A stretch of 64,000 nucleotides of DNA, taken from Hymenobacter siberiensis. Lineage in GTDB: Bacteria > Bacteroidota > Bacteroidia > Cytophagales > Hymenobacteraceae. Position 1 is the stretch's first letter. Each line of letters starts with the position of its first letter. The stretch covers positions 3,968,001 to 4,032,000 of the forward strand of contig NZ_JAHLZY020000001.1 in NCBI RefSeq assembly GCF_018967865.2. The letters run 5' to 3'. This document shows positions 1 through 64,000 of this stretch, in pieces. Below the pieces are notes generated by a model, which saw nothing but the letters and a program-made list of their open reading frames with translations, was not told the origin of the DNA and did not search any database. The translations under genes and the position numbers were made by a program.

Positions 1-206
1 CAGGTTGGTGACTTCGAGCACCGTGGTGGGCATTGCCGCCGTGCCCCGCCCGCCGGTGGTGAAGCGCCCCGCACCCTCGGCCCCCGGAAACGCCACCAGG
101 CCCTGCGCCCAGCTGGTAACCGGCAGCAGCAACAAGCTCAGGCCAACAGGTGAAGCACGCGAACCGGGCGCAGGCAAGCAAAAGAAGGTTTATGAAATTT
201 GGGCAT
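1..206 (-). pseudogene. Secreted pectate lyase-like protein, frameshifted, 5' end only
   Basis: On the minus strand an ATG at 206 opens MPKFHKPSFACLRPVRVLHL, then LLA and a TGA at 138-140. One frame over, the sequence continues as LSLLLLPVTSWAQ and then LVAFPGAEGAGRFTTGGRGT. Joined, these form a normal Sec signal peptide with an AQ-G cleavage site, followed by the start typical of family PL1 pectate lyases (AFPGAEGAG..TTGGRG). One base appears to be missing near 138-143 in the GGCCTGAGC stretch. The alternative is a non-ATG start (TTG) inside the second frame, but that would give a poor signal peptide. The gene runs off the left edge, so the catalytic part is not visible. Family assignment is by motif; the frameshift could be a sequencing error. 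Confidence 0.7.
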
Positions 207-452
207 ACTGGTTAATTGAGGCAACAACTTGCTCCCGACTGCGTGAATAGGGTGTAAAATTTTCCTTTTTGAAACTAAGTAAAAACCAGGCCAGTTGAAT
301 AGTACAGCCATTTGGCCGGCCTCGGCTCGCACGAAAAGCCGCACTAAAATTATGCTATTCCGGTAAAAAAATATACCTATTACCATTACGGGTTAATTAT
401 TAATTAATAACTTCATATTCATTCCTGCACGCTCGTTTTAATCCGCTTACCT

Positions 453-935
453 ATGCGCCCATTTTTTCTCGCCGCCGCAGTAACTTTTTTTGCCCTGGGT
501 AGCAGCCAGACCGTGGCCGCCCAAAGCGCCAGCACGCTGGCACCGGCCGGCAATGCCCAGGACCACATCGCCATGTCGTCGCGACCAACAGCCAGCAGCG
601 CGGCCCGGCCCATGCGCCTGGCGTGCGCGCCCCTCACCGGAACCATTTATGAGCCCAACGGCCGGCCCCTAGTGGGCGCCACGCTGCTCGTGAAAGGCAC
701 CCACGATGTATATGTAACCGATGCGGATGGCAAGTTCCACCTCACCGACCCCGTGTACCAGGGCCAGACGCTGGTGGTGGGCGCGGCCGGCTACACGCCC
801 CAGGAAATTGCCCTCACCGAATGCACGCTGCCGCGCCTGGTGCTGGAGCAGGCCAACGGTGCCCGCATTAAGCGCAACGGTAAGCGCGTTGGCCAGGTAG
901 TACGCCTCAACAACCGGAGCACCAATCTGAAATAA
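453..935 (+). CDS. Secreted protein with carboxypeptidase-regulatory-like domain
   Basis: A 160-residue protein. Residues 1-24 form a Sec signal peptide (MRPFFLAAAVTFFALGSSQ...VAAQ). Residues about 63-130 form one carboxypeptidase-regulatory-like (CarboxypepD_reg) beta-sandwich, recognisable from GTIYEPNGRPLVGATLLVKG, VTDADGKF and the VVGAAGYTPQEIAL strand. In Bacteroidota this fold usually sits at the N-terminus of TonB receptors; here it stands alone and is followed by a basic tail (RIKRNGKRVGQVVRLNNRS). It is probably periplasmic or surface exposed. No catalytic motif is visible, and its role is unknown. A terminator-like hairpin follows at 1012-1059, so it is likely monocistronic. Confidence 0.75.
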   Translation: MRPFFLAAAVTFFALGSSQTVAAQSASTLAPAGNAQDHIAMSSRPTASSAARPMRLACAPLTGTIYEPNGRPLVGATLLVKGTHDVYVTDADGKFHLTDPVYQGQTLVVGAAGYTPQEIALTECTLPRLVLEQANGARIKRNGKRVGQVVRLNNRSTNLK

Positions 936-1307
936 AAAGCTTCGGGCGGGCCGGTTTTTGGACTTAGGCCGGGTTCACGCATCGCCCGGATAAGGTGCGG
1001 AATACCTGGTGAAAAAGAGTGGTACCACGGCTTCAGGGTCGGGGTGCCACTCTTTTTTTGACCATCGGGTGAGCGAATGAGGTGAGAAGGAGCCGAATCG
1101 GGTCGCTTGATATTATTGATTTATAGCAAGATTAAAGATACATTAAAAATTTATTAATACAGAAAAATAAATAATTTGTGCTATATATGCAAAATAAATA
1201 ACTAGATTAGCTATTATTCTCCACTACCCGGGGTAGGAACCGACACTCGAAACCAACGCACGAAGCGTCGGCTTTGCGCCAGGAACCTGCTTCGTTACGG
1301 CCAGTCT
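936..1307. other. Intergenic region upstream of the polysaccharide locus
   Basis: This stretch holds the terminator at 1012-1059, then a strongly AT-rich block (about 1110-1215), then about 90 bases of mixed composition before the first export gene. The AT-rich block is the natural place for the promoter of the polysaccharide operon. I could not find an exact TAnnTTTG element there; AATAATTTGTG near 1170 is a one-base-short near match. Confidence 0.5.
1012..1059 (+). terminator. Rho-independent terminator
   Basis: AAAAAGAGTGG pairs with the later CCACTCTTTTTTT around a loop of about 22 bases, ending in a run of seven T. It lies about 75 bases after the stop of the 453-935 gene. The matching A and T tracts would let it work in both directions. 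Confidence 0.8.
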
Positions 1308-2090
1308 ATGAACTCATTGTTTTACTTCCGCGTGTGGGTTCTGGGGTTGGTAGTGGCAGGGCTGGGCTCGTGCGTATCGCAGCAGCAGCTGCCATACCTG
1401 CAGGGCAAGGACTACTCGACCCGGGCGGCGGTGCAGGTCGATAATGAGCGGCAGGTGTACCGGCTGCAGCCCGGCGACGTGCTCAGCATCCGGGTGCAGA
1501 GCGTGCAGCCGGCCCTGAACGACTTGTTCAGCGTGACCAGCGGGCAAAACATTCAGAGCGGCGACCCGGGCAACATTTTCTCCTCCGGGTACTCCGTGGA
1601 TGACACCGGCAGCATCAACCTGCCCACGGCGGGACGGCTGAAAGTGGCCGGCCTCACGGTGGAAGAAACCCAGCAGCTTATCCAGAAGGAAGTGGCCCGC
1701 TTCATGCGCGAATCCAACGTCCTAGTGAAGCTTACCAGCTTCAAGCTCACCATATTGGGCGAGGTACGGGCACCGGGGCGCTACTTCGTATACAACTCGC
1801 AAGCCACCGTGTTGGAGGCCCTGGGCCTGGCCGGCGACATCGGCGAGTTTGGCAACCGCACCAATATCAAGCTGATACGGCAGACGCCCAAGGGCTCGGA
1901 AGTGGTGCTCCTCGACCTGACCGACCCCAACCTGCTACGGTCCAAGTACTACTATCTGCTGCCCAACGACGCCCTGTACGTGGAGCCGCTGAAGGCCCGC
2001 ACCAGCCGTGGCAACGCCAACAACCTAGGGTTGGTATTCGGCGGCCTCTCGACCATTATTCTGCTCCTGAGCTTCATTAAGGCTAATTGA
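1308..2090 (+). CDS. Polysaccharide export outer-membrane lipoprotein (Wza-like)
   Basis: A 260-residue export lipoprotein. The N-terminus is hydrophobic and ends in a lipobox (GLGSC, Cys22). A poly-export domain follows (VYRLQPGDVLSIRVQS, about residues 49-140), and then an SLBB-type segment (LTILGEVRAPGRYFVYNSQA, about 148-225). The last 20 residues form a membrane helix (LGLVFGGLSTIILLLSFIKA), as is common in the Bacteroidota version of this family. It is expected to form the outer-membrane channel through which capsule or exopolysaccharide leaves the cell, partnered by the Wzc-like protein 105 bases downstream. It is the first gene of the export operon. The ATG at 1308 is chosen because it opens the signal sequence. 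Confidence 0.93.
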   Translation: MNSLFYFRVWVLGLVVAGLGSCVSQQQLPYLQGKDYSTRAAVQVDNERQVYRLQPGDVLSIRVQSVQPALNDLFSVTSGQNIQSGDPGNIFSSGYSVDDTGSINLPTAGRLKVAGLTVEETQQLIQKEVARFMRESNVLVKLTSFKLTILGEVRAPGRYFVYNSQATVLEALGLAGDIGEFGNRTNIKLIRQTPKGSEVVLLDLTDPNLLRSKYYYLLPNDALYVEPLKARTSRGNANNLGLVFGGLSTIILLLSFIKAN

Positions 2091-2165
2091 GTTAAGAATT
2101 AATAGTTAAAAATCAAGTGGTTAGAATCTAAACCCCTAACTCTCAACTTCTAAATCTTAACTCAA
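2087..2165. repeat. Imperfect inverted repeat between export genes
   Basis: TTGAGTTAAGA (2087-2097) is the exact reverse complement of TCTTAACTCAA (2155-2165). The enclosed sequence is AT-rich and has weaker internal symmetry (GTTAGAATCTAAAC and nearby TAAC repeats). The first arm overlaps the stop of the Wza-like gene. It could fold in the mRNA between the first two genes of the operon, perhaps as an attenuator or processing site; that role is inference. Confidence 0.6.
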
Positions 2166-2194
2166 TCAGCCTACCATTTTTCTACTCCTAATCT

Positions 2195-4579
2195 ATGGAA
2201 ACCCAGCCCGCTCCTGACGAGATTGATTTGCACGCGCTGTTTTTTAAGCTGCGCACCCGCTGGCCGCTGTTTGTGCTGGCCATGCTGCTGGCGGGCGGCT
2301 GCGCCTACCTGTACCTGCAGGTGAAGGCCCCGGTGTACGCTTTCCGGTCTACCATGCTGCTCGGCGACCAGGGCAGCGGCTCGAAACAGGCCCAGGAGCT
2401 GCTCCAGATGCTGCAGGTGCACGAAAAAGGGCCCAAGATGGAGGACGAGCTGGGCGTGCTCACCTCGACTGAGTTTGTGCGGCAGGCCGTGGCCCGGTTG
2501 CCCTACGCCGTGAGCTACTACGCCCAGCCAGCCACCTGGCTGAACAAGCTGCGGCCGTTGCAGGTGCGCGAGCGGGCGGCGGGCGCGGTGCCGTTTCGTG
2601 TCTGGGTCGATTTGCAGGCGCCGCAGCTGGCCGGCGTGCCCATTTACGTGGAGCCGGCCGGACCGGGGCGCTTCCGGCTGCACGCCACGGCCAAAAAAGG
2701 CACGCTTTTCAGCCTGCCCACCAGCGAGCGGATTTCGGATATCACCGATGTGAGCGTGGACCAGACCGGTGCCTGGGGCGATACCCTGCGCTCGCGCCTG
2801 CTCACGGCGGTACTGCAGCCCGAGCCGGGCATGCCGTTTGGGCAGGAGCCGGCGGCCTACTATTTCGTGCTGAACGACCTGAACGGCGCGGCCGGCCAGT
2901 ACCAAGGCAGCTTGGCCGTGCGGCCCATCGACCACGAGTCGCTCATTATCGAGCTGACCACCAAAAACACGGTTCCGGCCAAGGGAACGCAGTTTCTGGA
3001 CACGCTTATGACGCAGTACATTGCCGAAGACCTGCGCGAGAAGGACCAGACCGGCCGCAAAACGCTGACTTTCCTGAACCAAGAGATTGATAAGCTCTCG
3101 GGCCAACGGCGGCAGTCGGCCGAGGCGCTGGCCACCTTCCGAGCCACGCGCGGGGTGCTGGACGTGGCCGCCCAGTCGAGCACGGGCATCCAGCGCATGA
3201 GCGGGCTCGAGACCGACCGCGCCCAGATTGCCACCCGCCGCAAATACTACCAGAACATGCTGGGCTACCTGCGCGCCAACCGCAACGCCAGCCAGGTGGC
3301 CTCGCCCAGCAGCGCGGGCATCGAGGACCCCGTACTCAACAGCCTGATTATGCAGCTGAGCAACCTGAACGAGAAGCGAGCCGAGCTGAGCGCCACCGCC
3401 AGCGGCGAAAACCCGCTGCTAACGGTGCTCGACGGCCGCATCCGCAACACCAAGGAATCGCTGATTCAAACGCTGGCCAACATGAGCCAGGCCAACGATA
3501 TTTCCCTCCGCGACCTGGACAGCCAGCTGAGCCAGGTGCGTGGCCAGATGAGCCAGATGCCCGAAAGTGAGCGCCAGCTAACCTCGTTAAAAAGCACCAG
3601 CGACTTCAACGAGAAGAACTACAACTTCCTGGTTGATAAGCGCAACGAGGCGGCCATTGCACTGGCCACGAATGCGACCGACAAGAAAGTTATCGACCCG
3701 GCGCAGCAAACCAGCCCCGGCCCCGAGTCGCCGAAACCGATGCTGGCCTGGCTGATGGCCGCGCTGGCGGGCGTGCTGCTGCCCACCGGCCTGGTGCTGC
3801 TGCTGGACAAGGCCAACCGCCGCATTCAGGGCCGCGAGGACTTGGCCGAAGTCACGAGCATTCCGCTGCTGGGCGTAGTAGCGCACGGCTCAAAACACGA
3901 CAAAGTGACGATGCTGCAAGACCCCAAAGGGCCGATTGCGGAGTCGTTTCGCTCCATTCGGGTGAATTTGCAGTACCTGTCGGCGGGGATGGATAAGAAG
4001 GTGCTGGGCGTGACCTCGTCGATTCCGGGCGAGGGCAAAACCTTTTGTGCCGTGAACATTGCCACCGAACTGGCCATGGCCGGCCGCCGCGTGATGCTGG
4101 TGGAAACCGACCTGCGCCGCCCCACCGTAGCCAGCTACTTCAACCTCGACCCCGTGCCCGCCCACGGCCTGGCCAGCTACCTGCGCGAGGAAAGCACCCT
4201 GGACGAAGCCTGCCGGCCCAGCGGCGTGCCCCACCTCGATGTGATAACCTGCGGCCAGATACCCGCCAACCCCACCGAGCTGCTGGAGCGCCAACGCATG
4301 GCCGACCTCGTGGCCCAGCTCCGCGCCGAATACGACTACGTGGTGCTCGACACGCCGCCCGTAGGCTTCGTGGCCGAATATTTCGTGCTGGTGCGCTTCC
4401 TCGATGCCAACATTTACGTGGTGCGCCACAACTACACCGAGCGCACCCTGATGCACCAGATAAACGAGTTGCACCAGTCGCAGCGCATCAAGCATTTATA
4501 CATGATTATCAACGACATGCACTTCAACCACAACTACGAGTATCGGTATAAGCAGAAGGCTTATGAATACGGGTATTGA
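2195..4579 (+). CDS. Polysaccharide chain-length determinant fused to tyrosine autokinase (Wzc-like)
   Basis: A 794-residue inner-membrane protein. Residues about 1-55 form the first Wzz cytosolic and membrane segment. A long periplasmic region with coiled coil follows (about 270-480), and the second membrane helix is near 510-530 (PMLAWLMAALAGVLLPTGLV). The C-terminal BY-kinase domain has Walker A (SSIPGEGKT, about residue 610), Walker A' (VMLVETDLRRP) and Walker B (YVVLDTPP). The protein ends in a tyrosine cluster (NYEYRYKQKAYEYGY), the usual autophosphorylation site. It controls polymer length and export through the Wza-like channel. The fused bacterial tyrosine kinase layout is complete; no key residue is missing. 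Confidence 0.95.
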   Translation: METQPAPDEIDLHALFFKLRTRWPLFVLAMLLAGGCAYLYLQVKAPVYAFRSTMLLGDQGSGSKQAQELLQMLQVHEKGPKMEDELGVLTSTEFVRQAVARLPYAVSYYAQPATWLNKLRPLQVRERAAGAVPFRVWVDLQAPQLAGVPIYVEPAGPGRFRLHATAKKGTLFSLPTSERISDITDVSVDQTGAWGDTLRSRLLTAVLQPEPGMPFGQEPAAYYFVLNDLNGAAGQYQGSLAVRPIDHESLIIELTTKNTVPAKGTQFLDTLMTQYIAEDLREKDQTGRKTLTFLNQEIDKLSGQRRQSAEALATFRATRGVLDVAAQSSTGIQRMSGLETDRAQIATRRKYYQNMLGYLRANRNASQVASPSSAGIEDPVLNSLIMQLSNLNEKRAELSATASGENPLLTVLDGRIRNTKESLIQTLANMSQANDISLRDLDSQLSQVRGQMSQMPESERQLTSLKSTSDFNEKNYNFLVDKRNEAAIALATNATDKKVIDPAQQTSPGPESPKPMLAWLMAALAGVLLPTGLVLLLDKANRRIQGREDLAEVTSIPLLGVVAHGSKHDKVTMLQDPKGPIAESFRSIRVNLQYLSAGMDKKVLGVTSSIPGEGKTFCAVNIATELAMAGRRVMLVETDLRRPTVASYFNLDPVPAHGLASYLREESTLDEACRPSGVPHLDVITCGQIPANPTELLERQRMADLVAQLRAEYDYVVLDTPPVGFVAEYFVLVRFLDANIYVVRHNYTERTLMHQINELHQSQRIKHLYMIINDMHFNHNYEYRYKQKAYEYGY

Positions 4580-4622
4580 GACGGGAAGCAACTAACGGAA
4601 ATAGAACGTCATAGCAAAGCCC

Positions 4623-4667
4623 GTCATGCCGGGCATTCTGCGCATCAAGCAGAATGCCCGGCATGAC
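4623..4667. repeat. Perfect palindrome, GTCATGC family
   Basis: The arms GTCATGCCGGGCATTCTGC (4623-4641) and its exact reverse complement (4649-4667) enclose a 7-base loop. It lies between the Wzc-like gene and the flippase gene. It shares the GTCATGC end with the palindromes at 21465, 37017 and 59595. It has no trailing T run, so it is more likely a REP-like element or an mRNA-stabilising hairpin than a terminator. Confidence 0.85.
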
Positions 4668-4701
4668 ACTCACTCGCCTACCATCCAAAACCACCACCCC
4701 A

Positions 4702-6366
4702 ATGGCCTCCACCAACGAACCGCAAAACCTGACCGTGGTCACCGTCAATGGTGTGAAGTGGACGATGACGGCCACCATCGTCAACTCGGTGCTGCAAGTG
4801 GGCTACACCGCCGTGATGGCCCGGCTGCTGAGCCCCGCCGCCTTCGGGCTGGTGGCGCTGGCGGGCGTAATACTGCGCTTCGGGGTATACTTCGCCAAGA
4901 TGGGCATGGAGCGGGCCATCATTCAGAAGCCCGACCTGACGGAGCGTGATGTACGGGCGGCGTTCACGTCGTCGGTGGTGCTGGGGGTGTTTTTTGCGGG
5001 ACTGCTGGTGGCGGGCGCGCCGCTGGCGGCCAATATAGTGCAGCAGCCCGAGGTGGTGCCCGTGGTGCGGGCGCTGGCGCTGGGCATCCTCTTCAGCGGC
5101 CTCAACGGCACGGCCATGAGCCTGCTGCACCGGGCCATGCGCTTCCGGGCGCTGGCTATTTTCGAGATGGCTTCGTTTCTGATAAGCTACCTGGGGCTGG
5201 GCATGGTGCTGGCCTGGCAGGGCTTCGGAGTATGGGCGCTAGTGGGCGCCACGCTAGGACAGGGCCTGATAATGAGCGTACTGTCCTACGGCGTGGTGCG
5301 GCACACGCTGCGGCCGCTATTCAGCTGGGACGCTTACAAGCCGCTGCTGGCGTACGGCAGCCGCATGTCGGCCATCAGCTTCGTGGAATTCGTGACGCAG
5401 TCGCTGGACACGCTGCTGATTGGGCGGCTGCTAGGGCCGGCGGCGCTGGGCATCTACACCCGCGGCGGGCTGCTGATTGGGCTGCCAGTGTACCTACTGT
5501 CGAGCAACGTGGCCAAGGTGGTGTTCCCGTCCTTCAGCCAGATGCAAGCCAACCGGGCGCGGCTGCGCGAGGTTTATTTGAGCAGCATCACGCTGGTAGC
5601 CATGATTATTACGCCGGTGTGCGCCGGTGCCATGGTAGCCGCCCCGGAAATAGTGCGCGTGATGCTGGGCGAGAAGTGGATGGCCGCCGTGCCCATTCTG
5701 CAGGTCATCAGCGTGACGTATGTGCTGAGCGCCATCACCATGTTTGCCGGGGTGGTGTGCGATGCCACGGCGGCCCTCAGCCGCAAGCTGCTGCTCTCGC
5801 TGGTATCCCTGGCGGCGCTCACGGTGCTGCTGTATGGGGGCAGCAAATTTGGGCTGGTGGGCGTGGCCTGGGCCATGGTAGGCTGCGAGCTGTTGCGCAC
5901 GGCCCTGTATTCCAACATTATGCGGCGCGAGCTGGGCACGCCCCCCTTCGCGGTGCTGGGCGCCTACGGGCCGGGCGTGCTGGCGGGTGCCGTGGCCGCC
6001 GGGGCCATTGGGGTGGTGCGCCTGGGGCTGCTGGCCCTGCACGCGCCCGCCCTGGCCATGCTCATTGCCGAAATGCTGACCGGGGCTGGGGTACTGGGTA
6101 GCCTGGTGCTGGTGCGCCCGCCCGTGCAGCTGCGCACCGTGATGCGCGCCCTGCTGGCCCGTCTCACCGGCACCCACGCCACGGCCACCGACCGCCTGGT
6201 TCCGCGCCTGCTGCATGCCCTGGCCGCCCGCCTGGCCCGGCAGGCCGGTGAGGCACCAGCCACAGTGCCAGCGCCCACTACCGCCTTGGCCATCGAGCTG
6301 GATGCTGAAATGCCGGCCGAATCCCACCCCTCCCATTTTTCCACCGCTGAAACTGAGCTCGTCTAG
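4702..6366 (+). CDS. Wzx-type polysaccharide flippase (MOP superfamily)
   Basis: A 554-residue protein with about 12-14 predicted membrane helices. The region MARLLSPAAFGLVALAGVIL is typical of the polysaccharide-transporter branch of the MOP superfamily, and the repeat-like pattern continues through about residue 470. The C-terminal 80 residues are hydrophilic. It should flip undecaprenyl-linked repeat units across the inner membrane. An in-frame ATG at 4654 exists, but it lies inside the palindrome at 4623-4667 and would add 16 residues (MPGMTLTRLPSK...) unlike the family. The ATG at 4702 (MASTNEPQNL) is therefore preferred. Confidence 0.92.
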   Translation: MASTNEPQNLTVVTVNGVKWTMTATIVNSVLQVGYTAVMARLLSPAAFGLVALAGVILRFGVYFAKMGMERAIIQKPDLTERDVRAAFTSSVVLGVFFAGLLVAGAPLAANIVQQPEVVPVVRALALGILFSGLNGTAMSLLHRAMRFRALAIFEMASFLISYLGLGMVLAWQGFGVWALVGATLGQGLIMSVLSYGVVRHTLRPLFSWDAYKPLLAYGSRMSAISFVEFVTQSLDTLLIGRLLGPAALGIYTRGGLLIGLPVYLLSSNVAKVVFPSFSQMQANRARLREVYLSSITLVAMIITPVCAGAMVAAPEIVRVMLGEKWMAAVPILQVISVTYVLSAITMFAGVVCDATAALSRKLLLSLVSLAALTVLLYGGSKFGLVGVAWAMVGCELLRTALYSNIMRRELGTPPFAVLGAYGPGVLAGAVAAGAIGVVRLGLLALHAPALAMLIAEMLTGAGVLGSLVLVRPPVQLRTVMRALLARLTGTHATATDRLVPRLLHALAARLARQAGEAPATVPAPTTALAIELDAEMPAESHPSHFSTAETELV

Positions 6367-6380
6367 CTCCCGCCCTGGCC

Positions 6381-7493
6381 ATGAAAATCCTGTACGAACC
6401 CGAGGCGTTTTCCATCCAGGATGTGGGGGGCGTTTCCCGCTATTTCTACGAGCTCATCGACCACGCCGGGCCGGAGGTGAGTTGCGAGCTACCCGTGGTG
6501 CTCAGCAACAACATTTACCTGAAGGACCGCAAGCACACCCGCCACCTGGGGCTGCTGCCCGGCATACCGGTGCCCGGCCTGTGGCGCATGATGCAATATG
6601 CCAACCGCAGGGCCTCGTGCAAAGCCATTCAGCGGCAGAAGTTCGACGTGTTTCACCCCACCACGAACGACCAGACTTGGTTTCTGGATTTGCTGAACAA
6701 GAAGCCGTTTGTCATCACCATTCACGACATGATTCCGGCGCTATTCAGCGAATTTTACCAGCGTTCCGGTACCGAGCTGAGCACGCTGGCCAGCCGGGCC
6801 GCCCGTATTATCACGGTTTCGGAAAACACCCGGGCCGACGTGCTGCGCCTGCTGCCCGTGCCCCCCGACCACGTAACCGTGGTGCACCACGGCCACACCG
6901 TGCGCCACTACCCCTACCAGGACGCCGTGGCCACCCCCGACGACTACCTGCTGTTCATCGGTAGCCGCCGGACCTATAAAAATTTCGGGTGCCTGGTGAA
7001 GGCCTTCGGGATGCTGCACGCCAAATATCCCAGCCTGCACCTGATGTGCGCCGGCGGCGGCCCCTTCACCGAGCAGGAAATGACCCAGCTGCGCGAAGCC
7101 GGCGTGGCCGAGCGCACCCACCAGCTCGGCTACCTCTCCGATGGCCAGTTGCACCACCTATACCACCGGGCGCGGGCTTTCGTATTTCCGTCGCTTTATG
7201 AGGGGTTTGGGTTTCCTATTCTCGAAGCATTCGGCCAGCAGTGCCCGGTGGTGCTCAGCAACGCCTCGTGCTTCCCGGAAATCGCGCAGGACGCAGCCCT
7301 CTACTTCGACCCCAGCAATGCCGACGACCTGCGCGAGCAGCTCGACCGTGTGCTCTACGACCACGCCCTGCGCCAGATTCTGGTGCGCCGGGGCCAGGAC
7401 CGGGTGCGCGATTTCACCTGGGCCCGCACCGTGGCCGATACCCACCGCGTGTACGAGGAGGCGCGGGAGGACTCGCCGATGCTGGCCTGCTAA
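6381..7493 (+). CDS. Glycosyltransferase family 4 (first of a tandem pair)
   Basis: A 370-residue GT-B enzyme. The N-terminal domain opens KILYEPEAFSIQDVGGVSRY, with the glycine-rich acceptor-side loop. The C-terminal GT4 domain carries LFIGSRRTYKNF and the donor-binding stretch FPSLYEGFGFPILEAFG, whose glutamates are the classic E-x7-E motif. It is expected to transfer a sugar from a nucleotide donor to the growing repeat unit at the cytoplasmic face. It starts 12 bases after the flippase stop, so it is in the same operon. It is closely similar along its whole length to the next gene. Sugar specificity cannot be told from sequence. Confidence 0.93.
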   Translation: MKILYEPEAFSIQDVGGVSRYFYELIDHAGPEVSCELPVVLSNNIYLKDRKHTRHLGLLPGIPVPGLWRMMQYANRRASCKAIQRQKFDVFHPTTNDQTWFLDLLNKKPFVITIHDMIPALFSEFYQRSGTELSTLASRAARIITVSENTRADVLRLLPVPPDHVTVVHHGHTVRHYPYQDAVATPDDYLLFIGSRRTYKNFGCLVKAFGMLHAKYPSLHLMCAGGGPFTEQEMTQLREAGVAERTHQLGYLSDGQLHHLYHRARAFVFPSLYEGFGFPILEAFGQQCPVVLSNASCFPEIAQDAALYFDPSNADDLREQLDRVLYDHALRQILVRRGQDRVRDFTWARTVADTHRVYEEAREDSPMLAC

Positions 7494-7588
7494 CGAGCGT
7501 GCGGCCGTTGCGCTCACCGAATTGCCGCCAGCGCCCGGCTTAGCCCTTTTTTCTCAATCGGCAGCTTCGCTGCTTTAGCCTTTGCCCG

Positions 7589-8719
7589 ATGAAAGTACTC
7601 TACGAACCCGAAACATTCTCTATTCAGGACTACGGTGGAGTATCGCGCTACTTCTACGAGCTTATCCATCATGCCGGGCCCGGCTTGACCTGCGACTTGC
7701 CAGTGGTGCTGAGCAACAATCTGTACCTGCGCGACCGGGAGCACACCCGGCACCGCCAGTTTTTGCCGGGCCTGCCCGTGCGCGGGCGCTGGCGGGTGAT
7801 GCAGTACTTTAACCGGCGGGCGGCCCGGCGGGCCATTGCGCGGCAGGACTACGATGTGCTGCACCCGACGGGCAACGACCAAGCTTATTTTCTGGATATT
7901 ATGGGTGACAAGCCGTTGGTTATCACCATCCATGATATGATTTCAACCTTGTTCAGCGAGTATTTCCAGTCGCGGGGGCCCGAGCTGGGCCTGCTGGCTG
8001 CCCGGGCTGCGCGCATCATCACCGTATCGGAACACACCCGGGCCGACGTGCTGCGCCTGCTGCCCGTGCGGCCCGAGCGGGTGGTGGTGGTGCACCACGG
8101 CCACGTGGTGCACCACAACTCGTCCCCAGTGCCCGTGGCCGCCCCCGACGACTACCTGCTCTTCACGGGCACGCGCCGGGACTACAAGAATTTCGGTTGC
8201 TTGGTAAAGGCCTTCGGCCTGCTGCACCAACAATACCCCGGCCTGCACCTGATGTGCGCCGGGGGCGGCCCCTTCAGCGAAGCCGAGCTGGTGATGCTGC
8301 GCGAGGCTGGCGTGGCCAAGCGCACCCACCAGCTCGGCTACCTCACCGATGACCAACTCAACCAGCTATACCACCGGGCGCGGGCCTTTGTGTTTCCCTC
8401 GCTGTATGAAGGGTTCGGGTTTCCTATTCTCGAAGCCTTCGGCCAGCAATGCCCCGTGGTACTCAGCAATGCCTCGTGCTTTCCCGAAATCGCGCAGGAT
8501 GCGGCCCAGTATTTTGATCCGTACGATGCCGACGACCTGCGCGAACAGCTCGACCGCGTGCTCTGCGACCGCGCGCTGCGCCATACGCTGGTCAACAGAG
8601 CACTGACGCGGGTGCGCGACTTCACTTGGGAGCGAGCGGCGGCCCAAACCCGGCAGGTGTACGAAGAAGCCCGACAGGATGCCCTGGTTTTAACCCCTGA
8701 AACCCAGCTGTTCTCCTGA
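7589..8719 (+). CDS. Glycosyltransferase family 4 (second of a tandem pair)
   Basis: A 376-residue GT-B glycosyltransferase and tandem paralogue of the gene at 6381. Both open with KxLYEPExFSIQDxGGVSRY and share ITVSExTRADVLRLLPV, LMCAGGGPF, and FPSLYEGFGFPILEAFGQQC with nearly identical nucleotide stretches. The GT4 E-x7-E motif is intact. The 95-base spacer is the only gap. Divergence is concentrated in the N-terminal, acceptor-side half, which fits duplication followed by acquisition of a new acceptor. It acts in the same pathway as its neighbour. Confidence 0.93.
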   Translation: MKVLYEPETFSIQDYGGVSRYFYELIHHAGPGLTCDLPVVLSNNLYLRDREHTRHRQFLPGLPVRGRWRVMQYFNRRAARRAIARQDYDVLHPTGNDQAYFLDIMGDKPLVITIHDMISTLFSEYFQSRGPELGLLAARAARIITVSEHTRADVLRLLPVRPERVVVVHHGHVVHHNSSPVPVAAPDDYLLFTGTRRDYKNFGCLVKAFGLLHQQYPGLHLMCAGGGPFSEAELVMLREAGVAKRTHQLGYLTDDQLNQLYHRARAFVFPSLYEGFGFPILEAFGQQCPVVLSNASCFPEIAQDAAQYFDPYDADDLREQLDRVLCDRALRHTLVNRALTRVRDFTWERAAAQTRQVYEEARQDALVLTPETQLFS

Positions 8720-8770
8720 GGAGTACGGGGCAACCCGGCCACTATTCAACTACCAACCACGCAACATCCC

Positions 8771-10102
8771 ATGAAACTCAGTTTACGCTTTCTGTATTTG
8801 CTGCCGGTGCTGGGCATCATCGCCACGGACCGGGCCTTCACCGAGTTCGTGTTTTTCGATGAAAGTTCGCCCATGCTCCAGCTATATGGGCGGCTGATGC
8901 TGGCCTGCTCGATGGGCATTGTCGTGCTCTGCTACCGGTACATGGGCACCATTATGCAGCGCTGGCTGCTGCTGGTGGTGGCCGCCCTGGGGGCGCTATC
9001 CCTCGAATCTTACGCCGGATGGCAGACGTGGGCGGTGTATCCGCACGTATTCGCCAAGTTCTTGGTCATGGTGCATGTGTTTGCGATTTACGGGTTTCAC
9101 CGCCGGTTTGGGCCGCCGCCATTTGGCCAGCTGATGGGGCTGCTGGTACTGGGCCTGGCCGCCAACCTGGCATTCTACCACCGGGACGCGCTGAGCTTAT
9201 CGGCATTTTTGGATAACGAGCGGGGGTTCAGCTCCACTTCGGCCATGCTGCTCCTGCTGCCTACCCTCTATTACTTCAACCAGTACATGGCGCACGGCGG
9301 GATGGCGCGTCTGCTGATATTTTTTCTGGGCACGGCGCTCATCCTTTTCCTGCAGCACCGTTCGGTGTGGCTATCAATGGGCGTCGCCCTGGCCCTCAAT
9401 GCCTTGGTGATGGCCCTGGGCCGGGTTACGGGCGCGCGCCTGAGCTCTACTCGCCTGCTGCCCATGTTTCTCATTCCGTTGCTCGTACTGGTTTCCGGGG
9501 GCCTCGTGGCCCTCAGCGACCCACACGTAGTGAAGAAGCTGGAAGGCAGTATCAACGACATCATGCGCCCCAGCCAGCAGGGCACGGGTGGCTGGCGACT
9601 CAAGCAGTTCAAAGCCTACAAGCCCTATCTGGAAGAATACCCCATTGCGGGCATGCGCCTGAAAGGGTTTGAGCTGCCGGTGCAGTTCTACACGCTGGCC
9701 GACGATGGCGGCAGCCAGGTGCCCGTGTGGGAAGACCGGACCGGGCATCACTTCCACAGTTTCTACGTCGACCGCATTTTTTACTTCGGCATTACCGGGC
9801 TGCTGCTCACGGTGCTGGTGCCCGTGCTGCTGCTGGGCCGCCGCCTGCTGAGCCCTATTCCCCTGACCCCGCCCACGGCCACCTTCGTCATCTTCTCGCT
9901 CAGCTCGCTGGTATACAGCGTTTCGTACGACTGGCCCCTGTATTTCTTCGGCATCCTCGGGCTGTCTCTGGCCGCCGCCGCCGCAGCTCCTGGCCGCGTG
10001 GCAGTGCGCCTGCCCATGGCCGCCCGTGCTGTGCGGCCGGCTTTTGTGTCCATTCCTTCCTTGAACCATGCCGACGCCGCCACTTCCACCACCCACCGCT
10101 GA
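8771..10102 (+). CDS. O-antigen ligase/polymerase-like membrane protein (Wzy/WaaL type)
   Basis: A 443-residue integral membrane protein with about 10-11 hydrophobic segments. A hydrophilic, probably periplasmic loop lies between about residues 245 and 330 (SDPHVVKKLEGSINDIM, GGWRLKQFKAYKPYLEEYP, DRTGHHFHSFYVDRIFYFG). An R-x-x-Q-F-K-A-Y segment and a later H-H-x-H-S-F are typical of the large loop of the O-antigen ligase/polymerase superfamily. Placed among glycosyltransferase and flippase genes, it is the best candidate for the repeat-unit polymerase. A polymerase cannot be told from a ligase by sequence alone. Its end overlaps the next gene by 35 bases. Confidence 0.82.
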   Translation: MKLSLRFLYLLPVLGIIATDRAFTEFVFFDESSPMLQLYGRLMLACSMGIVVLCYRYMGTIMQRWLLLVVAALGALSLESYAGWQTWAVYPHVFAKFLVMVHVFAIYGFHRRFGPPPFGQLMGLLVLGLAANLAFYHRDALSLSAFLDNERGFSSTSAMLLLLPTLYYFNQYMAHGGMARLLIFFLGTALILFLQHRSVWLSMGVALALNALVMALGRVTGARLSSTRLLPMFLIPLLVLVSGGLVALSDPHVVKKLEGSINDIMRPSQQGTGGWRLKQFKAYKPYLEEYPIAGMRLKGFELPVQFYTLADDGGSQVPVWEDRTGHHFHSFYVDRIFYFGITGLLLTVLVPVLLLGRRLLSPIPLTPPTATFVIFSLSSLVYSVSYDWPLYFFGILGLSLAAAAAAPGRVAVRLPMAARAVRPAFVSIPSLNHADAATSTTHR

Positions 10103-11075
10103 GCTGGCCCCGCCCGTTCTGCTCATCGTCTTCAACCGGCCGCACCTCACGCAGCGGGTGCTGGAAGCCGTGCGCCGGGCGCATCCGGCGCGCCTCTACG
10201 TGGCGGCCGACGGCCCCCGCCCCCACCACGCCACCGATGCCCTGCGCTGCGCCCTCACCCGCGCCATGGTTACCAACAGCGAGCCCTGGCCGTGCGAAGT
10301 CCTCACCTTGTTTCGGGACGAAAACCTGGGGTGCGGCCTAGGGCCGGCATCTGCCATTTCCTGGTTTTTCAAGCACGAAACCGAAGGGATTATCCTGGAA
10401 GACGACTGCCTCCCGACGCCCGATTTTTTCCACTTTTGCGATGAGCTGCTGCGGCACTACCGCCACGATACCCGCGTGATGCATATCAGCGGCAACAACC
10501 TGGCGCAGGAGGCCCGGCGCCCGGTAGCGGCCGGGGCCGACTCGTACCATTTTTCGGGCAGGGTGCACAGCTGGGGCTGGGCCACCTGGCGTCGCGCGTG
10601 GCAGTACTTCGATTTTGACCTGACCCTGCTGCCTGAGCTGCGCCGCCGCAGAGCGCTGACCAACGTGTACCCGGCCCTGATGGAGCGGCAGTATTGGCTG
10701 CGCAAGTTTGAAACCGTGCGCACCGGGCCGCAGCCGGCTCATATCTGGGACTACCAGTGGCACTTCGCTGTGGCCGCGCACGGTGGCCTCACGGTGATAC
10801 CGGCCGTGAACCTGGTTACCAACATCGGCTTCGGCGAGGATGCGACCCATACGTTCGACCCCCACGACCAGTTCGTGCACCCGGTGGTGTACCGGCTGCC
10901 GTTTCCCTTGCACCACCCCCCCGTGGTGCTGCGCGATGCCCGGCGCGACCAGCGGTACTTCCGCGAGCACCTGACGGGCCGCGCCCTGGCCATGGTCCGG
11001 CGGCTCACTGCCCGGCTGTTGCTCCCCTTTGCAACGGCCGAGCCCGTATCGCAGCCCGTAGCGGCCACGCCCTGA
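10068..11075 (+). CDS. GT2-like (GT-A fold) glycosyltransferase
   Basis: A 335-residue protein. PPVLLIVFNRPHLTQRVLEA at residues about 15-34 and YVAADGPRP form the nucleotide-binding start of a GT-A fold. EGIILEDDCLPTPDFF (about 105-120) holds the acidic DxD-like metal site, and WGWATWRRAW (about 168-177) is a motif repeatedly seen in this HlpA-like branch. It is probably cytoplasmic, adding a sugar to the repeat unit. It begins inside the end of the upstream polymerase gene in another frame, suggesting translational coupling. The poly-proline start (MPTPPLPPPTAELAPP) is unusual and might be partly untranslated, although no other ATG fits well. Confidence 0.85.
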   Translation: MPTPPLPPPTAELAPPVLLIVFNRPHLTQRVLEAVRRAHPARLYVAADGPRPHHATDALRCALTRAMVTNSEPWPCEVLTLFRDENLGCGLGPASAISWFFKHETEGIILEDDCLPTPDFFHFCDELLRHYRHDTRVMHISGNNLAQEARRPVAAGADSYHFSGRVHSWGWATWRRAWQYFDFDLTLLPELRRRRALTNVYPALMERQYWLRKFETVRTGPQPAHIWDYQWHFAVAAHGGLTVIPAVNLVTNIGFGEDATHTFDPHDQFVHPVVYRLPFPLHHPPVVLRDARRDQRYFREHLTGRALAMVRRLTARLLLPFATAEPVSQPVAATP

Positions 11076-11114
11076 GCTGCTATAATCAAATCGTACCCTT
11101 CTATTCTGCACCCG

Positions 11115-11954
11115 ATGCTCTACGTCGTCATTCCCGTTTTCAACCGCAAGCAGTACACCCGCGACTGCTTGCTTTCGCTCCGGCAGCAAACCCGCGCCGA
11201 TTTCCGCGTCGTCGTCGTCGACGACGGCTCCACCGATGGCACCGCCCAGATGCTGGCCCAGGAGTTTCCGGAAGTAGAAGTAGTGACCGGGAACGGCCAG
11301 CTGTTCTGGACGGCTGGCGTGAATGCCGGCATTCGCCGCGCCCTGGCCCTAAAAGCCACCTGCGTGATGACGATGAATAACGACGTACTGGCGCTGCCCA
11401 ATTTTATGGCCCAAATGCTGGCCGCCGCCGAGCGCCACCCCACCGCCCTGCTGGGGCCACTGGAGCTGGACGTGAGCACCGGCGAACCCGTGTACGGTGG
11501 CGAACGCCTGGACTGGCGCACCAATACCCGACGCGACTTACTGACCGAGCTGGCCCCCGCCGAGCGCCACGGCCTGCATCCGGTGACGTACCTGCCGGGC
11601 CGGGGCCTGCTCGTGCCGCTGGCCGTGATTGAAGCCATTGGCCTGTTCGACGAGCAGCGCCTGCCGCACTACCTCGCTGATTTTGACTACACCAGCGTGG
11701 CCCGCCGCCATGGTTTCCCGGTGTTTTGTAACTACGATGCCCGCTTGAGCACCTACCCCGAGGAAAGCGGCCAGGAACAAACCCGGCGCCAGCGTAGCCT
11801 GCGCGGCTATTACCAGCACTTGTTCGGCATCCGGGGCGGCGGCAATCTGGTCAATTTCACGCATTTCACCTTCAAAAACTGCCCCCGGCCCTACCTCCCC
11901 TATTACCTGCTGAACGGCTACGCCCGTCGGCTGGTCGGCTATTTTCTGCACTAA
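11115..11954 (+). CDS. Glycosyltransferase family 2
   Basis: A 279-residue GT-A enzyme. LYVVIPVFNRKQYTRDCLLS and VVVVDDGSTDGT are the hallmark GT2 N-terminus, and TMNNDVLA supplies the metal-binding acidic site. The later LPGRGLLVPLAVIEAIGLFD is typical of the rhamnosyltransferase-like subgroup. It lies 39 bases after the preceding glycosyltransferase and 41 before the GT11-like gene, in one operon. It is expected to add one sugar of the repeat unit; donor and linkage cannot be read from sequence. Confidence 0.92.
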   Translation: MLYVVIPVFNRKQYTRDCLLSLRQQTRADFRVVVVDDGSTDGTAQMLAQEFPEVEVVTGNGQLFWTAGVNAGIRRALALKATCVMTMNNDVLALPNFMAQMLAAAERHPTALLGPLELDVSTGEPVYGGERLDWRTNTRRDLLTELAPAERHGLHPVTYLPGRGLLVPLAVIEAIGLFDEQRLPHYLADFDYTSVARRHGFPVFCNYDARLSTYPEESGQEQTRRQRSLRGYYQHLFGIRGGGNLVNFTHFTFKNCPRPYLPYYLLNGYARRLVGYFLH

Positions 11955-11995
11955 GCGCTACGTCCCACATCCACCACTTTTAAGCCACAATACCC

Positions 11996-12925
11996 ATGGT
12001 CATTCTTACAAAAGATTTCAACGGCTTCGGTAACCAGCTGCTGATAAGCTCTCATTTTTTAGTGAATGCCCTTGAGCACAACTATCAGCTGGCCATCCCC
12101 TCGTTCGGGGCACATTACGCCTTTTTTGAAGGCACTGCCGGCCAGCAGGTGGCCTCGTTTGGGGGGCTGCCCGTGCAGCTGCATCTCGGCAGTGCCGTGA
12201 CCAATGCGTTGTATAGCGCCCTGCAGTGGCAGTGGGGCGAGGCCTTGCTTCGACGCCTTCCCTGGCTGCCGCGCAGCCTGGGTGCCCCGATTCTCGACGA
12301 CTCCGGCCCCGACGATGTCGACCTCAACAGCACTGGCTACCTCGTGCAGGCCCGCCACACGCGCACCCTGCTCATAAACGGCTGGCAGTTTCGCGACAAA
12401 ACCAACTTTGCCAAGCACGGCAACCTGCTCCGGCAGTTCTTTCGGCCCATCAGGCTCCACCGCCAGGCCGTAGAGCAGGTACTGGCCACCAACCGCGAAC
12501 GGGCCGATGTCCTGGTGGGCATCCACATTCGCCGGGGCGACTATGCCGGCTGGTACGGTGGGGCCTTTCTCTACAGCAATGCCACCTACGTGCGGGCCAT
12601 GCACGAAGTCGTGGCCTTATTCCCCCAAGAAACCCGGGTCCGGTTCCTGTTATTTTCGAACGAGCCCATTCCGGCGGCCGATTTTGCCGAATTCGACACC
12701 GGCCGCTCCACCAACCATCCCGTGGAGGACCTGTATGCCATGGCCGGCTGCGACTACATTGTGGGGCCGCTCAGCACCTACTCCATGTGGGCCTCGTTCT
12801 ACGGCCGCGTCCCGCTTTGCCACCTGCACCAGCACGACCAGCCCATCACGTCGCTACACGAATTCGTGATGTTTGAGGACCAGGAAACCGTGCAGTGGAG
12901 CACGCAGATGGCGCAAGCGCTATGA
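11996..12925 (+). CDS. Alpha-1,2-fucosyltransferase-like protein (GT11)
   Basis: A 309-residue protein. GFGNQLL near residue 10 resembles the first GT11 motif (GLGNQ). HIRRGDY at residues 177-183 is the conserved motif I that binds the GDP part of GDP-fucose in alpha-1,2 and alpha-1,6 fucosyltransferases. LFSNEP and the DLYAMAGCDYIVGPLSTYSMWA region match the later motifs of the family. It would use GDP-L-fucose, which the gmd-fcl pair at 19326-21444 can supply. Its stop codon overlaps the start of the next gene (ATGA), so the two are translationally coupled. Confidence 0.85.
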   Translation: MVILTKDFNGFGNQLLISSHFLVNALEHNYQLAIPSFGAHYAFFEGTAGQQVASFGGLPVQLHLGSAVTNALYSALQWQWGEALLRRLPWLPRSLGAPILDDSGPDDVDLNSTGYLVQARHTRTLLINGWQFRDKTNFAKHGNLLRQFFRPIRLHRQAVEQVLATNRERADVLVGIHIRRGDYAGWYGGAFLYSNATYVRAMHEVVALFPQETRVRFLLFSNEPIPAADFAEFDTGRSTNHPVEDLYAMAGCDYIVGPLSTYSMWASFYGRVPLCHLHQHDQPITSLHEFVMFEDQETVQWSTQMAQAL

Positions 12926-14229
12926 GCCGCCCGGCCACCGGAGCGGCGGTCCGCCGCTGGCAGCTGGCCGCCGGGGTGGGCCTGGCGGCCATCACGGCCG
13001 GGTGTCAGCCTTCCTCTGCCGGCGCAGATAACAGCTCGAAACCGTTGATTATTCGCGCTGGGGGCACTTATACCGGCTCTTACCGCAGCTCCGATTCCGA
13101 CGTGCCCTGCATCCGTATCGAAACCACCGAACCCGTTACCCTGAGCGGCTGCACCCTGATGGGGGCCGGCGACTTGATTCGGGCCACCAGCGGCGGGGCT
13201 ACGCTTACGGTTGTGAACTGCCGGGGATACGGCCTGCCGCAATCGGCTGACCAAACCCGCCACGGGCACTTCCTAGAGGTCAATTCCGGGCGCTCTGTGC
13301 GGGTCGAACACAACTACTTTGAGCATACCATCGGCATCAGCATTTACCAATGGGGAGGCGACGGCACGCCAGCCCAAACGCTCACCGTTCGCTACAATTC
13401 GGCCCGGAATATTGATGGCCGCTACCGTGACGGCGGCGGCACGAAGGCGAATTTCCTGGGTCTGAACGCATTGCCGGGCGTAGCCAACATGGAAATCGCC
13501 TGGAACCAAGTCATCAACGAGCCCAACCAGTCGCTTGTAGAGGACAATATCAATCTTTATAACTCCGGAGGCACCCGCACCAGCCCGGTCCGTATCCACG
13601 ACAATTATATTCAGGGAGCATACCCCTATCCGGCCACCGGCTCCGATTTCACCGGCTCGGGCATTACGCTCGATGGCAGTGGCCGCGCCGCCTTGACGGC
13701 CACCGCTTACGTGGACGGAGCCCACAACCAGGTAGTCAGCGCCTGCATTGGCATGAACATAGCCGCCGGGCACGACAACCACTTTCACGACAACCGCCTC
13801 GTTACCTGCGGCTTGCTGCCCGACGGCACCCGGCTGGCGGCGAACTATGCCGGGGCAGGCCTTTGGAATGCCTACCATCAGCCCAAGGACGTATTCTTTA
13901 ACAACGATTTCAGCAACAATACTATCGGGTTCTATTTCGAAGGCGGCACCACTCCTTATCCCAACCGCCAGGATATCCGGCCCGAAGCCTGCGGGGCCTG
14001 CTCAAACACCTTGCACCTACCCAACCCCATCACCCTGCAAACGGAACAGGCCGAGTGGACCCGCTGGCAGTTGAAGCTCCGCACGCACCGGCTGCGGGTA
14101 GGTCCCCTCCCGGCCCTACCGGCACGCAAAAATGCGCTCATAACATCTGGTGCCACTTATTACCCCACCAACGGGCACTTCGCGCCCGTCGCACCAGAAC
14201 TATCATATTATAATATATTGTTTAATTAA
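12922..14229 (+). CDS. Lipoprotein with right-handed parallel beta-helix
   Basis: A 435-residue protein starting at the ATG that overlaps the fucosyltransferase stop; a longer in-frame start at 12895 is less likely. The N-terminus has a hydrophobic stretch and a lipobox (AAITAGC, Cys28). From about residue 45 to 360 it has repeating turns of the form IRxxx/VRxEHNYF/VRYNSARNIDGRY/IAWNQVINEPNQSLVEDNIN/VRIHDNYIQGAYPYP. These indicate a parallel beta-helix of the pectate-lyase or alginate-epimerase type. It is a close paralogue of the next gene's N-terminal half but has no repeats after the helix. In an exopolysaccharide operon it may cleave, epimerise or bind the polymer; the activity is inferred from the fold only. 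Confidence 0.82.
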   Translation: MSRPATGAAVRRWQLAAGVGLAAITAGCQPSSAGADNSSKPLIIRAGGTYTGSYRSSDSDVPCIRIETTEPVTLSGCTLMGAGDLIRATSGGATLTVVNCRGYGLPQSADQTRHGHFLEVNSGRSVRVEHNYFEHTIGISIYQWGGDGTPAQTLTVRYNSARNIDGRYRDGGGTKANFLGLNALPGVANMEIAWNQVINEPNQSLVEDNINLYNSGGTRTSPVRIHDNYIQGAYPYPATGSDFTGSGITLDGSGRAALTATAYVDGAHNQVVSACIGMNIAAGHDNHFHDNRLVTCGLLPDGTRLAANYAGAGLWNAYHQPKDVFFNNDFSNNTIGFYFEGGTTPYPNRQDIRPEACGACSNTLHLPNPITLQTEQAEWTRWQLKLRTHRLRVGPLPALPARKNALITSGATYYPTNGHFAPVAPELSYYNILFN

Positions 14230-14715
14230 TTATATTAAAGAATGCTTTGAGCGGCAAAAAATAAATATAAATTATATTGTATATTATTTATATTCACCAA
14301 AACATATTATTGCACTTTTTCAATTAATTGATATTTTATTTTTCTCATATACTTAGCTTTTTGAGAAGTTTACCGCTTCAAAACCTTCCGTTATCAAGGA
14401 TTGCACCTGCGAGTTTCTCATTAGCGCCAGCCGCTCATTTCGTTGTCGGGCAGAATGAAAAAAATCCGCCAATTATGTTGATTACGGCATCAAAGGATTG
14501 ATTTCCCCAGAGGCCAGCCATTTATTAACGGGCATCCAACAACGCATTCTCAAACTTGGAAAGCTTTTCAAATCAGGACAGCTTACGCATGTACAATAAA
14601 AAATTGCATTTTATGATATATAACAAATACAATTCGAACGCTTGGAACAAATAGATTTTTGGCTAGGTTGAGGGGGCCATCGCCAATCATTCTTTTCGTT
14701 TCAAGTTTTTCAAGA
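14230..14715. other. AT-rich intergenic region before the giant beta-helix gene
   Basis: About 490 bases, very AT-rich over 14200-14360 and mixed after that. No convincing gene is present. The AT-rich part probably carries a promoter for the 1453-residue protein, separating it from the upstream operon. No exact TAnnTTTG element was found. Confidence 0.4.
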
Positions 14716-17700
14716 ATGCAAAAAATTTCAAAGCACACCTCCGCTCTTCTTTCTGCGCCGCATCCTTTGGCCGGCATTCTTTCAACTGCTCTTGTTGCGC
14801 TCCTCGCCCTATTACCGGGCCTAAAACCAGCCTTCGCACAGGCTCCCAACATTACGTACTCCAGCCCCTTGGTTATTACACAGGGCGGCACCTATTCCGG
14901 CAATTATCGCAGCACCAACTCTTCGGTGCCCGTTATCACTATTCAGACCACCCAGCCTGTTATCATCGAGAACTGTGTGCTGGCGGGCGCCGGCGACATC
15001 ATTGATGCGAAGAACGGCGGCAGCAGTATCACTGTCCGCAACAACAAAGCGTATGGCCTCACCCAAAGCGCCGACGGGGTTCGCCACGGCCGCTTCGTGG
15101 AGGTTAACTCGGCTAAGTCGGTGGTAATTGAGCACAATTACCTCGAACAAACCACTGGCATTGCCATCTACCAGTGGAGCGGCAACGGTTCGACGGCCCA
15201 AACCCTTACGGTTCGGTACAACTCGGCCAAAAACATCGACGGCCGCTTCCGCAACAACAGCGGCAGCGAATTCTCTAACTTCCTGGGGGCAGACAAGGTG
15301 CCGAACCTGGCGAACGTAGAAGTGGCCTGGAATCAGGTCATCAACGAGCCCAACCAGTCGCTTGTAGAGGACAATATCAACTTCTACAACTCCGGGGGCA
15401 CTGCGGCCAGCCCCGTCCGCATCCACGACAACTACGTGCAGGGAGCGTACCCCTACCCGGCCAACGGCAGCGATTTTACGGGCACCGGCATGATAATCGA
15501 CGGTACTCAGAGTAACACCCAAGGCTTCTTTGAGTCGTACAACAACCAGTTCGTATCTACCTGCAACTCGGCCATGAACATCGCCGGCGGCCATGATGTA
15601 CATTACTACGACAACCGCCTAGTGACCAGCGGCCTGATGCCCGACGGTTCGCGCCTGAATGCCACTTACACCGGGGTTGCCGTATTCGACTACTACGGTC
15701 AGAGCGGAACATTCACGAACCAGTCCGTAACCAACAACACGATTGGTTACGTGCAATGGGGCCGCAATAGTCCTTTTCAGGACCGTCAGGATGAGGGCGA
15801 CTACGGCTTTCGAATTGCCACCGGTACCATCCACCTGCCGAACCCCATCACCCTCCAAACCGAGCGGGATGAGTTCACGCGTTGGAACCAAAAGCTGCAA
15901 CAGAATGGCATCACGCTGGACCCCGGCGCTACCACACCCACTACCCCAACCGCGCCTACCGCACCCAGCGCCCCCACCGTTAGCCTGAGCGCCCCGAGCA
16001 CCGGCACCGTGGGCACGGCCCTGAACCTGACGGCCACCGCTGCGGCCGTCAACGGCACCATCACCAAAGTCGAGTTCTTCAGCGGCGCCACCAAGCTCGG
16101 CGAAGACCTGACGGCTCCCTACGCCCTCAGCTTCACGCCCGCTGCGGCCGGCACGCTCAGCCTAACGGCCCGCGCCACCAACAACGCCGGCGCCGCTACC
16201 TCCACCGCCGTTTCTTCGGTGACCGTGACGGCCGCTACTACAACCACGCCGACCACCACGGGCACCGGCACCACGCCGACCAACGCCACCTTCGTGCGCG
16301 CCATTAACGTAGGCGGCACGGCCACCACCGTCGACGGCCTGAGCTGGGAAGACGGCAACAGCGCCGGCAACTTCCAAATCAACGGCTCGCCCTTCGCCAA
16401 CCAGGGCGTCGCCCTGAACCCGGCCACCGACGCCGCCCGTGCGGCCATGATTCGCGCTTCGGTGTATGACACGAACATTAGCGCTGCCGTGAGCGGCGTG
16501 GCCAGCGGTACCTACAGCGTGTACCTCTACATGTGGGAGGATAACAACCCGGTGACCCTCGACATTACCCTCGAAGGCCAGACCGTGCAGTCGAACTACA
16601 GCAGCGGCAACGGTGGCCACTGGGACCGCCTCGGCCCTTTCACGGCCAACATCACCGACGGCACCATCAACATCGGCACCGTGAGCAGCAATAACAACAA
16701 CCTCTCGGGCATCGAAATCTGGAAGCAGAACGCGGGCACTACCGCACCCAGCGCCCCCACCGTTAGCCTGAGCGCCCCAAGCACCGGCACCGTGGGCACG
16801 GCCCTGAACCTGACGGCCACCGCTGCGGCCGTCAACGGCACCATCACCAAAGTCGAGTTCTTCAGCGGCGCCACCAAGCTCGGCGAAGACCTGACGGCTC
16901 CCTACGCCCTCAGCTTCACGCCCGCTGCGGCCGGCACGCTCAGCCTAACGGCCCGCGCCACCAACAACGCCGGCGCCGCTACCTCCACCGCCGTTTCTTC
17001 GGTGACCGTGACGGCCGCTACTACAACCACGCCGACCACCACGGGCACCGGCACCACGCCGACCAACGCCACCTTCGTGCGCGCCATTAACGTAGGCGGC
17101 ACGGCCACCACCGTCGACGGCCTGAGCTGGGAAGACGGCAACAGCGCCGGCAACTTCCAAATCAACGGCTCGCCCTTCGCCAACCAGGGCGTCGCCCTGA
17201 ACCCGGCCACCGACGCCGCCCGTGCGGCCATGATTCGCGCTTCGGTGTATGACACGAACATTAGCGCTGCCGTGAGCGGCGTGGCCAGCGGTACCTACAG
17301 CGTGTACCTCTACATGTGGGAGGATAACAACCCGGTAACCCTCGACATTACCCTCGAAGGCCAGACCGTGCAGTCGAACTACAGCAGCGGCAACGGTGGC
17401 CACTGGGACCGCCTCGGCCCTTTCACGGCCAACATCACCGACGGCACCATCAACATCGGCACCGTGAGCAGCAATAACAACAACCTCTCGGGCATCGAAA
17501 TCTGGAAGCAGAACGCGGGCACTACCGCACCCAGCGCCCCCACCGTTAGCCTGAGCGCCCCAAGCACCGGCACCGTGGGCACGGCCCTGAACCTGACGGC
17601 CACCGCTGCGGCCGTCAACGGCACCATCACCAAAGTCGAGTTCTTCAGCGGCGCCACCAAGCTCGGCGAAGACCTGACGGCTCCCTACGCCCTCAGCTTC

Positions 17701-19077
17701 ACGCCCGCTGCGGCCGGCACGCTCAGCCTAACGGCCCGCGCCACCAACAACGCCGGCGCCGCTACCTCCACCGCCGTTTCTTCGGTGACCGTGACGGCCG
17801 CTACTACAACCACGCCGACCACCACGGGCACCGGCACCACGCCGACCAACGCCACCTTCGTGCGCGCCATTAACGTAGGCGGCACGGCCACCACCGTCGA
17901 CGGCCTGAGCTGGGAAGACGGCAACAGCGCCGGCAACTTCCAAATCAACGGCTCGCCCTTCGCCAACCAGGGCGTCGCCCTGAACCCGGCCACCGACGCC
18001 GCCCGTGCGGCCATGATTCGCGCTTCGGTGTATGACACGAACATTAGCGCTGCCGTGAGCGGCGTGGCCAGCGGTACCTACAGCGTGTACCTCTACATGT
18101 GGGAGGATAACAACCCGGTGACCCTCGACATTACCCTCGAAGGCCAGACCGTGCAGTCGAACTACAGCAGCGGCAACGGTGGCCACTGGGACCGCCTCGG
18201 CCCTTTCACGGCCAACATCACCGACGGCACCATCAACATCGGCACCGTGAGCAGCAATAACAACAACCTCTCGGGCATCGAAATCTGGAAGCAGAACGCG
18301 GGCACTACCGCACCCAGCGCCCCCACCGTTAGCCTGAGCGCCCCGAGCACCGGCACCGTGGGCACGGCCCTGAACCTGACGGCCACCGCTGCGGCCGTCA
18401 ACGGCACCATCACCAAAGTCGAGTTCTTCAGCGGCGCCACCAAGCTCGGCGAAGACCTGACGGCTCCCTACGCCCTCAGCTTCACGCCCGCTGCGGCCGG
18501 CACGCTCAGCCTAACGGCCCGCGCCACCAACAACGCCGGCGCCGCTACCTCCACCGCCGTTTCTTCGGTGACCGTGACGGCCGCTACTACAACCACGCCG
18601 CCTACTACCACGCCGCCCACCTTTGTGCGTGCCGTGAACCTGGGGGGCAAGGCCATCACCCTCGATGGCAAGAGCTGGGCGGCCAGCGCCAGCGCTTCTA
18701 ACTTCAAAGCTACCGGCCTCACCACGTTTGCCAACCAGAACGTGACCCTGACGCCTTCCACCGATGCCACCCGCGCCAGCATGATTCGCGCATCGATGTA
18801 CGGCGGCGACACGGGCCTGGCCCTGGGCGGCGTATCGAGCGGTACCTACAGCGTGTTTCTATACGTGTGGGAGGACAACAATGCGGAAAACTTCAGCATC
18901 TCCCTCGAAGGCAAGACTGTGCTGAGCAACTACAACTCCGGTTCGGCCGGCCACTGGGACCGCCTCGGCCCCTTCACGGCCAACGTGACCGATGGCACCG
19001 TGAACATTGGCACCACCGGCGGCATGGCCAACATCTCGGGCATCGAACTCTGGAAACAAGCCACCCCGCTGCCCTAG
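14716..19077 (+). CDS. Giant secreted beta-helix protein with Ig-like/malectin-like repeats
   Basis: A 1453-residue secreted protein. The ATG at 14716 opens a signal peptide (MQKISKHTSALLSAPHPLAG... ending AFAQ); an in-frame TTG at 14659 gives a worse start. Residues about 40-405 form a parallel beta-helix closely similar to the neighbouring lipoprotein (SADGVRHGRFVEVNS, WNQVINEPNQSLVEDNIN). Then come three 261-residue units, nearly identical in DNA, each an Ig-like domain (APTVSLSAPSTGTVGTALNL) plus a T/G-rich linker and a malectin-like domain (FVRAINVGGTATTVDGLSW, YMWEDNNP, LSGIEIWKQ). A fourth Ig-like domain and a divergent malectin-like domain finish the protein. No T9SS sorting domain is seen, so it is probably released or held by its own sugar-binding domains. 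It is likely a polymer-binding or polymer-processing protein; the function is inferred. Confidence 0.85.
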   Translation: MQKISKHTSALLSAPHPLAGILSTALVALLALLPGLKPAFAQAPNITYSSPLVITQGGTYSGNYRSTNSSVPVITIQTTQPVIIENCVLAGAGDIIDAKNGGSSITVRNNKAYGLTQSADGVRHGRFVEVNSAKSVVIEHNYLEQTTGIAIYQWSGNGSTAQTLTVRYNSAKNIDGRFRNNSGSEFSNFLGADKVPNLANVEVAWNQVINEPNQSLVEDNINFYNSGGTAASPVRIHDNYVQGAYPYPANGSDFTGTGMIIDGTQSNTQGFFESYNNQFVSTCNSAMNIAGGHDVHYYDNRLVTSGLMPDGSRLNATYTGVAVFDYYGQSGTFTNQSVTNNTIGYVQWGRNSPFQDRQDEGDYGFRIATGTIHLPNPITLQTERDEFTRWNQKLQQNGITLDPGATTPTTPTAPTAPSAPTVSLSAPSTGTVGTALNLTATAAAVNGTITKVEFFSGATKLGEDLTAPYALSFTPAAAGTLSLTARATNNAGAATSTAVSSVTVTAATTTTPTTTGTGTTPTNATFVRAINVGGTATTVDGLSWEDGNSAGNFQINGSPFANQGVALNPATDAARAAMIRASVYDTNISAAVSGVASGTYSVYLYMWEDNNPVTLDITLEGQTVQSNYSSGNGGHWDRLGPFTANITDGTINIGTVSSNNNNLSGIEIWKQNAGTTAPSAPTVSLSAPSTGTVGTALNLTATAAAVNGTITKVEFFSGATKLGEDLTAPYALSFTPAAAGTLSLTARATNNAGAATSTAVSSVTVTAATTTTPTTTGTGTTPTNATFVRAINVGGTATTVDGLSWEDGNSAGNFQINGSPFANQGVALNPATDAARAAMIRASVYDTNISAAVSGVASGTYSVYLYMWEDNNPVTLDITLEGQTVQSNYSSGNGGHWDRLGPFTANITDGTINIGTVSSNNNNLSGIEIWKQNAGTTAPSAPTVSLSAPSTGTVGTALNLTATAAAVNGTITKVEFFSGATKLGEDLTAPYALSFTPAAAGTLSLTARATNNAGAATSTAVSSVTVTAATTTTPTTTGTGTTPTNATFVRAINVGGTATTVDGLSWEDGNSAGNFQINGSPFANQGVALNPATDAARAAMIRASVYDTNISAAVSGVASGTYSVYLYMWEDNNPVTLDITLEGQTVQSNYSSGNGGHWDRLGPFTANITDGTINIGTVSSNNNNLSGIEIWKQNAGTTAPSAPTVSLSAPSTGTVGTALNLTATAAAVNGTITKVEFFSGATKLGEDLTAPYALSFTPAAAGTLSLTARATNNAGAATSTAVSSVTVTAATTTTPPTTTPPTFVRAVNLGGKAITLDGKSWAASASASNFKATGLTTFANQNVTLTPSTDATRASMIRASMYGGDTGLALGGVSSGTYSVFLYVWEDNNAENFSISLEGKTVLSNYNSGSAGHWDRLGPFTANVTDGTVNIGTTGGMANISGIELWKQATPLP
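15961..18600 (+). repeat. 783-bp tandem repeat, three full copies plus a partial fourth
   Basis: Copies start at 15961, 16744, 17527 and 18310, exactly 783 bases (261 codons) apart. The fourth follows the others for about 290 bases and then diverges. Only isolated single-base differences were seen, for example GCCCCGAGC in copies 1 and 4 versus GCCCCAAGC in copies 2 and 3, and GGTAACC only in copy 2. Such identity, including third codon positions, points to very recent duplication or ongoing homogenisation. Confidence 0.97.
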
Positions 19078-19114
19078 TCTGCACGCCTGATTATCGCGCA
19101 ACGCGCACCTGCTC

Positions 19115-19146
19115 AAAAGCCTGGCCCCTGCGGCCAGGCTTTTTTG
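19115..19146 (+). terminator. Rho-independent terminator
   Basis: AAAAGCCTGGCC pairs with GGCCAGGCTTTTTT around a CCTGC loop. It lies 38 bases after the stop of the giant repeat protein and separates it from gmd. Confidence 0.9.
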
Positions 19147-19325
19147 GTTTCGGGCCGCCCGCCCTACCCGGAAGTATACCCGGTAGTATAACAGGTTTTT
19201 TTTGTCGATAGCATATTTTAAAACATTATTAATATATGAATCTTGATATAATTTACTATCTTGCTATCACCAAGGCTATCCGAGGTATCTGAAGGTCATT
19301 TCTCCCCTAATTTTCATCGCTGCTT

Positions 19326-20441
19326 ATGAAATGTGCATTAATTACTGGAATTACGGGCCAGGACGGGGCCTATCTGGCCGAGCTGCTGCTGGCTAAAGGG
19401 TACGAAGTGCACGGCATCAAGCGCCGCTCGTCGATGTTCAACACCGACCGCATCGACCACTTGTACCAGGACCTGCACGAGAAGGACGTACGCTTCAAGC
19501 TGCACTACGGCGACCTGTCGGACGCCACGAACCTGATTAGAATCGTGCAGGAAGTGCAGCCCGACGAGATTTACAACCTCGGGGCCATGTCACACGTCAA
19601 GGTTTCGTTCGACACGCCCGAGTACGCGGCCGATGTGGACGGGCTGGGCACGCTGCGCCTATTGGAGGCCATCCGCATTCTGGGCCTGGGCAAAAAAACC
19701 CGGCTCTATCAGGCTAGCACGTCCGAGCTGTACGGGCTGGTGCAGGAGGTGCCGCAGCGCGAGAGCACGCCCTTCTATCCGCGCTCGCCCTACGCTGTGG
19801 CCAAGCTTTATGCCTACTGGATTACGGTGAACTACCGCGAGGCCTACGGCCTGTATGCCTGCAACGGCATCCTGTTTAACCACGAAAGCCCGCGCCGGGG
19901 CGAAACCTTTGTCACGCGCAAAATTACGCGGGCCGTGGTGCGCATCGCGCTGGGCCTGCAGGACCGCCTCCACCTCGGCAACCTGAACGCCCGGCGCGAC
20001 TGGGGCCACGCCAAGGACTACGTGGAGGCCATGTGGCGCATGCTGCAGCAGGACGAGCCGCGCGACTACGTGATTGCCACCGGCGTAACCACCCGGGTGC
20101 GCGAGTTTGTGCGGCTGGCTTTCGCCGAGCTGGGCGTAGAAATAGACTTTGCGGGCGAGGGCGTGGCCGAAGTGGGCTACGTGGTAGCCTGCCACAACCC
20201 CGATTTCCAGCTGCGGGCCGGCCAGGAAGTGGTGGCCGTGGACGCGGCCTACTTCCGCCCCACCGAGGTAGAGCTGCTCATCGGCGACCCCAGCCGGGCA
20301 CGAGCCGAGCTGGGCTGGGTGCCCAAGTATGACCTGGCCGGCCTGGTGAGCGACATGGTGCAGAGCGACCTGACGCTGTTCCGGCGCGATACCGTGCTGC
20401 TGCAAGCCGGTCACGCCGTGCTCAACTACCACGACGAGTAG
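19326..20441 (+). CDS. gmd: GDP-mannose 4,6-dehydratase
   Basis: A 371-residue extended SDR of the usual Gmd length. The Rossmann motif is [16 protein letters not shown], with the substrate-loop [16 protein letters not shown], the catalytic STSELYG and Y-x3-K (YAVAK), and the Gmd-specific [19 protein letters not shown]. It converts GDP-D-mannose to GDP-4-keto-6-deoxymannose, the first step to GDP-L-fucose. It lies 52 bases before fcl, forming a two-gene GDP-fucose unit that feeds the GT11-like fucosyltransferase. An AT-rich stretch at 19200-19290, right after the terminator, is the likely promoter region. Confidence 0.97.
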
Positions 20442-20493
20442 CCGGCCCCGGCCCCGTACACCCTTCCTCCGTTCCGACTTCGCTTTTTTACTC

Positions 20494-21444
20494 ATGGAAA
20501 AGACTTCCAGCATATACATCGCCGGCCACCGGGGCATGGTGGGCTCGGCCCTGCTGCGCGAGCTCACGCGCCGGGGCTACACCAACCTCATCACCCGCAC
20601 CTCGGCCGAGCTCGACCTGACCAACCAGGCCGCCGTGGCCCGCTTTTTTGCCAAAAACCGGCCCGAGTACGTGCTACTGGCCGCCGCCAAGGTGGGCGGC
20701 ATCCACGCCAACAACACCCTGCGGGCCGATTTCATCTATGAAAACATCATGATTGAGGCCAACGTGCTACACGAAAGCTACCGCTGCGGCGTGCGCAAGC
20801 TGCTGTACCTGGGCTCGTCGTGCATCTACCCGAAGCTGGCCCCGCAGCCCATCCGCGAAGAGTACATCCTCACCGGCCCGCTGGAGCACACCAACGAGCC
20901 CTACGCCATTTCCAAAATCGCGGGCGTGAAGATGTGCGAGGCCTACCGCGACCAGTACGGGTGCAACTTCATCACGGTGATGCCCACCAACCTCTACGGC
21001 CCCAACGACAACTACGACCTGGAAAGCTCGCACGTGATGGCCGCCCTGCTCCGCAAGTTTGAGGAAGCCGTGCAGCACCACCGGCCCCGCGTGGACGTGT
21101 GGGGCACCGGCACCCCCCGCCGCGAGTTCCTGCACGTGGACGACCTGGCCGAGGCCTGCCTCTTCCTGATGGACCACTACGACGAAGCCGCCCCCCTGAA
21201 CGTGGGCACCGGCGACGACCTGAGCATCCGTGAGCTGGCCGAGCTCATTGCCGACCTCACGGGCTTTGCCGGCGAAATCTACTTCGACTTCTCGCGGCCC
21301 GACGGCACCATGCGCAAGGTGCTCGATGTGAGCAGGATAGAGGCAATGGGCTGGCGCCACCGCATTTCGCTGCACGCCGGCCTGCGCCAGGTGCTGGCTT
21401 CGGCCGAGTGGCAGGCCGCCAACCAGGCCGTGCCCGTGCAGTAG
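20494..21444 (+). CDS. fcl: GDP-L-fucose synthase
   Basis: A 316-residue SDR. GHRGMVGSALLREL is the NADP-binding loop, LLAAAKVGGIHANN and LYLGSSCIYPKLAPQPI are family signatures, and YAISK holds the catalytic Tyr and Lys. It is the bifunctional 3,5-epimerase/4-reductase that finishes GDP-L-fucose synthesis after gmd. All catalytic residues look intact, and the length matches the family. Confidence 0.97.
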   Translation: MEKTSSIYIAGHRGMVGSALLRELTRRGYTNLITRTSAELDLTNQAAVARFFAKNRPEYVLLAAAKVGGIHANNTLRADFIYENIMIEANVLHESYRCGVRKLLYLGSSCIYPKLAPQPIREEYILTGPLEHTNEPYAISKIAGVKMCEAYRDQYGCNFITVMPTNLYGPNDNYDLESSHVMAALLRKFEEAVQHHRPRVDVWGTGTPRREFLHVDDLAEACLFLMDHYDEAAPLNVGTGDDLSIRELAELIADLTGFAGEIYFDFSRPDGTMRKVLDVSRIEAMGWRHRISLHAGLRQVLASAEWQAANQAVPVQ

Positions 21445-21464
21445 CCGGTAGACTGGCGATAAAG

Positions 21465-21500
21465 GCCCGTCATGCCTCGGCGGCGCTCGGCATGACGGGC
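21465..21500. repeat. Palindrome, GTCATGC family
   Basis: GCCCGTCATGCC (21465-21476) and GGCATGACGGGC (21489-21500) are exact reverse complements, with a G+C-rich, partly symmetric middle. It sits between fcl and the first GT61 gene. Confidence 0.85.
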
Positions 21501-21555
21501 TAAACCAATACACCTCCTGACCACCATCCGCCTTCATCCTTTTTCCGCTGTGAAA

Positions 21556-22764
21556 ATGACTGATATTCTGAACCGTGGGCAGCAGCGGGCGGGCCGCCTG
21601 CTGCGCGAGCTGCTGCCCCGCCGCCAGCACTACCGCCCCGTGGGCGTGCACCCCAGCAGCCGGGGCGTGGCCACCCGGCCCGACAGCGGGGCGCGCTACA
21701 CCGAGGTGTACCCCACGCAGATATCGCACCTCAATGTGACGCCCGACCTGTATGCCCACACCACCGACTACGGCGGCCTGCATGCCAAGCCCAACCGCCT
21801 GGAGCAGACCCCGGCGGCCTTCGTGCTGGCCCTGGCCGAGGGCCGCCTGCTGGCCGACAACGCCCTGAGCGTGGCCGTCATCAGCGCCGACAACCGGCTG
21901 GTGGGCGATGCCTCGTTTCAGTACGACCCCCGGCGCTCGGACCTGGCCCGGCCCGAGAAAAACAACGTGTTTGCCCAGCGCTGGTTTTCGGAGCCGCGCC
22001 GGGTGCGCGGCACGGTGGCCAGCCTGCTGTCGGGCGGCGGGGCGGCGATGGGCAACTATTACCACTGGCTGATTGACTCGCTGCCGCGCCTGCACCTGCT
22101 GAAAAAAGCAGGTTTCTGGGACGAAATCGACTATTTTCTGGTGTACGATGGGCAGCGGCGCTTCGTGGCCGACTCGTTGCGCGCCCTGGGCATCCGGCCC
22201 GAGCAGGTGCTCGACCTGCGCACCCACCGCCACCTCGTGGCCGACCGCCTGCTGGTGACTTCGCCCGTGCGCGGCGCGGGCACCCACACCCCGCAATGGG
22301 CCTGCTCCTTCCTGCGCGACGAGCTGCGCGCCGCCGCCGCGCCCCAAACTTTCAGCCCCTACGTGTACCTAAGCCGGCGCGACGCCCCCGCCCGCCACGT
22401 TCTCAACGAGCCCGATGTGGAAGCCCTGCTGCGCCCCTACGGCTTCGAGACGCACGTGCTGGGCGACTACAGCTTTGGGCAGCAGTTGGCGCTGTTTGCC
22501 GGGGCGCGGGCCGTGGTGGCCCCCACCGGCGCGGGTCTGGCCAACCTGGTGTTTGCCCCGGCCGGCACGCCGGTGGTCGAGCTGTTCCCCAAGCACTTCA
22601 CGGTAGTGGAATACCCCGAGCTGTGCTTCCGCCTGGGCCTGCCCCACCGCTACCTGGTGGCCGATGCCGCCAATGGCCCGCTCACCTCGCGCCGCGCCGG
22701 CTGGCGCGAAAATCTCACCGTGGACCTCAACGCCCTCAGCAGCTGCCTGCACCAGGTGCTGTGA
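21556..22764 (+). CDS. Glycosyltransferase family 61 (first of a tandem pair)
   Basis: A 402-residue GT61 (DUF563) protein. Key segments are GNYYHWLIDSLPRLHLL (about residue 170), YVYLSRRDAPARHVLNEPDV (about 270), and LFAGARAVVAPTGAGLANLV with TPVVELFP (about 315-350), which form the C-terminal GT-B nucleotide-sugar site. It is expected to transfer one sugar to the repeat unit. The ATG at 21556 (MTDILNRGQQRAG) is chosen over the GTG at 21550 because it aligns with the start of its tandem paralogue. It is probably in one transcript with the next two glycosyltransferases. Confidence 0.88.
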   Translation: MTDILNRGQQRAGRLLRELLPRRQHYRPVGVHPSSRGVATRPDSGARYTEVYPTQISHLNVTPDLYAHTTDYGGLHAKPNRLEQTPAAFVLALAEGRLLADNALSVAVISADNRLVGDASFQYDPRRSDLARPEKNNVFAQRWFSEPRRVRGTVASLLSGGGAAMGNYYHWLIDSLPRLHLLKKAGFWDEIDYFLVYDGQRRFVADSLRALGIRPEQVLDLRTHRHLVADRLLVTSPVRGAGTHTPQWACSFLRDELRAAAAPQTFSPYVYLSRRDAPARHVLNEPDVEALLRPYGFETHVLGDYSFGQQLALFAGARAVVAPTGAGLANLVFAPAGTPVVELFPKHFTVVEYPELCFRLGLPHRYLVADAANGPLTSRRAGWRENLTVDLNALSSCLHQVL

Positions 22765-22819
22765 TGCCGGGCCAGCCCCCGTCGAGCTTAACGCTTCCCA
22801 CCAGTTAACCTATCTTATT

Positions 22820-24049
22820 ATGCAAGAACTATTTACCCGGGCCCAACGGCACACCGGCCACCTGCTGCGGGGCTTGGTGCCGCACAACGAACACCTGCGC
22901 CCCACCGGCGTGCACCCCACTGCCAAAGCCCTGGCCGAGCAGCCCGGCAGCGGCGCGCACTACGTGGAAGTATACCCCGGCTACACTTCGCACCTCACCG
23001 TGCCCGACGCGTTTGTGGCCCTGGCTCCGCCCTACTACAAGTGCATTGCCGAACGGGAAGAAGTACCAGCCGCATTCGTGCTGCTGCTGCCCGACGCCCG
23101 CATCAACGCCGACCATTTTGGCAGCCTGGCCGTGATAGCGGCCGATAATTACCTGGTGGGCGATGTGTCGCTGCAATTTTCGGCAGGCAGCTTCGCGGTG
23201 GCCCCACCGGCGGAAAACCCCATTTTCCGGCAGCGCTACTTCCGGCCGCCGGGCCAGGTTTCGGGCACGGTGTGCAGCCTGCTGTCGGGCGGCGGCACGG
23301 CCGTGGGCAATTACTACCACTGGCTGCTCGACTCGCTGCCCCGCCTGCATTTGGTGGAAGAAGCCGGGTTGTGGGACGAAATCGACTACTTCCTGATTTA
23401 CAACCGCGAGCAGCACTTCGTGATGGAAACCCTGCTGGCGCTGGGCATTCGCAACGAGCAGATTATCGACCTGCAAACCACCACCCACCTGCATGCCCAA
23501 CGGCTGCTGCTTACCTCGCCGGTGCGCGGCACCGGCCACCACGCCCCGCGCTGGGTGGGCGAGTTTATGAAGGATGCCTTCCGGCCCCTGGCCACCACGG
23601 CGGCGCACGCCACCCACTTCAGCCCGCTGGTGTACGTGAGCCGGCGCGATGCCTCCTTTCGGCGGGTGCGCAACGAGGCCGAGGTGGAGGACCTGCTGGC
23701 CGAATACGGCTTCGAGAGCTACGCCCTCACCGAGCTGAGCTTTCGCGAGAAGGCGGCCCTGTTTTCCGGGGCGCGGGCGGTGGTGGGACCGGTGGGCGCG
23801 GGCCTGGCCAACATTCTGTTTTGTGCCGAGGGCACGCCGCTCATCGAGCTGCTGCCCCGCAACCTGGTAGTGCCCGACTACCTCGACCTCACGGCCCGCC
23901 TGGGCATGCCGCACTATCCCATCATCTGCATGCCGGACGCGGGCTCGCGCCACCGCGCCACCGCCGACCGCCAGGACGACCTCACCGTGGACCTGAAAGC
24001 CCTGCGCCAAACCGTGGAAGCCGCCCTGCGCCAGCCGGTGAATGCGTAA
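22820..24049 (+). CDS. Glycosyltransferase family 61 (second of a tandem pair)
   Basis: A 409-residue tandem paralogue of the preceding GT61. GNYYHWLLDSLPRLHLVEEA, YVSRRDASFRRVRNEAEVED and LFSGARAVVGPVGAGLANIL are conserved. The N-termini align (RAQRHTGHLLRGLVP against RGQQRAGRLLRELLP), which supports the ATG at 22820; a longer frame back to 22664 overlaps the upstream gene and is not needed. It lies 55 bases after its paralogue. Donor sugar is unknown. Confidence 0.88.
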   Translation: MQELFTRAQRHTGHLLRGLVPHNEHLRPTGVHPTAKALAEQPGSGAHYVEVYPGYTSHLTVPDAFVALAPPYYKCIAEREEVPAAFVLLLPDARINADHFGSLAVIAADNYLVGDVSLQFSAGSFAVAPPAENPIFRQRYFRPPGQVSGTVCSLLSGGGTAVGNYYHWLLDSLPRLHLVEEAGLWDEIDYFLIYNREQHFVMETLLALGIRNEQIIDLQTTTHLHAQRLLLTSPVRGTGHHAPRWVGEFMKDAFRPLATTAAHATHFSPLVYVSRRDASFRRVRNEAEVEDLLAEYGFESYALTELSFREKAALFSGARAVVGPVGAGLANILFCAEGTPLIELLPRNLVVPDYLDLTARLGMPHYPIICMPDAGSRHRATADRQDDLTVDLKALRQTVEAALRQPVNA

Positions 24050-24059
24050 ACCCGGGTCT

Positions 24060-24176
24060 GGTCTGACCGCCCTAGGCGGTCCGACCGGTTGAAGCACCAC
24101 CGATGCTCATTCGCCCAGCCCCCGCCGACAGTGCGCTGCCGACAACCGGTCGGACCACCTAGGGCGGTCGGACCGG
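24060..24176. repeat. Paired palindromes, GGTCGGACCGCC family (REPIN-like)
   Basis: Two hairpins: 24060-24086 (GGTCTGACCGCC-CTA-GGCGGTCCGACC, one mismatch) and 24146-24176 (CCGGTCGGACC... to ...CGGTCGGACCGG, imperfect). They are joined by a linker beginning GGTTGAAGCACC and ending CGACAA. The same two-hairpin layout with the same linker edges recurs at 47360-47453. It occupies most of the space between the GT61 and GT2 genes. Confidence 0.85.
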
Positions 24177-24218
24177 GGCCAACGCCAGCCCAACCTCAAG
24201 CCTTCGCCCAAATTCACC

Positions 24219-25226
24219 ATGCCATCCGTTCTGATTTCCGTCGTCAGCTGGAACAGCGCCGACGTCATCGAAGCCTGCCTGCGCTCGATACTGGCCCAAA
24301 CGTATGCCGATTTTGAGGTGTGGGTGGTCGATAATGCCTCGGCTGATGATACCTGCGCCCGCGTGGCCGCCCTGGCCGCCACCGATGCCCGCGTGCACCT
24401 GCACCCGCTGCCGCGCAATACCGGCTTCTGCGGCGGCCACAACTACGCCCTCGACCGCACCATCTCGGAGGCCGTGCTGCTGGTGAACCCCGACATTGAA
24501 ATGGCCGTGAGCTACCTGGACCGAGCCATGGCCACGCTGCGTGCCCACCCCGGCGCGGGCACGGTATGCGGCCTGCTGCTGCAAAACTCCGGGGCCGCCC
24601 CACGCATCGACAGCACCGGGCTGGATGCCCTGCCCGACGGCCGCTTCCGGCTGCGCCACCACGGCCAGCCGCTGGCCGAAACCGTCCTCACGGCCGGCCC
24701 GGTAGACGGGGCCGATGGCGCGCTGCCGCTCTACCACCGCGCTTTTATCGATGATTTGCGGGTGAACGGGCAGTTTTTCGACGAACGGTTTTTTGCCCAC
24801 AAGGAGGACTGGGACATTGCCTGGCGGGGCCGCCTCTACGGCTGGAGCACCGTGTTTGAGCCCGCCTGCCGGGCCCTGCACCCGCGCGAGTTCCGACCCG
24901 CCGACCTGCGCCGCCGCCTGCGCCTGAATGGCACCATCAAGGCCGATGCCGTGAAAAACCAGTGGCTGCTGCTGCTCAAGAACCCGCCGGCCCGGCAGCT
25001 GCCAGGCCTGTGGCTGCGGGCATTGCCCCGGCAGCTGGGCATTCTGCTCTACTGCCTGCTGCTGGAGCGGCCCTCGCTGCGCGCCTACCGGTATGTATGG
25101 CAGCACCGGGGCGGCATCTGGGCCACGCGGGCGCTCATTCAGGCGCGGGCGGCACAGCCGGGGCCGGCGGCGCGGGTGGCGGTGGCTCCCCGGCGGCCGG
25201 CGCACGCCCCGGCCACTGCTGTTTAG
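24219..25226 (+). CDS. Glycosyltransferase family 2, rhamnosyltransferase-like
   Basis: A 335-residue GT-A enzyme. VLISVVSWNSADVIEACLRS and VWVVDNASADDT form the nucleotide-binding start, VNPDIEM is the acidic metal site, and FFAHKEDWDIAWRGRLYGW is the acceptor-side ED-D-x-x-R motif of rhamnosyltransferase-type GT2 enzymes. The C-terminus is basic and Ala/Arg/Pro-rich (about residues 305-335) and may be disordered. It is the last gene of the plus-strand assembly half. Donor is not determined by sequence. Confidence 0.9.
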   Translation: MPSVLISVVSWNSADVIEACLRSILAQTYADFEVWVVDNASADDTCARVAALAATDARVHLHPLPRNTGFCGGHNYALDRTISEAVLLVNPDIEMAVSYLDRAMATLRAHPGAGTVCGLLLQNSGAAPRIDSTGLDALPDGRFRLRHHGQPLAETVLTAGPVDGADGALPLYHRAFIDDLRVNGQFFDERFFAHKEDWDIAWRGRLYGWSTVFEPACRALHPREFRPADLRRRLRLNGTIKADAVKNQWLLLLKNPPARQLPGLWLRALPRQLGILLYCLLLERPSLRAYRYVWQHRGGIWATRALIQARAAQPGPAARVAVAPRRPAHAPATAV

Positions 25227-25525
25227 CGGCGATATAAACACCTCGTTATTAGAGCAATACTCTGTTTATCAGGTCGATTTTAAACGCCTGCACAGTTGGC
25301 AGTAGCCGTGTGGGCTAGTGTAGCCAGGGCAGCACGCAGCCTGCCTGCCACTACCGGACCAATCACCTAAAAAATTTCACACTAACTAAAATAAAAATCA
25401 GAAAAATTGATATTTATTACTTAATTATATATATTATATTTGTTATAAACCATCGATTGGCAATACCCCTGGAAACCCGTGCCCGGCTGGGCCGATGAAG
25501 TACTCACTTTAACGCTTTCCGCATT
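25227..25525. other. AT-rich intergenic region
   Basis: About 300 bases; the stretch 25370-25450 is strongly AT-rich and contains the promoter-like element at 25435-25442. No gene is seen. Confidence 0.5.
25435..25442 (+). promoter_or_regulatory. Candidate -7 promoter element (TAnnTTTG)
   Basis: TATATTTG is an exact match to the Bacteroidota -7 consensus, 84 bases before the start of the T9SS double-repeat protein. The nearest TTG upstream (25407-25409) is 25 bases away, somewhat far for the -33 element. Confidence 0.4.
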
Positions 25526-26899
25526 ATGAAAATCAAGGTCTACTTATCACTGCTAATCAGCTTTTTTGCCTGGGCAACGCCACTGCTGCCGGCTTGGGTA
25601 GCGGGTACGGGCACCACGGTGGCAGCGGCCTCCATTATCGGCTTCACGCTGGTGAATGCCGATAACAACCTGGACCTTTTCGCCCTGACGCCGGGCATCG
25701 TGATAGACCTGGCCACGCTGCCTACCCGCAACGTCAACATCCGGGCCGATACCGACCTGCCCCTGCCGGGCAGCGTGGTGTTTGCCCTAAGCGGAGCCCA
25801 AACACGCAACGCGACGGAAAATATCGTGCCCTACGCGCTGTTCAGCGATTTCCAGGGCAACTACTTCCCGTGGTCGCCGCCCGTGGGCAGCTACTCGCTG
25901 CTGGCTACCCCGTTTGATGGGCCCGATGGGACGGGGGCCGGCGGCGCGCCCCTCACGCTCAGCTTCACGGTGGTGAATTCGGTGGGCGGCATCACGGGCT
26001 TCACGCTAGTGAATGCTGATACGAATGGCGACATCCAGCCCCTGACGTCCGGCACAATCCTCACGCTGGCCACACTGCCCACCCGCAACCTGAACATTCG
26101 GGCCAATACCACACCGGCCACGGTGGGCAGCGTGGTTTTCGACCTCACCGGCCCCCAAACTCACTCGGGCATCGAAAATGTAGCTCCGTACGCGCTGTAC
26201 AGCGACTTAAATGGCAACTACACCGCCTGGACCCCGGTGGGTGGCACCTACACGCTCACGGCCACGGTTTTTGATGCGCCGCAGGGCGGCGGCACCCAGG
26301 GCTCAGGGCTGACTATCAGCTTCGTAGTCGTTGCCCCGCCGTTGCCGGTGCGGCTCACGGCGTTTCTGGCCGAGCCGCTAGGGCCGGGCGCGGTGCAGCT
26401 GCACTGGAACACGACCACCGAGGAGCAGAACAAGGAATTTGTGGTGCAGCGCAGCGCCGACGGGCGGGAATTCATCGCCCTGGCCCACCTGCCCGGGCAC
26501 GGCAACACCACGCTGCCGCAGGCTTATCAATACAACGACAAGCAACTGCCCGCCAACCTCACCAAGCTATACTACCGCCTGCAGCAGGTAGATGTGGATG
26601 GCACGCGCACCTACTCGCCGGTGCGGGTGGTGGCCGTGGTGCCCGGCGCGGCCCCGGCCATGCTCCAGGCCTTTGTGCCCACGCCCGCCGACGGCCAGTT
26701 GCACTACACCTTCGCCGGCCCGGCCACCGGAACCGAGGAGCTGGTGCTGTATTCCATTATGGGGCAGCGGCTGGGGCGGTATCCGCTGGCGGCTTCGGGC
26801 ACCGGCACCGTGCCGGTGGCAGGGCTGGCAGCCGGCACCTACGTGCTGCACCTCGTGAACGCGGGCGGCAGCTACGCGGGGCGTTTCGTGCTGCCGTAG
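25526..26899 (+). CDS. T9SS-secreted protein with two ~115-residue repeat domains
   Basis: A 457-residue protein with a signal peptide (MKIKVYLSLLISFFAWATPL...). Two copies of an unnamed domain lie at about 38-150 (FTLVNADNNLDLFALTPG, LATLPTRNVNIRADTD, VPYALFSD) and 156-268 (FTLVNADTNGDIQPLTSG, LATLPTRNLNIRANTT, APYALYSDLNGNY). A region like that just before T9SS tails follows (VRLTAFLAEP, LHWNTTTEEQNKEFVVQRSA), ending in a type-A sorting domain (LVLYSIMGQRLGRYPLA, GTYVLHLVNAGGSYAGRFVL). It is expected on the cell surface or released. The same repeat domain occurs three times in the large minus-strand protein at 28548. Function unknown. Confidence 0.82.
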   Translation: MKIKVYLSLLISFFAWATPLLPAWVAGTGTTVAAASIIGFTLVNADNNLDLFALTPGIVIDLATLPTRNVNIRADTDLPLPGSVVFALSGAQTRNATENIVPYALFSDFQGNYFPWSPPVGSYSLLATPFDGPDGTGAGGAPLTLSFTVVNSVGGITGFTLVNADTNGDIQPLTSGTILTLATLPTRNLNIRANTTPATVGSVVFDLTGPQTHSGIENVAPYALYSDLNGNYTAWTPVGGTYTLTATVFDAPQGGGTQGSGLTISFVVVAPPLPVRLTAFLAEPLGPGAVQLHWNTTTEEQNKEFVVQRSADGREFIALAHLPGHGNTTLPQAYQYNDKQLPANLTKLYYRLQQVDVDGTRTYSPVRVVAVVPGAAPAMLQAFVPTPADGQLHYTFAGPATGTEELVLYSIMGQRLGRYPLAASGTGTVPVAGLAAGTYVLHLVNAGGSYAGRFVLP

Positions 26900-26957
26900 C
26901 GGGACCCAAGAAACAAGTAAGGCCGTCAATGACGGTTTGCGCTGATTCGCACCGACC

Positions 26958-28395
26958 TCACTCGCGCGCAAACGTGCGCCGTACGGGGCCGCTGGCCGTT
27001 TCCAGCTCCAGGTGGTAGAGGCCGCCGGGCAGGCCGCCCAGCTCTACGGTGGCCGGCCCGGCGGGCATATTGCCCTGGCGCAATAGCTGGCCGAGGTGGT
27101 TGTGCATGCGGTAGGCCGTAGCGGCCACCCCCGTGATGAGGAGCCGCTCCCGGGCCGGGTTGGGGTAGAGCAGCACCGGCGCTACGACCCCCGGCCCCAT
27201 CGCCACCACCGGCGACAACGTGGACGTGCCGCCCACATCTACCTGCCGCAGGCGGTAGTAGAGGGCCGGCAGGGCGGCGGCATCGAGTTAGGGTATAGCT
27301 GGTGGGCTGAAACATGGTGCCGCCCCCCGGCAAGGTGGCAATGGCCCGGCCATCGGCGTTGCGCTGCACCTCGAAACGGGCATTTTGTTGTTCGCTAGCG
27401 GTGGCCCAGCGCAGGTGCACGCCGGTGGCCTGGCGCTGGGCGGCAAACGCGGTGAGCACCACGGGCAACGGTCCGGCGGGCGCGAATACCTGCTGAAACG
27501 CAATTTGCTGCAAGGCCACGGCGGCGGCGGCGGTGATGCCGAGGGCCACGGCGGCCTGCTCGGTGGGGCCAAGCAGGCGCGGGTCGAGGCTGGTGAGCTG
27601 GGCAAACAACACGAAGACGGCCAGGCAGGAGCCCCACTTGCTGGCGTGAAAATGGTCGGGGCCCCACAGATTCAGCGGGCCGGGGCTGGGATTATAGGGG
27701 TTGCGCTAGGCCACATCGGCCTGTATGGCCCGCAGCCAGGCATCGCCCACGGGGGCCACGGCGGCGAAGCACGAGTTTTGGGCAGCCAGGTAGGCATAGG
27801 CCCGGCGCAGGTCGCGCATCATGGCATCGAGGGGCAGGCCCGAGTAGGGCTGGCCGGCCGGGTAGGTCATGTCGGCCCGGGGCCAGGTCTGAAACAGGTA
27901 GACCCGGGCGGCGTGGCTGCCGGTGTGCACGGCCTGCTCGAGGCGGGTAGCGTAGGTGAGAAAACTGGCGGGCTGGCCGGTGCGGGCCACGAGCAGGGGC
28001 TGCGTGCTGCTTTCCTGAAGCACCACCTGGTCCCACGGCCCCGGCTGCACTACGACCAGGGCGTTGGTGTAGTGGTACACGAGCGAGGCACCATTCACTA
28101 ATTCGATGGGGACATCATAGGGCCGGCCGGCCTGGTCGGCCATTTTTTGAAGATGCCCGGCACGCCGCCCCAGGGCCCGGGCGTGGCGGGGTCTAACTGA
28201 TAGCGCGGGCTGCCGGGCGGCTGGCTGTGGTTTTCGTCGGTGATGGCGGCGGCGTTGTAGTTCAGCACCGGCTCACATGCCGTGCGTGAAGCTGTTGCCG
28301 ACGAATAGAATGCGTGTTTGGGCGGTAGCCGGGCCAGCCAGCAGTGCGGCCCAGCAGCAGCTCAGCAGCCAGCAGGAGTATAAGCGGTGCGCCAT
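26958..28395 (-). pseudogene. Decayed SGNH-hydrolase-like protein with T9SS sorting domain
   Basis: Minus-strand fragments together read as one gene. An ATG at 28395 gives a signal peptide (MAHRLYSCWLLSCCWAALLA) followed by the SGNH block I motif ILFVGNSFTHGM, then a stop. A second frame continues PVLNYNAAAITDENHSQPPG. A third carries VVVQPGPWDQVVLQESS, a block typical of DUF4886/SGNH proteins, and hits an in-frame TAG at 27706-27708. It resumes in the same frame (NPSPGPLNLWGPDHFHASKW), then shifts again near 27288 into YYRLRQVDVGGTSTLS and a T9SS tail (VLLYPNPARERLLITG). At least three frameshifts and one nonsense codon make it non-functional. It lies behind the terminator of the 1641-residue gene. 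Confidence 0.85.
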
Positions 28396-28429
28396 ATCGG
28401 GGGACTGAAGAAGAGAACTGAAACGGGCG

Positions 28430-28465
28430 AAAAAATCCCTCGCGGTCCGGACCGGACCGCGAGGG
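28430..28465 (-). terminator. Rho-independent terminator of the large minus-strand gene
   Basis: Perfect 14-base arms CCCTCGCGGTCCGG and CCGGACCGCGAGGG flank a single base. On the minus strand the hairpin is followed by a T run (A run at 28430-28435 on the plus strand). It lies about 80 bases after the stop at 28548. Confidence 0.85.
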
Positions 28466-28547
28466 TAAAGAGAGTAATAGACTATCCGATTCGAGAAGAA
28501 AATCATCATTCCGATACTCCCCTGGCCGGCGATGTGCCAAGCCGCCA

Positions 28548-31500
28548 TCACTGCCGCAGCAGCTTGAGCCGGGCGGCGGCGTGGTTATTTTCGAGGAGCA
28601 GGTAATAGAGCCCGGCGGCATTGATTTCGTGCGCGAAATCGAGGTGCTGCACCGGGGCCTCGGCCGGGAGGATGCCGGTGGCCAGCGTGGCCCCCAGGGC
28701 CGTGAGCAGGCGGTAATGCACCGCGCCCTGCAAGACCTCGGGCAGGCGCAGGAAGAAGCGGCCGTCGGCGGAGGGGTTGGGGTAGGCGGTGGCCGTCTGA
28801 ACGAGGCCTGCCCGGGCGGGCGCAGCAGCCGTAGCCGCCGCGACGCGGGCCGCCTGGTTGGTCACCGTGAAGCTGATGCTGAGCGGCGTGCCGGCCGTAC
28901 CGCCATTGTCGGCGGCGGTGTAGGGCGTGACGGTGAGCGTGTAGCTGCCCACCGCAATGGCCGGCGTCCAGGGGTTGTAGTCGCCGTTGGAATCGGCAAA
29001 CAGCGCGTACGGAGCCAGGTTTTCGTTGTGATTCACCGACTGGGTGCCGCCGAGCACGAAGAGCACGCTGCCCACCGTGGCCGGGCTGGTATTGGCCCGA
29101 ATGGTGAGGTTGGGCGTGGGCAGGGTGGCCAGGTTCAGCACCGCGCCCGTGGTCAGGGCTTGCAGGTCGAGGTCGGTATCGGCGTTTATCAGGGTGAGGC
29201 TCGTCACCTGCGGGCCATTGGCGGTGAAGATGGCGTTGATGGATTTATTGGCCGTCATTGTCACCGGGAGCGGATTGACGGTGCCGGTGGCTCCACCGCT
29301 CCAGCCGGTGAAGGCGTAGCCAGCGGCCGGCGTGGCCGTAAGCGTCACCGTGCTGCCGCTGAGATAGGTGCTTTGGTTGGGGCTTTTGGTGATGGTGCCG
29401 CTGCCAAACACAGCCGTGGTGAGCGTGTAGCTGGTGGTGGTGGCCACGAAAGTGGCCGTGATGAATTTGTTGGCCGTCATTGTTACCGACAACGGATTAG
29501 TGCTGCCCGTGGCGTCGCCGCTCCAGCCGCTGAAGGCGAAACCCGCCCCCGGCGTGGCCGTCAGGCTCACGCTGCTGCCGCTGGCGTAGGAAGCCGCATT
29601 GGGGCTTTTCGTCACCGTGCCCGTGCCCACCGTGCTGGTGGTTAGCGTGTAGCTGGTGCCGCCCGCCTGGTCAATCACGCTGAAGGCCAGCGTGAGCGGC
29701 GTACCCGCCGTGCCCCCGCCCCCGCCGCTGGTGTAGGGCGTGGCCGTGAGCGTGTAGCTGCCCACCGCCGGCGTCCAGGAATTATACACCCCGCCATTGT
29801 CCGAAAACAGCGCGTAAGGCACGACCGACTCGGTCTGGTTCTGCGTATCTGCGCCGCTGAGGGTGAATACCACGCTGCCCACGGTGCCCGGGTTGGTATT
29901 AGCCCGCACGTTCAGGTTGCGCGTGGGCAGCGTGGCCAGGTTCAGCGTCGTGCCGGCGGCAAGGGCCTGAATGTCGCCATTCGTGTCGGCGTTTATCAGC
30001 GTGTAGCTCGTCACGCTTTGCCCGGCCGGAAGGGCCGTGAAAGTGGCCGTGATGTTCTTGTTGGCCGTCATCGTCACCGATAGCGGGTTGGCCGTGCCCG
30101 AGGCATCGCCGCTCCAGCCACTGAATTGGTAGCCGGCGGCTGGCGTGGCCGTCAGGCTCACCGTGCTGCCGCTGGCGTAGGAAGCCGCATTCGGGCTTTT
30201 CGTCACCGTGCCGCTGCCTACCATGGCGGTAGTCAGGGTGTAGCTGGTGGGCGTGCCGCCGGTTTGCTGCCAGAGCTCCATGCCCGAAAAATTGGGCCAG
30301 CCGCCGGTGCTGGTGAACTGCACCGAGCCCGTGGCCGCCAGCGTCACGTTGTAGGGCCCCAGCCGGTTCCAGGTACCGGCGGGGCCGGTGCTGTAGTTAC
30401 TCAGCTTAACCTGCCCGTTCAGCGAGAGGTTGATTACCTCGGGGCCACTGTCTTCCCACACGTACAGGTAGGCCTGGTACGTGCCGGCGGGCACGGCCGA
30501 GAGCGCCACGCTCAGGTCGGGGCCGAAAACAGCCTGCCGAATCATGCCCGCGCGCACGGCATCGGTGGTGGGCACCAGCGCCACGGCCTGGTTCTCGAAG
30601 GTTGAGCCGTTGGTTGAATAGTTGGCCGCCGTGGAGCCGCCCCAGGCGTTGCCATCCAGCGTGAGGGCCGGCCCGCCCAGGTTGATGGCCCGGTAGAAAG
30701 TATAGCCGCCCCCGCCCGAGGTAGCCGTGAAGGTAGCCGTGATGGATTTGTCAGCCGTCATCGTCACGGCAAGGGGGTTGGCCGTACCGCTGGCATCGCC
30801 GCTCCAGCCCGCGAAGGTGTAGCCCGCCCCCGGCGTGGCCGTGAGGCTCACCGTGCTGCCGCTGGCATAGGTAGCGGCATTGGGGTTTTTGGTCACGGTG
30901 CCGGTGCCCACCGTGGCCGTGGTGAGCGCAAACGGCCCGGGAGCGTTCGAATCCGTCACCGTGAAGTTTATGGTGAGGGGCGGGCGGGCGGTGCCGCTGC
31001 CATTGGCCCCGCTGTAGCCGGTGGCCGTGAGCTGGTAGTTGCCCACCGGCGGCGTCCAGGAGTTGTAGTCGCCGTTCACATCCAGAAACAGCGCGAAGGG
31101 CGCCGCGTTATCGGTCACGGCCTGGGTTTGCGGGCCGGTGAGGGAAAACACCATGCTGCCGGTAGTGGCCGGGTCGGCATTGGCCCGGATGTTCAGGTGG
31201 CGAGTGGGCAGCGTGGCCAGGTTGAGAATGGCCCCATTGGTCAGGGGCTGAATGTCGGCGTCGGAAGCGGCGTCGGCATCAACGAGCGTGAAGCTGGGCG
31301 TGGTGCAGTCGGGGTCGAGGCGCACCTGCTGGGTGGTCGAAAGCCCGCCGGCATCGGTCACGGTCAGGGCAATGGTATAGTAGTAGGCTTCGGCCCCGCA
31401 GCCGTAGGGGCCCACAATGGTGCTGGTTTGCCGGATGGTGTCCACGGGGTCGGGGTGCAGGTGCGTGAGGTGGTGCAGCACCGTTTGCCACTTGTAGAAT

Positions 31501-33473
31501 AGTAGGTGGCCGCTCTGCTCATTGTCGACCACGGTGGCCCGCAGCTGGTAGGTGGTGTTGCCCGTGAGCGGGTACACTGTGCCCGCCGCCGGACTGGTAA
31601 TGGTGACCTGCGGCGGGGTATTGTTGGCCGAAATCGTCAGCGAAGCCTGGTTGGTCAGGCCCTGGGAATTGGTCACGGTGAGCATGACGGTGTATTGCGT
31701 GGCGGCCGAAGTAGCCGGCGAAAACGTGTGGCTGGGGTTGGCCGCCGCGCTGGTGGCCGTGCTATCGCCGAAATTCCAGCTATAGGTGAGCGGGCTACCG
31801 TTGGGGTCGGTCGAATTGCTGCCGGTGAGCTGCACCGTGAGCGGGCCGGGGCCATAGGTTTTGTTGGACGTAGCCACCGCCACCGGCGGGCTGCCGGTAG
31901 TCACGTAGCTGATTTTGCGAATTTCCGAAGGGTAAAAGTTGACGTAGAACAGGCCCGTTTCGCTTGGGCTGGTGCCAAAAAACACCGGCACGGCCCCACT
32001 GTCCACGAAGCTGCGCACCGCGCTAGGCTGGTTGCTGCTGTTCACGGTCATGCTCTTAATCCAGCCGCCCACGTAGTCCCCAAAAAAGTAGGAGTTGGCG
32101 TACGGGGCCGGAAAGTCGCTGTAGGGATAAAACACCCCGCCCGTCACCGAATTACCCCCGAACTGCGCCCCGCTCACCGGCGAGTCCGCCGCCCCGATAT
32201 TAACCGTGGTGGGCGTTTGCCCGCTGAAGGTGCCCGTGCGCGACGGCCCCGGCCCGTGGCCCCAGTCGATGAGCGGCCGGGTGTGCACAAACGTGGGAAT
32301 GCTGGCCGGAATCGATTGCGACGTATTGCACGAATTAGTGAACGTAGCCGTGCCGTTCGGCGTGGCCGGCTTCAACAGGTCCTGAAAGTAGAAGAACTGC
32401 TTGGTGCAGCCGCCCGTGTTGTAGAGCGGGTTGGGCGCATCGAGGTTATACACGTTCGAGTTGGTGAACGCCGAATAGGGCGTCAGGCCCTCAAACAGCG
32501 GCCAGCCCAGGTTCACGCGGGCGCGGTCCACCACCGTTATTTCTTCCCAGGTGGAGGCACCCACCATGCCCACGTAGAGCGTGCCGGGGTTACCCTGGGC
32601 GGGGTCGGGGTTGCCGGTGCCGGGCCGCAGGCTCATGCGGAAGGGCGTGCGCAGGCCCAGGGTCCAGACTTTGGAGCGGGGCGCGCCGGGGCTGGCGGCG
32701 TCATAAAAGGGGTTGCTGGCCACACCGTTGCCGGTGGCGGGGTCCAGGCGCAGGATTTTACCACTTAGGCAGTCTACCAGCTGGGCGCGCAGGGCGCCTA
32801 CGTTCTCCTTGGCGGAGATGATGCCATCGGCCAACGCCTCCGCGTAGTAGGTTTCGTTGTAGCTGCCTAAATCCGGCGCCCAGTGGGCCCCGTCACCGGT
32901 TGAGACCAGCAGCGTGCCATCGGTGCCAAACACCAGCGAGCCGGTGCAGTGGCCGTCGTGGGTCGAGGGAATGCCCGTGGACTTGGTGGCCCCGAGCAAT
33001 ATTTTGCGGCTGGCCGGGTTCACGGTGTAGCCCGTGCCGCTGGGCGTAGCCGTGTAGCGGGTGATGCGGCCAATGGTGGCGCTGTAGTAGTTGTTGGTCG
33101 TGGCGCTATAGCTGGCCGTGCCAAAGTTCAGCAGGTAGTGCCGGTCCACCACGTACAGCAGGTACATGTAGCCGTTGGCGTCGAAGTTCGGGTCGAGGGC
33201 GAAGCCCAGCAAGCCGTGGTCGGCCCAGGCCCCTACTTCGGGCGAAATGTCAATCAGCTGCTGGCGCTGGCCGTTCACCACCACCCAGACTTTGCCCGGC
33301 CGCTCCCACACAAACATCTTGCTGCCGCTGCTATTGAAAGTCAGCCCCACCGCCTCATTCCAGCCCGAGGAAACGGTGGTGGAAGTGAAGCCCGTGGGCG
33401 GCGTCTGGGCCTGCACCTGCGCGTTGCCTAGCAGCAGCAACGCGCAGAAAATGGCGGTAAAAATATTTTTCAT
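28548..33473 (-). CDS. 1641-residue T9SS protein with sugar-dehydrogenase propeller and repeat domains
   Basis: The start at 33473 gives a clear signal peptide (MKNIFTAIFCALLLLGNAQ...). Residues about 25-520 are a soluble glucose/sorbosone-dehydrogenase-type beta-propeller (WERPGKVWVV, FALDPNFDANGYMYLLYV, STHDGHCTGSLVFGTDGTL, WTLGLRTPFRMS), a PQQ-linked fold. A PKD domain follows at about 528-611 (YSWNFGDSTATSAAANPSHT). Then come three copies of the LxNADxNGD domain (near 31290-30950, 30005-29670 and 29200-28860), four divergent InlB-type repeats (GYTFAGWSGDASGTANPL and kin), and one malectin-like domain (30710-30260). The protein ends in a T9SS sorting tail (YPNPSADGRFFLRLPEV). It is likely a surface sugar-oxidising or sugar-binding protein; catalysis was not proven residue by residue. 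Confidence 0.88.
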   Translation of the reverse strand: MKNIFTAIFCALLLLGNAQVQAQTPPTGFTSTTVSSGWNEAVGLTFNSSGSKMFVWERPGKVWVVVNGQRQQLIDISPEVGAWADHGLLGFALDPNFDANGYMYLLYVVDRHYLLNFGTASYSATTNNYYSATIGRITRYTATPSGTGYTVNPASRKILLGATKSTGIPSTHDGHCTGSLVFGTDGTLLVSTGDGAHWAPDLGSYNETYYAEALADGIISAKENVGALRAQLVDCLSGKILRLDPATGNGVASNPFYDAASPGAPRSKVWTLGLRTPFRMSLRPGTGNPDPAQGNPGTLYVGMVGASTWEEITVVDRARVNLGWPLFEGLTPYSAFTNSNVYNLDAPNPLYNTGGCTKQFFYFQDLLKPATPNGTATFTNSCNTSQSIPASIPTFVHTRPLIDWGHGPGPSRTGTFSGQTPTTVNIGAADSPVSGAQFGGNSVTGGVFYPYSDFPAPYANSYFFGDYVGGWIKSMTVNSSNQPSAVRSFVDSGAVPVFFGTSPSETGLFYVNFYPSEIRKISYVTTGSPPVAVATSNKTYGPGPLTVQLTGSNSTDPNGSPLTYSWNFGDSTATSAAANPSHTFSPATSAATQYTVMLTVTNSQGLTNQASLTISANNTPPQVTITSPAAGTVYPLTGNTTYQLRATVVDNEQSGHLLFYKWQTVLHHLTHLHPDPVDTIRQTSTIVGPYGCGAEAYYYTIALTVTDAGGLSTTQQVRLDPDCTTPSFTLVDADAASDADIQPLTNGAILNLATLPTRHLNIRANADPATTGSMVFSLTGPQTQAVTDNAAPFALFLDVNGDYNSWTPPVGNYQLTATGYSGANGSGTARPPLTINFTVTDSNAPGPFALTTATVGTGTVTKNPNAATYASGSTVSLTATPGAGYTFAGWSGDASGTANPLAVTMTADKSITATFTATSGGGGYTFYRAINLGGPALTLDGNAWGGSTAANYSTNGSTFENQAVALVPTTDAVRAGMIRQAVFGPDLSVALSAVPAGTYQAYLYVWEDSGPEVINLSLNGQVKLSNYSTGPAGTWNRLGPYNVTLAATGSVQFTSTGGWPNFSGMELWQQTGGTPTSYTLTTAMVGSGTVTKSPNAASYASGSTVSLTATPAAGYQFSGWSGDASGTANPLSVTMTANKNITATFTALPAGQSVTSYTLINADTNGDIQALAAGTTLNLATLPTRNLNVRANTNPGTVGSVVFTLSGADTQNQTESVVPYALFSDNGGVYNSWTPAVGSYTLTATPYTSGGGGGTAGTPLTLAFSVIDQAGGTSYTLTTSTVGTGTVTKSPNAASYASGSSVSLTATPGAGFAFSGWSGDATGSTNPLSVTMTANKFITATFVATTTSYTLTTAVFGSGTITKSPNQSTYLSGSTVTLTATPAAGYAFTGWSGGATGTVNPLPVTMTANKSINAIFTANGPQVTSLTLINADTDLDLQALTTGAVLNLATLPTPNLTIRANTSPATVGSVLFVLGGTQSVNHNENLAPYALFADSNGDYNPWTPAIAVGSYTLTVTPYTAADNGGTAGTPLSISFTVTNQAARVAAATAAAPARAGLVQTATAYPNPSADGRFFLRLPEVLQGAVHYRLLTALGATLATGILPAEAPVQHLDFAHEINAAGLYYLLLENNHAAARLKLLRQ

Positions 33474-33579
33474 AACGGAAAGGGTGCAACTGCATCGGAG
33501 GTAAGCGTGAGGTGGGTAAAAAAATGAATGGGTATCGGCGGCTGCCGCGTGGCCCGGCCATAGCCGGGGCCACGCGGGC

Positions 33580-34788
33580 CTAGTCCTCGTCGGTGAGGAA
33601 GCGGTAAAGCTTGGTGAGTGGGTCACCCAGAAAAGCGCCCACGCTGGTATCGCGCAGCGCAAACTGCACGTCATCGGCCCGGCGCACGCGGCGGCCGTAG
33701 CGGTACTTCAGGTAGTTGGCAAACGGGATGTAGCGTCCCTCCCGAAACGGTGCGGGGGCCACCGCCCGGCCGGCCGCCACCTGGCAGGCCAGCAGCGGAA
33801 AGTTCACGCCCGCCGCCAGTGCCGAGCCCACTACCGTGAGCCAGAAGCGGGTGTTTATTTCGATGACCTTGATTTGGCGGGCGCGGGCATCGTAGCGCAG
33901 GTCGAGGTGGGCCACGCCGTTCCAGCGCAGGGCTTTCATCAGGCGGTCTACCACGGCCAGCACAGCATCGTGGTGCACAAATTCGATGGCCTCGGTGGGC
34001 GCGTACTCGTCGCCGGTAGCCACCAGGCCCTTCTGAATGGAATGAGCAACGAGCTGCCCGTTCTGGTACAGCACGTTGCAGTCGATGTCGTAGCCCTCGA
34101 TGCAGTTCTGCACAATGTAGCGGCTGCCGTCGGGCAGCGCGGCCACGGCGGCCAGCAGCGCCTCGGGCGTGGCGTAGCACACAATGCCCCGGCCGCCGGC
34201 CCCCTCAATGGGTTTCAGCAGCACCGGAAATTCGAACTGCGCCAGCTTGGCCGCCAGGTTGTGCCAGATATCCACGATGGTATCGGGCGCGGGAATGTTG
34301 TACTCCTGCATGAATACGCCCAGCAGGCCCTTGTCGGTGGCAATTTCGTAGTATGCAGCGGCCGGCAGCGGCAGCAGCGGCACGGCGGCCGCCAGCGCCG
34401 CGCGGTGCTCAATCACGAAGCGCATGCCGGCCACATCCACCGGCAGCAGCACTTCGGCCCCGGTGGCATGGGCGGCATTCTGCACGAAGGCCACGAATAC
34501 CTCCGCCGGGCTCTCGGGCCCCAGCAGGTGAAACGAGCGCACGTAGTGCGAAAACTGGTACGGGCTCCGCGCATCGCGCGACAGCAGATGCGCCCGCACG
34601 CCCGGCTGCCGGCTCAGGCAAAACAGCACGGCCCCGGTGAGGCGGTACTCGCCCTCCAGCACCAGCACCGTGAGCGGAGCCGTGGCGGGGCGCGGAACGG
34701 CGGTTTTGGCCGGAGCGGCAGCGGCGGCATCCGGCCGCGCGGGTAGTTGGCCGGGGTGTTTCAAAAATTCAACCAGAGCGGGGTTCAT
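33580..34788 (-). CDS. ATP-grasp enzyme in the polysaccharide locus
   Basis: A 402-residue protein. An N-terminal Rossmann-like domain (LTVLVLEGEYRLTGAVLFCL, about 35-55) precedes an ATP-grasp fold. The latter has FPVLLKPIEGAGGRGIVCYA (phosphate-binding loop, about 180-199), the adenine-side VQNCIEGYDIDCNVLY, and the metal site VIEINTRFW (about 305-313). Such carbamoyl-phosphate-synthase-like ligases join a carboxylate to an amine or thiol using ATP. In capsule loci they are thought to amidate or decorate sugars with amino acids, but the substrate here is unknown. It lies 59 bases after the SAF-domain oxidoreductase and is the last gene of the minus-strand operon. Confidence 0.82.
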   Translation of the reverse strand: MNPALVEFLKHPGQLPARPDAAAAAPAKTAVPRPATAPLTVLVLEGEYRLTGAVLFCLSRQPGVRAHLLSRDARSPYQFSHYVRSFHLLGPESPAEVFVAFVQNAAHATGAEVLLPVDVAGMRFVIEHRAALAAAVPLLPLPAAAYYEIATDKGLLGVFMQEYNIPAPDTIVDIWHNLAAKLAQFEFPVLLKPIEGAGGRGIVCYATPEALLAAVAALPDGSRYIVQNCIEGYDIDCNVLYQNGQLVAHSIQKGLVATGDEYAPTEAIEFVHHDAVLAVVDRLMKALRWNGVAHLDLRYDARARQIKVIEINTRFWLTVVGSALAAGVNFPLLACQVAAGRAVAPAPFREGRYIPFANYLKYRYGRRVRRADDVQFALRDTSVGAFLGDPLTKLYRFLTDED

Positions 34789-34847
34789 GGCAATGAGGCT
34801 TCGGTAAAAGGGCAGAAAAAAAGGCAGCGTTAGTTGCTGGTTGATGG

Positions 34848-36206
34848 CTACAGGTTGGCCAGGGCAAAACCGGCGGGCACGAGCGGCGCGGTAGTGGCAG
34901 CCAGCATGGGCGGGTTGAAATAGAGCTCCTGCTCGCGGCGCAGCAGGTCGATGAGGCGGCCGGGGGGCAGCGCCACGTCGTCGTAGGTCAGCACCTGGTC
35001 TTTGGGAATGTCGCGCAGCAGGCGACAGCCCTCGGCCACGCCAATGGGCAGCAGGTTTTCGGTGCGGGCCACAGCATAGTTTTCGGCCAGCCCATACGTC
35101 ATGTAATGGCCGATGCCGTCGAGCATATCGCCGGCCCGCAGGTCAATTTTAGCGGCCGTTATCACCTCTACTTTGGGCGCGCCGGCGGGGGCCAGGCAGG
35201 CATCGCCAAAGAGCACCGCCCGCGCCACCGAGTTCGGCGTTTCGAAATGGCACAGGTGGTAGGGCGTGTAGAAGCAGTACAGCGGCCCCGGCCCCAGCTT
35301 GTACAGCTTGAGGTAGTGCTGCTGAATGGGGTCGTCGTGCGTACCCAGGATGAACACGCCGGGGCCGGGCTCGGCCCCCACCACGTAGTCCACAATGCCG
35401 GGGCCGCCGTCCAGCAGGCGCTCCTGGGGGTACCATTCGGCGGCCTTGCTAATGGGCGTGCCCGGGGCCACGGTGGGGCCGTACATGCCGCGCCGAGCCA
35501 CTTCCATGCCCAGCGCGTTGGCAATCACGGCCTGCTCGAAACTGATTTTGCTGCCGTCGGCGAAGCTCGTGACCATGCTCGGGTTCTGGCCCCACTGCTT
35601 CGCAAAGCCCTCCTGCGTGGTGGGGTTGCGGTAGGGGTCGTGCAGGCCCTTGATGTTACCGCACAGCACCGGCTTCACGCCCAGGCCCAGCACGAAGCGC
35701 GCCAGATTAAGGGTCACGCCGGGCTGGTCGCCGTCGCTCACGGTGTATACCACGCCGGCGCGGTCGGCGTACACTTTCAGAATGGCGCCGGCCGTGCCGT
35801 CCAGCTCGGCATTCAGCAGCACCACGTGCTTGCCGTGGCGGATGGCCTCCATCACCACCTGCGCGCCGTGCTCCACCGCCCCGGTCACCTCGATGATGGC
35901 ATCGATGCCCTCGGCGCGGCTCAGCAGCAGCGCATCGTCGGTGATGGCGCGCTCGCCCCGCGCAATGCAGGCTTCCAGCGCGTGCACCGAGCTTACCTCG
36001 GTAGTGCCCAGCTCGCCGGCCTCGTGGTAGGCCCGGCGGGCCTGCCCAATGGTGCGGTTGGCAATGGCCACCAGCTCCATACCGGGCACATAGCGGCAAA
36101 TTTGCAGGGCCACGCCCCGGCCCATAAAGCCCGCGCCCACCATGCCCACCCGAATGGGCTGGCCGGCCTGCTGGCGTTTCTTCAAGGCATTGTCAACGAG
36201 TATCAT
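34848..36206 (-). CDS. NAD(P)-dependent oxidoreductase with C-terminal SAF domain
   Basis: A 452-residue protein. The Rossmann loop is VGMVGAGFMGRGVALQICR (about residues 20-38). The middle resembles homoserine dehydrogenase (IDAIIEVTGAVEHGAQVV, VYTVSDGDQPGVTLNLARFV), and the C-terminal about 80 residues (KIDLRAGDMLDGIGHYMTYG) look like an SAF domain. This is the predicted homoserine dehydrogenase-like/SAF family, which is often found in surface-polysaccharide loci and probably acts on a sugar intermediate rather than homoserine. The ATG at 36206 is chosen; an open frame extends to 36398 but runs through two palindromes and encodes repetitive Arg/Ser/Asp sequence. Confidence 0.8.
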   Translation of the reverse strand: MILVDNALKKRQQAGQPIRVGMVGAGFMGRGVALQICRYVPGMELVAIANRTIGQARRAYHEAGELGTTEVSSVHALEACIARGERAITDDALLLSRAEGIDAIIEVTGAVEHGAQVVMEAIRHGKHVVLLNAELDGTAGAILKVYADRAGVVYTVSDGDQPGVTLNLARFVLGLGVKPVLCGNIKGLHDPYRNPTTQEGFAKQWGQNPSMVTSFADGSKISFEQAVIANALGMEVARRGMYGPTVAPGTPISKAAEWYPQERLLDGGPGIVDYVVGAEPGPGVFILGTHDDPIQQHYLKLYKLGPGPLYCFYTPYHLCHFETPNSVARAVLFGDACLAPAGAPKVEVITAAKIDLRAGDMLDGIGHYMTYGLAENYAVARTENLLPIGVAEGCRLLRDIPKDQVLTYDDVALPPGRLIDLLRREQELYFNPPMLAATTAPLVPAGFALANL

Positions 36207-36241
36207 GATGCAGAAAGAGAGGTGAGAAAAGCAATTTGGGG

Positions 36242-36286
36242 GCACCAACCGGTCTGACCGCCTGGGGCGGTCAGACCGGTTGGTGC
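36242..36286. repeat. Perfect palindrome, GGTCGGACCGCC family
   Basis: Arms of 21 bases (GCACCAACCGGTCTGACCGCC and its reverse complement) surround TGG. It is the first of two palindromes in the 188-base gap between rfbC and the SAF-domain oxidoreductase. Confidence 0.9.
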
Positions 36287-36343
36287 AAGCGCCATTAGGG
36301 TTCGCCCGAGCTTGCGCCGCTGGGTTGGTTCGGGGTTCGTTTG

Positions 36344-36394
36344 GCCGGGCGCACCGGTCTGACCGCCGAGGGCGGTCAGACCGGTGCGCCCGGC
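36344..36394. repeat. Perfect palindrome, GGTCGGACCGCC family, abutting the rfbC stop
   Basis: Arms of 24 bases (36344-36367 and 36371-36394) surround GAG. The core ACCGGTCTGACCGCC is the same as in the palindrome 60 bases away, but the flanks differ. It touches the TGA of rfbC on the minus strand, so it would form a hairpin directly after that gene's stop. Confidence 0.9.
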
Positions 36395-36958
36395 TCAAGC
36401 AGTCACCAGCTCCTGCCCCGGCACGGCCAGCCCCTGAAAATCGGGGTGCGCCCGGTCTTTTTCGGAGATGAGCACGGGCTCAAAGGGCCAGCGGATGCCG
36501 ATGGCGGGGTCGTCCCAGCGCAGGCCGCGCTCGGCCCCGGGCGTGTATTTGGCCGATACCTGATAGCATACATCGGTATTATCCTCCAGGGTGAGGAAGC
36601 CGTGGGCGAAGCGGCCGGGCACAAACAGCATGCGGTAGCTGTCGGCCGTGAGCTCCACCCCTATCCACTGCCGGAAGGTGGGCGACTCCTCGCGCAGGTC
36701 CACTATCACGTCCAGAATCGCGCCCCGGGTGCAGCGCACCAGCTTGGTTTCCTCGTAGGGGGGCAGTTGGTAGTGCATGCCGCGCAGCGTGCCCCGGCGC
36801 GGGTTGAAGGACAGGTTGGCCTGCTGCGGCGGCATGGCAATGCCGTGGGCAGCAAACTCGTCTTCGCACCAGGAGCGGGCAAAAAAGCCGCGCTCATCAC
36901 TCAGCCGGTTCACGTCGATGATGAAGGCCCCGGAGAGTTTGGTTTCGGTAAATTTCAT
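36395..36958 (-). CDS. rfbC: dTDP-4-dehydrorhamnose 3,5-epimerase family protein
   Basis: A 187-residue cupin, the standard length. Signatures are DERGFFARSWCEDEF (about 20-34), GTLRGMHYQLPPYEETKLVR with the catalytic His, and FAHGFLTLEDNTDVCYQVS. Starting at 36958 (MKFTETKLSGAFII) excludes an upstream open frame that runs through a GTCATGC palindrome. No rfbA, rfbB or rfbD is present, while rfbF (CDP-glucose) is nearby, so the substrate may be a CDP- rather than a dTDP-linked keto sugar. The fold assignment is firm; the exact substrate is not. Confidence 0.93.
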   Translation of the reverse strand: MKFTETKLSGAFIIDVNRLSDERGFFARSWCEDEFAAHGIAMPPQQANLSFNPRRGTLRGMHYQLPPYEETKLVRCTRGAILDVIVDLREESPTFRQWIGVELTADSYRMLFVPGRFAHGFLTLEDNTDVCYQVSAKYTPGAERGLRWDDPAIGIRWPFEPVLISEKDRAHPDFQGLAVPGQELVTA

Positions 36959-37016
36959 CGTATCAAAAGCAAGGTTGAAGGGTTGATTATTGGCAGTTGA
37001 TTCTTGGTTTCGGCCA

Positions 37017-37113
37017 TCATGCTGAGCGTAGCCGAAGCATCTCGCGTGGATTAGTAATCCAATCGTATTGATTAGCTGAAGCACGCGAGATGCTTCGGCT
37101 ACGCTCAGCATGA
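37017..37113. repeat. Long palindrome, GTCATGC family
   Basis: Arms of 32 bases: 37017-37048 begins TCATGCTGAGCGTAGCCGAA, and 37082-37113 is its exact reverse complement. The loop is about 33 bases. It lies between the SDR gene and rfbC. Confidence 0.9.
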
Positions 37114-37149
37114 CGTTCTTTTGATTGACGTTCTCCTAGCTCAGATGGC

Positions 37150-38256
37150 TCACACCACCATCAGCTCAGCCCGGTAGAGCGGCACGGCGGCTTTGGTGGG
37201 GCACAGCGCCCAGGTCAGGTCCTCGGTCAGCTCGTCCTGCTCGCGCAGGGCGGCCAGCACGCGCAGCCGCATCAGGCGCGAGGCCCGGAAATTGGGGTCG
37301 CGGAAACCCATTTCCACCAGCTTGCGCTGCAGCTCGCTGATGGTATCGGCCAGGGTATGAATGGGCTGGTGGTCGGGCGCAAGGCGGCGGAACAAGCTGA
37401 AATCAACGCGGTACGAGCGCAGGTCGGGGGCGGCGTCGGGGTTGAGGCGCACCGTGGTGCCGGGGATGGCGGCGGCCACGGCCTCGGCCAGCTCGCGCAC
37501 CCGGTAGTTCCAGGTGTTGGCCCCGGCGTTCACAGCCACGAAAGCCCCGCCGTTGCTGGCTTCCCGCGTCACGGCCCAGCCAATGGCGCGGGCCATGTCC
37601 AGCACATGAATGAGCGGCCGCCAGGGCGTGCCGTCGCTCAGGATGCTAATTTCGCCGGTGGCCACCGCGCCGGCCACAAAGTCGTTCAGCACCAGGTCGA
37701 GGCGCAGCCGGTCGCTCCAGCCGCAGGCCGTGGCAAAGCGCAGGCAGGTCACCCGGAAGTTCGCATCGGCCAGCGGGGCGAGGTCGCGCTCGCTGGCTAC
37801 TTTAGAGCGGGCGTAGGCCGTGAGCGGGTTCAGCGCGGAAGTTTCGGTTTTGGCATCCTCGCCGCCCAGCCCGTACATGCTGCACGAGCTGGCAAACACG
37901 AAGCTTTTCACGCCGTAGGTTTTGGCGCGCTGGGCCAGGGCAATGCCGGCGCGGTAGTTCACGTCCATCGTCACGTCCTCGTAGGCGGTGCCCATGGGGT
38001 CGTTGGAAATGGCGGCCAGGTGCACCACAGCATCCACGCCGGCCAGCAGGCCCGAGGGCAGCATCCGCACATCGCCAAAAACCTGGCGGTCAAGCCGCGA
38101 CTCGGGCAGGCGGGTAGCCCCAGTGAGGCAGTGGGCAAAAAAGCCCATGTCGTAGCCAATCAGCTCCGCGTTGGGGTAGGTTTGTCGGAGGTGGCGCACC
38201 ACGCCAGGCCCCACGTAGCCCATGTTGCCGGTGATGAGAATGCGGGCAGGTTTCAT
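37150..38256 (-). CDS. NAD-dependent epimerase/dehydratase (extended SDR)
   Basis: A 368-residue SDR. ILITGNMGYVGPGVVRHL is the nucleotide loop (about 5-22), VDAVVHLAAISNDP follows, and SSCSMYG and YARSK provide the catalytic Ser/Tyr/Lys. It belongs to the GNxGYVG group seen beside rfbF in surface-polysaccharide loci, and it may act on the CDP-hexose made by the adjacent cytidylyltransferase. It is not a clear CDP-glucose 4,6-dehydratase by signature. Start at 38256 (MKPARILITG) follows family practice; an in-frame ATG 36 bases upstream is possible. Confidence 0.85.
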   Translation of the reverse strand: MKPARILITGNMGYVGPGVVRHLRQTYPNAELIGYDMGFFAHCLTGATRLPESRLDRQVFGDVRMLPSGLLAGVDAVVHLAAISNDPMGTAYEDVTMDVNYRAGIALAQRAKTYGVKSFVFASSCSMYGLGGEDAKTETSALNPLTAYARSKVASERDLAPLADANFRVTCLRFATACGWSDRLRLDLVLNDFVAGAVATGEISILSDGTPWRPLIHVLDMARAIGWAVTREASNGGAFVAVNAGANTWNYRVRELAEAVAAAIPGTTVRLNPDAAPDLRSYRVDFSLFRRLAPDHQPIHTLADTISELQRKLVEMGFRDPNFRASRLMRLRVLAALREQDELTEDLTWALCPTKAAVPLYRAELMVV

Positions 38257-38419
38257 AGCACAGTCAGTTATTGGTGAGGTGTATACAGTCATAAATCGAC
38301 CAGAATATCGTGCCGGACTCGCCAACCCATCGCGACCGTGGGAAGGGGCTCCGTTCTATCTTAGCGGAGCTGCGGCAATGCGCCAGCGGCACCCGGCACG
38401 GCGTTCATGGCTGGTGTTT

Positions 38420-39313
38420 TTAGTCGCTGGGCATGAGGCAGGTAGCGGCGGCGCGGCCACGGCCGGCCGGCTCGGCCAGCGGCGCGGCCAGAATGGTTTT
38501 GAGCTCGGGCGCGGTTGCGGGGGCAGCGGGGGCCTGGTCCCACAGCTTCCATTCGGCCTTGCCGGCCTGCCAGAGCTCCTCCAGCATGTTGCGGTCGCGC
38601 AGGGTATCCATGGGCTGCCAGTAGCCGGCGTGGCGGTAGGCGGCCAGCTGCCCGGCGGCGGCGAGGTGCTCTAGAGGGGCCTTTTCCCACACCGTCTGGT
38701 CGTGGTCGAGGTAGTCGAAAATGCCCGGCTCCAGCACGAAAAAGCCGCCGTTTATCCAGGGCGTTTCGCCGCCCTCGGGCTTCTCCATAAAGTTGCTCAC
38801 GTGGCTGTCGCCGTCGCCCAGGTTGAACACGCCGAAGCGGCCCGGCTGCCGCACCGCCGTGAGCGTGGCCAGCACGCCCTGCGCCCGGTGGTATTCGATG
38901 CTGGCCGCGATGTCGACGTTACTCACGCCGTCGCCGTAGGTCAGGCAAAACGTTTCATCATCCAGGTATTTCTGCACGCGGCGCAGGCGGCCACCGGTCA
39001 TGGTTTCCAGGCCGGTATCTACCAGCGTCACGGTCCAGGGCTCGGCGTTGTTGCGATGAATCTGCATCTCGTTGCGGTCCATCCGGAAGGTCACGTCCGA
39101 GTTCAGCAGGAAATAATCCGAGAAATACTGCTTTATCATGTGCCCCTTGTAGCCGCAGCAAATCACGAAATCGGTGATGCCGTGGTGGGCATAAATCTTC
39201 ATGATATGCCACAGAATGGGCTTGCCGCCGATTTCGACCATGGGCTTGGGCCGCACGCCGCTTTCCTCGCTGATTCGGGTGCCGTAGCCGCCCGCTAGTA
39301 TCACTGCTTTCAT
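38420..39313 (-). CDS. rfbF: Glucose-1-phosphate cytidylyltransferase
   Basis: A 297-residue nucleotidyltransferase. [20 protein letters not shown] and [20 protein letters not shown] are the nucleotide-binding signature. [14 protein letters not shown] carries the metal Asp, and [17 protein letters not shown] and [19 protein letters not shown] are specific to the CDP-glucose branch. It makes CDP-glucose from CTP and glucose-1-phosphate. It is about 40 residues longer than typical because of a low-complexity Ala/Pro tail. Start at 39313 skips a repeat-encoded leader. Confidence 0.95.
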
Positions 39314-39319
39314 GTGAGT

Positions 39320-39420
39320 TGGTGAGTTGGTGAAGTGGTGAGGTGGCGAGGTGACGAGGTGGCGAGGTGGCGAGGTGGCAAATGAGACAAACTCACCATC
39401 TCGCCACCTCACCATTTCAC
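39320..39420. repeat. Low-complexity GAGGTGGC-type repeats with inverted copy
   Basis: Short 8-9-base units (GTGAGTTGGTGA, GAGGTGGCGAG, GAGGTGACGAG) repeat across about 60 bases. Reverse-complement forms (CTCGCCACCTCACCATTTCA) follow, so the block can fold on itself. It fills the space between the WecG-like and rfbF genes. Confidence 0.75.
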
Positions 39421-39422
39421 CA

Positions 39423-40163
39423 CTATCCAAGCGTGGCGCGGGCCATCAGGTAGATAAAGCGGGTGTTGGTGACGAAGTAGCGACGGGCCAGGCGGCGCGG
39501 CTCCTGCCACAGCCGGAACGCCCATTCCAGCCACAGCTTGCGGGCCCATGCCGGCAGGCGCGGCTCCAGGCCGGCATACACCCGGAAGGCCTGCCCCACC
39601 CCCAGCATGCACGCCCCGATGCGCCCCTGGTGGGCCGCCATCCAGCGCTCCTGGCGCGGGCAGCCCAGCGCCACAAACAGTAAATCCGGGTCGGCCGCGT
39701 TGATGGCCGCTACCTCGGCGGCATCCTCCGCATCCGTGAGCTCGCGGAAGGGCGGCGCATACGCCCCTACTATTCGGAGGGTGGGCAGTTCCCTGCGCGC
39801 CCGCCACACCATGGCCTCCAGCACATCGTCGGTAGTGCCGTAGAAATACACCGACTGCCCTCGCTCGGCGGCGGCGCGCAGCAGCGCGGGCAGCAGGTCC
39901 ATACCGGCCATGCGCTCCTGCGCCGGCCCCCGAAACCAGCGCACAGCCGCCGCTACCGGGCTGCCATCGGGCGCGACCACGGCCGCGTTGTTCAAAATCT
40001 GCCGGAACTCGGCGTTGCGCTCGGCCTCTACCAACATGTGCACGTTGGCAAAGCACACGTAGGCCGAGGCCCGCGCCGCGCCCAAGCCCAGAATGGCGTC
40101 GACGAAATCGGCGGTGCACCCTGTCGAGATGTTGGCGTGCAATACAGCGTGTTTTGGCAGCAT
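39423..40163 (-). CDS. WecG/TagA/CpsF family glycosyltransferase
   Basis: A 246-residue protein of the standard length (GT26). [20 protein letters not shown] is the N-terminal signature, with [15 protein letters not shown] (conserved Asp) and [18 protein letters not shown] in the C-terminal half. Members transfer N-acetylmannosaminuronate, N-acetylmannosamine or glucose to undecaprenyl-diphosphate-sugar, the second step of repeat-unit assembly. It lies 157 bases after the WcaJ-like initiating transferase, which is the expected order. The ATG at 40163 ([13 protein letters not shown]) excludes a repeat-encoded leader (FPTFPTFPT). Confidence 0.92.
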
Positions 40164-40173
40164 TATTTTTTGA

Positions 40174-40236
40174 TGTGGGAATGTGGGAAATGTGGGGAAT
40201 GTGGGAAATGTAGGAATGCGGGGAATGCGGGAATAC
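40174..40236. repeat. Purine-rich tandem repeat (GTGGGAAAT-like units)
   Basis: Nine- to ten-base units such as GTGGGAAAT, GTGGGGAAT and GCGGGGAAT repeat about six times directly upstream of the WecG-like gene. It could vary in length and so affect translation or transcription of that gene; this is inference. Confidence 0.75.
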
Positions 40237-40319
40237 ATTGACTATCAACACTATCATATAGCCTCATTTTCACACTCTTCACATTTTCACATTCTTATAT
40301 TTTAATATTTTCATATTTT

Positions 40320-41717
40320 TCAATAAGCGTTTTCCTCGCCCTTCACCATGTTGCGCACGGTCTTGCCGATAATCTGCAAATCGAGTACGAACGACCAGTT
40401 CTGCACGTATTTCAGGTCGTATTCCACGCGCTTTTCCATGGCGTTGGGGGCGCGGGTTTCGCCCCGGAAGCCGTTCACCTGGGCGTAGCCCGTGATGCCG
40501 GGCGTCACGGCGTGGCGCAGCTGGTAGGTGCGGCCGCGCTTGGAGTATTCCTCCAGCTGCGACACCATATTGGGCCGCGGCCCCACCACCGACATATGCC
40601 CGAGCAGCACGTTGAAAAACTGCGGCAATTCATCGAGATTATACTTGCGCAGGTAAGCGCCCACGCGGGTCACCCGGGGGTCGGCCTTGGTGGCCTGCAA
40701 CTCGGTCTGGCGGTGGTCGGCGCGCATGGTGCGCAGCTTGTAGCACGGAAACAGCTTATTGCGCTTGCCCGGCCGCATCTGCCTGAAAAACACCGGCCCC
40801 GGCGAATCGAGCTTGATGAGCAACGCCAGCACCGGCAGAATAATGGGAAACAGCCCCAAAATCACGAGCAGCGAAAACGCCAGGTCGAACCCCCGCTTCA
40901 GCACCTGGTTGGTGCGAAAGCCCAGCGGCTCCTGCCGCACCATAAGAATGGGCAGGTGGTCGTGGAAATACACGCCCACATCCTGGCCCACCGTGCCCTG
41001 GTAGTCGGGCACGATGCGGAAGGCCAGGAAATGGTCTTCCGCGAAGCGCGACAGCTCCTCAATCAGGTCGTGCCGGTCGAGCGGCAGCGCGTAGTAGATT
41101 TCGTCTACCGACGTGCTCAGGCAGTAGCTCATCAGGTCCGTTACCGCGCCGCGCCGCAGAGCCCGCAGGTTGGTGGGCAGCGCCTCATCCGTAAAAAAGC
41201 CCTTAAACTGGTAGCTGGTCGAGTCGTCGGCCGTGAGGGCGTGGTACAGCTCCTGCCCGCTCTGGCTGGCCCCCACTATCACAAAGCGGTTGTGCAGCCG
41301 GGCAAAGTACCGCAGCCAGGTGCGGTAGCCAAACGTGATGCCGAAGCGCCCCACCACCACGCCCACCACCGAAAACCCATAAATGGCCGCCAGGTAGCGC
41401 GTCGACAGGTAATCGATGCGCAGCGCCACCACCGTGCCCACCACCAGCACGCCGTGCAGCAGAAACGCCTTCAGCAGGTGCCGCAGCTTCTCGCCGTAGG
41501 AAATGCGGCGGTCGCGGCGGTACACGTTGGCGTACTGCCGCGAGAGCAGCCACCACAGCAGCGCAAATGTGATGATGAAAAAGGGCATGTCGCTCCTCAT
41601 CGCCCACGAGTGCCATACGACCAGTTGCGCCGCATGAAAGGCCAGCCAGATAAGGATGCCATCCATGGCCAGCAGAATAAAGCGGGAAGTATCCGAGTAC
41701 CGTACATATCGTTCCAT
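40320..41717 (-). CDS. Undecaprenyl-phosphate sugar phosphotransferase (WcaJ-like)
   Basis: A 465-residue polyprenyl glycosylphosphotransferase. Four hydrophobic segments at the N-terminus, a CoA-binding-like central domain (RFVIVGASQSGQELYHAL), a fifth helix (LVILGLFPIILPVLALLI) and the catalytic domain are present. The catalytic domain contains SPGPVFFRQMRPG, LRTMRADH, YNLDELPQFFNVL, MSVVGPRP and TPGITGYAQVNGFRG. It starts repeat-unit synthesis by placing the first sugar phosphate, most likely glucose, on undecaprenyl phosphate. It is the first gene of the minus-strand operon. Confidence 0.95.
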   Translation of the reverse strand: MERYVRYSDTSRFILLAMDGILIWLAFHAAQLVVWHSWAMRSDMPFFIITFALLWWLLSRQYANVYRRDRRISYGEKLRHLLKAFLLHGVLVVGTVVALRIDYLSTRYLAAIYGFSVVGVVVGRFGITFGYRTWLRYFARLHNRFVIVGASQSGQELYHALTADDSTSYQFKGFFTDEALPTNLRALRRGAVTDLMSYCLSTSVDEIYYALPLDRHDLIEELSRFAEDHFLAFRIVPDYQGTVGQDVGVYFHDHLPILMVRQEPLGFRTNQVLKRGFDLAFSLLVILGLFPIILPVLALLIKLDSPGPVFFRQMRPGKRNKLFPCYKLRTMRADHRQTELQATKADPRVTRVGAYLRKYNLDELPQFFNVLLGHMSVVGPRPNMVSQLEEYSKRGRTYQLRHAVTPGITGYAQVNGFRGETRAPNAMEKRVEYDLKYVQNWSFVLDLQIIGKTVRNMVKGEENAY

Positions 41718-41939
41718 AGCTCAGGAAGTAACAAGTTGCTCACTGCCCCCAGCCGGCAGCTGCTCCGGGGTGAATATAGAAGTAAGATAATGCTTTAATA
41801 TTTAGTTACCAATATTAAATATGATTAAATATTAGTTTAATAATCTTAGTTGTAGAAATAGTTATACGTCTTATAATTGAAGCACAGAGCATTATCTCTT
41901 TTAATATTAATTAGTTTATATATTTATTTTTCTAATTAA

Positions 41940-42107
41940 ATGCGTACTACCCGCATCCTCAGGGCTTTACTGCTTTCTGGCATGGCTATCACCGTCGGGG
42001 CTCACTACCCAGCGGCGCGGCCAGGGTGCCCGGGGGCATTGCCAATCCAGGGCTTATTTCTACTACCGACATCACAACAGCACACATTTATTTTTGAATC
42101 AATTTAA
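41940..42107 (+). CDS. Possible small secreted peptide or gene remnant (55 aa)
   Basis: ATG followed by MRTTRILRALLLSGMAITVG, which looks like a Sec signal peptide, then HYPAARPGCPGAL and a stop after 55 codons. It lies directly after a long AT-rich stretch, as a promoter-proximal gene would. The body after the signal is only about 30 residues, with no recognisable domain, so it may be the 5' stump of a lost secreted-protein gene. Confidence 0.25.
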   Translation: MRTTRILRALLLSGMAITVGAHYPAARPGCPGALPIQGLFLLPTSQQHTFIFESI

Positions 42108-42265
42108 TAAAGCTTGTGCGGAATAATGCGTTAGATTGATGCGCGAGATTCAGCAGTGGCCGAAAAGCATCCCAAGACGCATTGTTGCAAATCGTCTGTT
42201 TGTGCATATAAGCATTTTTCCCGCATTAACATTAATATACAATATGTAATTCGTAAAATCATATG

Positions 42266-42273
42266 TACATTTG
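42266..42273 (+). promoter_or_regulatory. Candidate -7 promoter element (TAnnTTTG)
   Basis: TACATTTG matches the Bacteroidota -7 consensus exactly and lies in an AT-rich stretch about 200 bases before the BLUF gene. No good -33 TTG is visible at the usual spacing. Confidence 0.35.
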
Positions 42274-42471
42274 AGGGATTTTCAGCCTTAAGCATCTGTT
42301 GCCCTTCTATTCTGCTCACAGTAGGCAGCAGTCTGGTCTAAAGCGTGTAGTATGGGCCGGCAATGGCATTCAGGGCCACTGCCAGCGTCGCCGGAAGCCC
42401 CGCCAGCCCTTTCCAGGTAAGCCTTTCGTATTTGTTATCGCCGCCACGGCGGCCTCAGCAGCTTTCCTACC

Positions 42472-42936
42472 ATGGGCTTGTATCACCTTCTATACCAAAG
42501 CCAGGCTCTGGCCAGCTTCAGTCTGCCAGAGCTGCTGGAGCTGCTGCACCAATCCCACACGTACAATGTGGCACGGGGCATCACGGGCATTCTGCTGCAC
42601 GCCCCCAACGGCCAGTTTCTGCAGCTGCTGGAAGGCGAAAAAGCGGCCGTGCAGCACCTGTACTACCACCGCATTGCCACCGACCCGCGCCACGAGCACC
42701 TCATCGTGCTGAGCGAGGGCCACAACATAAAGCGGGTGTTTTCGGACTGGAGCATGAGTTTTCGCTCCGGGGCCGGGCCATTGGCGGTACCGGGCTACCT
42801 GGCCCCCAGCGCGGCCTACTTCCGGGTGAGCAACCTGCCCCACGTCCTGCCCGAGCTCAAGCGCCTGCTGCTGGATTTCACGGCGGGCTACGACGATAGC
42901 CCCATGGCTGAGAGCATGATTGGCAGCCGGCGCTAA
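42472..42936 (+). CDS. BLUF-domain blue-light photoreceptor
   Basis: A 154-residue protein consisting of a BLUF domain (about 1-95) plus a short helical tail. The flavin-binding residues are all in place: Tyr8 (LLYQS), Asn32 (YNVARGITGILL), Gln51 (GQFLQLLEG), and Trp93/Met95 (SDWSMSF). It should bind FAD and undergo the light-driven hydrogen-bond switch. There is no output domain, so it must signal through a partner, as in stand-alone short BLUF proteins. It is bounded by the long spacer and by a terminator on the opposite strand. No obvious partner gene (antirepressor, EAL/GGDEF) is adjacent. Confidence 0.92.
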   Translation: MGLYHLLYQSQALASFSLPELLELLHQSHTYNVARGITGILLHAPNGQFLQLLEGEKAAVQHLYYHRIATDPRHEHLIVLSEGHNIKRVFSDWSMSFRSGAGPLAVPGYLAPSAAYFRVSNLPHVLPELKRLLLDFTAGYDDSPMAESMIGSRR

Positions 42937-42978
42937 GCTCAACCCCGGTTTGTACCGTAGATACTGCGAGTAGGGACC

Positions 42979-43013
42979 AAAAAAATACCGCCCGGCCAAA
43001 TTGGCCGGGCGGT
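42979..43013 (-). terminator. Rho-independent terminator
   Basis: Perfect 13-base arms ACCGCCCGGCCAA and TTGGCCGGGCGGT, followed on the minus strand by a T run (A run 42979-42985 on plus). It ends the minus-strand lipoprotein gene and may also stop BLUF transcription. Confidence 0.88.
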
Positions 43014-43042
43014 GCAGCATACCCAGAAAAATGAAGGCGGGC

Positions 43043-43540
43043 TTAGCGCGAGAACACCGACGTATACACTGAGGCTTTGCCGGCATCGCCTTCCGAATAA
43101 GCGAGGCGCAGCGTGGTAGCCGTCAGCTCGGCCACGGCGAAGCGGCGGGTGCGGTCGGCCTGCGTGAGGATGAGCGAGTCGGCCGAAGCCGTCAGGCGCC
43201 AGGTGCCGCTCACGGGCTCGGCGGTTTGCTTGCCGGGGCGCGGGCCGCGCAGCAGCGTATAGGTGCCGTCCGACTTATACATGGCATTTTGCACCAGCAT
43301 GGAAGGCCGGACCTGGGCAAACAGGTCGGAGGTGGCGGCCGGGGCCGTGCCTTCGGCGGGGGCACTCACGGTGAGGCCGGTCTGGCGCCAGTTGCCGGTG
43401 GTGAGCAGGTCCGGCTTGGCCAGCGTGGAGGCCGCAGTGGACGATTGAGGCGAGCTATTTACTTGCTCGAGCTCTTTTTCGCAGGAAGCTAAGGTCAGCG
43501 CGGCGAGGGCTACACCCAGGAATAGGGGCATTTTTTTCAT
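43043..43540 (-). CDS. Small lipoprotein with lipocalin-like C-terminus
   Basis: A 165-residue protein. The N-terminus MKKMPLFLGVALAALTLASC has a lipobox (TLASC). The rest alternates short beta strands (LLTTGNWRQTGLTVSA, NAMYKSDGTYTLLRG, VSGTWRLTASADSLILTQ, LTATTLRLAYSEG), the pattern of the lipocalin-like/DUF4923-type lipoproteins common in Hymenobacter. It probably sits in the outer membrane facing the periplasm. The start at 43540 places the lipobox correctly. Ligand and role are unknown; it is monocistronic, with its own terminator. Confidence 0.75.
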   Translation of the reverse strand: MKKMPLFLGVALAALTLASCEKELEQVNSSPQSSTAASTLAKPDLLTTGNWRQTGLTVSAPAEGTAPAATSDLFAQVRPSMLVQNAMYKSDGTYTLLRGPRPGKQTAEPVSGTWRLTASADSLILTQADRTRRFAVAELTATTLRLAYSEGDAGKASVYTSVFSR

Positions 43541-44098
43541 GCAAACAACTTTTGGGGTTACGCCGTCCCGCAACAGGGACGAACATAGTGAAACATCTAG
43601 TTATTTAACGGGTAAGCATTCGGATTCAGCATCAGGACTATATCTGACACTCGGGAGCCTAACTTTTCTCATTTTATTTTGGTTCAGCCATTCGCGGAAA
43701 AAGCCTATTATTAGAATTTTCTATTTGGAAAGTTACATTGAATATTTTTAGATAAAAAGGCTCTATTGCAGCACATTATAAGTACAAAATATGGCTATCA
43801 GCCAATTTACCTTACATTTCTCTTATGGTGATATTGGTTTTGTTTTAAATCCACTTTTATTATTACGCAGCGGCAGTGTGCCGGCGGCCGGCAGCCCTGG
43901 CCGGCCCAAGGCCAGCCCCACGGTGCAGTGTTGTAGCAAGTCGCCGACCTGTTTCGTGGCAAAGCATGGCGCGGCACCAACAGGCGGGCGCTCATACCAG
44001 ACCACTATTTTTTCATTAAAAAAGCAAATGCGCATAATCAGAAGATAAATATAAAAATATATTATTACATTTAAACTATACCTTTCTACATTATCCAC
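43541..44098. other. AT-rich intergenic region between divergent genes
   Basis: About 560 bases, AT-rich except at 43870-43990. It should carry promoters for both the minus-strand lipoprotein and the plus-strand aminotransferase. TACCTTTC at 44079-44086 is one base off the TAnnTTTG consensus but lies only 12 bases before the aminotransferase ATG. A CGTCCC..GGGACG hairpin lies near 43564-43581. An open frame at 43791-44048 has no recognisable content. Confidence 0.4.
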
Positions 44099-45259
44099 AT
44101 GATTAACCCTTACCTCCCTGCCCCATCCGTTGGGGCTCCGGCTCTGGCGGCGGGCCAACTGCTGCCCATGTTCAGCACGTTTGTACACCCCAGTGCAGCC
44201 CAACGTGTTGGCAATGTGCTGGCCAGCACCTACTTGAGCGAGGGCAAGCTGGTGCAGGAATTCGAAGCCCGGCTGAGTGCCGAGCTGGGCATGCGCCACC
44301 CGGCGGCCCTGAACTCGGGCACCAGTGCGCTGCACCTGGCCCTGGAAGTGGCCGGCATCGGGGCGGGCGATGAGGTTATCCTGGCGCCGCAGACTTTCAT
44401 CGCCTCGGCCCTCACGGTAGTGCAGGTGGGGGCCCGGCCGGTGTTTGCCGATATTCAGTACGAAACCGGCAACATCGACCCGGCCGACATCGAGCACCGC
44501 ATCACGCCACGCACCAAGGCCATTATGGCGGTGCACTGGAGCGGCTACCCCTGCGACCTGGCCGAAATTCAGGCCCTGGCCGACAGGCACGGGCTGGTGG
44601 TGATTGAGGACGCGGCCCACAGCCCCGGGGCCAGCTACCGGGGCCAGGCCATTGGGGCCATTTCGGATTTCACCTGCTTCTCGTTTCAGGCCATCAAGCA
44701 CCTCACCACCGGCGATGGGGGCGCGCTGTGCGCCCGCTCGCCGGAGCTGGCCCGCGAGGTGTTTCGGCGGCGCTGGTTTGGCATCGACCGGGCCCACTCG
44801 CCGGTGAATGAGCTGGGCGAACGCGAATACGACCTCACCGACGTGGGCTACAAATACCATCTATCAGACTACGCCGCCGCCCTTGGGCTGGCCAACCTCG
44901 ACGGCTTTGCCGGGCGCATGACGGCGCGCCGCGCCCGCGTGCAGCAGTACCGCGACGGCCTGTGCCGGGTGCCGGGCCTCACGCATTTTGTGCACCAGCC
45001 CGACCGCGAAAGCGCCCATTGGCTGTTCGGCTTCCACGTCGAGAACCGACTGGGCTTCGTTCGGGCATTGCGGGCCCGGGGCGTAGCGGCATCGGTGGTG
45101 CACGATGGCATCGACCACAACGCGCTGTTTGGGGGCAAGCGCCCCGACCTGACCCGGCAGCGCCACTTCGACGAAACCCAGATTCACATACCCCTGCACG
45201 ATGCCCTGACCGCCGAGCAGGCCGCTTATATCGTGGATGTAATCAAGCAAGGATGGTGA
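44099..45259 (+). CDS. DegT/DnrJ/EryC1/StrS-type sugar aminotransferase
   Basis: A 386-residue fold-type I PLP enzyme. LNSGTSALHLALE and VILAPQTFIASA form the cofactor pocket, VIEDAAHSPGA contains the Asp171 that pairs with the PLP pyridine, and SFQAIKHLTTGDGG contains the catalytic Lys200. It should aminate a keto-sugar nucleotide to give an amino-deoxy sugar. Its stop overlaps the possible start of the following SDR gene, so the two form a tight pair, likely making one nucleotide sugar for the same surface polymer. The keto-sugar substrate is not visible in the window. Confidence 0.92.
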   Translation: MINPYLPAPSVGAPALAAGQLLPMFSTFVHPSAAQRVGNVLASTYLSEGKLVQEFEARLSAELGMRHPAALNSGTSALHLALEVAGIGAGDEVILAPQTFIASALTVVQVGARPVFADIQYETGNIDPADIEHRITPRTKAIMAVHWSGYPCDLAEIQALADRHGLVVIEDAAHSPGASYRGQAIGAISDFTCFSFQAIKHLTTGDGGALCARSPELAREVFRRRWFGIDRAHSPVNELGEREYDLTDVGYKYHLSDYAAALGLANLDGFAGRMTARRARVQQYRDGLCRVPGLTHFVHQPDRESAHWLFGFHVENRLGFVRALRARGVAASVVHDGIDHNALFGGKRPDLTRQRHFDETQIHIPLHDALTAEQAAYIVDVIKQGW

Positions 45260-45267
45260 GCCCGGCC

Positions 45268-46200
45268 ATGAAAGTCGTACTGTTTGGCCATACCGGCTTT
45301 GCCGGCCGCAACATGGCCCGGGAGTTGTGCCAGCGCGGCGTGGCCTACGTGGGCGCGTCGCTCAGCACCGGCCTCGACCTGCGCGATGCGGCGGCCACGG
45401 CCGCTTTTCTGCGCGCCCAGCGCCCCACGCACATCGTGAACTGCGCGGCCCACGTAGGCAGCCTCAACTACGTGACGGAGAAGGCCGCCACGGTAATTGC
45501 TGATAATTCGCGCATGATTCTGGGCATGTACGAAGCCGTGGCACAGGAATGTCCGGACGCCCTAGTGGTGAACCCCATCGCCAACTGCGCCTACCCGGCC
45601 GAGGCCGATGTGTTTGAGGAAAGCGGCTGGTGGAACGGCCACCTGCACCGCTCGGTGCTGAGCTACGGGGCCAGCCGTCGCCTGCTATGGGCCACCGCCG
45701 AGTGCTTCGAGATGCAATACGGCGTGCGCAGCATCCACCTGCTCACGCCCAACATGTACGGGCCGTTCGACTCAACCGACCCCAACAAAGCGCACGCCCT
45801 CAACGCGTTGATTTCGAAGTTTGTGAAGGCCGAAAAGCTGGGCCAGCCCGAGCTCTCCATCTGGGGCACGGGCCTGCCCATCCGCGAGTGGCTTTACGCG
45901 GCCGATTTTGCCCGCCTGGTGTGGGAAGTGCTGCAAAACCCTGCCCGCCCCGGCCTCGACCAGCCCACCAACCTAGCCCAGAACGACGGCCTGAGCGTGC
46001 GGGCGCTGGTGGACATCATCCAGGCCAAATTCGGCTACCACGGCCAACTCCGCTGGGATGCCAGCAAACCCGATGGCGCGCCCAAAAAGGTGATGGACGA
46101 CGCCAAATTCCGCCAGGTATTCCCGCTGTTCCGCTTCACCGATTTTCAGGACGGCATCGCCGAGACTGTCAAGTATTACGAGTCGGTGTTTCCGTATTGA
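45268..46200 (+). CDS. GDP-fucose-synthase-like NAD-dependent epimerase/dehydratase
   Basis: A 310-residue SDR. VVLFGHTGFAGRNMARELCQ is the nucleotide loop, HIVNCAAHVGSLNYVTEKAA is close to the fcl-type AAKVGG region, and YGASRRLLWATAE occupies the catalytic Tyr site. The usual Y-x3-K is altered here (YGASR), although a Fcl-like pattern is kept elsewhere (PNMYGPFDSTDPNKAHALNA). An in-frame ATG at 45253 would overlap the aminotransferase stop; 45268 is used because it opens MKVVLFG. It may reduce or epimerise a sugar nucleotide together with the aminotransferase. Confidence 0.82.
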   Translation: MKVVLFGHTGFAGRNMARELCQRGVAYVGASLSTGLDLRDAAATAAFLRAQRPTHIVNCAAHVGSLNYVTEKAATVIADNSRMILGMYEAVAQECPDALVVNPIANCAYPAEADVFEESGWWNGHLHRSVLSYGASRRLLWATAECFEMQYGVRSIHLLTPNMYGPFDSTDPNKAHALNALISKFVKAEKLGQPELSIWGTGLPIREWLYAADFARLVWEVLQNPARPGLDQPTNLAQNDGLSVRALVDIIQAKFGYHGQLRWDASKPDGAPKKVMDDAKFRQVFPLFRFTDFQDGIAETVKYYESVFPY

Positions 46201-46227
46201 GTTGCCGGGAATGCCGCAAAAACGACC

Positions 46228-46255
46228 TGTCATCCTGAGCTTGCGAAGGATGACA
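46228..46255. repeat. Short palindrome, GTCATGC/GTCATCC family
   Basis: TGTCATCC (46228-46235) and GGATGACA (46248-46255) flank TGAGCTTGCGAA. The TGAGC and GAAG parts match the middle of the palindrome at 37017-37113. Confidence 0.75.
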
Positions 46256-46406
46256 AATGTGCGCAACAGCCGAATTGCTAAATGGCTTCATTAACGAAGC
46301 GCCCTCAAAACCAGAATGGAATCTCCAAAATAGCTCAGCTTGGCGAATACGCGGACTTTTTTGCCCCCTGTTCACGTAGTAAGGGCCATTACCCTCTTGC
46401 CAACCG

Positions 46407-47285
46407 ATGCACAACACTCTCCTGCGGTACTTCCGCCTGCCCGCCCTAGCGCTGGCCCTGCTGCTGGCTGCCTGCCAGAAAGAAGCCGTGGCCCCCACGC
46501 CCGGCAACCCCACCGCAACCACCCAGCCGCTGCCTGAGCATCTCACAATGGGCAACCCCAGCGGAGCTACCGCCGACATCGCGCAGCCCACTAACTACCT
46601 GCTGATGAAACCTCCATATGCGCTCAGCTACCACCGCGACCGGGGCATTCCCAACTGGGTGAGCTGGCACCTGAGCGCCGACTGGCGCGGCAGCGCCGCC
46701 CGCCAAGACGACTTCCGGCCCGACAACACCCTGCCCGCCGGCTGGTACCAGGTGCAGGCCAACAGCTACACCGGCTCGGGCTTCGACCGCGGCCACAACT
46801 GCCCTAGCGCCGACCGCACCAGCACCGTGGCCGATAACTCGGCCACGTTTCTCATGACCAACATGATGCCCCAGGCCCCGCGTAACAACCAGCAGACGTG
46901 GGCCACCCTGGAAAACTACTGCCGCACCTTCCTCGACGCCGGCAATGAGGTCTACCTCATCTGCGGGAGCTACGGGCGCGGCGGCACGGGCAGCAACGGC
47001 TACGCCACCACCCTCGACCAGGGCCGCGTGACGGTACCGGCCCGCTGCTGGAAAGTCATCGTGGTGCTGCCCACCGGCACCAACGATGCCGCCCGCGTCA
47101 GCGCCAGCACCCGCATTATTGCCATCGACACCCCCAACGACAACTCCCTCAGCACGGCGTGGGATACCTACCGCACCAGCGTCGATGCCATTGAAACGGC
47201 CACGGGCCTCGACCTGCTTTCGGCCGTGCCCACCGCCGTACAGCAGGTCATCGAAGCCCGCGTCGATAACGGCCCTACCAACTGA
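46407..47285 (+). CDS. DNA/RNA non-specific endonuclease (NUC1 type), lipoprotein
   Basis: A 292-residue protein. The N-terminus ends in a lipobox (LLLAAC, Cys23). The nuclease domain (about 60-280) has FDRGHNCPSADRT with the catalytic His130 of the DRGH motif, then TNMMPQAPRNNQQTWATLEN with the metal-binding Asn161 and Glu169. It cleaves DNA and RNA without sequence preference and, as a lipoprotein, would act at the outer membrane or in the periplasm, for example in nutrient recovery or self-protection. No immunity gene is seen next to it, consistent with an exported location. Confidence 0.92.
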   Translation: MHNTLLRYFRLPALALALLLAACQKEAVAPTPGNPTATTQPLPEHLTMGNPSGATADIAQPTNYLLMKPPYALSYHRDRGIPNWVSWHLSADWRGSAARQDDFRPDNTLPAGWYQVQANSYTGSGFDRGHNCPSADRTSTVADNSATFLMTNMMPQAPRNNQQTWATLENYCRTFLDAGNEVYLICGSYGRGGTGSNGYATTLDQGRVTVPARCWKVIVVLPTGTNDAARVSASTRIIAIDTPNDNSLSTAWDTYRTSVDAIETATGLDLLSAVPTAVQQVIEARVDNGPTN

Positions 47286-47359
47286 GCGGGCGTGCCTAGA
47301 GCGGCTTGCAGACTGGCATACAGCGCCATTGTTGCGGGATGCTGGCGAAAACGGGCCTG

Positions 47360-47453
47360 CCGGTCCGACTGCCCTAGACGGTCGGACCGGTTGAAGCACC
47401 TTCGATTTCGTCCTTACGACAACCGGTCGGACCGCCTAGGGCGGTCCGACCGG
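47360..47453. repeat. Paired palindromes, GGTCGGACCGCC family (REPIN-like)
   Basis: Hairpin one is at 47360-47390 (imperfect) and hairpin two at 47423-47453 (perfect CCGGTCGGACCGCC arms). The linker between them begins GGTTGAAGCACC and ends CGACAA, the same edges as at 24060-24176. Confidence 0.88.
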
Positions 47454-47516
47454 AGCATACAAGCACTTCTGCATAAGTATTTAGATAGCTGAAAATCAGC
47501 AAAAACTCAATCAGCG

Positions 47517-48224
47517 CTACGCCTCCTCAAGCAAGTGTTGCAGGTCGAACAGGCGGCGCTTTACCTGGGCCAGCAGGTCGGCGGGCACGGGGATTTGAAT
47601 GCCATACCGGGTAAAGAGGTACCGCACCAACGCCGTGAGCTCGCGCAGTTCTTCCTGTAGAATGGTGCGGAGCTGCTCCCACTGCGCCGCGCCCACGGCA
47701 GCCCGGGCCAGGCAGGTGTGCCGCACGGCAATGAACTGGCCAACCACGGCAGCCAGATGGTCGAGCACCTGCTGCTCATCGGCGCTGAAGGTGCGGGGCT
47801 GGCGGTCGATGATGCAGAGCGTGCCGAGGAGGCGCTGGTCGGGCAGACGCAACGGGGCCCCGGCATAAAAGCGCAGCTTATTATCCTGAGCGGCGCGAAC
47901 GGCTTCGGGCGTGAGCCGGGCACTGTCTTCGAGGAGCAGGTCGTGGTAAACCACGGTGCGGGCCTGCTGAATGGCCGTAGAGCACAGGGCTTCGACGCGG
48001 GGCTGCTGGTCGTTGCCGGGCATGCCGTGGTTGGCGGGGTAGTGCACCTCGTCTTCCTCAACCACGGCAATGAGGGAGATGGGTAGGCTGAATACCTGGG
48101 CGGTGAGGGCCACAAACTCATCGAACAACGGCTCGCTGAGGGTGGGCAGCACATCATATGCGCGAATACTTTGTAGCCGCTCGGGTTCGTTGGCGGGCAA
48201 CAAATGGGCAGGAATAGCGGACAT
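47517..48224 (-). CDS. GAF-domain protein
   Basis: A 235-residue cytoplasmic protein. Residues about 10-165 form a GAF domain (RLQSIRAYDVLPTLSEPLFD, PISLIAVVEEDEVHYPANHG, FYAGAPLRLPDQRLLGTLCI). About 70 helical residues follow that resemble the dimerisation region of sensor proteins. There is no kinase, cyclase or phosphodiesterase domain, so it is a stand-alone GAF sensor or a partner of another regulator. The ligand is unknown. It is transcribed alone. Confidence 0.85.
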   Translation of the reverse strand: MSAIPAHLLPANEPERLQSIRAYDVLPTLSEPLFDEFVALTAQVFSLPISLIAVVEEDEVHYPANHGMPGNDQQPRVEALCSTAIQQARTVVYHDLLLEDSARLTPEAVRAAQDNKLRFYAGAPLRLPDQRLLGTLCIIDRQPRTFSADEQQVLDHLAAVVGQFIAVRHTCLARAAVGAAQWEQLRTILQEELRELTALVRYLFTRYGIQIPVPADLLAQVKRRLFDLQHLLEEA

Positions 48225-48383
48225 GGGCGACGGGCGAATGGAAAGCCTGCAAACATAGCGGCTACTGAGGCCAATAGCTTTCCGGGCTCAATGAATAAAC
48301 GCCGGCCAGTCGAGGACAGGCTTATTTCCTGATACGGATAAATCTGCTTCCTAATGCATTATCGGCTCCTCAGTTCCCTGGTT

Positions 48384-49787
48384 TCAGGAAGGTAGCACGG
48401 CTTCCGGCTCCGGCGCGGGCGTGGCGGCTTCCTGGCTCAGCGTCTCGCGGATGAAGCCCTGGCGCAGGTGCTCATACAGCGAGTGCGGGTCCACGAGCGC
48501 GGCCACGGCCTGGGCCAGCATGGCCCCAATCAGCAGCTGGAAAATGGCCGAGTGCCGGTCCGTCATTTCCAGCACCAGAATAGCGGCCGTGAACGGCGAG
48601 CGCACCACCCCCGTCAGGAAGCCCACCATGCTCACCAGAATCAGCAGGTTGCGGTCGGCCACGGCTACGTGCGCCAGCTGCGCAATGCCGTCGCCGAGCA
48701 GCGCACCCGCGCTCAGCGAAGTGGCAAACACGCCGCCCGCCCCGCCGCTGCTGTAGCTCAGGGCCATGCCCACGAAGCGCACCGGAAACAGGTAGCCGGG
48801 CATCACGCCACTGTTTTGAAACAGCAGCCGGTTGATGATGGGCTTGCCCGTGCCCACGCCATCGGGCCCCACCAGGTAGGCCATTGCGGCCAGCAGCAGG
48901 CCGCAGCCCACCACCCAGCCCGCCTGCGTGAGCGGCGTGGTGAAGCGCTTGCGGTAGCTGTTCAGCCAGAGCAGGGTTTTGGCAAAATACGCACCTGCCA
49001 GCCCGCAGGCCACGGCTGCCACCATCACCAGGGCCTGGTACCAGCCGGCCGGCGAAGTAATTTTGGGAAAGCCCAGGTACAGGTAGGAACCCAGAAACTG
49101 CTGGGCCGTGAGGCCCGCGATAATCACGGCGCTGAACACGGCCATGCGAAAGCGCGAGATGTGAATCTGGGTCAGCTCCTCTACCACGAACACGATGCCG
49201 CCCAGGGGCGTGTTGAAGGCCGCCGCCAGGCCGGCCGCGCCGCCGGTCACCAGCGCAATCTGGCGCGAGAGCTGGGGCCAGCCCGCCGGCTGCAGCCGGT
49301 TGATGGCCCGGAAAATGGCCGCCGAAACCTGAATCGTCGGCCCTTCGCGGCCGATAACGCCACCCCCCAGCAGCAGCACCACGCTGCTGAGCACCTTCAC
49401 GCCGGCCACCCGCAGGCTGAGCAGGTAGGCCGTGCGGCGGTGCTGCACGGGCGTCGAGAGCTCGATGCCGGCCATTACCTGCGGAATGCCACTGCCCCGC
49501 GCCGCCGGGGCCAGCCACTTCACCAGCGCCCACGAGGCCAGAAAGGCCAGCGGCGTGAGCCCGAAGGCCAGCAGTGGCTCGCGGCGCAGCCAGGAAAAAC
49601 TAATTTCTTCGGCCCAGGCAAATACTTTTTCGTAGCCCACGGCCATGAGCCCGGTCAACAGCGAAGCAATCCAGAAGGGGAAGCTTTGCAGGATAAGACG
49701 CCGCACCCGCGCCGTGTACAGTGGTTGAATGAAAACGTGGTCGAACCAGGCCAGGACGCGGGCGTATCGGAAGGGAGAATCGGGCAT
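48384..49787 (-). CDS. ClC-family chloride channel/antiporter
   Basis: A 467-residue membrane protein with the ClC signatures: GSGIPQVM (anion site), GGGVIGREGPTIQ with the gating Glu, and GGAAGLAAAFNTPLGG with FVVEE carrying the internal proton Glu. GGAGGVFATSLSAGALLG is the third conserved block. The presence of both glutamates favours a proton-coupled antiporter over a passive channel. It has no CBS domains, as in the bacterial short form. Start at 49787 (MPDSPFRYA) excludes an unlikely hydrophilic leader. It may help acid resistance or charge balance. Confidence 0.93.
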   Translation of the reverse strand: MPDSPFRYARVLAWFDHVFIQPLYTARVRRLILQSFPFWIASLLTGLMAVGYEKVFAWAEEISFSWLRREPLLAFGLTPLAFLASWALVKWLAPAARGSGIPQVMAGIELSTPVQHRRTAYLLSLRVAGVKVLSSVVLLLGGGVIGREGPTIQVSAAIFRAINRLQPAGWPQLSRQIALVTGGAAGLAAAFNTPLGGIVFVVEELTQIHISRFRMAVFSAVIIAGLTAQQFLGSYLYLGFPKITSPAGWYQALVMVAAVACGLAGAYFAKTLLWLNSYRKRFTTPLTQAGWVVGCGLLLAAMAYLVGPDGVGTGKPIINRLLFQNSGVMPGYLFPVRFVGMALSYSSGGAGGVFATSLSAGALLGDGIAQLAHVAVADRNLLILVSMVGFLTGVVRSPFTAAILVLEMTDRHSAIFQLLIGAMLAQAVAALVDPHSLYEHLRQGFIRETLSQEAATPAPEPEAVLPS

Positions 49788-49965
49788 ATACTGTACAAAG
49801 GTGCAGGTAAATCGAGCGGGGAGCCGCCAGCCACCGCCTGTTTCTAACCGATTTGGCGGCTGGATAGTGACACAACCAACGTTATCTATCGTCCGTTTGG
49901 CTACCAGAGGCCGCCGTTCCAAGGGTTAGAATCGGCGCGCGTTTGCCAATTATCCATTTTTCCCG

Positions 49966-50451
49966 ATGATGCATCCCACTACATCTACTACCCCCGCGCC
50001 CCAGGGCCACTATCGCAAGTTTTTGCTGATGATGGCCATTTCCTTCGTCATCATGTACGTGGTAATGTACCTCAACACCTACGCGCTCGGCCACGTCTAT
50101 TTCAGCCTCACCCGCTTCTACATGACGGTACTGATGGTGACGGTGATGGCCGTGGTCATGCTGCTGATGATGCCCATGATGTACCCCAACAAAACCATGA
50201 ACGGCATCATCATGGGAGCCAGCCTGACGCTGTTTGTGGGTGCCCTGATAATGGTGCGCAGCCAGACCTTCGTGAACGACACGCGCTGGATGAAGGCCAT
50301 GATTCCGCACCACTCCATTGCCATTCTCACCAGCGAGCGGGCCAACATCCAGGACCCCGAAGTACGCAAGCTGGCCGATGACATCATCACCGCCCAAAAG
50401 CGGGAAATCTCCAAGATGCAGGCCATGATAAAGCGCCTGGAGCAGCAATAG
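49966..50451 (+). CDS. DUF305 membrane protein
   Basis: A 161-residue protein. Three hydrophobic segments (about 20-110) are rich in Met (MYVVMYLNTY, MLLMMPMMYP). A C-terminal DUF305 helical hairpin follows (MKAMIPHHSIAILTSERANI, DPEVRKLADDIITAQKREI, KMQAMIKRL). The HH pair and Met residues are the probable metal-binding parts; DUF305 proteins are known to bind copper in some species. It is divergently transcribed from the ClC gene. Metal binding here is inferred, not demonstrated. Confidence 0.88.
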   Translation: MMHPTTSTTPAPQGHYRKFLLMMAISFVIMYVVMYLNTYALGHVYFSLTRFYMTVLMVTVMAVVMLLMMPMMYPNKTMNGIIMGASLTLFVGALIMVRSQTFVNDTRWMKAMIPHHSIAILTSERANIQDPEVRKLADDIITAQKREISKMQAMIKRLEQQ

Positions 50452-50520
50452 CCGTTGATAGTCTGGTACCGGTTTGGCAATTCGCCGGGCCGATGCAGTG
50501 ACGCATTCCAAACAGCTTTG

Positions 50521-52992
50521 CTAGAACGGCACTACTACCTTGGCGCTCAGGCTGCGGCCGGGGCTGAAAACCCCCAGCCGGCCGGTGGGCGAAGCGCGGT
50601 AGTACTCAAAGTATTTCAGGCGGTTGAGGTGGGCCTGATAGGCCACGTCGAACAGGTTATCGGCCTGCAATACCAGCTGCATGGCTTCGCGGCCGGCTTT
50701 GGTGCGGAAAGTGGTGCCCACACCGGTGCCGCACAGCACGTAGCCGGGGGTGCGGGTTTCGGCCCCGTCCACGGCGTAGAAGCGATTTTGGGCGGCGGTG
50801 ACATCCACCGTGAAGCGGAAGTAGCTGTTGGTGAGGCGGCGGCCGGCGCGTTCGGGTGCCACCAAGCGCAGCTCAGAACGCGAGGTGGGGGCCGGAATCA
50901 GGGGCAGGTAGCGGCCGGCATCGCCCACCCGCTCGCGCAGGGCCGCATTTTCGTTGAGGCCGATGACCAGGGCCGCCCCGGTGCGCAGGCTGGCCCAGGG
51001 CAGGGCCGTGGGGTGGAAATTGAGCGCTATTTCGCCGCCGTAGAGGCTGGCCGCCGCCTGCTGAAACTGGTAGGTGGAGTTGCCCACCGCGTCGCGCAGG
51101 GGCTGGCCTTGCGCATCGTACTGCCGGGCCTGGTAAATGAAGTTATCGACGTGGTTGTAAAAAACCTCCGCGCTTCCCTCAAAGCCGGGCGTTTTGTAGA
51201 GGATGCCCAGGTCTTCCTGCACGTTGAATTCGGGGGTGAAGTCGCGGTTGCCCAGGTACACGATGTGCGCGCCGGGGTCGAGGCCATTGGAGCCGATTTC
51301 GGGCACGTTCGGGGCGCGGTAGCCCCGCGCCACGTTGGCCCGCAGCACCAGGCGCTCGCCTAGCGCGTAGCTGCCGCCCAGGCTGGCCGACAGCCCGGTG
51401 TAGGTACGGCCAAAGCCGGGATACTGCAGGTCAGCGCCGGCCGTGGCCGGGTCGGCCACGGCATCGAAGCCCGTGGCGGGGTTGGGGGCCACATAAAAGT
51501 CGTCCCAGCGCACCCGGCGCACGTCATAGCGCAGGCCGCCGGTCAGCTCCAGGCCGCCAAACGTTTTTTTCAGCACTCCGAAGCCGCCGAGGTCGAACAG
51601 CTGGTAGGGCGGAATGGCGAAATCGGTGGCGTTCAGGTGCTGGTTGGCCTGGCTCATGCCGTTGGCGCCCACCGTCAGTTCGTAGCCGCGCACGGCGGCC
51701 AGCAGGTAGCGGGCCTGGTAGTTCACGGTGGTGAGCTGCAGGTCGAGGCCCGGCTGGCTGGTGGCGGTGGGGTGGTTGAATTCCTGGCGGTGGTTTTGCT
51801 GCACGCCCAGCAGCAGGCGCAGCTCGCCGGCCCCCAGCTTCACCTCGCTGGTGGCAAAGGCCCGGTAGTGGCGGATGCGCTGGCGCAGGTCGGCAATGCG
51901 GTAGCTTATCAGCTCGTCGTCGCTCACCAGCGGGCGGTTCCCGATATCATCCCTATTGGCCTCAAACACCTGCCGCGTAAAGCGGCGGCTGAGCGAGTCG
52001 CGACTGCCGTCGGGAATTTCCTGGCGGTCGTCGTAGCTGGTCAGCCAGAGGTGCACCCCGCCCCAGGCCCTGGCCAGGCCCACCATGCCGGTGAGCTGGG
52101 TTTCGGCAAAGCCGGTGTTGTACACGCGGCCGTCCACCGGGTTTTGGTAGTCGCGGGCCAGGCGGTGGCTGCCGCGCAGGCTGGCCTGAAACCCGTTTTT
52201 TTGGTAGTTGAAGGCCAGCGAGTTGCCAATCAAGCCGTTCACGCTCTGGTATTCGGTCAGCGCCTCGCCGTGCAGCTGGCCGGCGGGGCCGGCGGGCAGG
52301 GCCGGCAGCAAGTTCACCACCCCGGCCACGGCATCGGAGCCGTAGAGCAGGCTGGCGGGGCCCTTCACCACCTCAATGCGGTCCACGCCGTAGCCATCCA
52401 CTTCAATGCCGTGCTCATCGCCCCACTGCTGCCCCTCCTGGCGCAGGCCGTTGAACATGGTGAGCACCCGGTTGTAGCCCAGCCCTCGGATAAACGGCTT
52501 GCTGACGTTGGGGCCGGTGGTGACGGCGCTGAGGCCCGGAATGCCCCGCACGGCCGCATCAATGGCATTGGCATTGGCATTGAGGCGGATTTCCCGGCCC
52601 GACAGGGCCGCGATGGGCACTGGCGAACGGCGGATTTCGGTACCCCGGCTCACGCCCGTCACCACCACTTCGCTCAGGGTTTTGCCCTCGGCAGTCAGGC
52701 GAATGGTCAGGGGCTTATCGGTGGGCACCGTTGCCGAGGGCGTAGCGGTGGCATAGCCCACGGCGCTCACTTGCAGCTGGTGGGAGCCGGCGGGCAGGTT
52801 GGGCAGGGCAAAGCGGCCGTTTTCGTCGGCCGTCGCGCCCCGGCTCAGCACCGGCACCGCCACGCTGGCGAAGGGCAGCGGCCGGCCGGCCGCGTCCAGC
52901 ACCTGCCCGCTCAGGCTTTGGGCCCGCAGGGCAAATGGGCATACAAACAGCAGAACAAACAGATACAAGCACTTAACAGACATGGCAGGCAT
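50521..52992 (-). CDS. TonB-dependent outer-membrane receptor
   Basis: An 823-residue receptor. A signal peptide ends near FALRAQ. A carboxypeptidase-regulatory-like domain follows (SLSGQVLDAAGRPLPFASV, about 26-105), then a plug domain (VVVTGVSRGTEIRRSPVP, RGLGYNRVLTMFNGLRQEGQ, VEVVKGPASLLYGSDAVAGV-like segment near 230), and the beta-barrel, which closes with a terminal aromatic strand (SLSAKVVVPF). The plug is of the siderophore or metal type rather than SusC. No SusD partner is present. An ATG 9 bases downstream is possible. The substrate, perhaps iron or another metal complex, is not defined by sequence. Confidence 0.92.
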   Translation of the reverse strand: MPAMSVKCLYLFVLLFVCPFALRAQSLSGQVLDAAGRPLPFASVAVPVLSRGATADENGRFALPNLPAGSHQLQVSAVGYATATPSATVPTDKPLTIRLTAEGKTLSEVVVTGVSRGTEIRRSPVPIAALSGREIRLNANANAIDAAVRGIPGLSAVTTGPNVSKPFIRGLGYNRVLTMFNGLRQEGQQWGDEHGIEVDGYGVDRIEVVKGPASLLYGSDAVAGVVNLLPALPAGPAGQLHGEALTEYQSVNGLIGNSLAFNYQKNGFQASLRGSHRLARDYQNPVDGRVYNTGFAETQLTGMVGLARAWGGVHLWLTSYDDRQEIPDGSRDSLSRRFTRQVFEANRDDIGNRPLVSDDELISYRIADLRQRIRHYRAFATSEVKLGAGELRLLLGVQQNHRQEFNHPTATSQPGLDLQLTTVNYQARYLLAAVRGYELTVGANGMSQANQHLNATDFAIPPYQLFDLGGFGVLKKTFGGLELTGGLRYDVRRVRWDDFYVAPNPATGFDAVADPATAGADLQYPGFGRTYTGLSASLGGSYALGERLVLRANVARGYRAPNVPEIGSNGLDPGAHIVYLGNRDFTPEFNVQEDLGILYKTPGFEGSAEVFYNHVDNFIYQARQYDAQGQPLRDAVGNSTYQFQQAAASLYGGEIALNFHPTALPWASLRTGAALVIGLNENAALRERVGDAGRYLPLIPAPTSRSELRLVAPERAGRRLTNSYFRFTVDVTAAQNRFYAVDGAETRTPGYVLCGTGVGTTFRTKAGREAMQLVLQADNLFDVAYQAHLNRLKYFEYYRASPTGRLGVFSPGRSLSAKVVVPF

Positions 52993-53042
52993 GGCTTGGC
53001 GTAAAAAACCAAGGAGTGCCCCTGCCCTACTAACAAGCCGAA

Positions 53043-53050
53043 CAAAAGTA
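53043..53050 (-). promoter_or_regulatory. Candidate -7 promoter element (TAnnTTTG) for the TonB receptor
   Basis: On the minus strand TACTTTTG matches the Bacteroidota -7 consensus exactly, 50 bases before the receptor start. A weak TTAG element sits about 20 bases upstream of it. Confidence 0.5.
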
Positions 53051-53532
53051 CGTACATTTTTTAGGTTAGTCTAAAAATTAATTTAGCATGTACTAAAAAT
53101 TATATCTAATGGCGTTGATAAAAGACCTCATAATATTGTTATACAGAATATTACGCAAATCAAACAATACTGAACACGTAACCCTTTGCATCTCGTCGTT
53201 GCTGCTGATGTTTGGGTACTTGTGCAAATGCGCAACCCTTGTTTTTTCTTAGCCCGAAGGCAGCATGGCGGGACAATTGGAGCCCTGGCGCACCCGAATC
53301 AGTTGAGGCACCTGCCCTGTGGGCCTCCCGATGGGTTCTGCTTTTATGACTGTGCCCTCCCCTTAACACCAGAAATCGGTTTCCGCACCCTAATCCACTT
53401 ATAATAAGCCGATAAATGGCGCGAATCAGCCCAGACTCACGCCAACAAGCCATCGCATATTATCGAAATGCTGCAAAAACGGAGCGTTGCCGGCTTCGAC
53501 GGTTCATACAACTTTAGTACCCGAAATTCCGT

Positions 53533-53631
53533 TTCGAAGACACAGCAACTCTGGCCGCCGACCTTAACTCGAACAACCCCAGCCTGATGACCCAGGCCCG
53601 TAGGGTGCAACGGCTGCAAGCCACCACCTAG
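53533..53631 (+). pseudogene. Fragment of a tiny coiled-coil lipoprotein gene
   Basis: The frame reads AADLNSNNPSLMTQARRVQR followed by LQATT and a stop. This is clearly related to AADLNSANPAVAEQARKVQE in the intact lipoprotein at 60793 and to DDLKSTNPAVVLQAQKV in the broken copy at 59150. No signal peptide or lipobox is found upstream in this frame, and the coiled-coil tail is missing, so it is a remnant. Confidence 0.65.
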
Positions 53632-53870
53632 GCCGGGCCGGCTACTCTGCGGGCCCTGCAGCAACCGCTCGGCCGGAACAGGCAGGCCCTGCCCGGCACA
53701 AAGCCGCCGGCCGCGGCCACGCCTTCAGTAGCCGGAAAGCTCCGGGCCGGCGCTTTACTGTCCGGCGGGCGGGCGGGCTGTTAACTTGCCAGCCGGGCAA
53801 ACCTGCTGCCACTGGCAGCGCACGGGCAGGCGGCCGGTGGGCGGCACCCCCCACTTACTTTTTTTTCTTG

Positions 53871-55112
53871 ATGAGCTTATTTACTTTTTCCGCCTCGCTA
53901 CTAACGCTAGCAGCGTTATTTTCCTATCTGAATGCCCGGTTTATGCGCCGTCCGGCGGGCATTATGTTTTTGCTGCTGGGCGTGGCCGTGGCGCTGGGCG
54001 TGCTGGCCTGGGGCCACATTGTGCCGAGCTTCACCGTTGCCGTGCGCGGGGCGCTGCTACGGTTCGATTTCACGGAGTTTCTCATGGGCTCGGTGCTAAG
54101 CTTTCTGCTCTTTGCCGGTTCGCTGCACGTGCGGGTAAATGCCCTGAAAGCGGTGTGGCGCAGCATTGCGGCCTACTCCACGCTGGGAGTGCTGCTGGCT
54201 ACCGGGCTGGTAGGCCTGGGCACCTATGCCCTGCTGAACCTGGCTGGCGTGGAGCTGCCGCTGCTGCCCTGCCTGCTGTTTGGGGCGCTCATTGCCCCCA
54301 CCGACCCCATTGCCGTGCTGGGCATTCTGAAAACCACCGACCTCGATAAGAACATTGAAACCAACCTGGCCGGCGAGTCGCTCTTCAACGACGGCTTCGG
54401 GGTAGTGGTGTTTGTGACCTTGCTGGAGCTGGCCACGCCCGGCGACACGCCCAGCGCCGGCTCGGCGGCCCTGCTGCTGCTGCGCGAGGCCGGCGGCGGC
54501 TTGCTGGCCGGGGGGGTGCTGGCCTATGTGGGCTACCGCCTCATCAAAACCGTGGACCACTTCCAGACCGAAGTCATGCTGACCCTGGCCCTGGTAATGG
54601 GCGGCTACGCGCTGTGCCACGCGCTGGGCGTGTCGGGGCCGCTGGCCATGGTGGTGGCGGGCCTGGCCATTGGCAACGTGAGCCGCAGCGGGGCGGTGTC
54701 GGACACCACGCGCGACTACCTGGAAAAGTTCTGGGAGGCGCTCGACGAGGTGCTCAACGCCGTGCTCTTCGTGCTCATGGGCCTGGAGCTGGTCGTGATT
54801 GGGGTCAGCCCGTTTTACCTGGGGCTGGGCGTGGCGGCGGCCGTGCTGGCCCTGCTGGTGCGCTACGTGGTGCTCACGCTTACCACGGGGCTGTTGGGCC
54901 TGTCGCGGCAGCTGCCGCCGCGCACGCTGGCCATTCTGAGCTGGGGCGGACTGCGCGGGGGCATTTCGCTGGCCCTGGCCCTGGGCCTGCCCACGGGCAT
55001 GCACCCCGAAGTATTTGTGCCCATGACGTTTGCCGTGGTGCTGTTTTCGGCCGTTGTGCAGGGGCTTACGTTAAAGAGGCTATTAGGCTGGCTCACCAGC
55101 CGCCCAGCTTAA
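53871..55112 (+). CDS. CPA1-family Na+/H+ antiporter
   Basis: A 413-residue protein with about 12 membrane helices. GALIAPTDPIAVLGIL contains the TDP of the ion site, NLAGESLFNDGFGVVVFVTL contains the E-x-x-x-ND motif of the CPA1 transport core, and LSWGGLRGGISLALALGLP is the conserved arginine-bearing block near the C-terminus. It exchanges Na+ (or K+) for protons at the inner membrane. The ATG at 53871 is preferred to the TTG just before it. There is no cytosolic regulatory tail. Confidence 0.93.
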   Translation: MSLFTFSASLLTLAALFSYLNARFMRRPAGIMFLLLGVAVALGVLAWGHIVPSFTVAVRGALLRFDFTEFLMGSVLSFLLFAGSLHVRVNALKAVWRSIAAYSTLGVLLATGLVGLGTYALLNLAGVELPLLPCLLFGALIAPTDPIAVLGILKTTDLDKNIETNLAGESLFNDGFGVVVFVTLLELATPGDTPSAGSAALLLLREAGGGLLAGGVLAYVGYRLIKTVDHFQTEVMLTLALVMGGYALCHALGVSGPLAMVVAGLAIGNVSRSGAVSDTTRDYLEKFWEALDEVLNAVLFVLMGLELVVIGVSPFYLGLGVAAAVLALLVRYVVLTLTTGLLGLSRQLPPRTLAILSWGGLRGGISLALALGLPTGMHPEVFVPMTFAVVLFSAVVQGLTLKRLLGWLTSRPA

Positions 55113-55152
55113 CCGGGCCACCGGGCCCGCGTTTGTTTTTGTCCCCTTTATA

Positions 55153-55719
55153 ATGCTCCCCACCCAAAATTATTTTGCCAACGCCGTTGGCTCGGTCGAT
55201 TTCTCCCCTGAAGACGGCTACGTGCACCTGCACTGGTCGGGCACGTCCATGACGAGCCTCGAGTTTCGGGCCCTTTACACGCATGCCCACAACCTGCTGC
55301 GCCGCTACCCGCTGCGCGGCCTCCTGGCCGACCACCGCGCCATGCCCGCCGCCCCCGACCCCGCCGACCGCGACTGGCTGCTGAATACCTGGCTGCCGGC
55401 CGTGCTGGAAGACACCGCCCTTGAGCGCTACGCCGTGGTGCCCACCCTCACGCCCGAAACCCGCCTGCACACGCCCACCATGGCCGCGCAGATGCGCCGG
55501 GCAGTCACCACGGCCTTTTTTGAGGAGATTCCGCCCGCCACAGAATGGCTGCGAGCGGATAAGGCCGTTTACAGCGGTTTCCAAATCACTGTACATGATA
55601 TCCGCAATGGTCAAACCAGTTCTTGGCATCCTGTTCGGTTATCCAGTCGGCGGCGGTCCGGATGGCTTCCTCCAGCAAGTCGCGGGTGCGGGCTTTCGCG
55701 GTGCGCAACCAGGTCTTGA
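55153..55719 (+). CDS. STAS/SpoIIAA-like protein, C-terminus extended by an IS insertion
   Basis: Read as it stands the frame is 188 residues, but only the first 139 are native (through ...WLRADKAV). The IS630 element is inserted in a TA that belongs to the stop: joining the flanks at a single TA gives GTT TAG, so the original gene ended right after Val139. The last 49 codons are antisense IS sequence. The native part (FANAVGSVDFSPEDGYVHLH, LRRYPLRGLLADHRAM, TWLPAVLEDTALERYAVVPT) resembles the STAS/SpoIIAA-like proteins frequent in Hymenobacter, which are small cytoplasmic regulators of unknown partner. It may still be functional with a junk tail. Confidence 0.8.
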   Translation: MLPTQNYFANAVGSVDFSPEDGYVHLHWSGTSMTSLEFRALYTHAHNLLRRYPLRGLLADHRAMPAAPDPADRDWLLNTWLPAVLEDTALERYAVVPTLTPETRLHTPTMAAQMRRAVTTAFFEEIPPATEWLRADKAVYSGFQITVHDIRNGQTSSWHPVRLSSRRRSGWLPPASRGCGLSRCATRS

Positions 55720-56580
55720 GTTTGCTAAAAGCGAGTTCAATGGGATTGAAATCCGGCGAATAGGGCGGCAGGTAGCGCAGCCGAGCCCCGTACTTTTTCA
55801 CGATTTCGTCCAAGCCTTCCACCTTGTGTACCGACAGATTATCGAGCACTACTACGTCGCCCGGCCGCAGGTTGGGGCCGAGCACCTGGTCGAGGTAGGC
55901 GGCAAACACGTCGCCATTAACGGCCCCGTTAACGCTCAACAAGGCTCCGAGCCCGTCCGGGGTCAGGGCGGCGATGAGCGTCACGTTCGGGCCGCCGTGC
56001 AACGGCACGGCCTGGTCCAGGCGCTGGCCGGCCGGGGCCCGGCCGTAACGGCGGCAGTAGGTGAGGTTGGTGCTCGTCTCGTCCACGAACACGAAACGGC
56101 GCACATCTTCTTCCTGAATGGCTTCCAAAAATAAGCGGCGCATGGCTACGACGCGTTCGGTGTCACGCTCGGCGGCGTGGACGCTTTTTTTTTGCGCCCC
56201 CATCCCAGGCGCTCCACCGCCCGCCACGTACTCGTGCGGCTCAGGGCCGGACCGTCGGCGGCGAGCAGGGCCGTGGCCAGTTCGGCCAGGGTCGCGTCGG
56301 GCTGCGCCACCAGACAGGCCCGCAATAGGTCCTGGCCAGCCGGGTCCAGGCGCGGCAGTGGGCCGCCGTTCGCGGGCAGGGCCGCCAGCGAACCGCTCGT
56401 GCGCTGCCGGCGCAAAAGCTTGTCCACGAAGGAGATGGAGACGCTAAATTGCGCCGCCACCTGATAAATCCGGGCCTGCGGTGCGGCACATGCCGCCGCT
56501 ACCCGTTCCCGCAAATCAATCGAATATGCTTTCATAACGCAAGGTGCATCAGATTCTGTACACTAAATTGGAAACCGCTC
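55572..56580 (-). mobile_element. IS630-family insertion sequence
   Basis: A 1009-bp element bounded by TA on both sides (55570-55571 and 56581-56582), the target duplication expected for IS630. The ends CAGCGGTTTCCAAATCACTG and, on the other strand, GAGCGGTTTCCAATTTAGTG are imperfect terminal inverted repeats. It encodes a two-frame transposase. Ends, target site and coding sequence all look complete, so it may be active. Confidence 0.9.
55586..56535 (-). CDS. IS630 transposase, two frames joined by programmed frameshift
   Basis: The first frame (56146-56535, 129 residues) holds the helix-turn-helix part (YSIDLRERVAAACAAPQARI, FSVSISFVDKLLRRQRTSGS). The second (55586-56227) holds the DDE catalytic domain, with Asp in VFVDETSTN, Asp in VVLDNLSVHK and Glu in NPIELAFSKLK. 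The frames overlap, and a run of nine A on the minus strand (56185-56193, coding GRKKK) is a natural slippery site. Joined there, the protein reads RLGWGRKKKSVHAAERDTER, like one-frame IS630 relatives. The predicted product is about 310 residues. Confidence 0.9.
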
Positions 56581-56658
56581 TAGGCACCCGATGAGCATGT
56601 TGTTCCCGTTGATTTTCCTAGATTTTAACGAGCCCCACTCCCTCAACCAGTTGCATCT

Positions 56659-57561
56659 ATGCTAGCGGAATTTACCACTGTATTCCATACTTACTGGACG
56701 CAGTTTCTGTTTGTGCTGCCGCGCCTGGTGATGGCGGCGGTGCTGCTGGCCGTGACGTGGCTGGCTTCGAGCCGGCTGCGCAGCTTCCTTACGGCCAGGC
56801 TCGCGGCTCATTCGGCCGACCCACTGCTCACCAACTTCCTCACCCAAGTGGGGCGCTGGCTGCTGGTGCTGAGCGGGCTACTGCTGGCCCTGCAAATCAT
56901 CGGGTTTTCGGGCGTGGTGGGCGGGCTGCTGGGCGGGCTGGGCTTGTCGGCATTCCTGGTTGGCTTCGCTTTTAAGGACATTGCGGAGAACTTCCTAGCC
57001 GGCGTCATTCTGGCGTTCAACCGGCCCTTCAACGTCAACGACAGCATTCAGGTGAAGGACCACATGGGCCGGGTGATGGAGCTGAACCTGCGCACGACGC
57101 GCATCAAAACCTACGACGGCAAGGATATTTACGTGCCCAATTCGGTGCTGCTGAAAGAATCGGTCACGAACTTCACCCGCGACGGTTTCATTCGGCAGAA
57201 CTTCCTGGTCGGCATCGACTACGATGCCGACGTGCCCACCGTGATAGAAGCCATCAGCGGCCAGCTGCGGCAGGAGGACGAAGTGCTTCAGACGATTCCG
57301 CATGAGCCCTTTATTATCGTGCACGAGCTGGCTACCAGCACCGTAAACCTGAAAGTGTTTTTCTGGACGGAATCGGAAGAATACCGACGCGGCGTGCTGG
57401 AGCTGCGCTCGCGCGTGATGAACCGCGTGAAAACCGTACTCATGGCCGCCGACAATGTGTCGCTGCCCGCCGACATTGTGGAGATGCAATTCCCCAAAAA
57501 CCTGCCCGAGCTACGCGTACGGATAATAGACCAGGCCCCGGCCGGCCCGCCCGCTGCTTAA
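56659..57561 (+). CDS. MscS-family mechanosensitive channel (first of three)
   Basis: A 300-residue protein. Three hydrophobic helices are followed by the MscS pore helix and beta domain: GGLGLSAFLVGFAFKDIAEN, FLAGVILAFNRPFNVNDSI and YVPNSVLLKESVTNFTRDG. The C-terminal alpha/beta domain (about 175-285) is complete. It should open under membrane tension and release solutes on osmotic downshift. It lies 80 bases after the IS element and 45 before the DUF389 gene (measured to the preferred start), likely in one transcript with the latter. Confidence 0.93.
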   Translation: MLAEFTTVFHTYWTQFLFVLPRLVMAAVLLAVTWLASSRLRSFLTARLAAHSADPLLTNFLTQVGRWLLVLSGLLLALQIIGFSGVVGGLLGGLGLSAFLVGFAFKDIAENFLAGVILAFNRPFNVNDSIQVKDHMGRVMELNLRTTRIKTYDGKDIYVPNSVLLKESVTNFTRDGFIRQNFLVGIDYDADVPTVIEAISGQLRQEDEVLQTIPHEPFIIVHELATSTVNLKVFFWTESEEYRRGVLELRSRVMNRVKTVLMAADNVSLPADIVEMQFPKNLPELRVRIIDQAPAGPPAA

Positions 57562-57606
57562 ATATGCCCCTACCCTCCGGTGCGGCTCCCGCGCCTATCT
57601 TGCCGC

Positions 57607-59019
57607 ATGTTTGACGTCCTGCTTCGCTTTCTGCATATTCGCTTTCTGCTCACCGATGACATGGCCGAGCCGACCGAGATTCAGGCGGACGTAGAGGCCG
57701 GAATTGCGTTTCGGGGCACCAATCTGTGGGTCTTGATTTTCGCCATTCTGGTGGCATCGGTGGGGCTGAACGTGAATTCGACAGCCGTTATCATCGGGGC
57801 CATGCTGATTTCGCCGCTGATGGGCCCCATCGTGGGCATCGGCTACGGGGCGGCCACGCTGGAGCTGAACCTGATTCAGCGCGGGCTCAAAAGCCTGTTC
57901 ACGGCCTCGACGTTCAGCCTGCTGGTTTCGGCCCTGTATTTCCGCCTCACGCCCCTCACCGATGCCGGCTCCGAGCTACTGTCGCGCACCGTGCCCACCA
58001 CCTGGGACGTGCTCATTGCCCTGTTTGGCGGGGCGGCCGGAGCCGTGGCCCTCACCCGCAAGGGCCACACCAACGCCATCCCCGGGGTGGCCATTGCCAC
58101 GGCCCTGATGCCGCCGCTGTGCACGGCCGGCTACGGGCTGGCCACGGCGCACTGGTCGTTTCTGTTTGGAGCGCTGTATTTATTTTCCATCAACTGCGTG
58201 TTCATTGCCCTGGCCACGTTTCTGGTGTGCCGGGTGCTGCCGCTGCCCAAGCACACCTTCGTGAGCGTGAAGCGGGCGCGGCGGGTGCAGCTGGGCATTT
58301 GGGCGGTGGCGCTGCTCACGGCCGCGCCCAGCGTGTACCTGGCCGTGGGCATCGTGCGCGACGGCACCTTTACGCACAACGCCCAGCGCTTCGTAGACGA
58401 GCAGCTGAACCTGCCCGGCACCTACGTCGTCACCAGCCGCATCAAGCCCCGGGCGCACACCATCAACGTGCTGCTGGCCGGCCAGCGGCTCACGGCGGCG
58501 CAGCTGCAAAAGGCCCGCACGCAACTCAATAGCTACCGCCTGGCCGGTGCTGGCCTCACCGTGCGCCAGGGCTTGGCCCGCCTCGACTCGACCGACACGC
58601 AGGCTCTGCGCAGCAGTGTGCTCGAAGACGTGCGCAGCCGCCAGGAGCAAACCCTGGTGGGCTACGAAACCCGTTTGGCCCAGCTCCAAAAGCTGCTATC
58701 CAACCCCGATAGCGCCGCCGTTGGCCTGCCCGGCGCGGTTTCGCTGCTGCGCGAAGTGCAGATAGAGCACCCCGCCGTGCGCCAGTTGGGCCTGAGCCGC
58801 CTGGTGCGCCCCGCCGCCGACTCGCTGCGGGCCGATACCACCGTGCTGGTAGCCGTGCGCACCCGCCGCCCGCTGCCCACCGCCGAGGAGCGCCGCCTGG
58901 CCGCCTGGCTGAGCCTGCGGGCCGGCAACCGCCAGCACGTGCGCCTGCTCGTTGAGCCGCAGAACGCCCCGCCCCCCCGACCGTCCCCAACCCGCCGGAA
59001 ATCGTCGCGCCGCAGGTAG
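57607..59019 (+). CDS. DUF389 membrane protein
   Basis: A 470-residue protein. FRGTNLWVLIFAILVASVGL and NVNSTAVIIGAMLISPLMGP are the conserved DUF389 core, followed by further membrane helices to about residue 245. The C-terminal half (about 250-440) is soluble, with mixed alpha/beta and coiled-coil character (VLEDVRSRQEQTLVGYETRL), and it ends in a basic tail. DUF389 proteins are widespread in bacteria, but their transport role is not established. The ATG at 57607 (MFDVLLRFLHIR) is preferred to the GTG at 57580. Confidence 0.9.
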   Translation: MFDVLLRFLHIRFLLTDDMAEPTEIQADVEAGIAFRGTNLWVLIFAILVASVGLNVNSTAVIIGAMLISPLMGPIVGIGYGAATLELNLIQRGLKSLFTASTFSLLVSALYFRLTPLTDAGSELLSRTVPTTWDVLIALFGGAAGAVALTRKGHTNAIPGVAIATALMPPLCTAGYGLATAHWSFLFGALYLFSINCVFIALATFLVCRVLPLPKHTFVSVKRARRVQLGIWAVALLTAAPSVYLAVGIVRDGTFTHNAQRFVDEQLNLPGTYVVTSRIKPRAHTINVLLAGQRLTAAQLQKARTQLNSYRLAGAGLTVRQGLARLDSTDTQALRSSVLEDVRSRQEQTLVGYETRLAQLQKLLSNPDSAAVGLPGAVSLLREVQIEHPAVRQLGLSRLVRPAADSLRADTTVLVAVRTRRPLPTAEERRLAAWLSLRAGNRQHVRLLVEPQNAPPPRPSPTRRKSSRRR

Positions 59020-59149
59020 GCGCAACGTCGCAAATGGGCCAGGGATGTACCCCTACGGGCGCCGAAACGAACTTGCCGGCCCCAACCGCGTAAAGCTAAA
59101 GAGTCATACAGGCTTCTATTCTCATTCTCAAAAAATAACCCCTCACACT

Positions 59150-59489
59150 ATGAAGCATTTTCCCACAGGCTTCAGCTGCTTATTTGCCCTGGCTTGGCCT
59201 TGCCGGGAGCGGCTATTCGCTGGGCCATTCGGCCAGCGACGACCTCAAATCGACGAATCCCGCCGTGGTCCTGCAGGCCCAAAAGGTGGGTGACCTCCAG
59301 CAGCAGGTAGATGCGCAGGAGAAAGCCTACAGCGACCAGAAAGACGCCGTGAAAGACCGGGAACGAGCCGTCGATAAACAGAAAGAGGAAGCCGATGTCG
59401 ATAAGAAGTGACTCGATGCCCTGAAAAGCCAGCTCGACGGTGCCAAACAGAACCTAAAAGGCGTGAAAACGCAGGCCAAAACCCAGTAG
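59150..59489 (+). pseudogene. Broken tiny coiled-coil lipoprotein gene
   Basis: It opens MKHFPTGFSCLFALAW, shifts frame inside the signal peptide near 59190-59200, and continues LAGSGYSLGHSASDDLKSTN and PAVVLQAQKVGDLQQQV. It then meets an in-frame TGA at 59409-59411. The same frame resumes LDALKSQLDGAKQNLKGVKT and ends at 59489. The intact relative at 60793 aligns with both parts (KLTAIEQQLEGSKQNLEGIK), so one frameshift and one nonsense codon broke a gene of about 110 codons. The lipobox Cys also appears changed (LAGSG). Confidence 0.8.
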
Positions 59490-59571
59490 CGGGCGGGTAT
59501 CGATTGTCGGTTATAGAGTGGCCGGTTGCCAGGAAATAAGCATTCTTGATAATGGATACCCATTGGAGTTG

Positions 59572-59705
59572 TTTAGAAAGTCACAAGGTACTCAAACGGT
59601 CATGCAGCGCGCAGCGAAGCATCTTGCTCGCATCGTTGAACGGGCCTGACGATGCGAGCAAGATGCTTCGCTGCGCGCTGCATGACCGTTCGGGGACTTT
59701 CTAAA
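59572..59705. mobile_element. 134-bp MITE-like element with nested palindrome
   Basis: The outer ends TTTAGAAAGTC (59572-59582) and GACTTTCTAAA (59695-59705) are exact inverted repeats. Inside lies a 42-base-arm perfect palindrome (59595-59636 and 59649-59690) beginning AACGGTCATGCAGCGCGCAG, which belongs to the GTCATGC family. The loop is 12 bases. No coding capacity is present. The layout suggests a small non-autonomous element; the same TTTAGAAAGTC stands beside another palindrome at 63143. Confidence 0.65.
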
Positions 59706-59738
59706 TAGCTTCATTAACTTACATCCAAACCATTATCC

Positions 59739-60734
59739 ATGAGGCACTTGCTGACCGGATTCCGCTACCTGCTGGCCATGCTGAGCGCCCTGGCACTGCT
59801 GCTGACGTTGGTTTCGGTGGTGCCGTCGAGTGAATGGTGGGTGCAGATGCTGGGCTTCCCCCGATTCCAGACGCTGGTGGTGCTGACGGCACTGCTGCTG
59901 GGGTGGCTGGCACTGCGCTGGCCAGCGCACTGGCGGGTGCGGCAGGGGCTGCTTATCGGCCTGGGAGCAGGCATTGGCGTGCAGGTCTTTTTTCTGTGGC
60001 CCTACCTGCCCTTTGCCCCCAAAGAGGTGCCCAATGCCCCGGCCGGAGCCAGCACTCGGATTCGCATTTTGATAATCAACGTGTTGATGAAAAACCGGCA
60101 GGACGAGCGCCTACGGCAGCTGGTGCAGGCCGTGCAGCCCGATGTGCTGCTGGCCCTGGAACCCGATGCCTGGTGGGCACGGGCCCTGCGCCCCCTGCAA
60201 CCCGCCTACCCCTACCGCGTAGAACTGCCCCGCGATAATGCCTACGGCATGATACTCTACTCGCGCCTGCCGCTGGCCCATACGCAGGTGCAAAACCTGC
60301 TCCAGCACGGCGTGCCGTCCATTCGCACGCGGCTGCGGCTGCCCGATGGCCGCCAGGTCACGTTTTTTGGCATTCACCCCACGCCACCCATCCCCGATAC
60401 CTACCCCGACGGCGTGGGCCTGCGCGGGAAGGCATTGCAGAAGGTAACCGATGCGGTGCGGCAGAATGAGCGCCCCACCATCGTGGCCGGCGACTTCAAC
60501 GACGTGAGCTGGTCGGGTACCATTCATCAGCTCACCCGCGAGGGCGAGCTGCACGACGTGCGCCTCGGACGCGGCCTCTACAACACGTTTGATGCCCGCT
60601 CGACGCTGGCCCGCTGGCCGCTCGACCACTTTTTTGTCAGTGAGCCGTTTCAGGTAGTAGCGCTGAAGCGCCTGCCTGATGTGGGCTCCGACCATTTCCC
60701 TTTGTACATCGAGCTGGCGCTGCCTGACCGATAA
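59739..60734 (+). CDS. Endonuclease/exonuclease/phosphatase (EEP) family membrane protein
   Basis: A 331-residue protein. Three N-terminal membrane helices (about 8-90) are followed by an EEP domain (about 105-328). The latter contains ILIINVLMKNRQDERL, DVLLALEPDAWWARAL (metal Glu), FFGIHPTPP (catalytic His), TIVAGDFNDVSWSG (Asp/Asn) and VGSDHFPLYIEL (catalytic His). The active site is complete. Members act on phosphodiesters in nucleic acids, lipids or inositol phosphates; with the catalytic domain probably outside the cytoplasm, a lipid or extracellular substrate is possible. Confidence 0.9.
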   Translation: MRHLLTGFRYLLAMLSALALLLTLVSVVPSSEWWVQMLGFPRFQTLVVLTALLLGWLALRWPAHWRVRQGLLIGLGAGIGVQVFFLWPYLPFAPKEVPNAPAGASTRIRILIINVLMKNRQDERLRQLVQAVQPDVLLALEPDAWWARALRPLQPAYPYRVELPRDNAYGMILYSRLPLAHTQVQNLLQHGVPSIRTRLRLPDGRQVTFFGIHPTPPIPDTYPDGVGLRGKALQKVTDAVRQNERPTIVAGDFNDVSWSGTIHQLTREGELHDVRLGRGLYNTFDARSTLARWPLDHFFVSEPFQVVALKRLPDVGSDHFPLYIELALPDR

Positions 60735-60792
60735 GCCTTTTCACTGATAAGCATCACGTTATATTTACTCAACCTTCTAACGCACCCAACCG

Positions 60793-61074
60793 ATGAGCAC
60801 CTCTTCTTTTTCCAGCATCTTACTCCTGGTCGGCGCCCTGGCCTTGGCGGGCTGCCAATCGGGGACCGAAGCACCCGTAGCGGCCGACCTCAATTCGGCT
60901 AACCCGGCCGTGGCCGAGCAGGCCCGTAAAGTGCAGGAGCTAACCACCCAGATTGCCCAGCAAAAGGCCGTTATCGAAACCGAGAAAAATAAGCTCACCG
61001 CCATCGAGCAGCAGCTGGAAGGGTCGAAGCAGAACCTGGAAGGCATCAAAAAAGAAGTACAGGCTACTCCCTAA
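60793..61074 (+). CDS. Tiny coiled-coil lipoprotein (intact member of a local family)
   Basis: A 93-residue protein. The signal ends in a lipobox (LALAGC, Cys22). The mature part begins AADLNSANPAVAEQARKVQE and continues as a continuous coiled coil (LTTQIAQQKAVIETEKNKLT, QQLEGSKQNLEGIKKEV). It resembles Lpp-like or spacer lipoproteins that sit in the outer membrane. Two decayed relatives occur at 53533 and 59150 in the same cluster. Its role is unknown; it lies 76 bases before the frameshifted MscS gene. Confidence 0.8.
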   Translation: MSTSSFSSILLLVGALALAGCQSGTEAPVAADLNSANPAVAEQARKVQELTTQIAQQKAVIETEKNKLTAIEQQLEGSKQNLEGIKKEVQATP

Positions 61075-61150
61075 CGGCCCGCGCTACTGCGGCTGGCGCA
61101 GAAATATTTTCCGCACTTCGCTGTTTCCCTGCACCTCCTTATTTAGCTAC

Positions 61151-62141
61151 ATGGACTTTTCCATCGCCTGGCAGAAAATCAACCAGATGGGCCGCAATTT
61201 CATGGCCCTACTGCCCAACCTGCTCTTTGGGCTGGTGGTGTTCGTGGTGTTTATTCTCATTGTCCGCGGGGTGAAAGCACTGGTCGAGCGGCTGGTGCAG
61301 AACCGGGGCCAAAGCCAAAGCCTGAAGCTGCTGCAGAGCCAGTTATCCTACGTGGCCGCGTTGCTGCTGGGCATCCTGGTTACGGTTACCATCATGGTGC
61401 CCAGCTTCACGCCGGCCAGCCTTATCAGCGCGCTGGGCGTGGGGGGCGTGGCCATCGGCTTTGCCTTCAAGGACATTTTTCAGAACTTCCTGGCTGGGGT
61501 GCTGCCGCTGGTTACCGAGCCCTTCCGAATCGATGACCAGATTAAGTACAAGGACTTTGAGGGCACGGTCGAAACGATTCAGACGCGAGCCACCACCATC
61601 AAAACTTACGACGGCCGGCGGGTGGTTATTCCCAACGCCGAGCTGTTTATCAACGCCGTAACGGTGAACACGGCCTACGACAAGCGCCGCCTGCAATACG
61701 ACATCGGCATTGGCTACGGCGACGATATCGACAAGACCCGCCAGCTCTATTATGGAGGCCATGAAGGACGTGGATAGCGTGCTGGCCGACCCCGTCCCCG
61801 AGGCGCTGGTAGTGGATTTGGCCGGCAGCAGCGTCAACATCCGCGCCCGCTGGTGGATTAACCCGCCGCGCCGCGCCGACATTATGGGCGCGCAGGACCG
61901 GGTGTTGGAAGCCATCAAAAACACGCTCACCGCCCACGGCATCGACCTGCCCTTCCCCACCCAGCAAATTCTGTGGCACGACCAGACCGAAGCCACCGAC
62001 GGCGACCGCAAAAGCCAGCGCGAAGGCTGGCCCGCCGGTAAAGGCGACGTGCCCCAGTCGTGGGCCGCCGCGCAGCAGGAACAGCAAGCCGCCTCCGATG
62101 CCGCCGCGCCACCGGAGCAAGCGGGAAAAGCTGCCGGCTGA
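61151..62141 (+). pseudogene. MscS-family channel with a frameshift (second of three)
   Basis: The ATG at 61151 opens an MscS-type protein with GVGGVAIGFAFKDIFQNFLA, PFRIDDQIKYKDFEGTVETI and IPNAELFINAVTVNTAYDKR. The frame leaves the family at about 61749 (...KTRQLYYGG) and stops at 61777. The neighbouring frame picks up at once with MEAMKDVDSVLADPVPEALV and runs to 62141, covering the rest of the C-terminal domain and a hydrophilic tail (QEQQAASDAAAPPEQAGKAA). One extra T near 61749 explains the break. A real mutation or a sequencing error is possible; the pore half is intact. Confidence 0.85.
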
Positions 62142-62244
62142 AGCCTGCCCCCTACCCGCAACAGGCCCGCCGATGCGACCCGAATAAACCGGGGCCGAGC
62201 GCGGCCACGTATCAACGGGTACCATACACTTCTATTTTTACTGC

Positions 62245-63126
62245 ATGCTTGAGATTCACCGCACCTTTAATTTGCTTTCCAACAAGGTTATGAGCTGGGT
62301 GGAGCAGTTTATCCTACTGCTGCCCAACCTGTTCATTACTATACTGGTCCTCACGGCCACGGTATTTGCCGCCCGGCTCACGCGGCGGGCACTGGCCAGC
62401 GTGCTGCCCCGGATGTCGCCGGGGGCTGTCACGCTGCATAGCCTCATCAGCACGCTGGCGTATGTGGCGGTGCTGCTGGTGGGTATCTTTTTCGGGCTCG
62501 AAGTGCTGGGGCTCGATAAAACGGTAACGTCGCTGCTGGCCGGCGTGGGGATTATTGGCCTGGCGCTGGGCTTTGCGTTTCAGGACATTGCGGCCAACTT
62601 CATCAGCGGCATCATCATCGCCGTGCAGCGCCCTTTCACGGTGGGCGACGTGATTCAGACCGATGCCTTTTTTGGCACCATCGAGTGCATCAACCTGCGC
62701 ACGCTCGACCTGCGCCAGGTAACCGGCGAGCTGGTGCGTATGCCCAACCGCAAGGTGTTCGAAAGCGCCGTGACCAACTACAGCGTCACCACCCGCCGCC
62801 GCGTGGACGTGGAGTGCGGCGTGGCCTACCGCTCCGACCTGGACCAAGTGCGCGCCGTGGTGCTGGCCGCGATGGAAGATTTCCCTGAGCTGCTCACCGA
62901 GCAACCGCCGCAGGTAATGTTCACCGGCTTTGCCGACAGCGCCATCACGTTCAGCCTGCGCTTCTGGATTCCGTACCGCCGGCAGGTCGACTACGTGGGG
63001 GCCAAGAGCGAGGCCATTATGCGCATTAAGCGAGCCTTCGACGCGGCCGGCATCGTTATCCCCTTCCCCATGCGCACCCTGGAATTGCCGGCCGAAGTGC
63101 TGGCCCGCCTGGGCGGCGCCGTGTAG
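62245..63126 (+). CDS. MscS-family mechanosensitive channel (third of three)
   Basis: A 293-residue channel. Helices at about 20-125 are followed by GVGIIGLALGFAFQDIAANF and GIIIAVQRPFTVGDVIQTDA, with MPNRKVFESAVTNYSVTTRR starting the soluble vestibule domain. It is closest in layout to small MscS proteins without N-terminal extensions. It lies 103 bases after the frameshifted MscS gene. An alternative ATG at 62290 (MSWVEQFILL) would drop 15 residues; the longer start is kept tentatively. Confidence 0.92.
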   Translation: MLEIHRTFNLLSNKVMSWVEQFILLLPNLFITILVLTATVFAARLTRRALASVLPRMSPGAVTLHSLISTLAYVAVLLVGIFFGLEVLGLDKTVTSLLAGVGIIGLALGFAFQDIAANFISGIIIAVQRPFTVGDVIQTDAFFGTIECINLRTLDLRQVTGELVRMPNRKVFESAVTNYSVTTRRRVDVECGVAYRSDLDQVRAVVLAAMEDFPELLTEQPPQVMFTGFADSAITFSLRFWIPYRRQVDYVGAKSEAIMRIKRAFDAAGIVIPFPMRTLELPAEVLARLGGAV

Positions 63127-63142
63127 CCATATAGCGAAGCTG

Positions 63143-63201
63143 TTTAGAAAGTCGCATTGCGCCGGTCCGACCGCCCTAGGGCGGTCGGACCGGCGCAATG
63201 C
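63143..63201. repeat. TTTAGAAAGTC motif plus perfect 48-base palindrome (GGTCGGACCGCC family)
   Basis: TTTAGAAAGTC at 63143-63153 is identical to the end of the MITE-like element at 59572. It is followed directly by a perfect palindrome (63154-63201, arms GCATTGCGCCGGTCCGACCG...) of the other repeat family. No matching GACTTTCTAAA follows within view. Confidence 0.85.
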
Positions 63202-63316
63202 ACCGGAGCTACACGCGGGTCAGCGCTCCAACCACAACCCCAGCCCCCCGAACGGGGTACCCTATAAGGAACTAGCCCCGCACCGCGGGGCCCACGCATA
63301 CCAACTCCGCAACCTG

Positions 63317-64000
63317 ATGACGAAACATACCTATGACATGGGCCTGATTGGCAATTGCGCCTTTCTGGGCCTCATTGGCACCGATACGGCCGTGCGCTGG
63401 CTTTGCTGGCCGCGCTTCGACAGCAGCTTTGTGTTTGGCAGCCTGCTCGATGAGGACAAGGGCGGTGAGTACAGCATCCGGCCCGCCGCCGGCATTACCG
63501 GGCCGGGCCGGCAGTATTACCAGCCCAACACCAACGTGCTGTGTACCGAAATCGAAACCGAGGACGGCCGCTACCGCGTCACCGACTTCGCGCCCCGCTT
63601 CCCGCAGTATGAGCGGTATTATAAGCCGCTGATGTTTATCCGGAAGGTGGAGCCGCTGAGTGGCGCGCCCCGTATCCGGGTGGCCTGCCGGCCGGTGGGC
63701 AAGTACGGCGAGCTCGCCCTCACGCCCCGCCGCAGCTCTAACCACATTGCCTTTCTGGGTCTGGAAGAGGAAATCCGCCTCACCACCAATATCCCGCTCA
63801 CTTACATTTTCGACGAGGAAGATTTCGTGCTGAACGAAACCAAGTACCTCGTGCTCACCTACGGCGCGCCTTTGGAAGCTCCCCTGGAAAGCACTGCCGA
63901 GCGGTTTCTGCTGGCCACCGCCGCCTACTGGCGCGACTGGGTGAAGAGCACCAGTATCGGCAGCTTCCACCAAGAGCAGGTCATTCGCTCGGCCCTGGCC
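63317..64000 (+). CDS. GH15-type glycoside hydrolase (trehalase/glucoamylase-like), N-terminal part
   Basis: The frame is open from the ATG at 63317 to the window edge (228 codons). It begins MTKHTYDMGLIGNCAFLGLI and continues GTDTAVRWLCWPRFDSSFVF, FGSLLDEDKGGEYSIRPA and VTDFAPRFPQYERYY. This is the characteristic N-terminal beta-sandwich of bacterial GH15 proteins (glucoamylase/trehalase type). The catalytic (alpha/alpha)6 barrel lies beyond the window. It may be involved in trehalose or glucan turnover, which would suit the osmotic-stress neighbours; the substrate is not determined. Confidence 0.88.
   Translation, partial: MTKHTYDMGLIGNCAFLGLIGTDTAVRWLCWPRFDSSFVFGSLLDEDKGGEYSIRPAAGITGPGRQYYQPNTNVLCTEIETEDGRYRVTDFAPRFPQYERYYKPLMFIRKVEPLSGAPRIRVACRPVGKYGELALTPRRSSNHIAFLGLEEEIRLTTNIPLTYIFDEEDFVLNETKYLVLTYGAPLEAPLESTAERFLLATAAYWRDWVKSTSIGSFHQEQVIRSALA

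Follow-up and report, generated by a model that had tools for sequence, protein, structure and literature searches.

Recombining Ig-like and malectin-like units in a putative matrix protein of a Hymenobacter siberiensis exopolysaccharide locus

Described systems related to the array protein

The best-known examples of length change by intragenic recombination are host-facing spacer proteins. For the Periscope Proteins SasG, Rib and Sgo_0707, such recombination has been proposed as the source of changes in repeat number (PMC8201768, PMC9704523), the term gene conversion being absent from the main texts of both papers. A similar process appears to act on carbohydrate-binding-type arms in an exopolysaccharide locus of the environmental bacterium Hymenobacter siberiensis. 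The protein concerned, here called the array protein, shares with the Periscope Proteins an N-terminal functional domain and a tandem series of folded domains with very high similarity, three of its units being identical as protein. It differs from them in that each unit carries a carbohydrate-binding-type domain and a surface anchor was not found. Moreover, its unit number is constant among the isolates compared, and homogenisation often extends over a single module instead of a complete unit.

CdrA of Pseudomonas aeruginosa is a secreted beta-helix matrix protein that binds the polysaccharide of its own producer and has a repeat region of variable size (PMC2847200, PMC8201768). Unlike the array protein, it belongs to a two-partner secretion system, and its MBG_2-type repeats are without malectin-like domains. 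To our knowledge, the CdrA gene is located outside the polysaccharide cluster. By these comparisons, the array protein would combine Periscope-like genetics with a proposed CdrA-like job. It is placed in neither group, as neither a change of unit number among isolates nor a surface anchor was seen.

Other proteins share single features with it. The C-terminal region of Bacteroides uniformis beta-glucuronidase 2 (6d8g, 5uj6) contains a single Ig-like and malectin-like pair, which is attached to a glycoside hydrolase; the rmsd of 18.5 over 223 residues indicates a different orientation of the two domains. The beta-helix enzymes PL6, AlgG and AlgE and RbmB of Vibrio cholerae (9ozl) are without arms, and no credible sequence match to the array protein was found. 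In LigA and LigB of Leptospira, gene conversion has been proposed for near-identical Ig-like domains (PMC7821625); however, the conversion occurs between two genes, and the domains inside one Lig protein are not repeats. The giant surface proteins of Apilactobacillus are large, extracellular and shaped by short intragenic recombination and homogenisation (PMC12863079), but the exchange described there occurs between strains and genes and not among arms inside one gene. No description of the array protein was recognised among the listed titles and abstract openings of open-licence PMC papers on gene conversion or concerted evolution of surface-protein repeats, on malectin in such proteins, on the species, and on the genus and its polysaccharide.

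Domains and locus of the array protein

The window analysed is a stretch of 64,000 nucleotides of H. siberiensis. The gene (14716-19077, forward strand) encodes 1453 aa when its ORF is counted from the first ATG; the earlier note had called the protein giant, and it is large rather than giant. A signal-peptide-like start is followed by a beta-helix domain and then by four Ig-like and malectin-like pairs (Table 1). The hairpin behind the gene is of a kind that shows no excess, with 6 sites observed against a mean of 7.4 in shuffled sequences.

Table 1. Features of the array-protein gene and its surroundings (positions in the window)
Feature	Position	Strand	Remark
Upstream genes: export protein, Wzc-like, flippase-like, two GT4, Wzy-like, unknown, GT2, GT11	1308..12925	+	Pfam; order conserved in relatives
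Paralogous beta-helix gene without arms	12895..14229	+	57% identical to the beta-helix of the array protein
Signal-peptide-like start (first ATG 14716)	14716..14838	+	Translation inspected by eye
Right-handed beta-helix domain	14845..15903	+	
Unit 1 (arm A): Ig-like 15967-16227, malectin-like 16291-16725	15956..16738	+	
Unit 2 (arm A)	16739..17521	+	DNA identical to PAMC 29290 copy 1
Unit 3 (arm A)	17522..18304	+	
Fourth Ig-like module	18305..18600	+	First 295 nt same as unit 1
Diverged malectin-like domain (arm B)	18622..19056	+	Orthologous to second arm of H. artigasi, H. negativus and H. frigidus
Terminator-like hairpin, 12 pairs, 3' of the array gene	19115..19143	+	
Downstream genes: GDP-mannose 4,6-dehydratase, epimerase family (fucose-synthase-like by position), two GT61	19326..24049	+	Pfam

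The Ig-like modules were assigned by Pfam to Big_7 (PF17957; 116.8 bits against a cut-off of 24.1, in four stretches). The Pfam model Malectin (PF11721 / CBM57) gave no match in arm A and 14.2 bits in arm B, against a cut-off of 23; weak matches occurred in 5 of 32 units (best E 0.014), below the Pfam cut-off. Fold comparison placed the second domain of the pair with the malectin fold, and the malectin-like domain of arm A is named on this basis and not by Pfam. Pfam and fold comparison together thus confirmed that each unit is a pair of an Ig-like and a malectin-like domain. The N-terminal domain has a predicted right-handed beta-helix fold, with no credible sequence match in the PDB and with only Beta_helix, below cut-off, in Pfam; many families were tied, and no single one could be selected.

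The array protein belongs to a polysaccharide locus, as had been supposed, and the Pfam assignments and the conserved gene order in relatives identify it as Wzx/Wzy-type. In 30 of the 34 loci compared, its homologues are neighbours of Wzy-like and GT2-like genes. A link of the downstream genes to fucose is putative. Compared with H. artigasi in blocks of 100 bp, the beta-helix is 48-75% identical, the block in which the first Ig module (Ig-1) starts 87%, and the blocks thereafter 89-100%. Over the wider locus, the Wzc segment shares 94% and the stretch from the end of the array gene through GT61 95.6%, and the Wzx, Wzy, GT2, GT11 and beta-helix segments share 68-80%; the final downstream blocks, in which no bases align, were left aside. 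The step is smaller with H. negativus: mostly 54-83% before the boundary block, 74% within it and 84-91% after it. The protein records P0002 and P0003, with two arms only, are 93-94% identical in the beta-helix and differ in the first arm (74% and 72%). The step at Ig-1 and the pattern of these two records indicate that beta-helix and arms have recombined near the Ig edge. As read from these alignments, the beta-helix diverges along with the polymer-synthesis genes and has a history apart from that of the arms, the two meeting at the Ig-1 edge.

The array protein is probably a secreted multivalent matrix protein, the number and identity of whose arms are set by intragenic recombination. The genetic part of this reading is firm; the functional part we infer, polymer binding by the arms being suggested by their fold and locus. 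The beta-helix of this secreted product of the Wzx/Wzy exopolysaccharide locus probably acts on the polymer or grips it, and the Ig-like and malectin-like arms probably attach to this polymer at multiple sites. Multipoint binding would cross-link the matrix or hold the beta-helix on the polymer.

A Periscope-type spacer, in which the array would only determine how far the beta-helix stands from the cell, with no need for the arms to bind sugar, is an unlikely alternative to a matrix protein. Ig-like repeats are the usual stalk units of Periscope Proteins (PMC8201768), and here too the functional domain is N-terminal with the repeats behind it. On the other hand, a whole malectin-like domain, which makes a poor spacer, is kept in every unit. 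Folded domains are predicted in each unit, and the linker within the unit is modelled at low confidence. Searches with Pfam and NCBIfam revealed no cell-surface anchor family in the array protein, and those with PF18962 and the NCBIfam type IX models no type IX C-terminal sorting domain, PF18962 being carried by dozens of the 120 homologues listed. The length-variable stalk proposed earlier is therefore not supported as a stalk, given the low-confidence linker and the anchor and type IX tail that were not found.

Many Bacteroidota use beta-helix lyases with carbohydrate-binding modules to feed on foreign glycans. With this general background, the arms might bind a foreign polysaccharide and the protein might be a scavenging or defence enzyme and not a part of the producer's own matrix. 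This role is given a small probability in view of the Wzy- and GT2-like neighbours and of the beta-helix, whose divergence tracks that of the polymer-synthesis genes.

Exchange between copies in two strains of H. siberiensis

The array has a period of exactly 783 bp, and the only variation among its three full units (15956-18304) is at unit positions 41 and 599, two silent third-codon columns. The Ig-like and malectin-like domains of these units are thus identical as protein, with 261 aa per unit. Three in-frame 783-bp copies at more than 99.7% identity are, as DNA, far beyond chance. Tandem Repeats Finder, for which the longest period given here was 500, did not list the array. Over its first 295 nt, the fourth copy shows no difference from unit 1 and a single one relative to units 2 and 3. 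Divergence sets in at about 18601, and the malectin-like domain of this copy is 62% identical to arm A as protein and 73-74% as DNA; these values were computed on strain PAMC 29290, which has the same protein sequence as the window. The description in the earlier note of three near-identical units 783 bp apart, with a fourth that begins and then switches to a diverged version at about 18600, was accurate. Its array start of 15961 belongs to a real repeat, but that repeat begins at 15956; the few single-base changes it reported as including third positions are indeed few, but all of them are at third positions.

The locus of PAMC 29290 (L008) is 99.4% identical to the window over 26 kb. In both separate assemblies the array has the order A-A-A-B, and the array proteins have no amino-acid difference. 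Between 14200 and 19300 the strains differ by 12 single bases, 8 of them within the array, where they occupy four unit columns, all silent; the variation across the six strain copies is confined to these four columns. Copy 2 of the window and copy 1 of PAMC 29290 are DNA-identical. Were the differences to arise independently, the chance that all those of copies 1 and 3 hit the four columns seen in copy 2 would be about 4e-10, or about 3e-8 if only third positions are considered. The shared silent columns and the identity of copy 2 with PAMC 29290 copy 1 show that copies swapped places or converted each other. A further protein record, P0001 (1453 aa), differs from the window only by Asp1247Ser in Ig-4: it has Ser as in Ig-2 of H. 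artigasi, and the window and PAMC 29290 have Asp as in units 1-3. This pattern agrees with exchange or conversion among copies. Judged from these substitutions, exchange or conversion among array copies has occurred since the two strains split, so that the predicted exchange between copies is visible between them.

A single recent triplication, static since, with units identical through youth alone, would account for the near-total identity and for the equal copy number in both strains. It is quite unlikely, since the four variable columns are common to non-corresponding copies, copy 2 of the window equals copy 1 of PAMC 29290, and residue 1247 is Ser in P0001 like H. artigasi Ig-2 but Asp in the window and PAMC 29290 like units 1-3. 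Short reads often mis-assemble such repeats, but an over- or under-expanded array is very improbable, as the assemblies, with contigs of 4,644,800 bp (window) and 4,709,305 bp (PAMC 29290), give the same number with different silent haplotypes.

No difference in copy number was found within the species among two genomes compared as DNA and one further protein record of equal length. This record is one sequence from a cluster of four and may be another assembly of a strain already counted, so that the arm number is constant in two or three isolates and the length variation expected among isolates was not seen. An unchanged number is the result that the earlier note had named as refuting its proposal, here for no more than these two or three isolates.

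Arm number and module-wise homogenisation in the genus

Relatives were sampled as 34 loci from genome contigs, 30 from a genus search, which gave a match in 92 of 120 genomes, and 40 further stretches from the matches of that search. Once contained duplicates had been taken out, two or more malectin-like domains were present in 52 ORFs, of which 39 had two, 12 three and one four, these counts referring to ORFs and not to species, as some genomes contributed two. The only four-arm ORF is that of H. siberiensis, and the commonest state is two arms (A-B). In a tree of 82 malectin-like domains from the first two sample sets, units 1-3 group with the first arm of H. artigasi, H. negativus and H. 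frigidus, and unit 4 groups with their second arm; the tree has few columns and many unresolved forks, these groupings having bootstrap values of 96-100. The tree shows, at the level of sequence, an A-B ancestor that became A-A-A-B by tripling of arm A. The duplicated stretch reaches from an Ig module to the following one, which fits crossing-over between Ig modules.

Homologous recombination (unequal crossing-over and gene conversion) would thus take place between the near-identical Ig modules flanking each arm, with gain or loss of one Ig-plus-arm unit and the frame kept. The proposal that unequal exchange alters the arm number in frame holds insofar as the frame is kept and relatives carry two, three or four arms, but within the species the number is constant. 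In the record P0009, a metagenome contig of 4.8 kb, both arms are of type A and 100% identical; this is a lead to a possible further arm replacement.

The nearest DNA relative of an Ig module lies in the same protein for 46 of 62 modules (30 proteins with at least two), and that of a malectin-like domain for 37 of 118 (52 proteins). Some of the relatives were assembled from short reads, and smoothing of 290-bp repeats is possible there. Among the 27 proteins with at least two domains of each kind, 13 have every malectin-like domain nearest to another protein, and the Ig modules of these 13 are nearest within the protein in 10, mixed in one and nearest elsewhere in two. For example, Ig identity is 99.6% inside H. 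pini (L024) and 100% inside H. metallilatus (L018) but about 85% between the two, whose malectin-like domains match by position. Where the Ig alone was homogenised, the identical tract is the Ig module and little beyond. In many relatives, Ig modules have therefore been homogenised within the protein in tracts of about one module. Across this genus-wide sample, homogenisation covers approximately one module per event, and neighbouring modules retain separate histories. This yields a testable model of a matrix protein that would alter its valency and keep pace with a changing polymer.

It is possible, and proposed tentatively, that either selection or the recombination process itself keeps the Ig modules as interchangeable joints, with near-identical tracts of about 290 bp. 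Arms could then be duplicated, lost, converted and swapped, and an exchange of the polymer-synthesis cassette could take the beta-helix with it and leave the arms in place. If so, these joints would give the exopolysaccharide locus a built-in device for shuffling arms.

Protein-level selection alone was rejected as the cause of the identity, as Ig modules are identical at fourfold sites in several proteins. At these sites the Ig pair differs less than the most similar malectin pair in 17 of the 27 proteins, more in 9 and equally in one (Wilcoxon p 0.02, without correction for relatedness). Confinement of homogenisation to the Ig modules was rejected as well, because the closest malectin pair differs less at fourfold sites in those nine proteins (L012, L013, L048, L054, L055, L068, L069, L106 and L052), the margin being tiny in some. 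In a few species, with L054 foremost, the malectin-like domains are the homogenised partner.

Near-identical arms in relatives

Within each of four proteins, those of three related loci (L020, L054 and L060) and the database protein P0009 from a 4.8-kb metagenome contig, the malectin-like arms are 98–100% identical at the protein level. Such near-identity inside one protein argues for arm duplication or conversion on branches other than that of H. siberiensis.

Conserved and paired genes

The ORF of the polysaccharide locus had no match in Pfam or NCBIfam. Its homologue was found in 30 of the 34 related loci, every time alongside Wzy- and GT2-like genes; it is a conserved gene of the locus outside the families of these two databases.

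The adjoining GT4 genes share 74% protein identity. They may have arisen by a recent duplication in the lineage of the window, because both match one and the same gene in H. negativus and H. frigidus within the stretches compared. The adjoining GT61 genes are 50% identical across 408 columns. Their ORFs overlap by about 100 bp as listed, and the true start of the second may be further downstream.

The beta-helix gene without arms shares 57% identity with the corresponding domain of the arm-bearing protein (14716–19077) and is also located inside the segment diverged from H. artigasi.

Other repeats

The 1708-aa ORF contains four Flg_new_2 (InlB B-repeat) stretches, along with PKD domains and one domain that resembles glucose/sorbosone dehydrogenase.

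Further features of the window
Feature	Position	Strand	Remark
GT4 gene, first	6381–7493		adjoins second
GT4 gene, second	7589–8719		adjoins first
ORF	10068–11075		polysaccharide locus
Second beta-helix gene	12895–14229		without arms
GT61 gene, first	21550–22764		adjoins second
GT61 gene, second	22664–24049		adjoins first
1708-aa ORF	28548–33674	-	domain matches
222-bp repeat	29237–29658		1.9 copies
Short tandem repeat cluster	39316–40319		periods 8, 16, 9/17/26 and 8, all inside 1 kb
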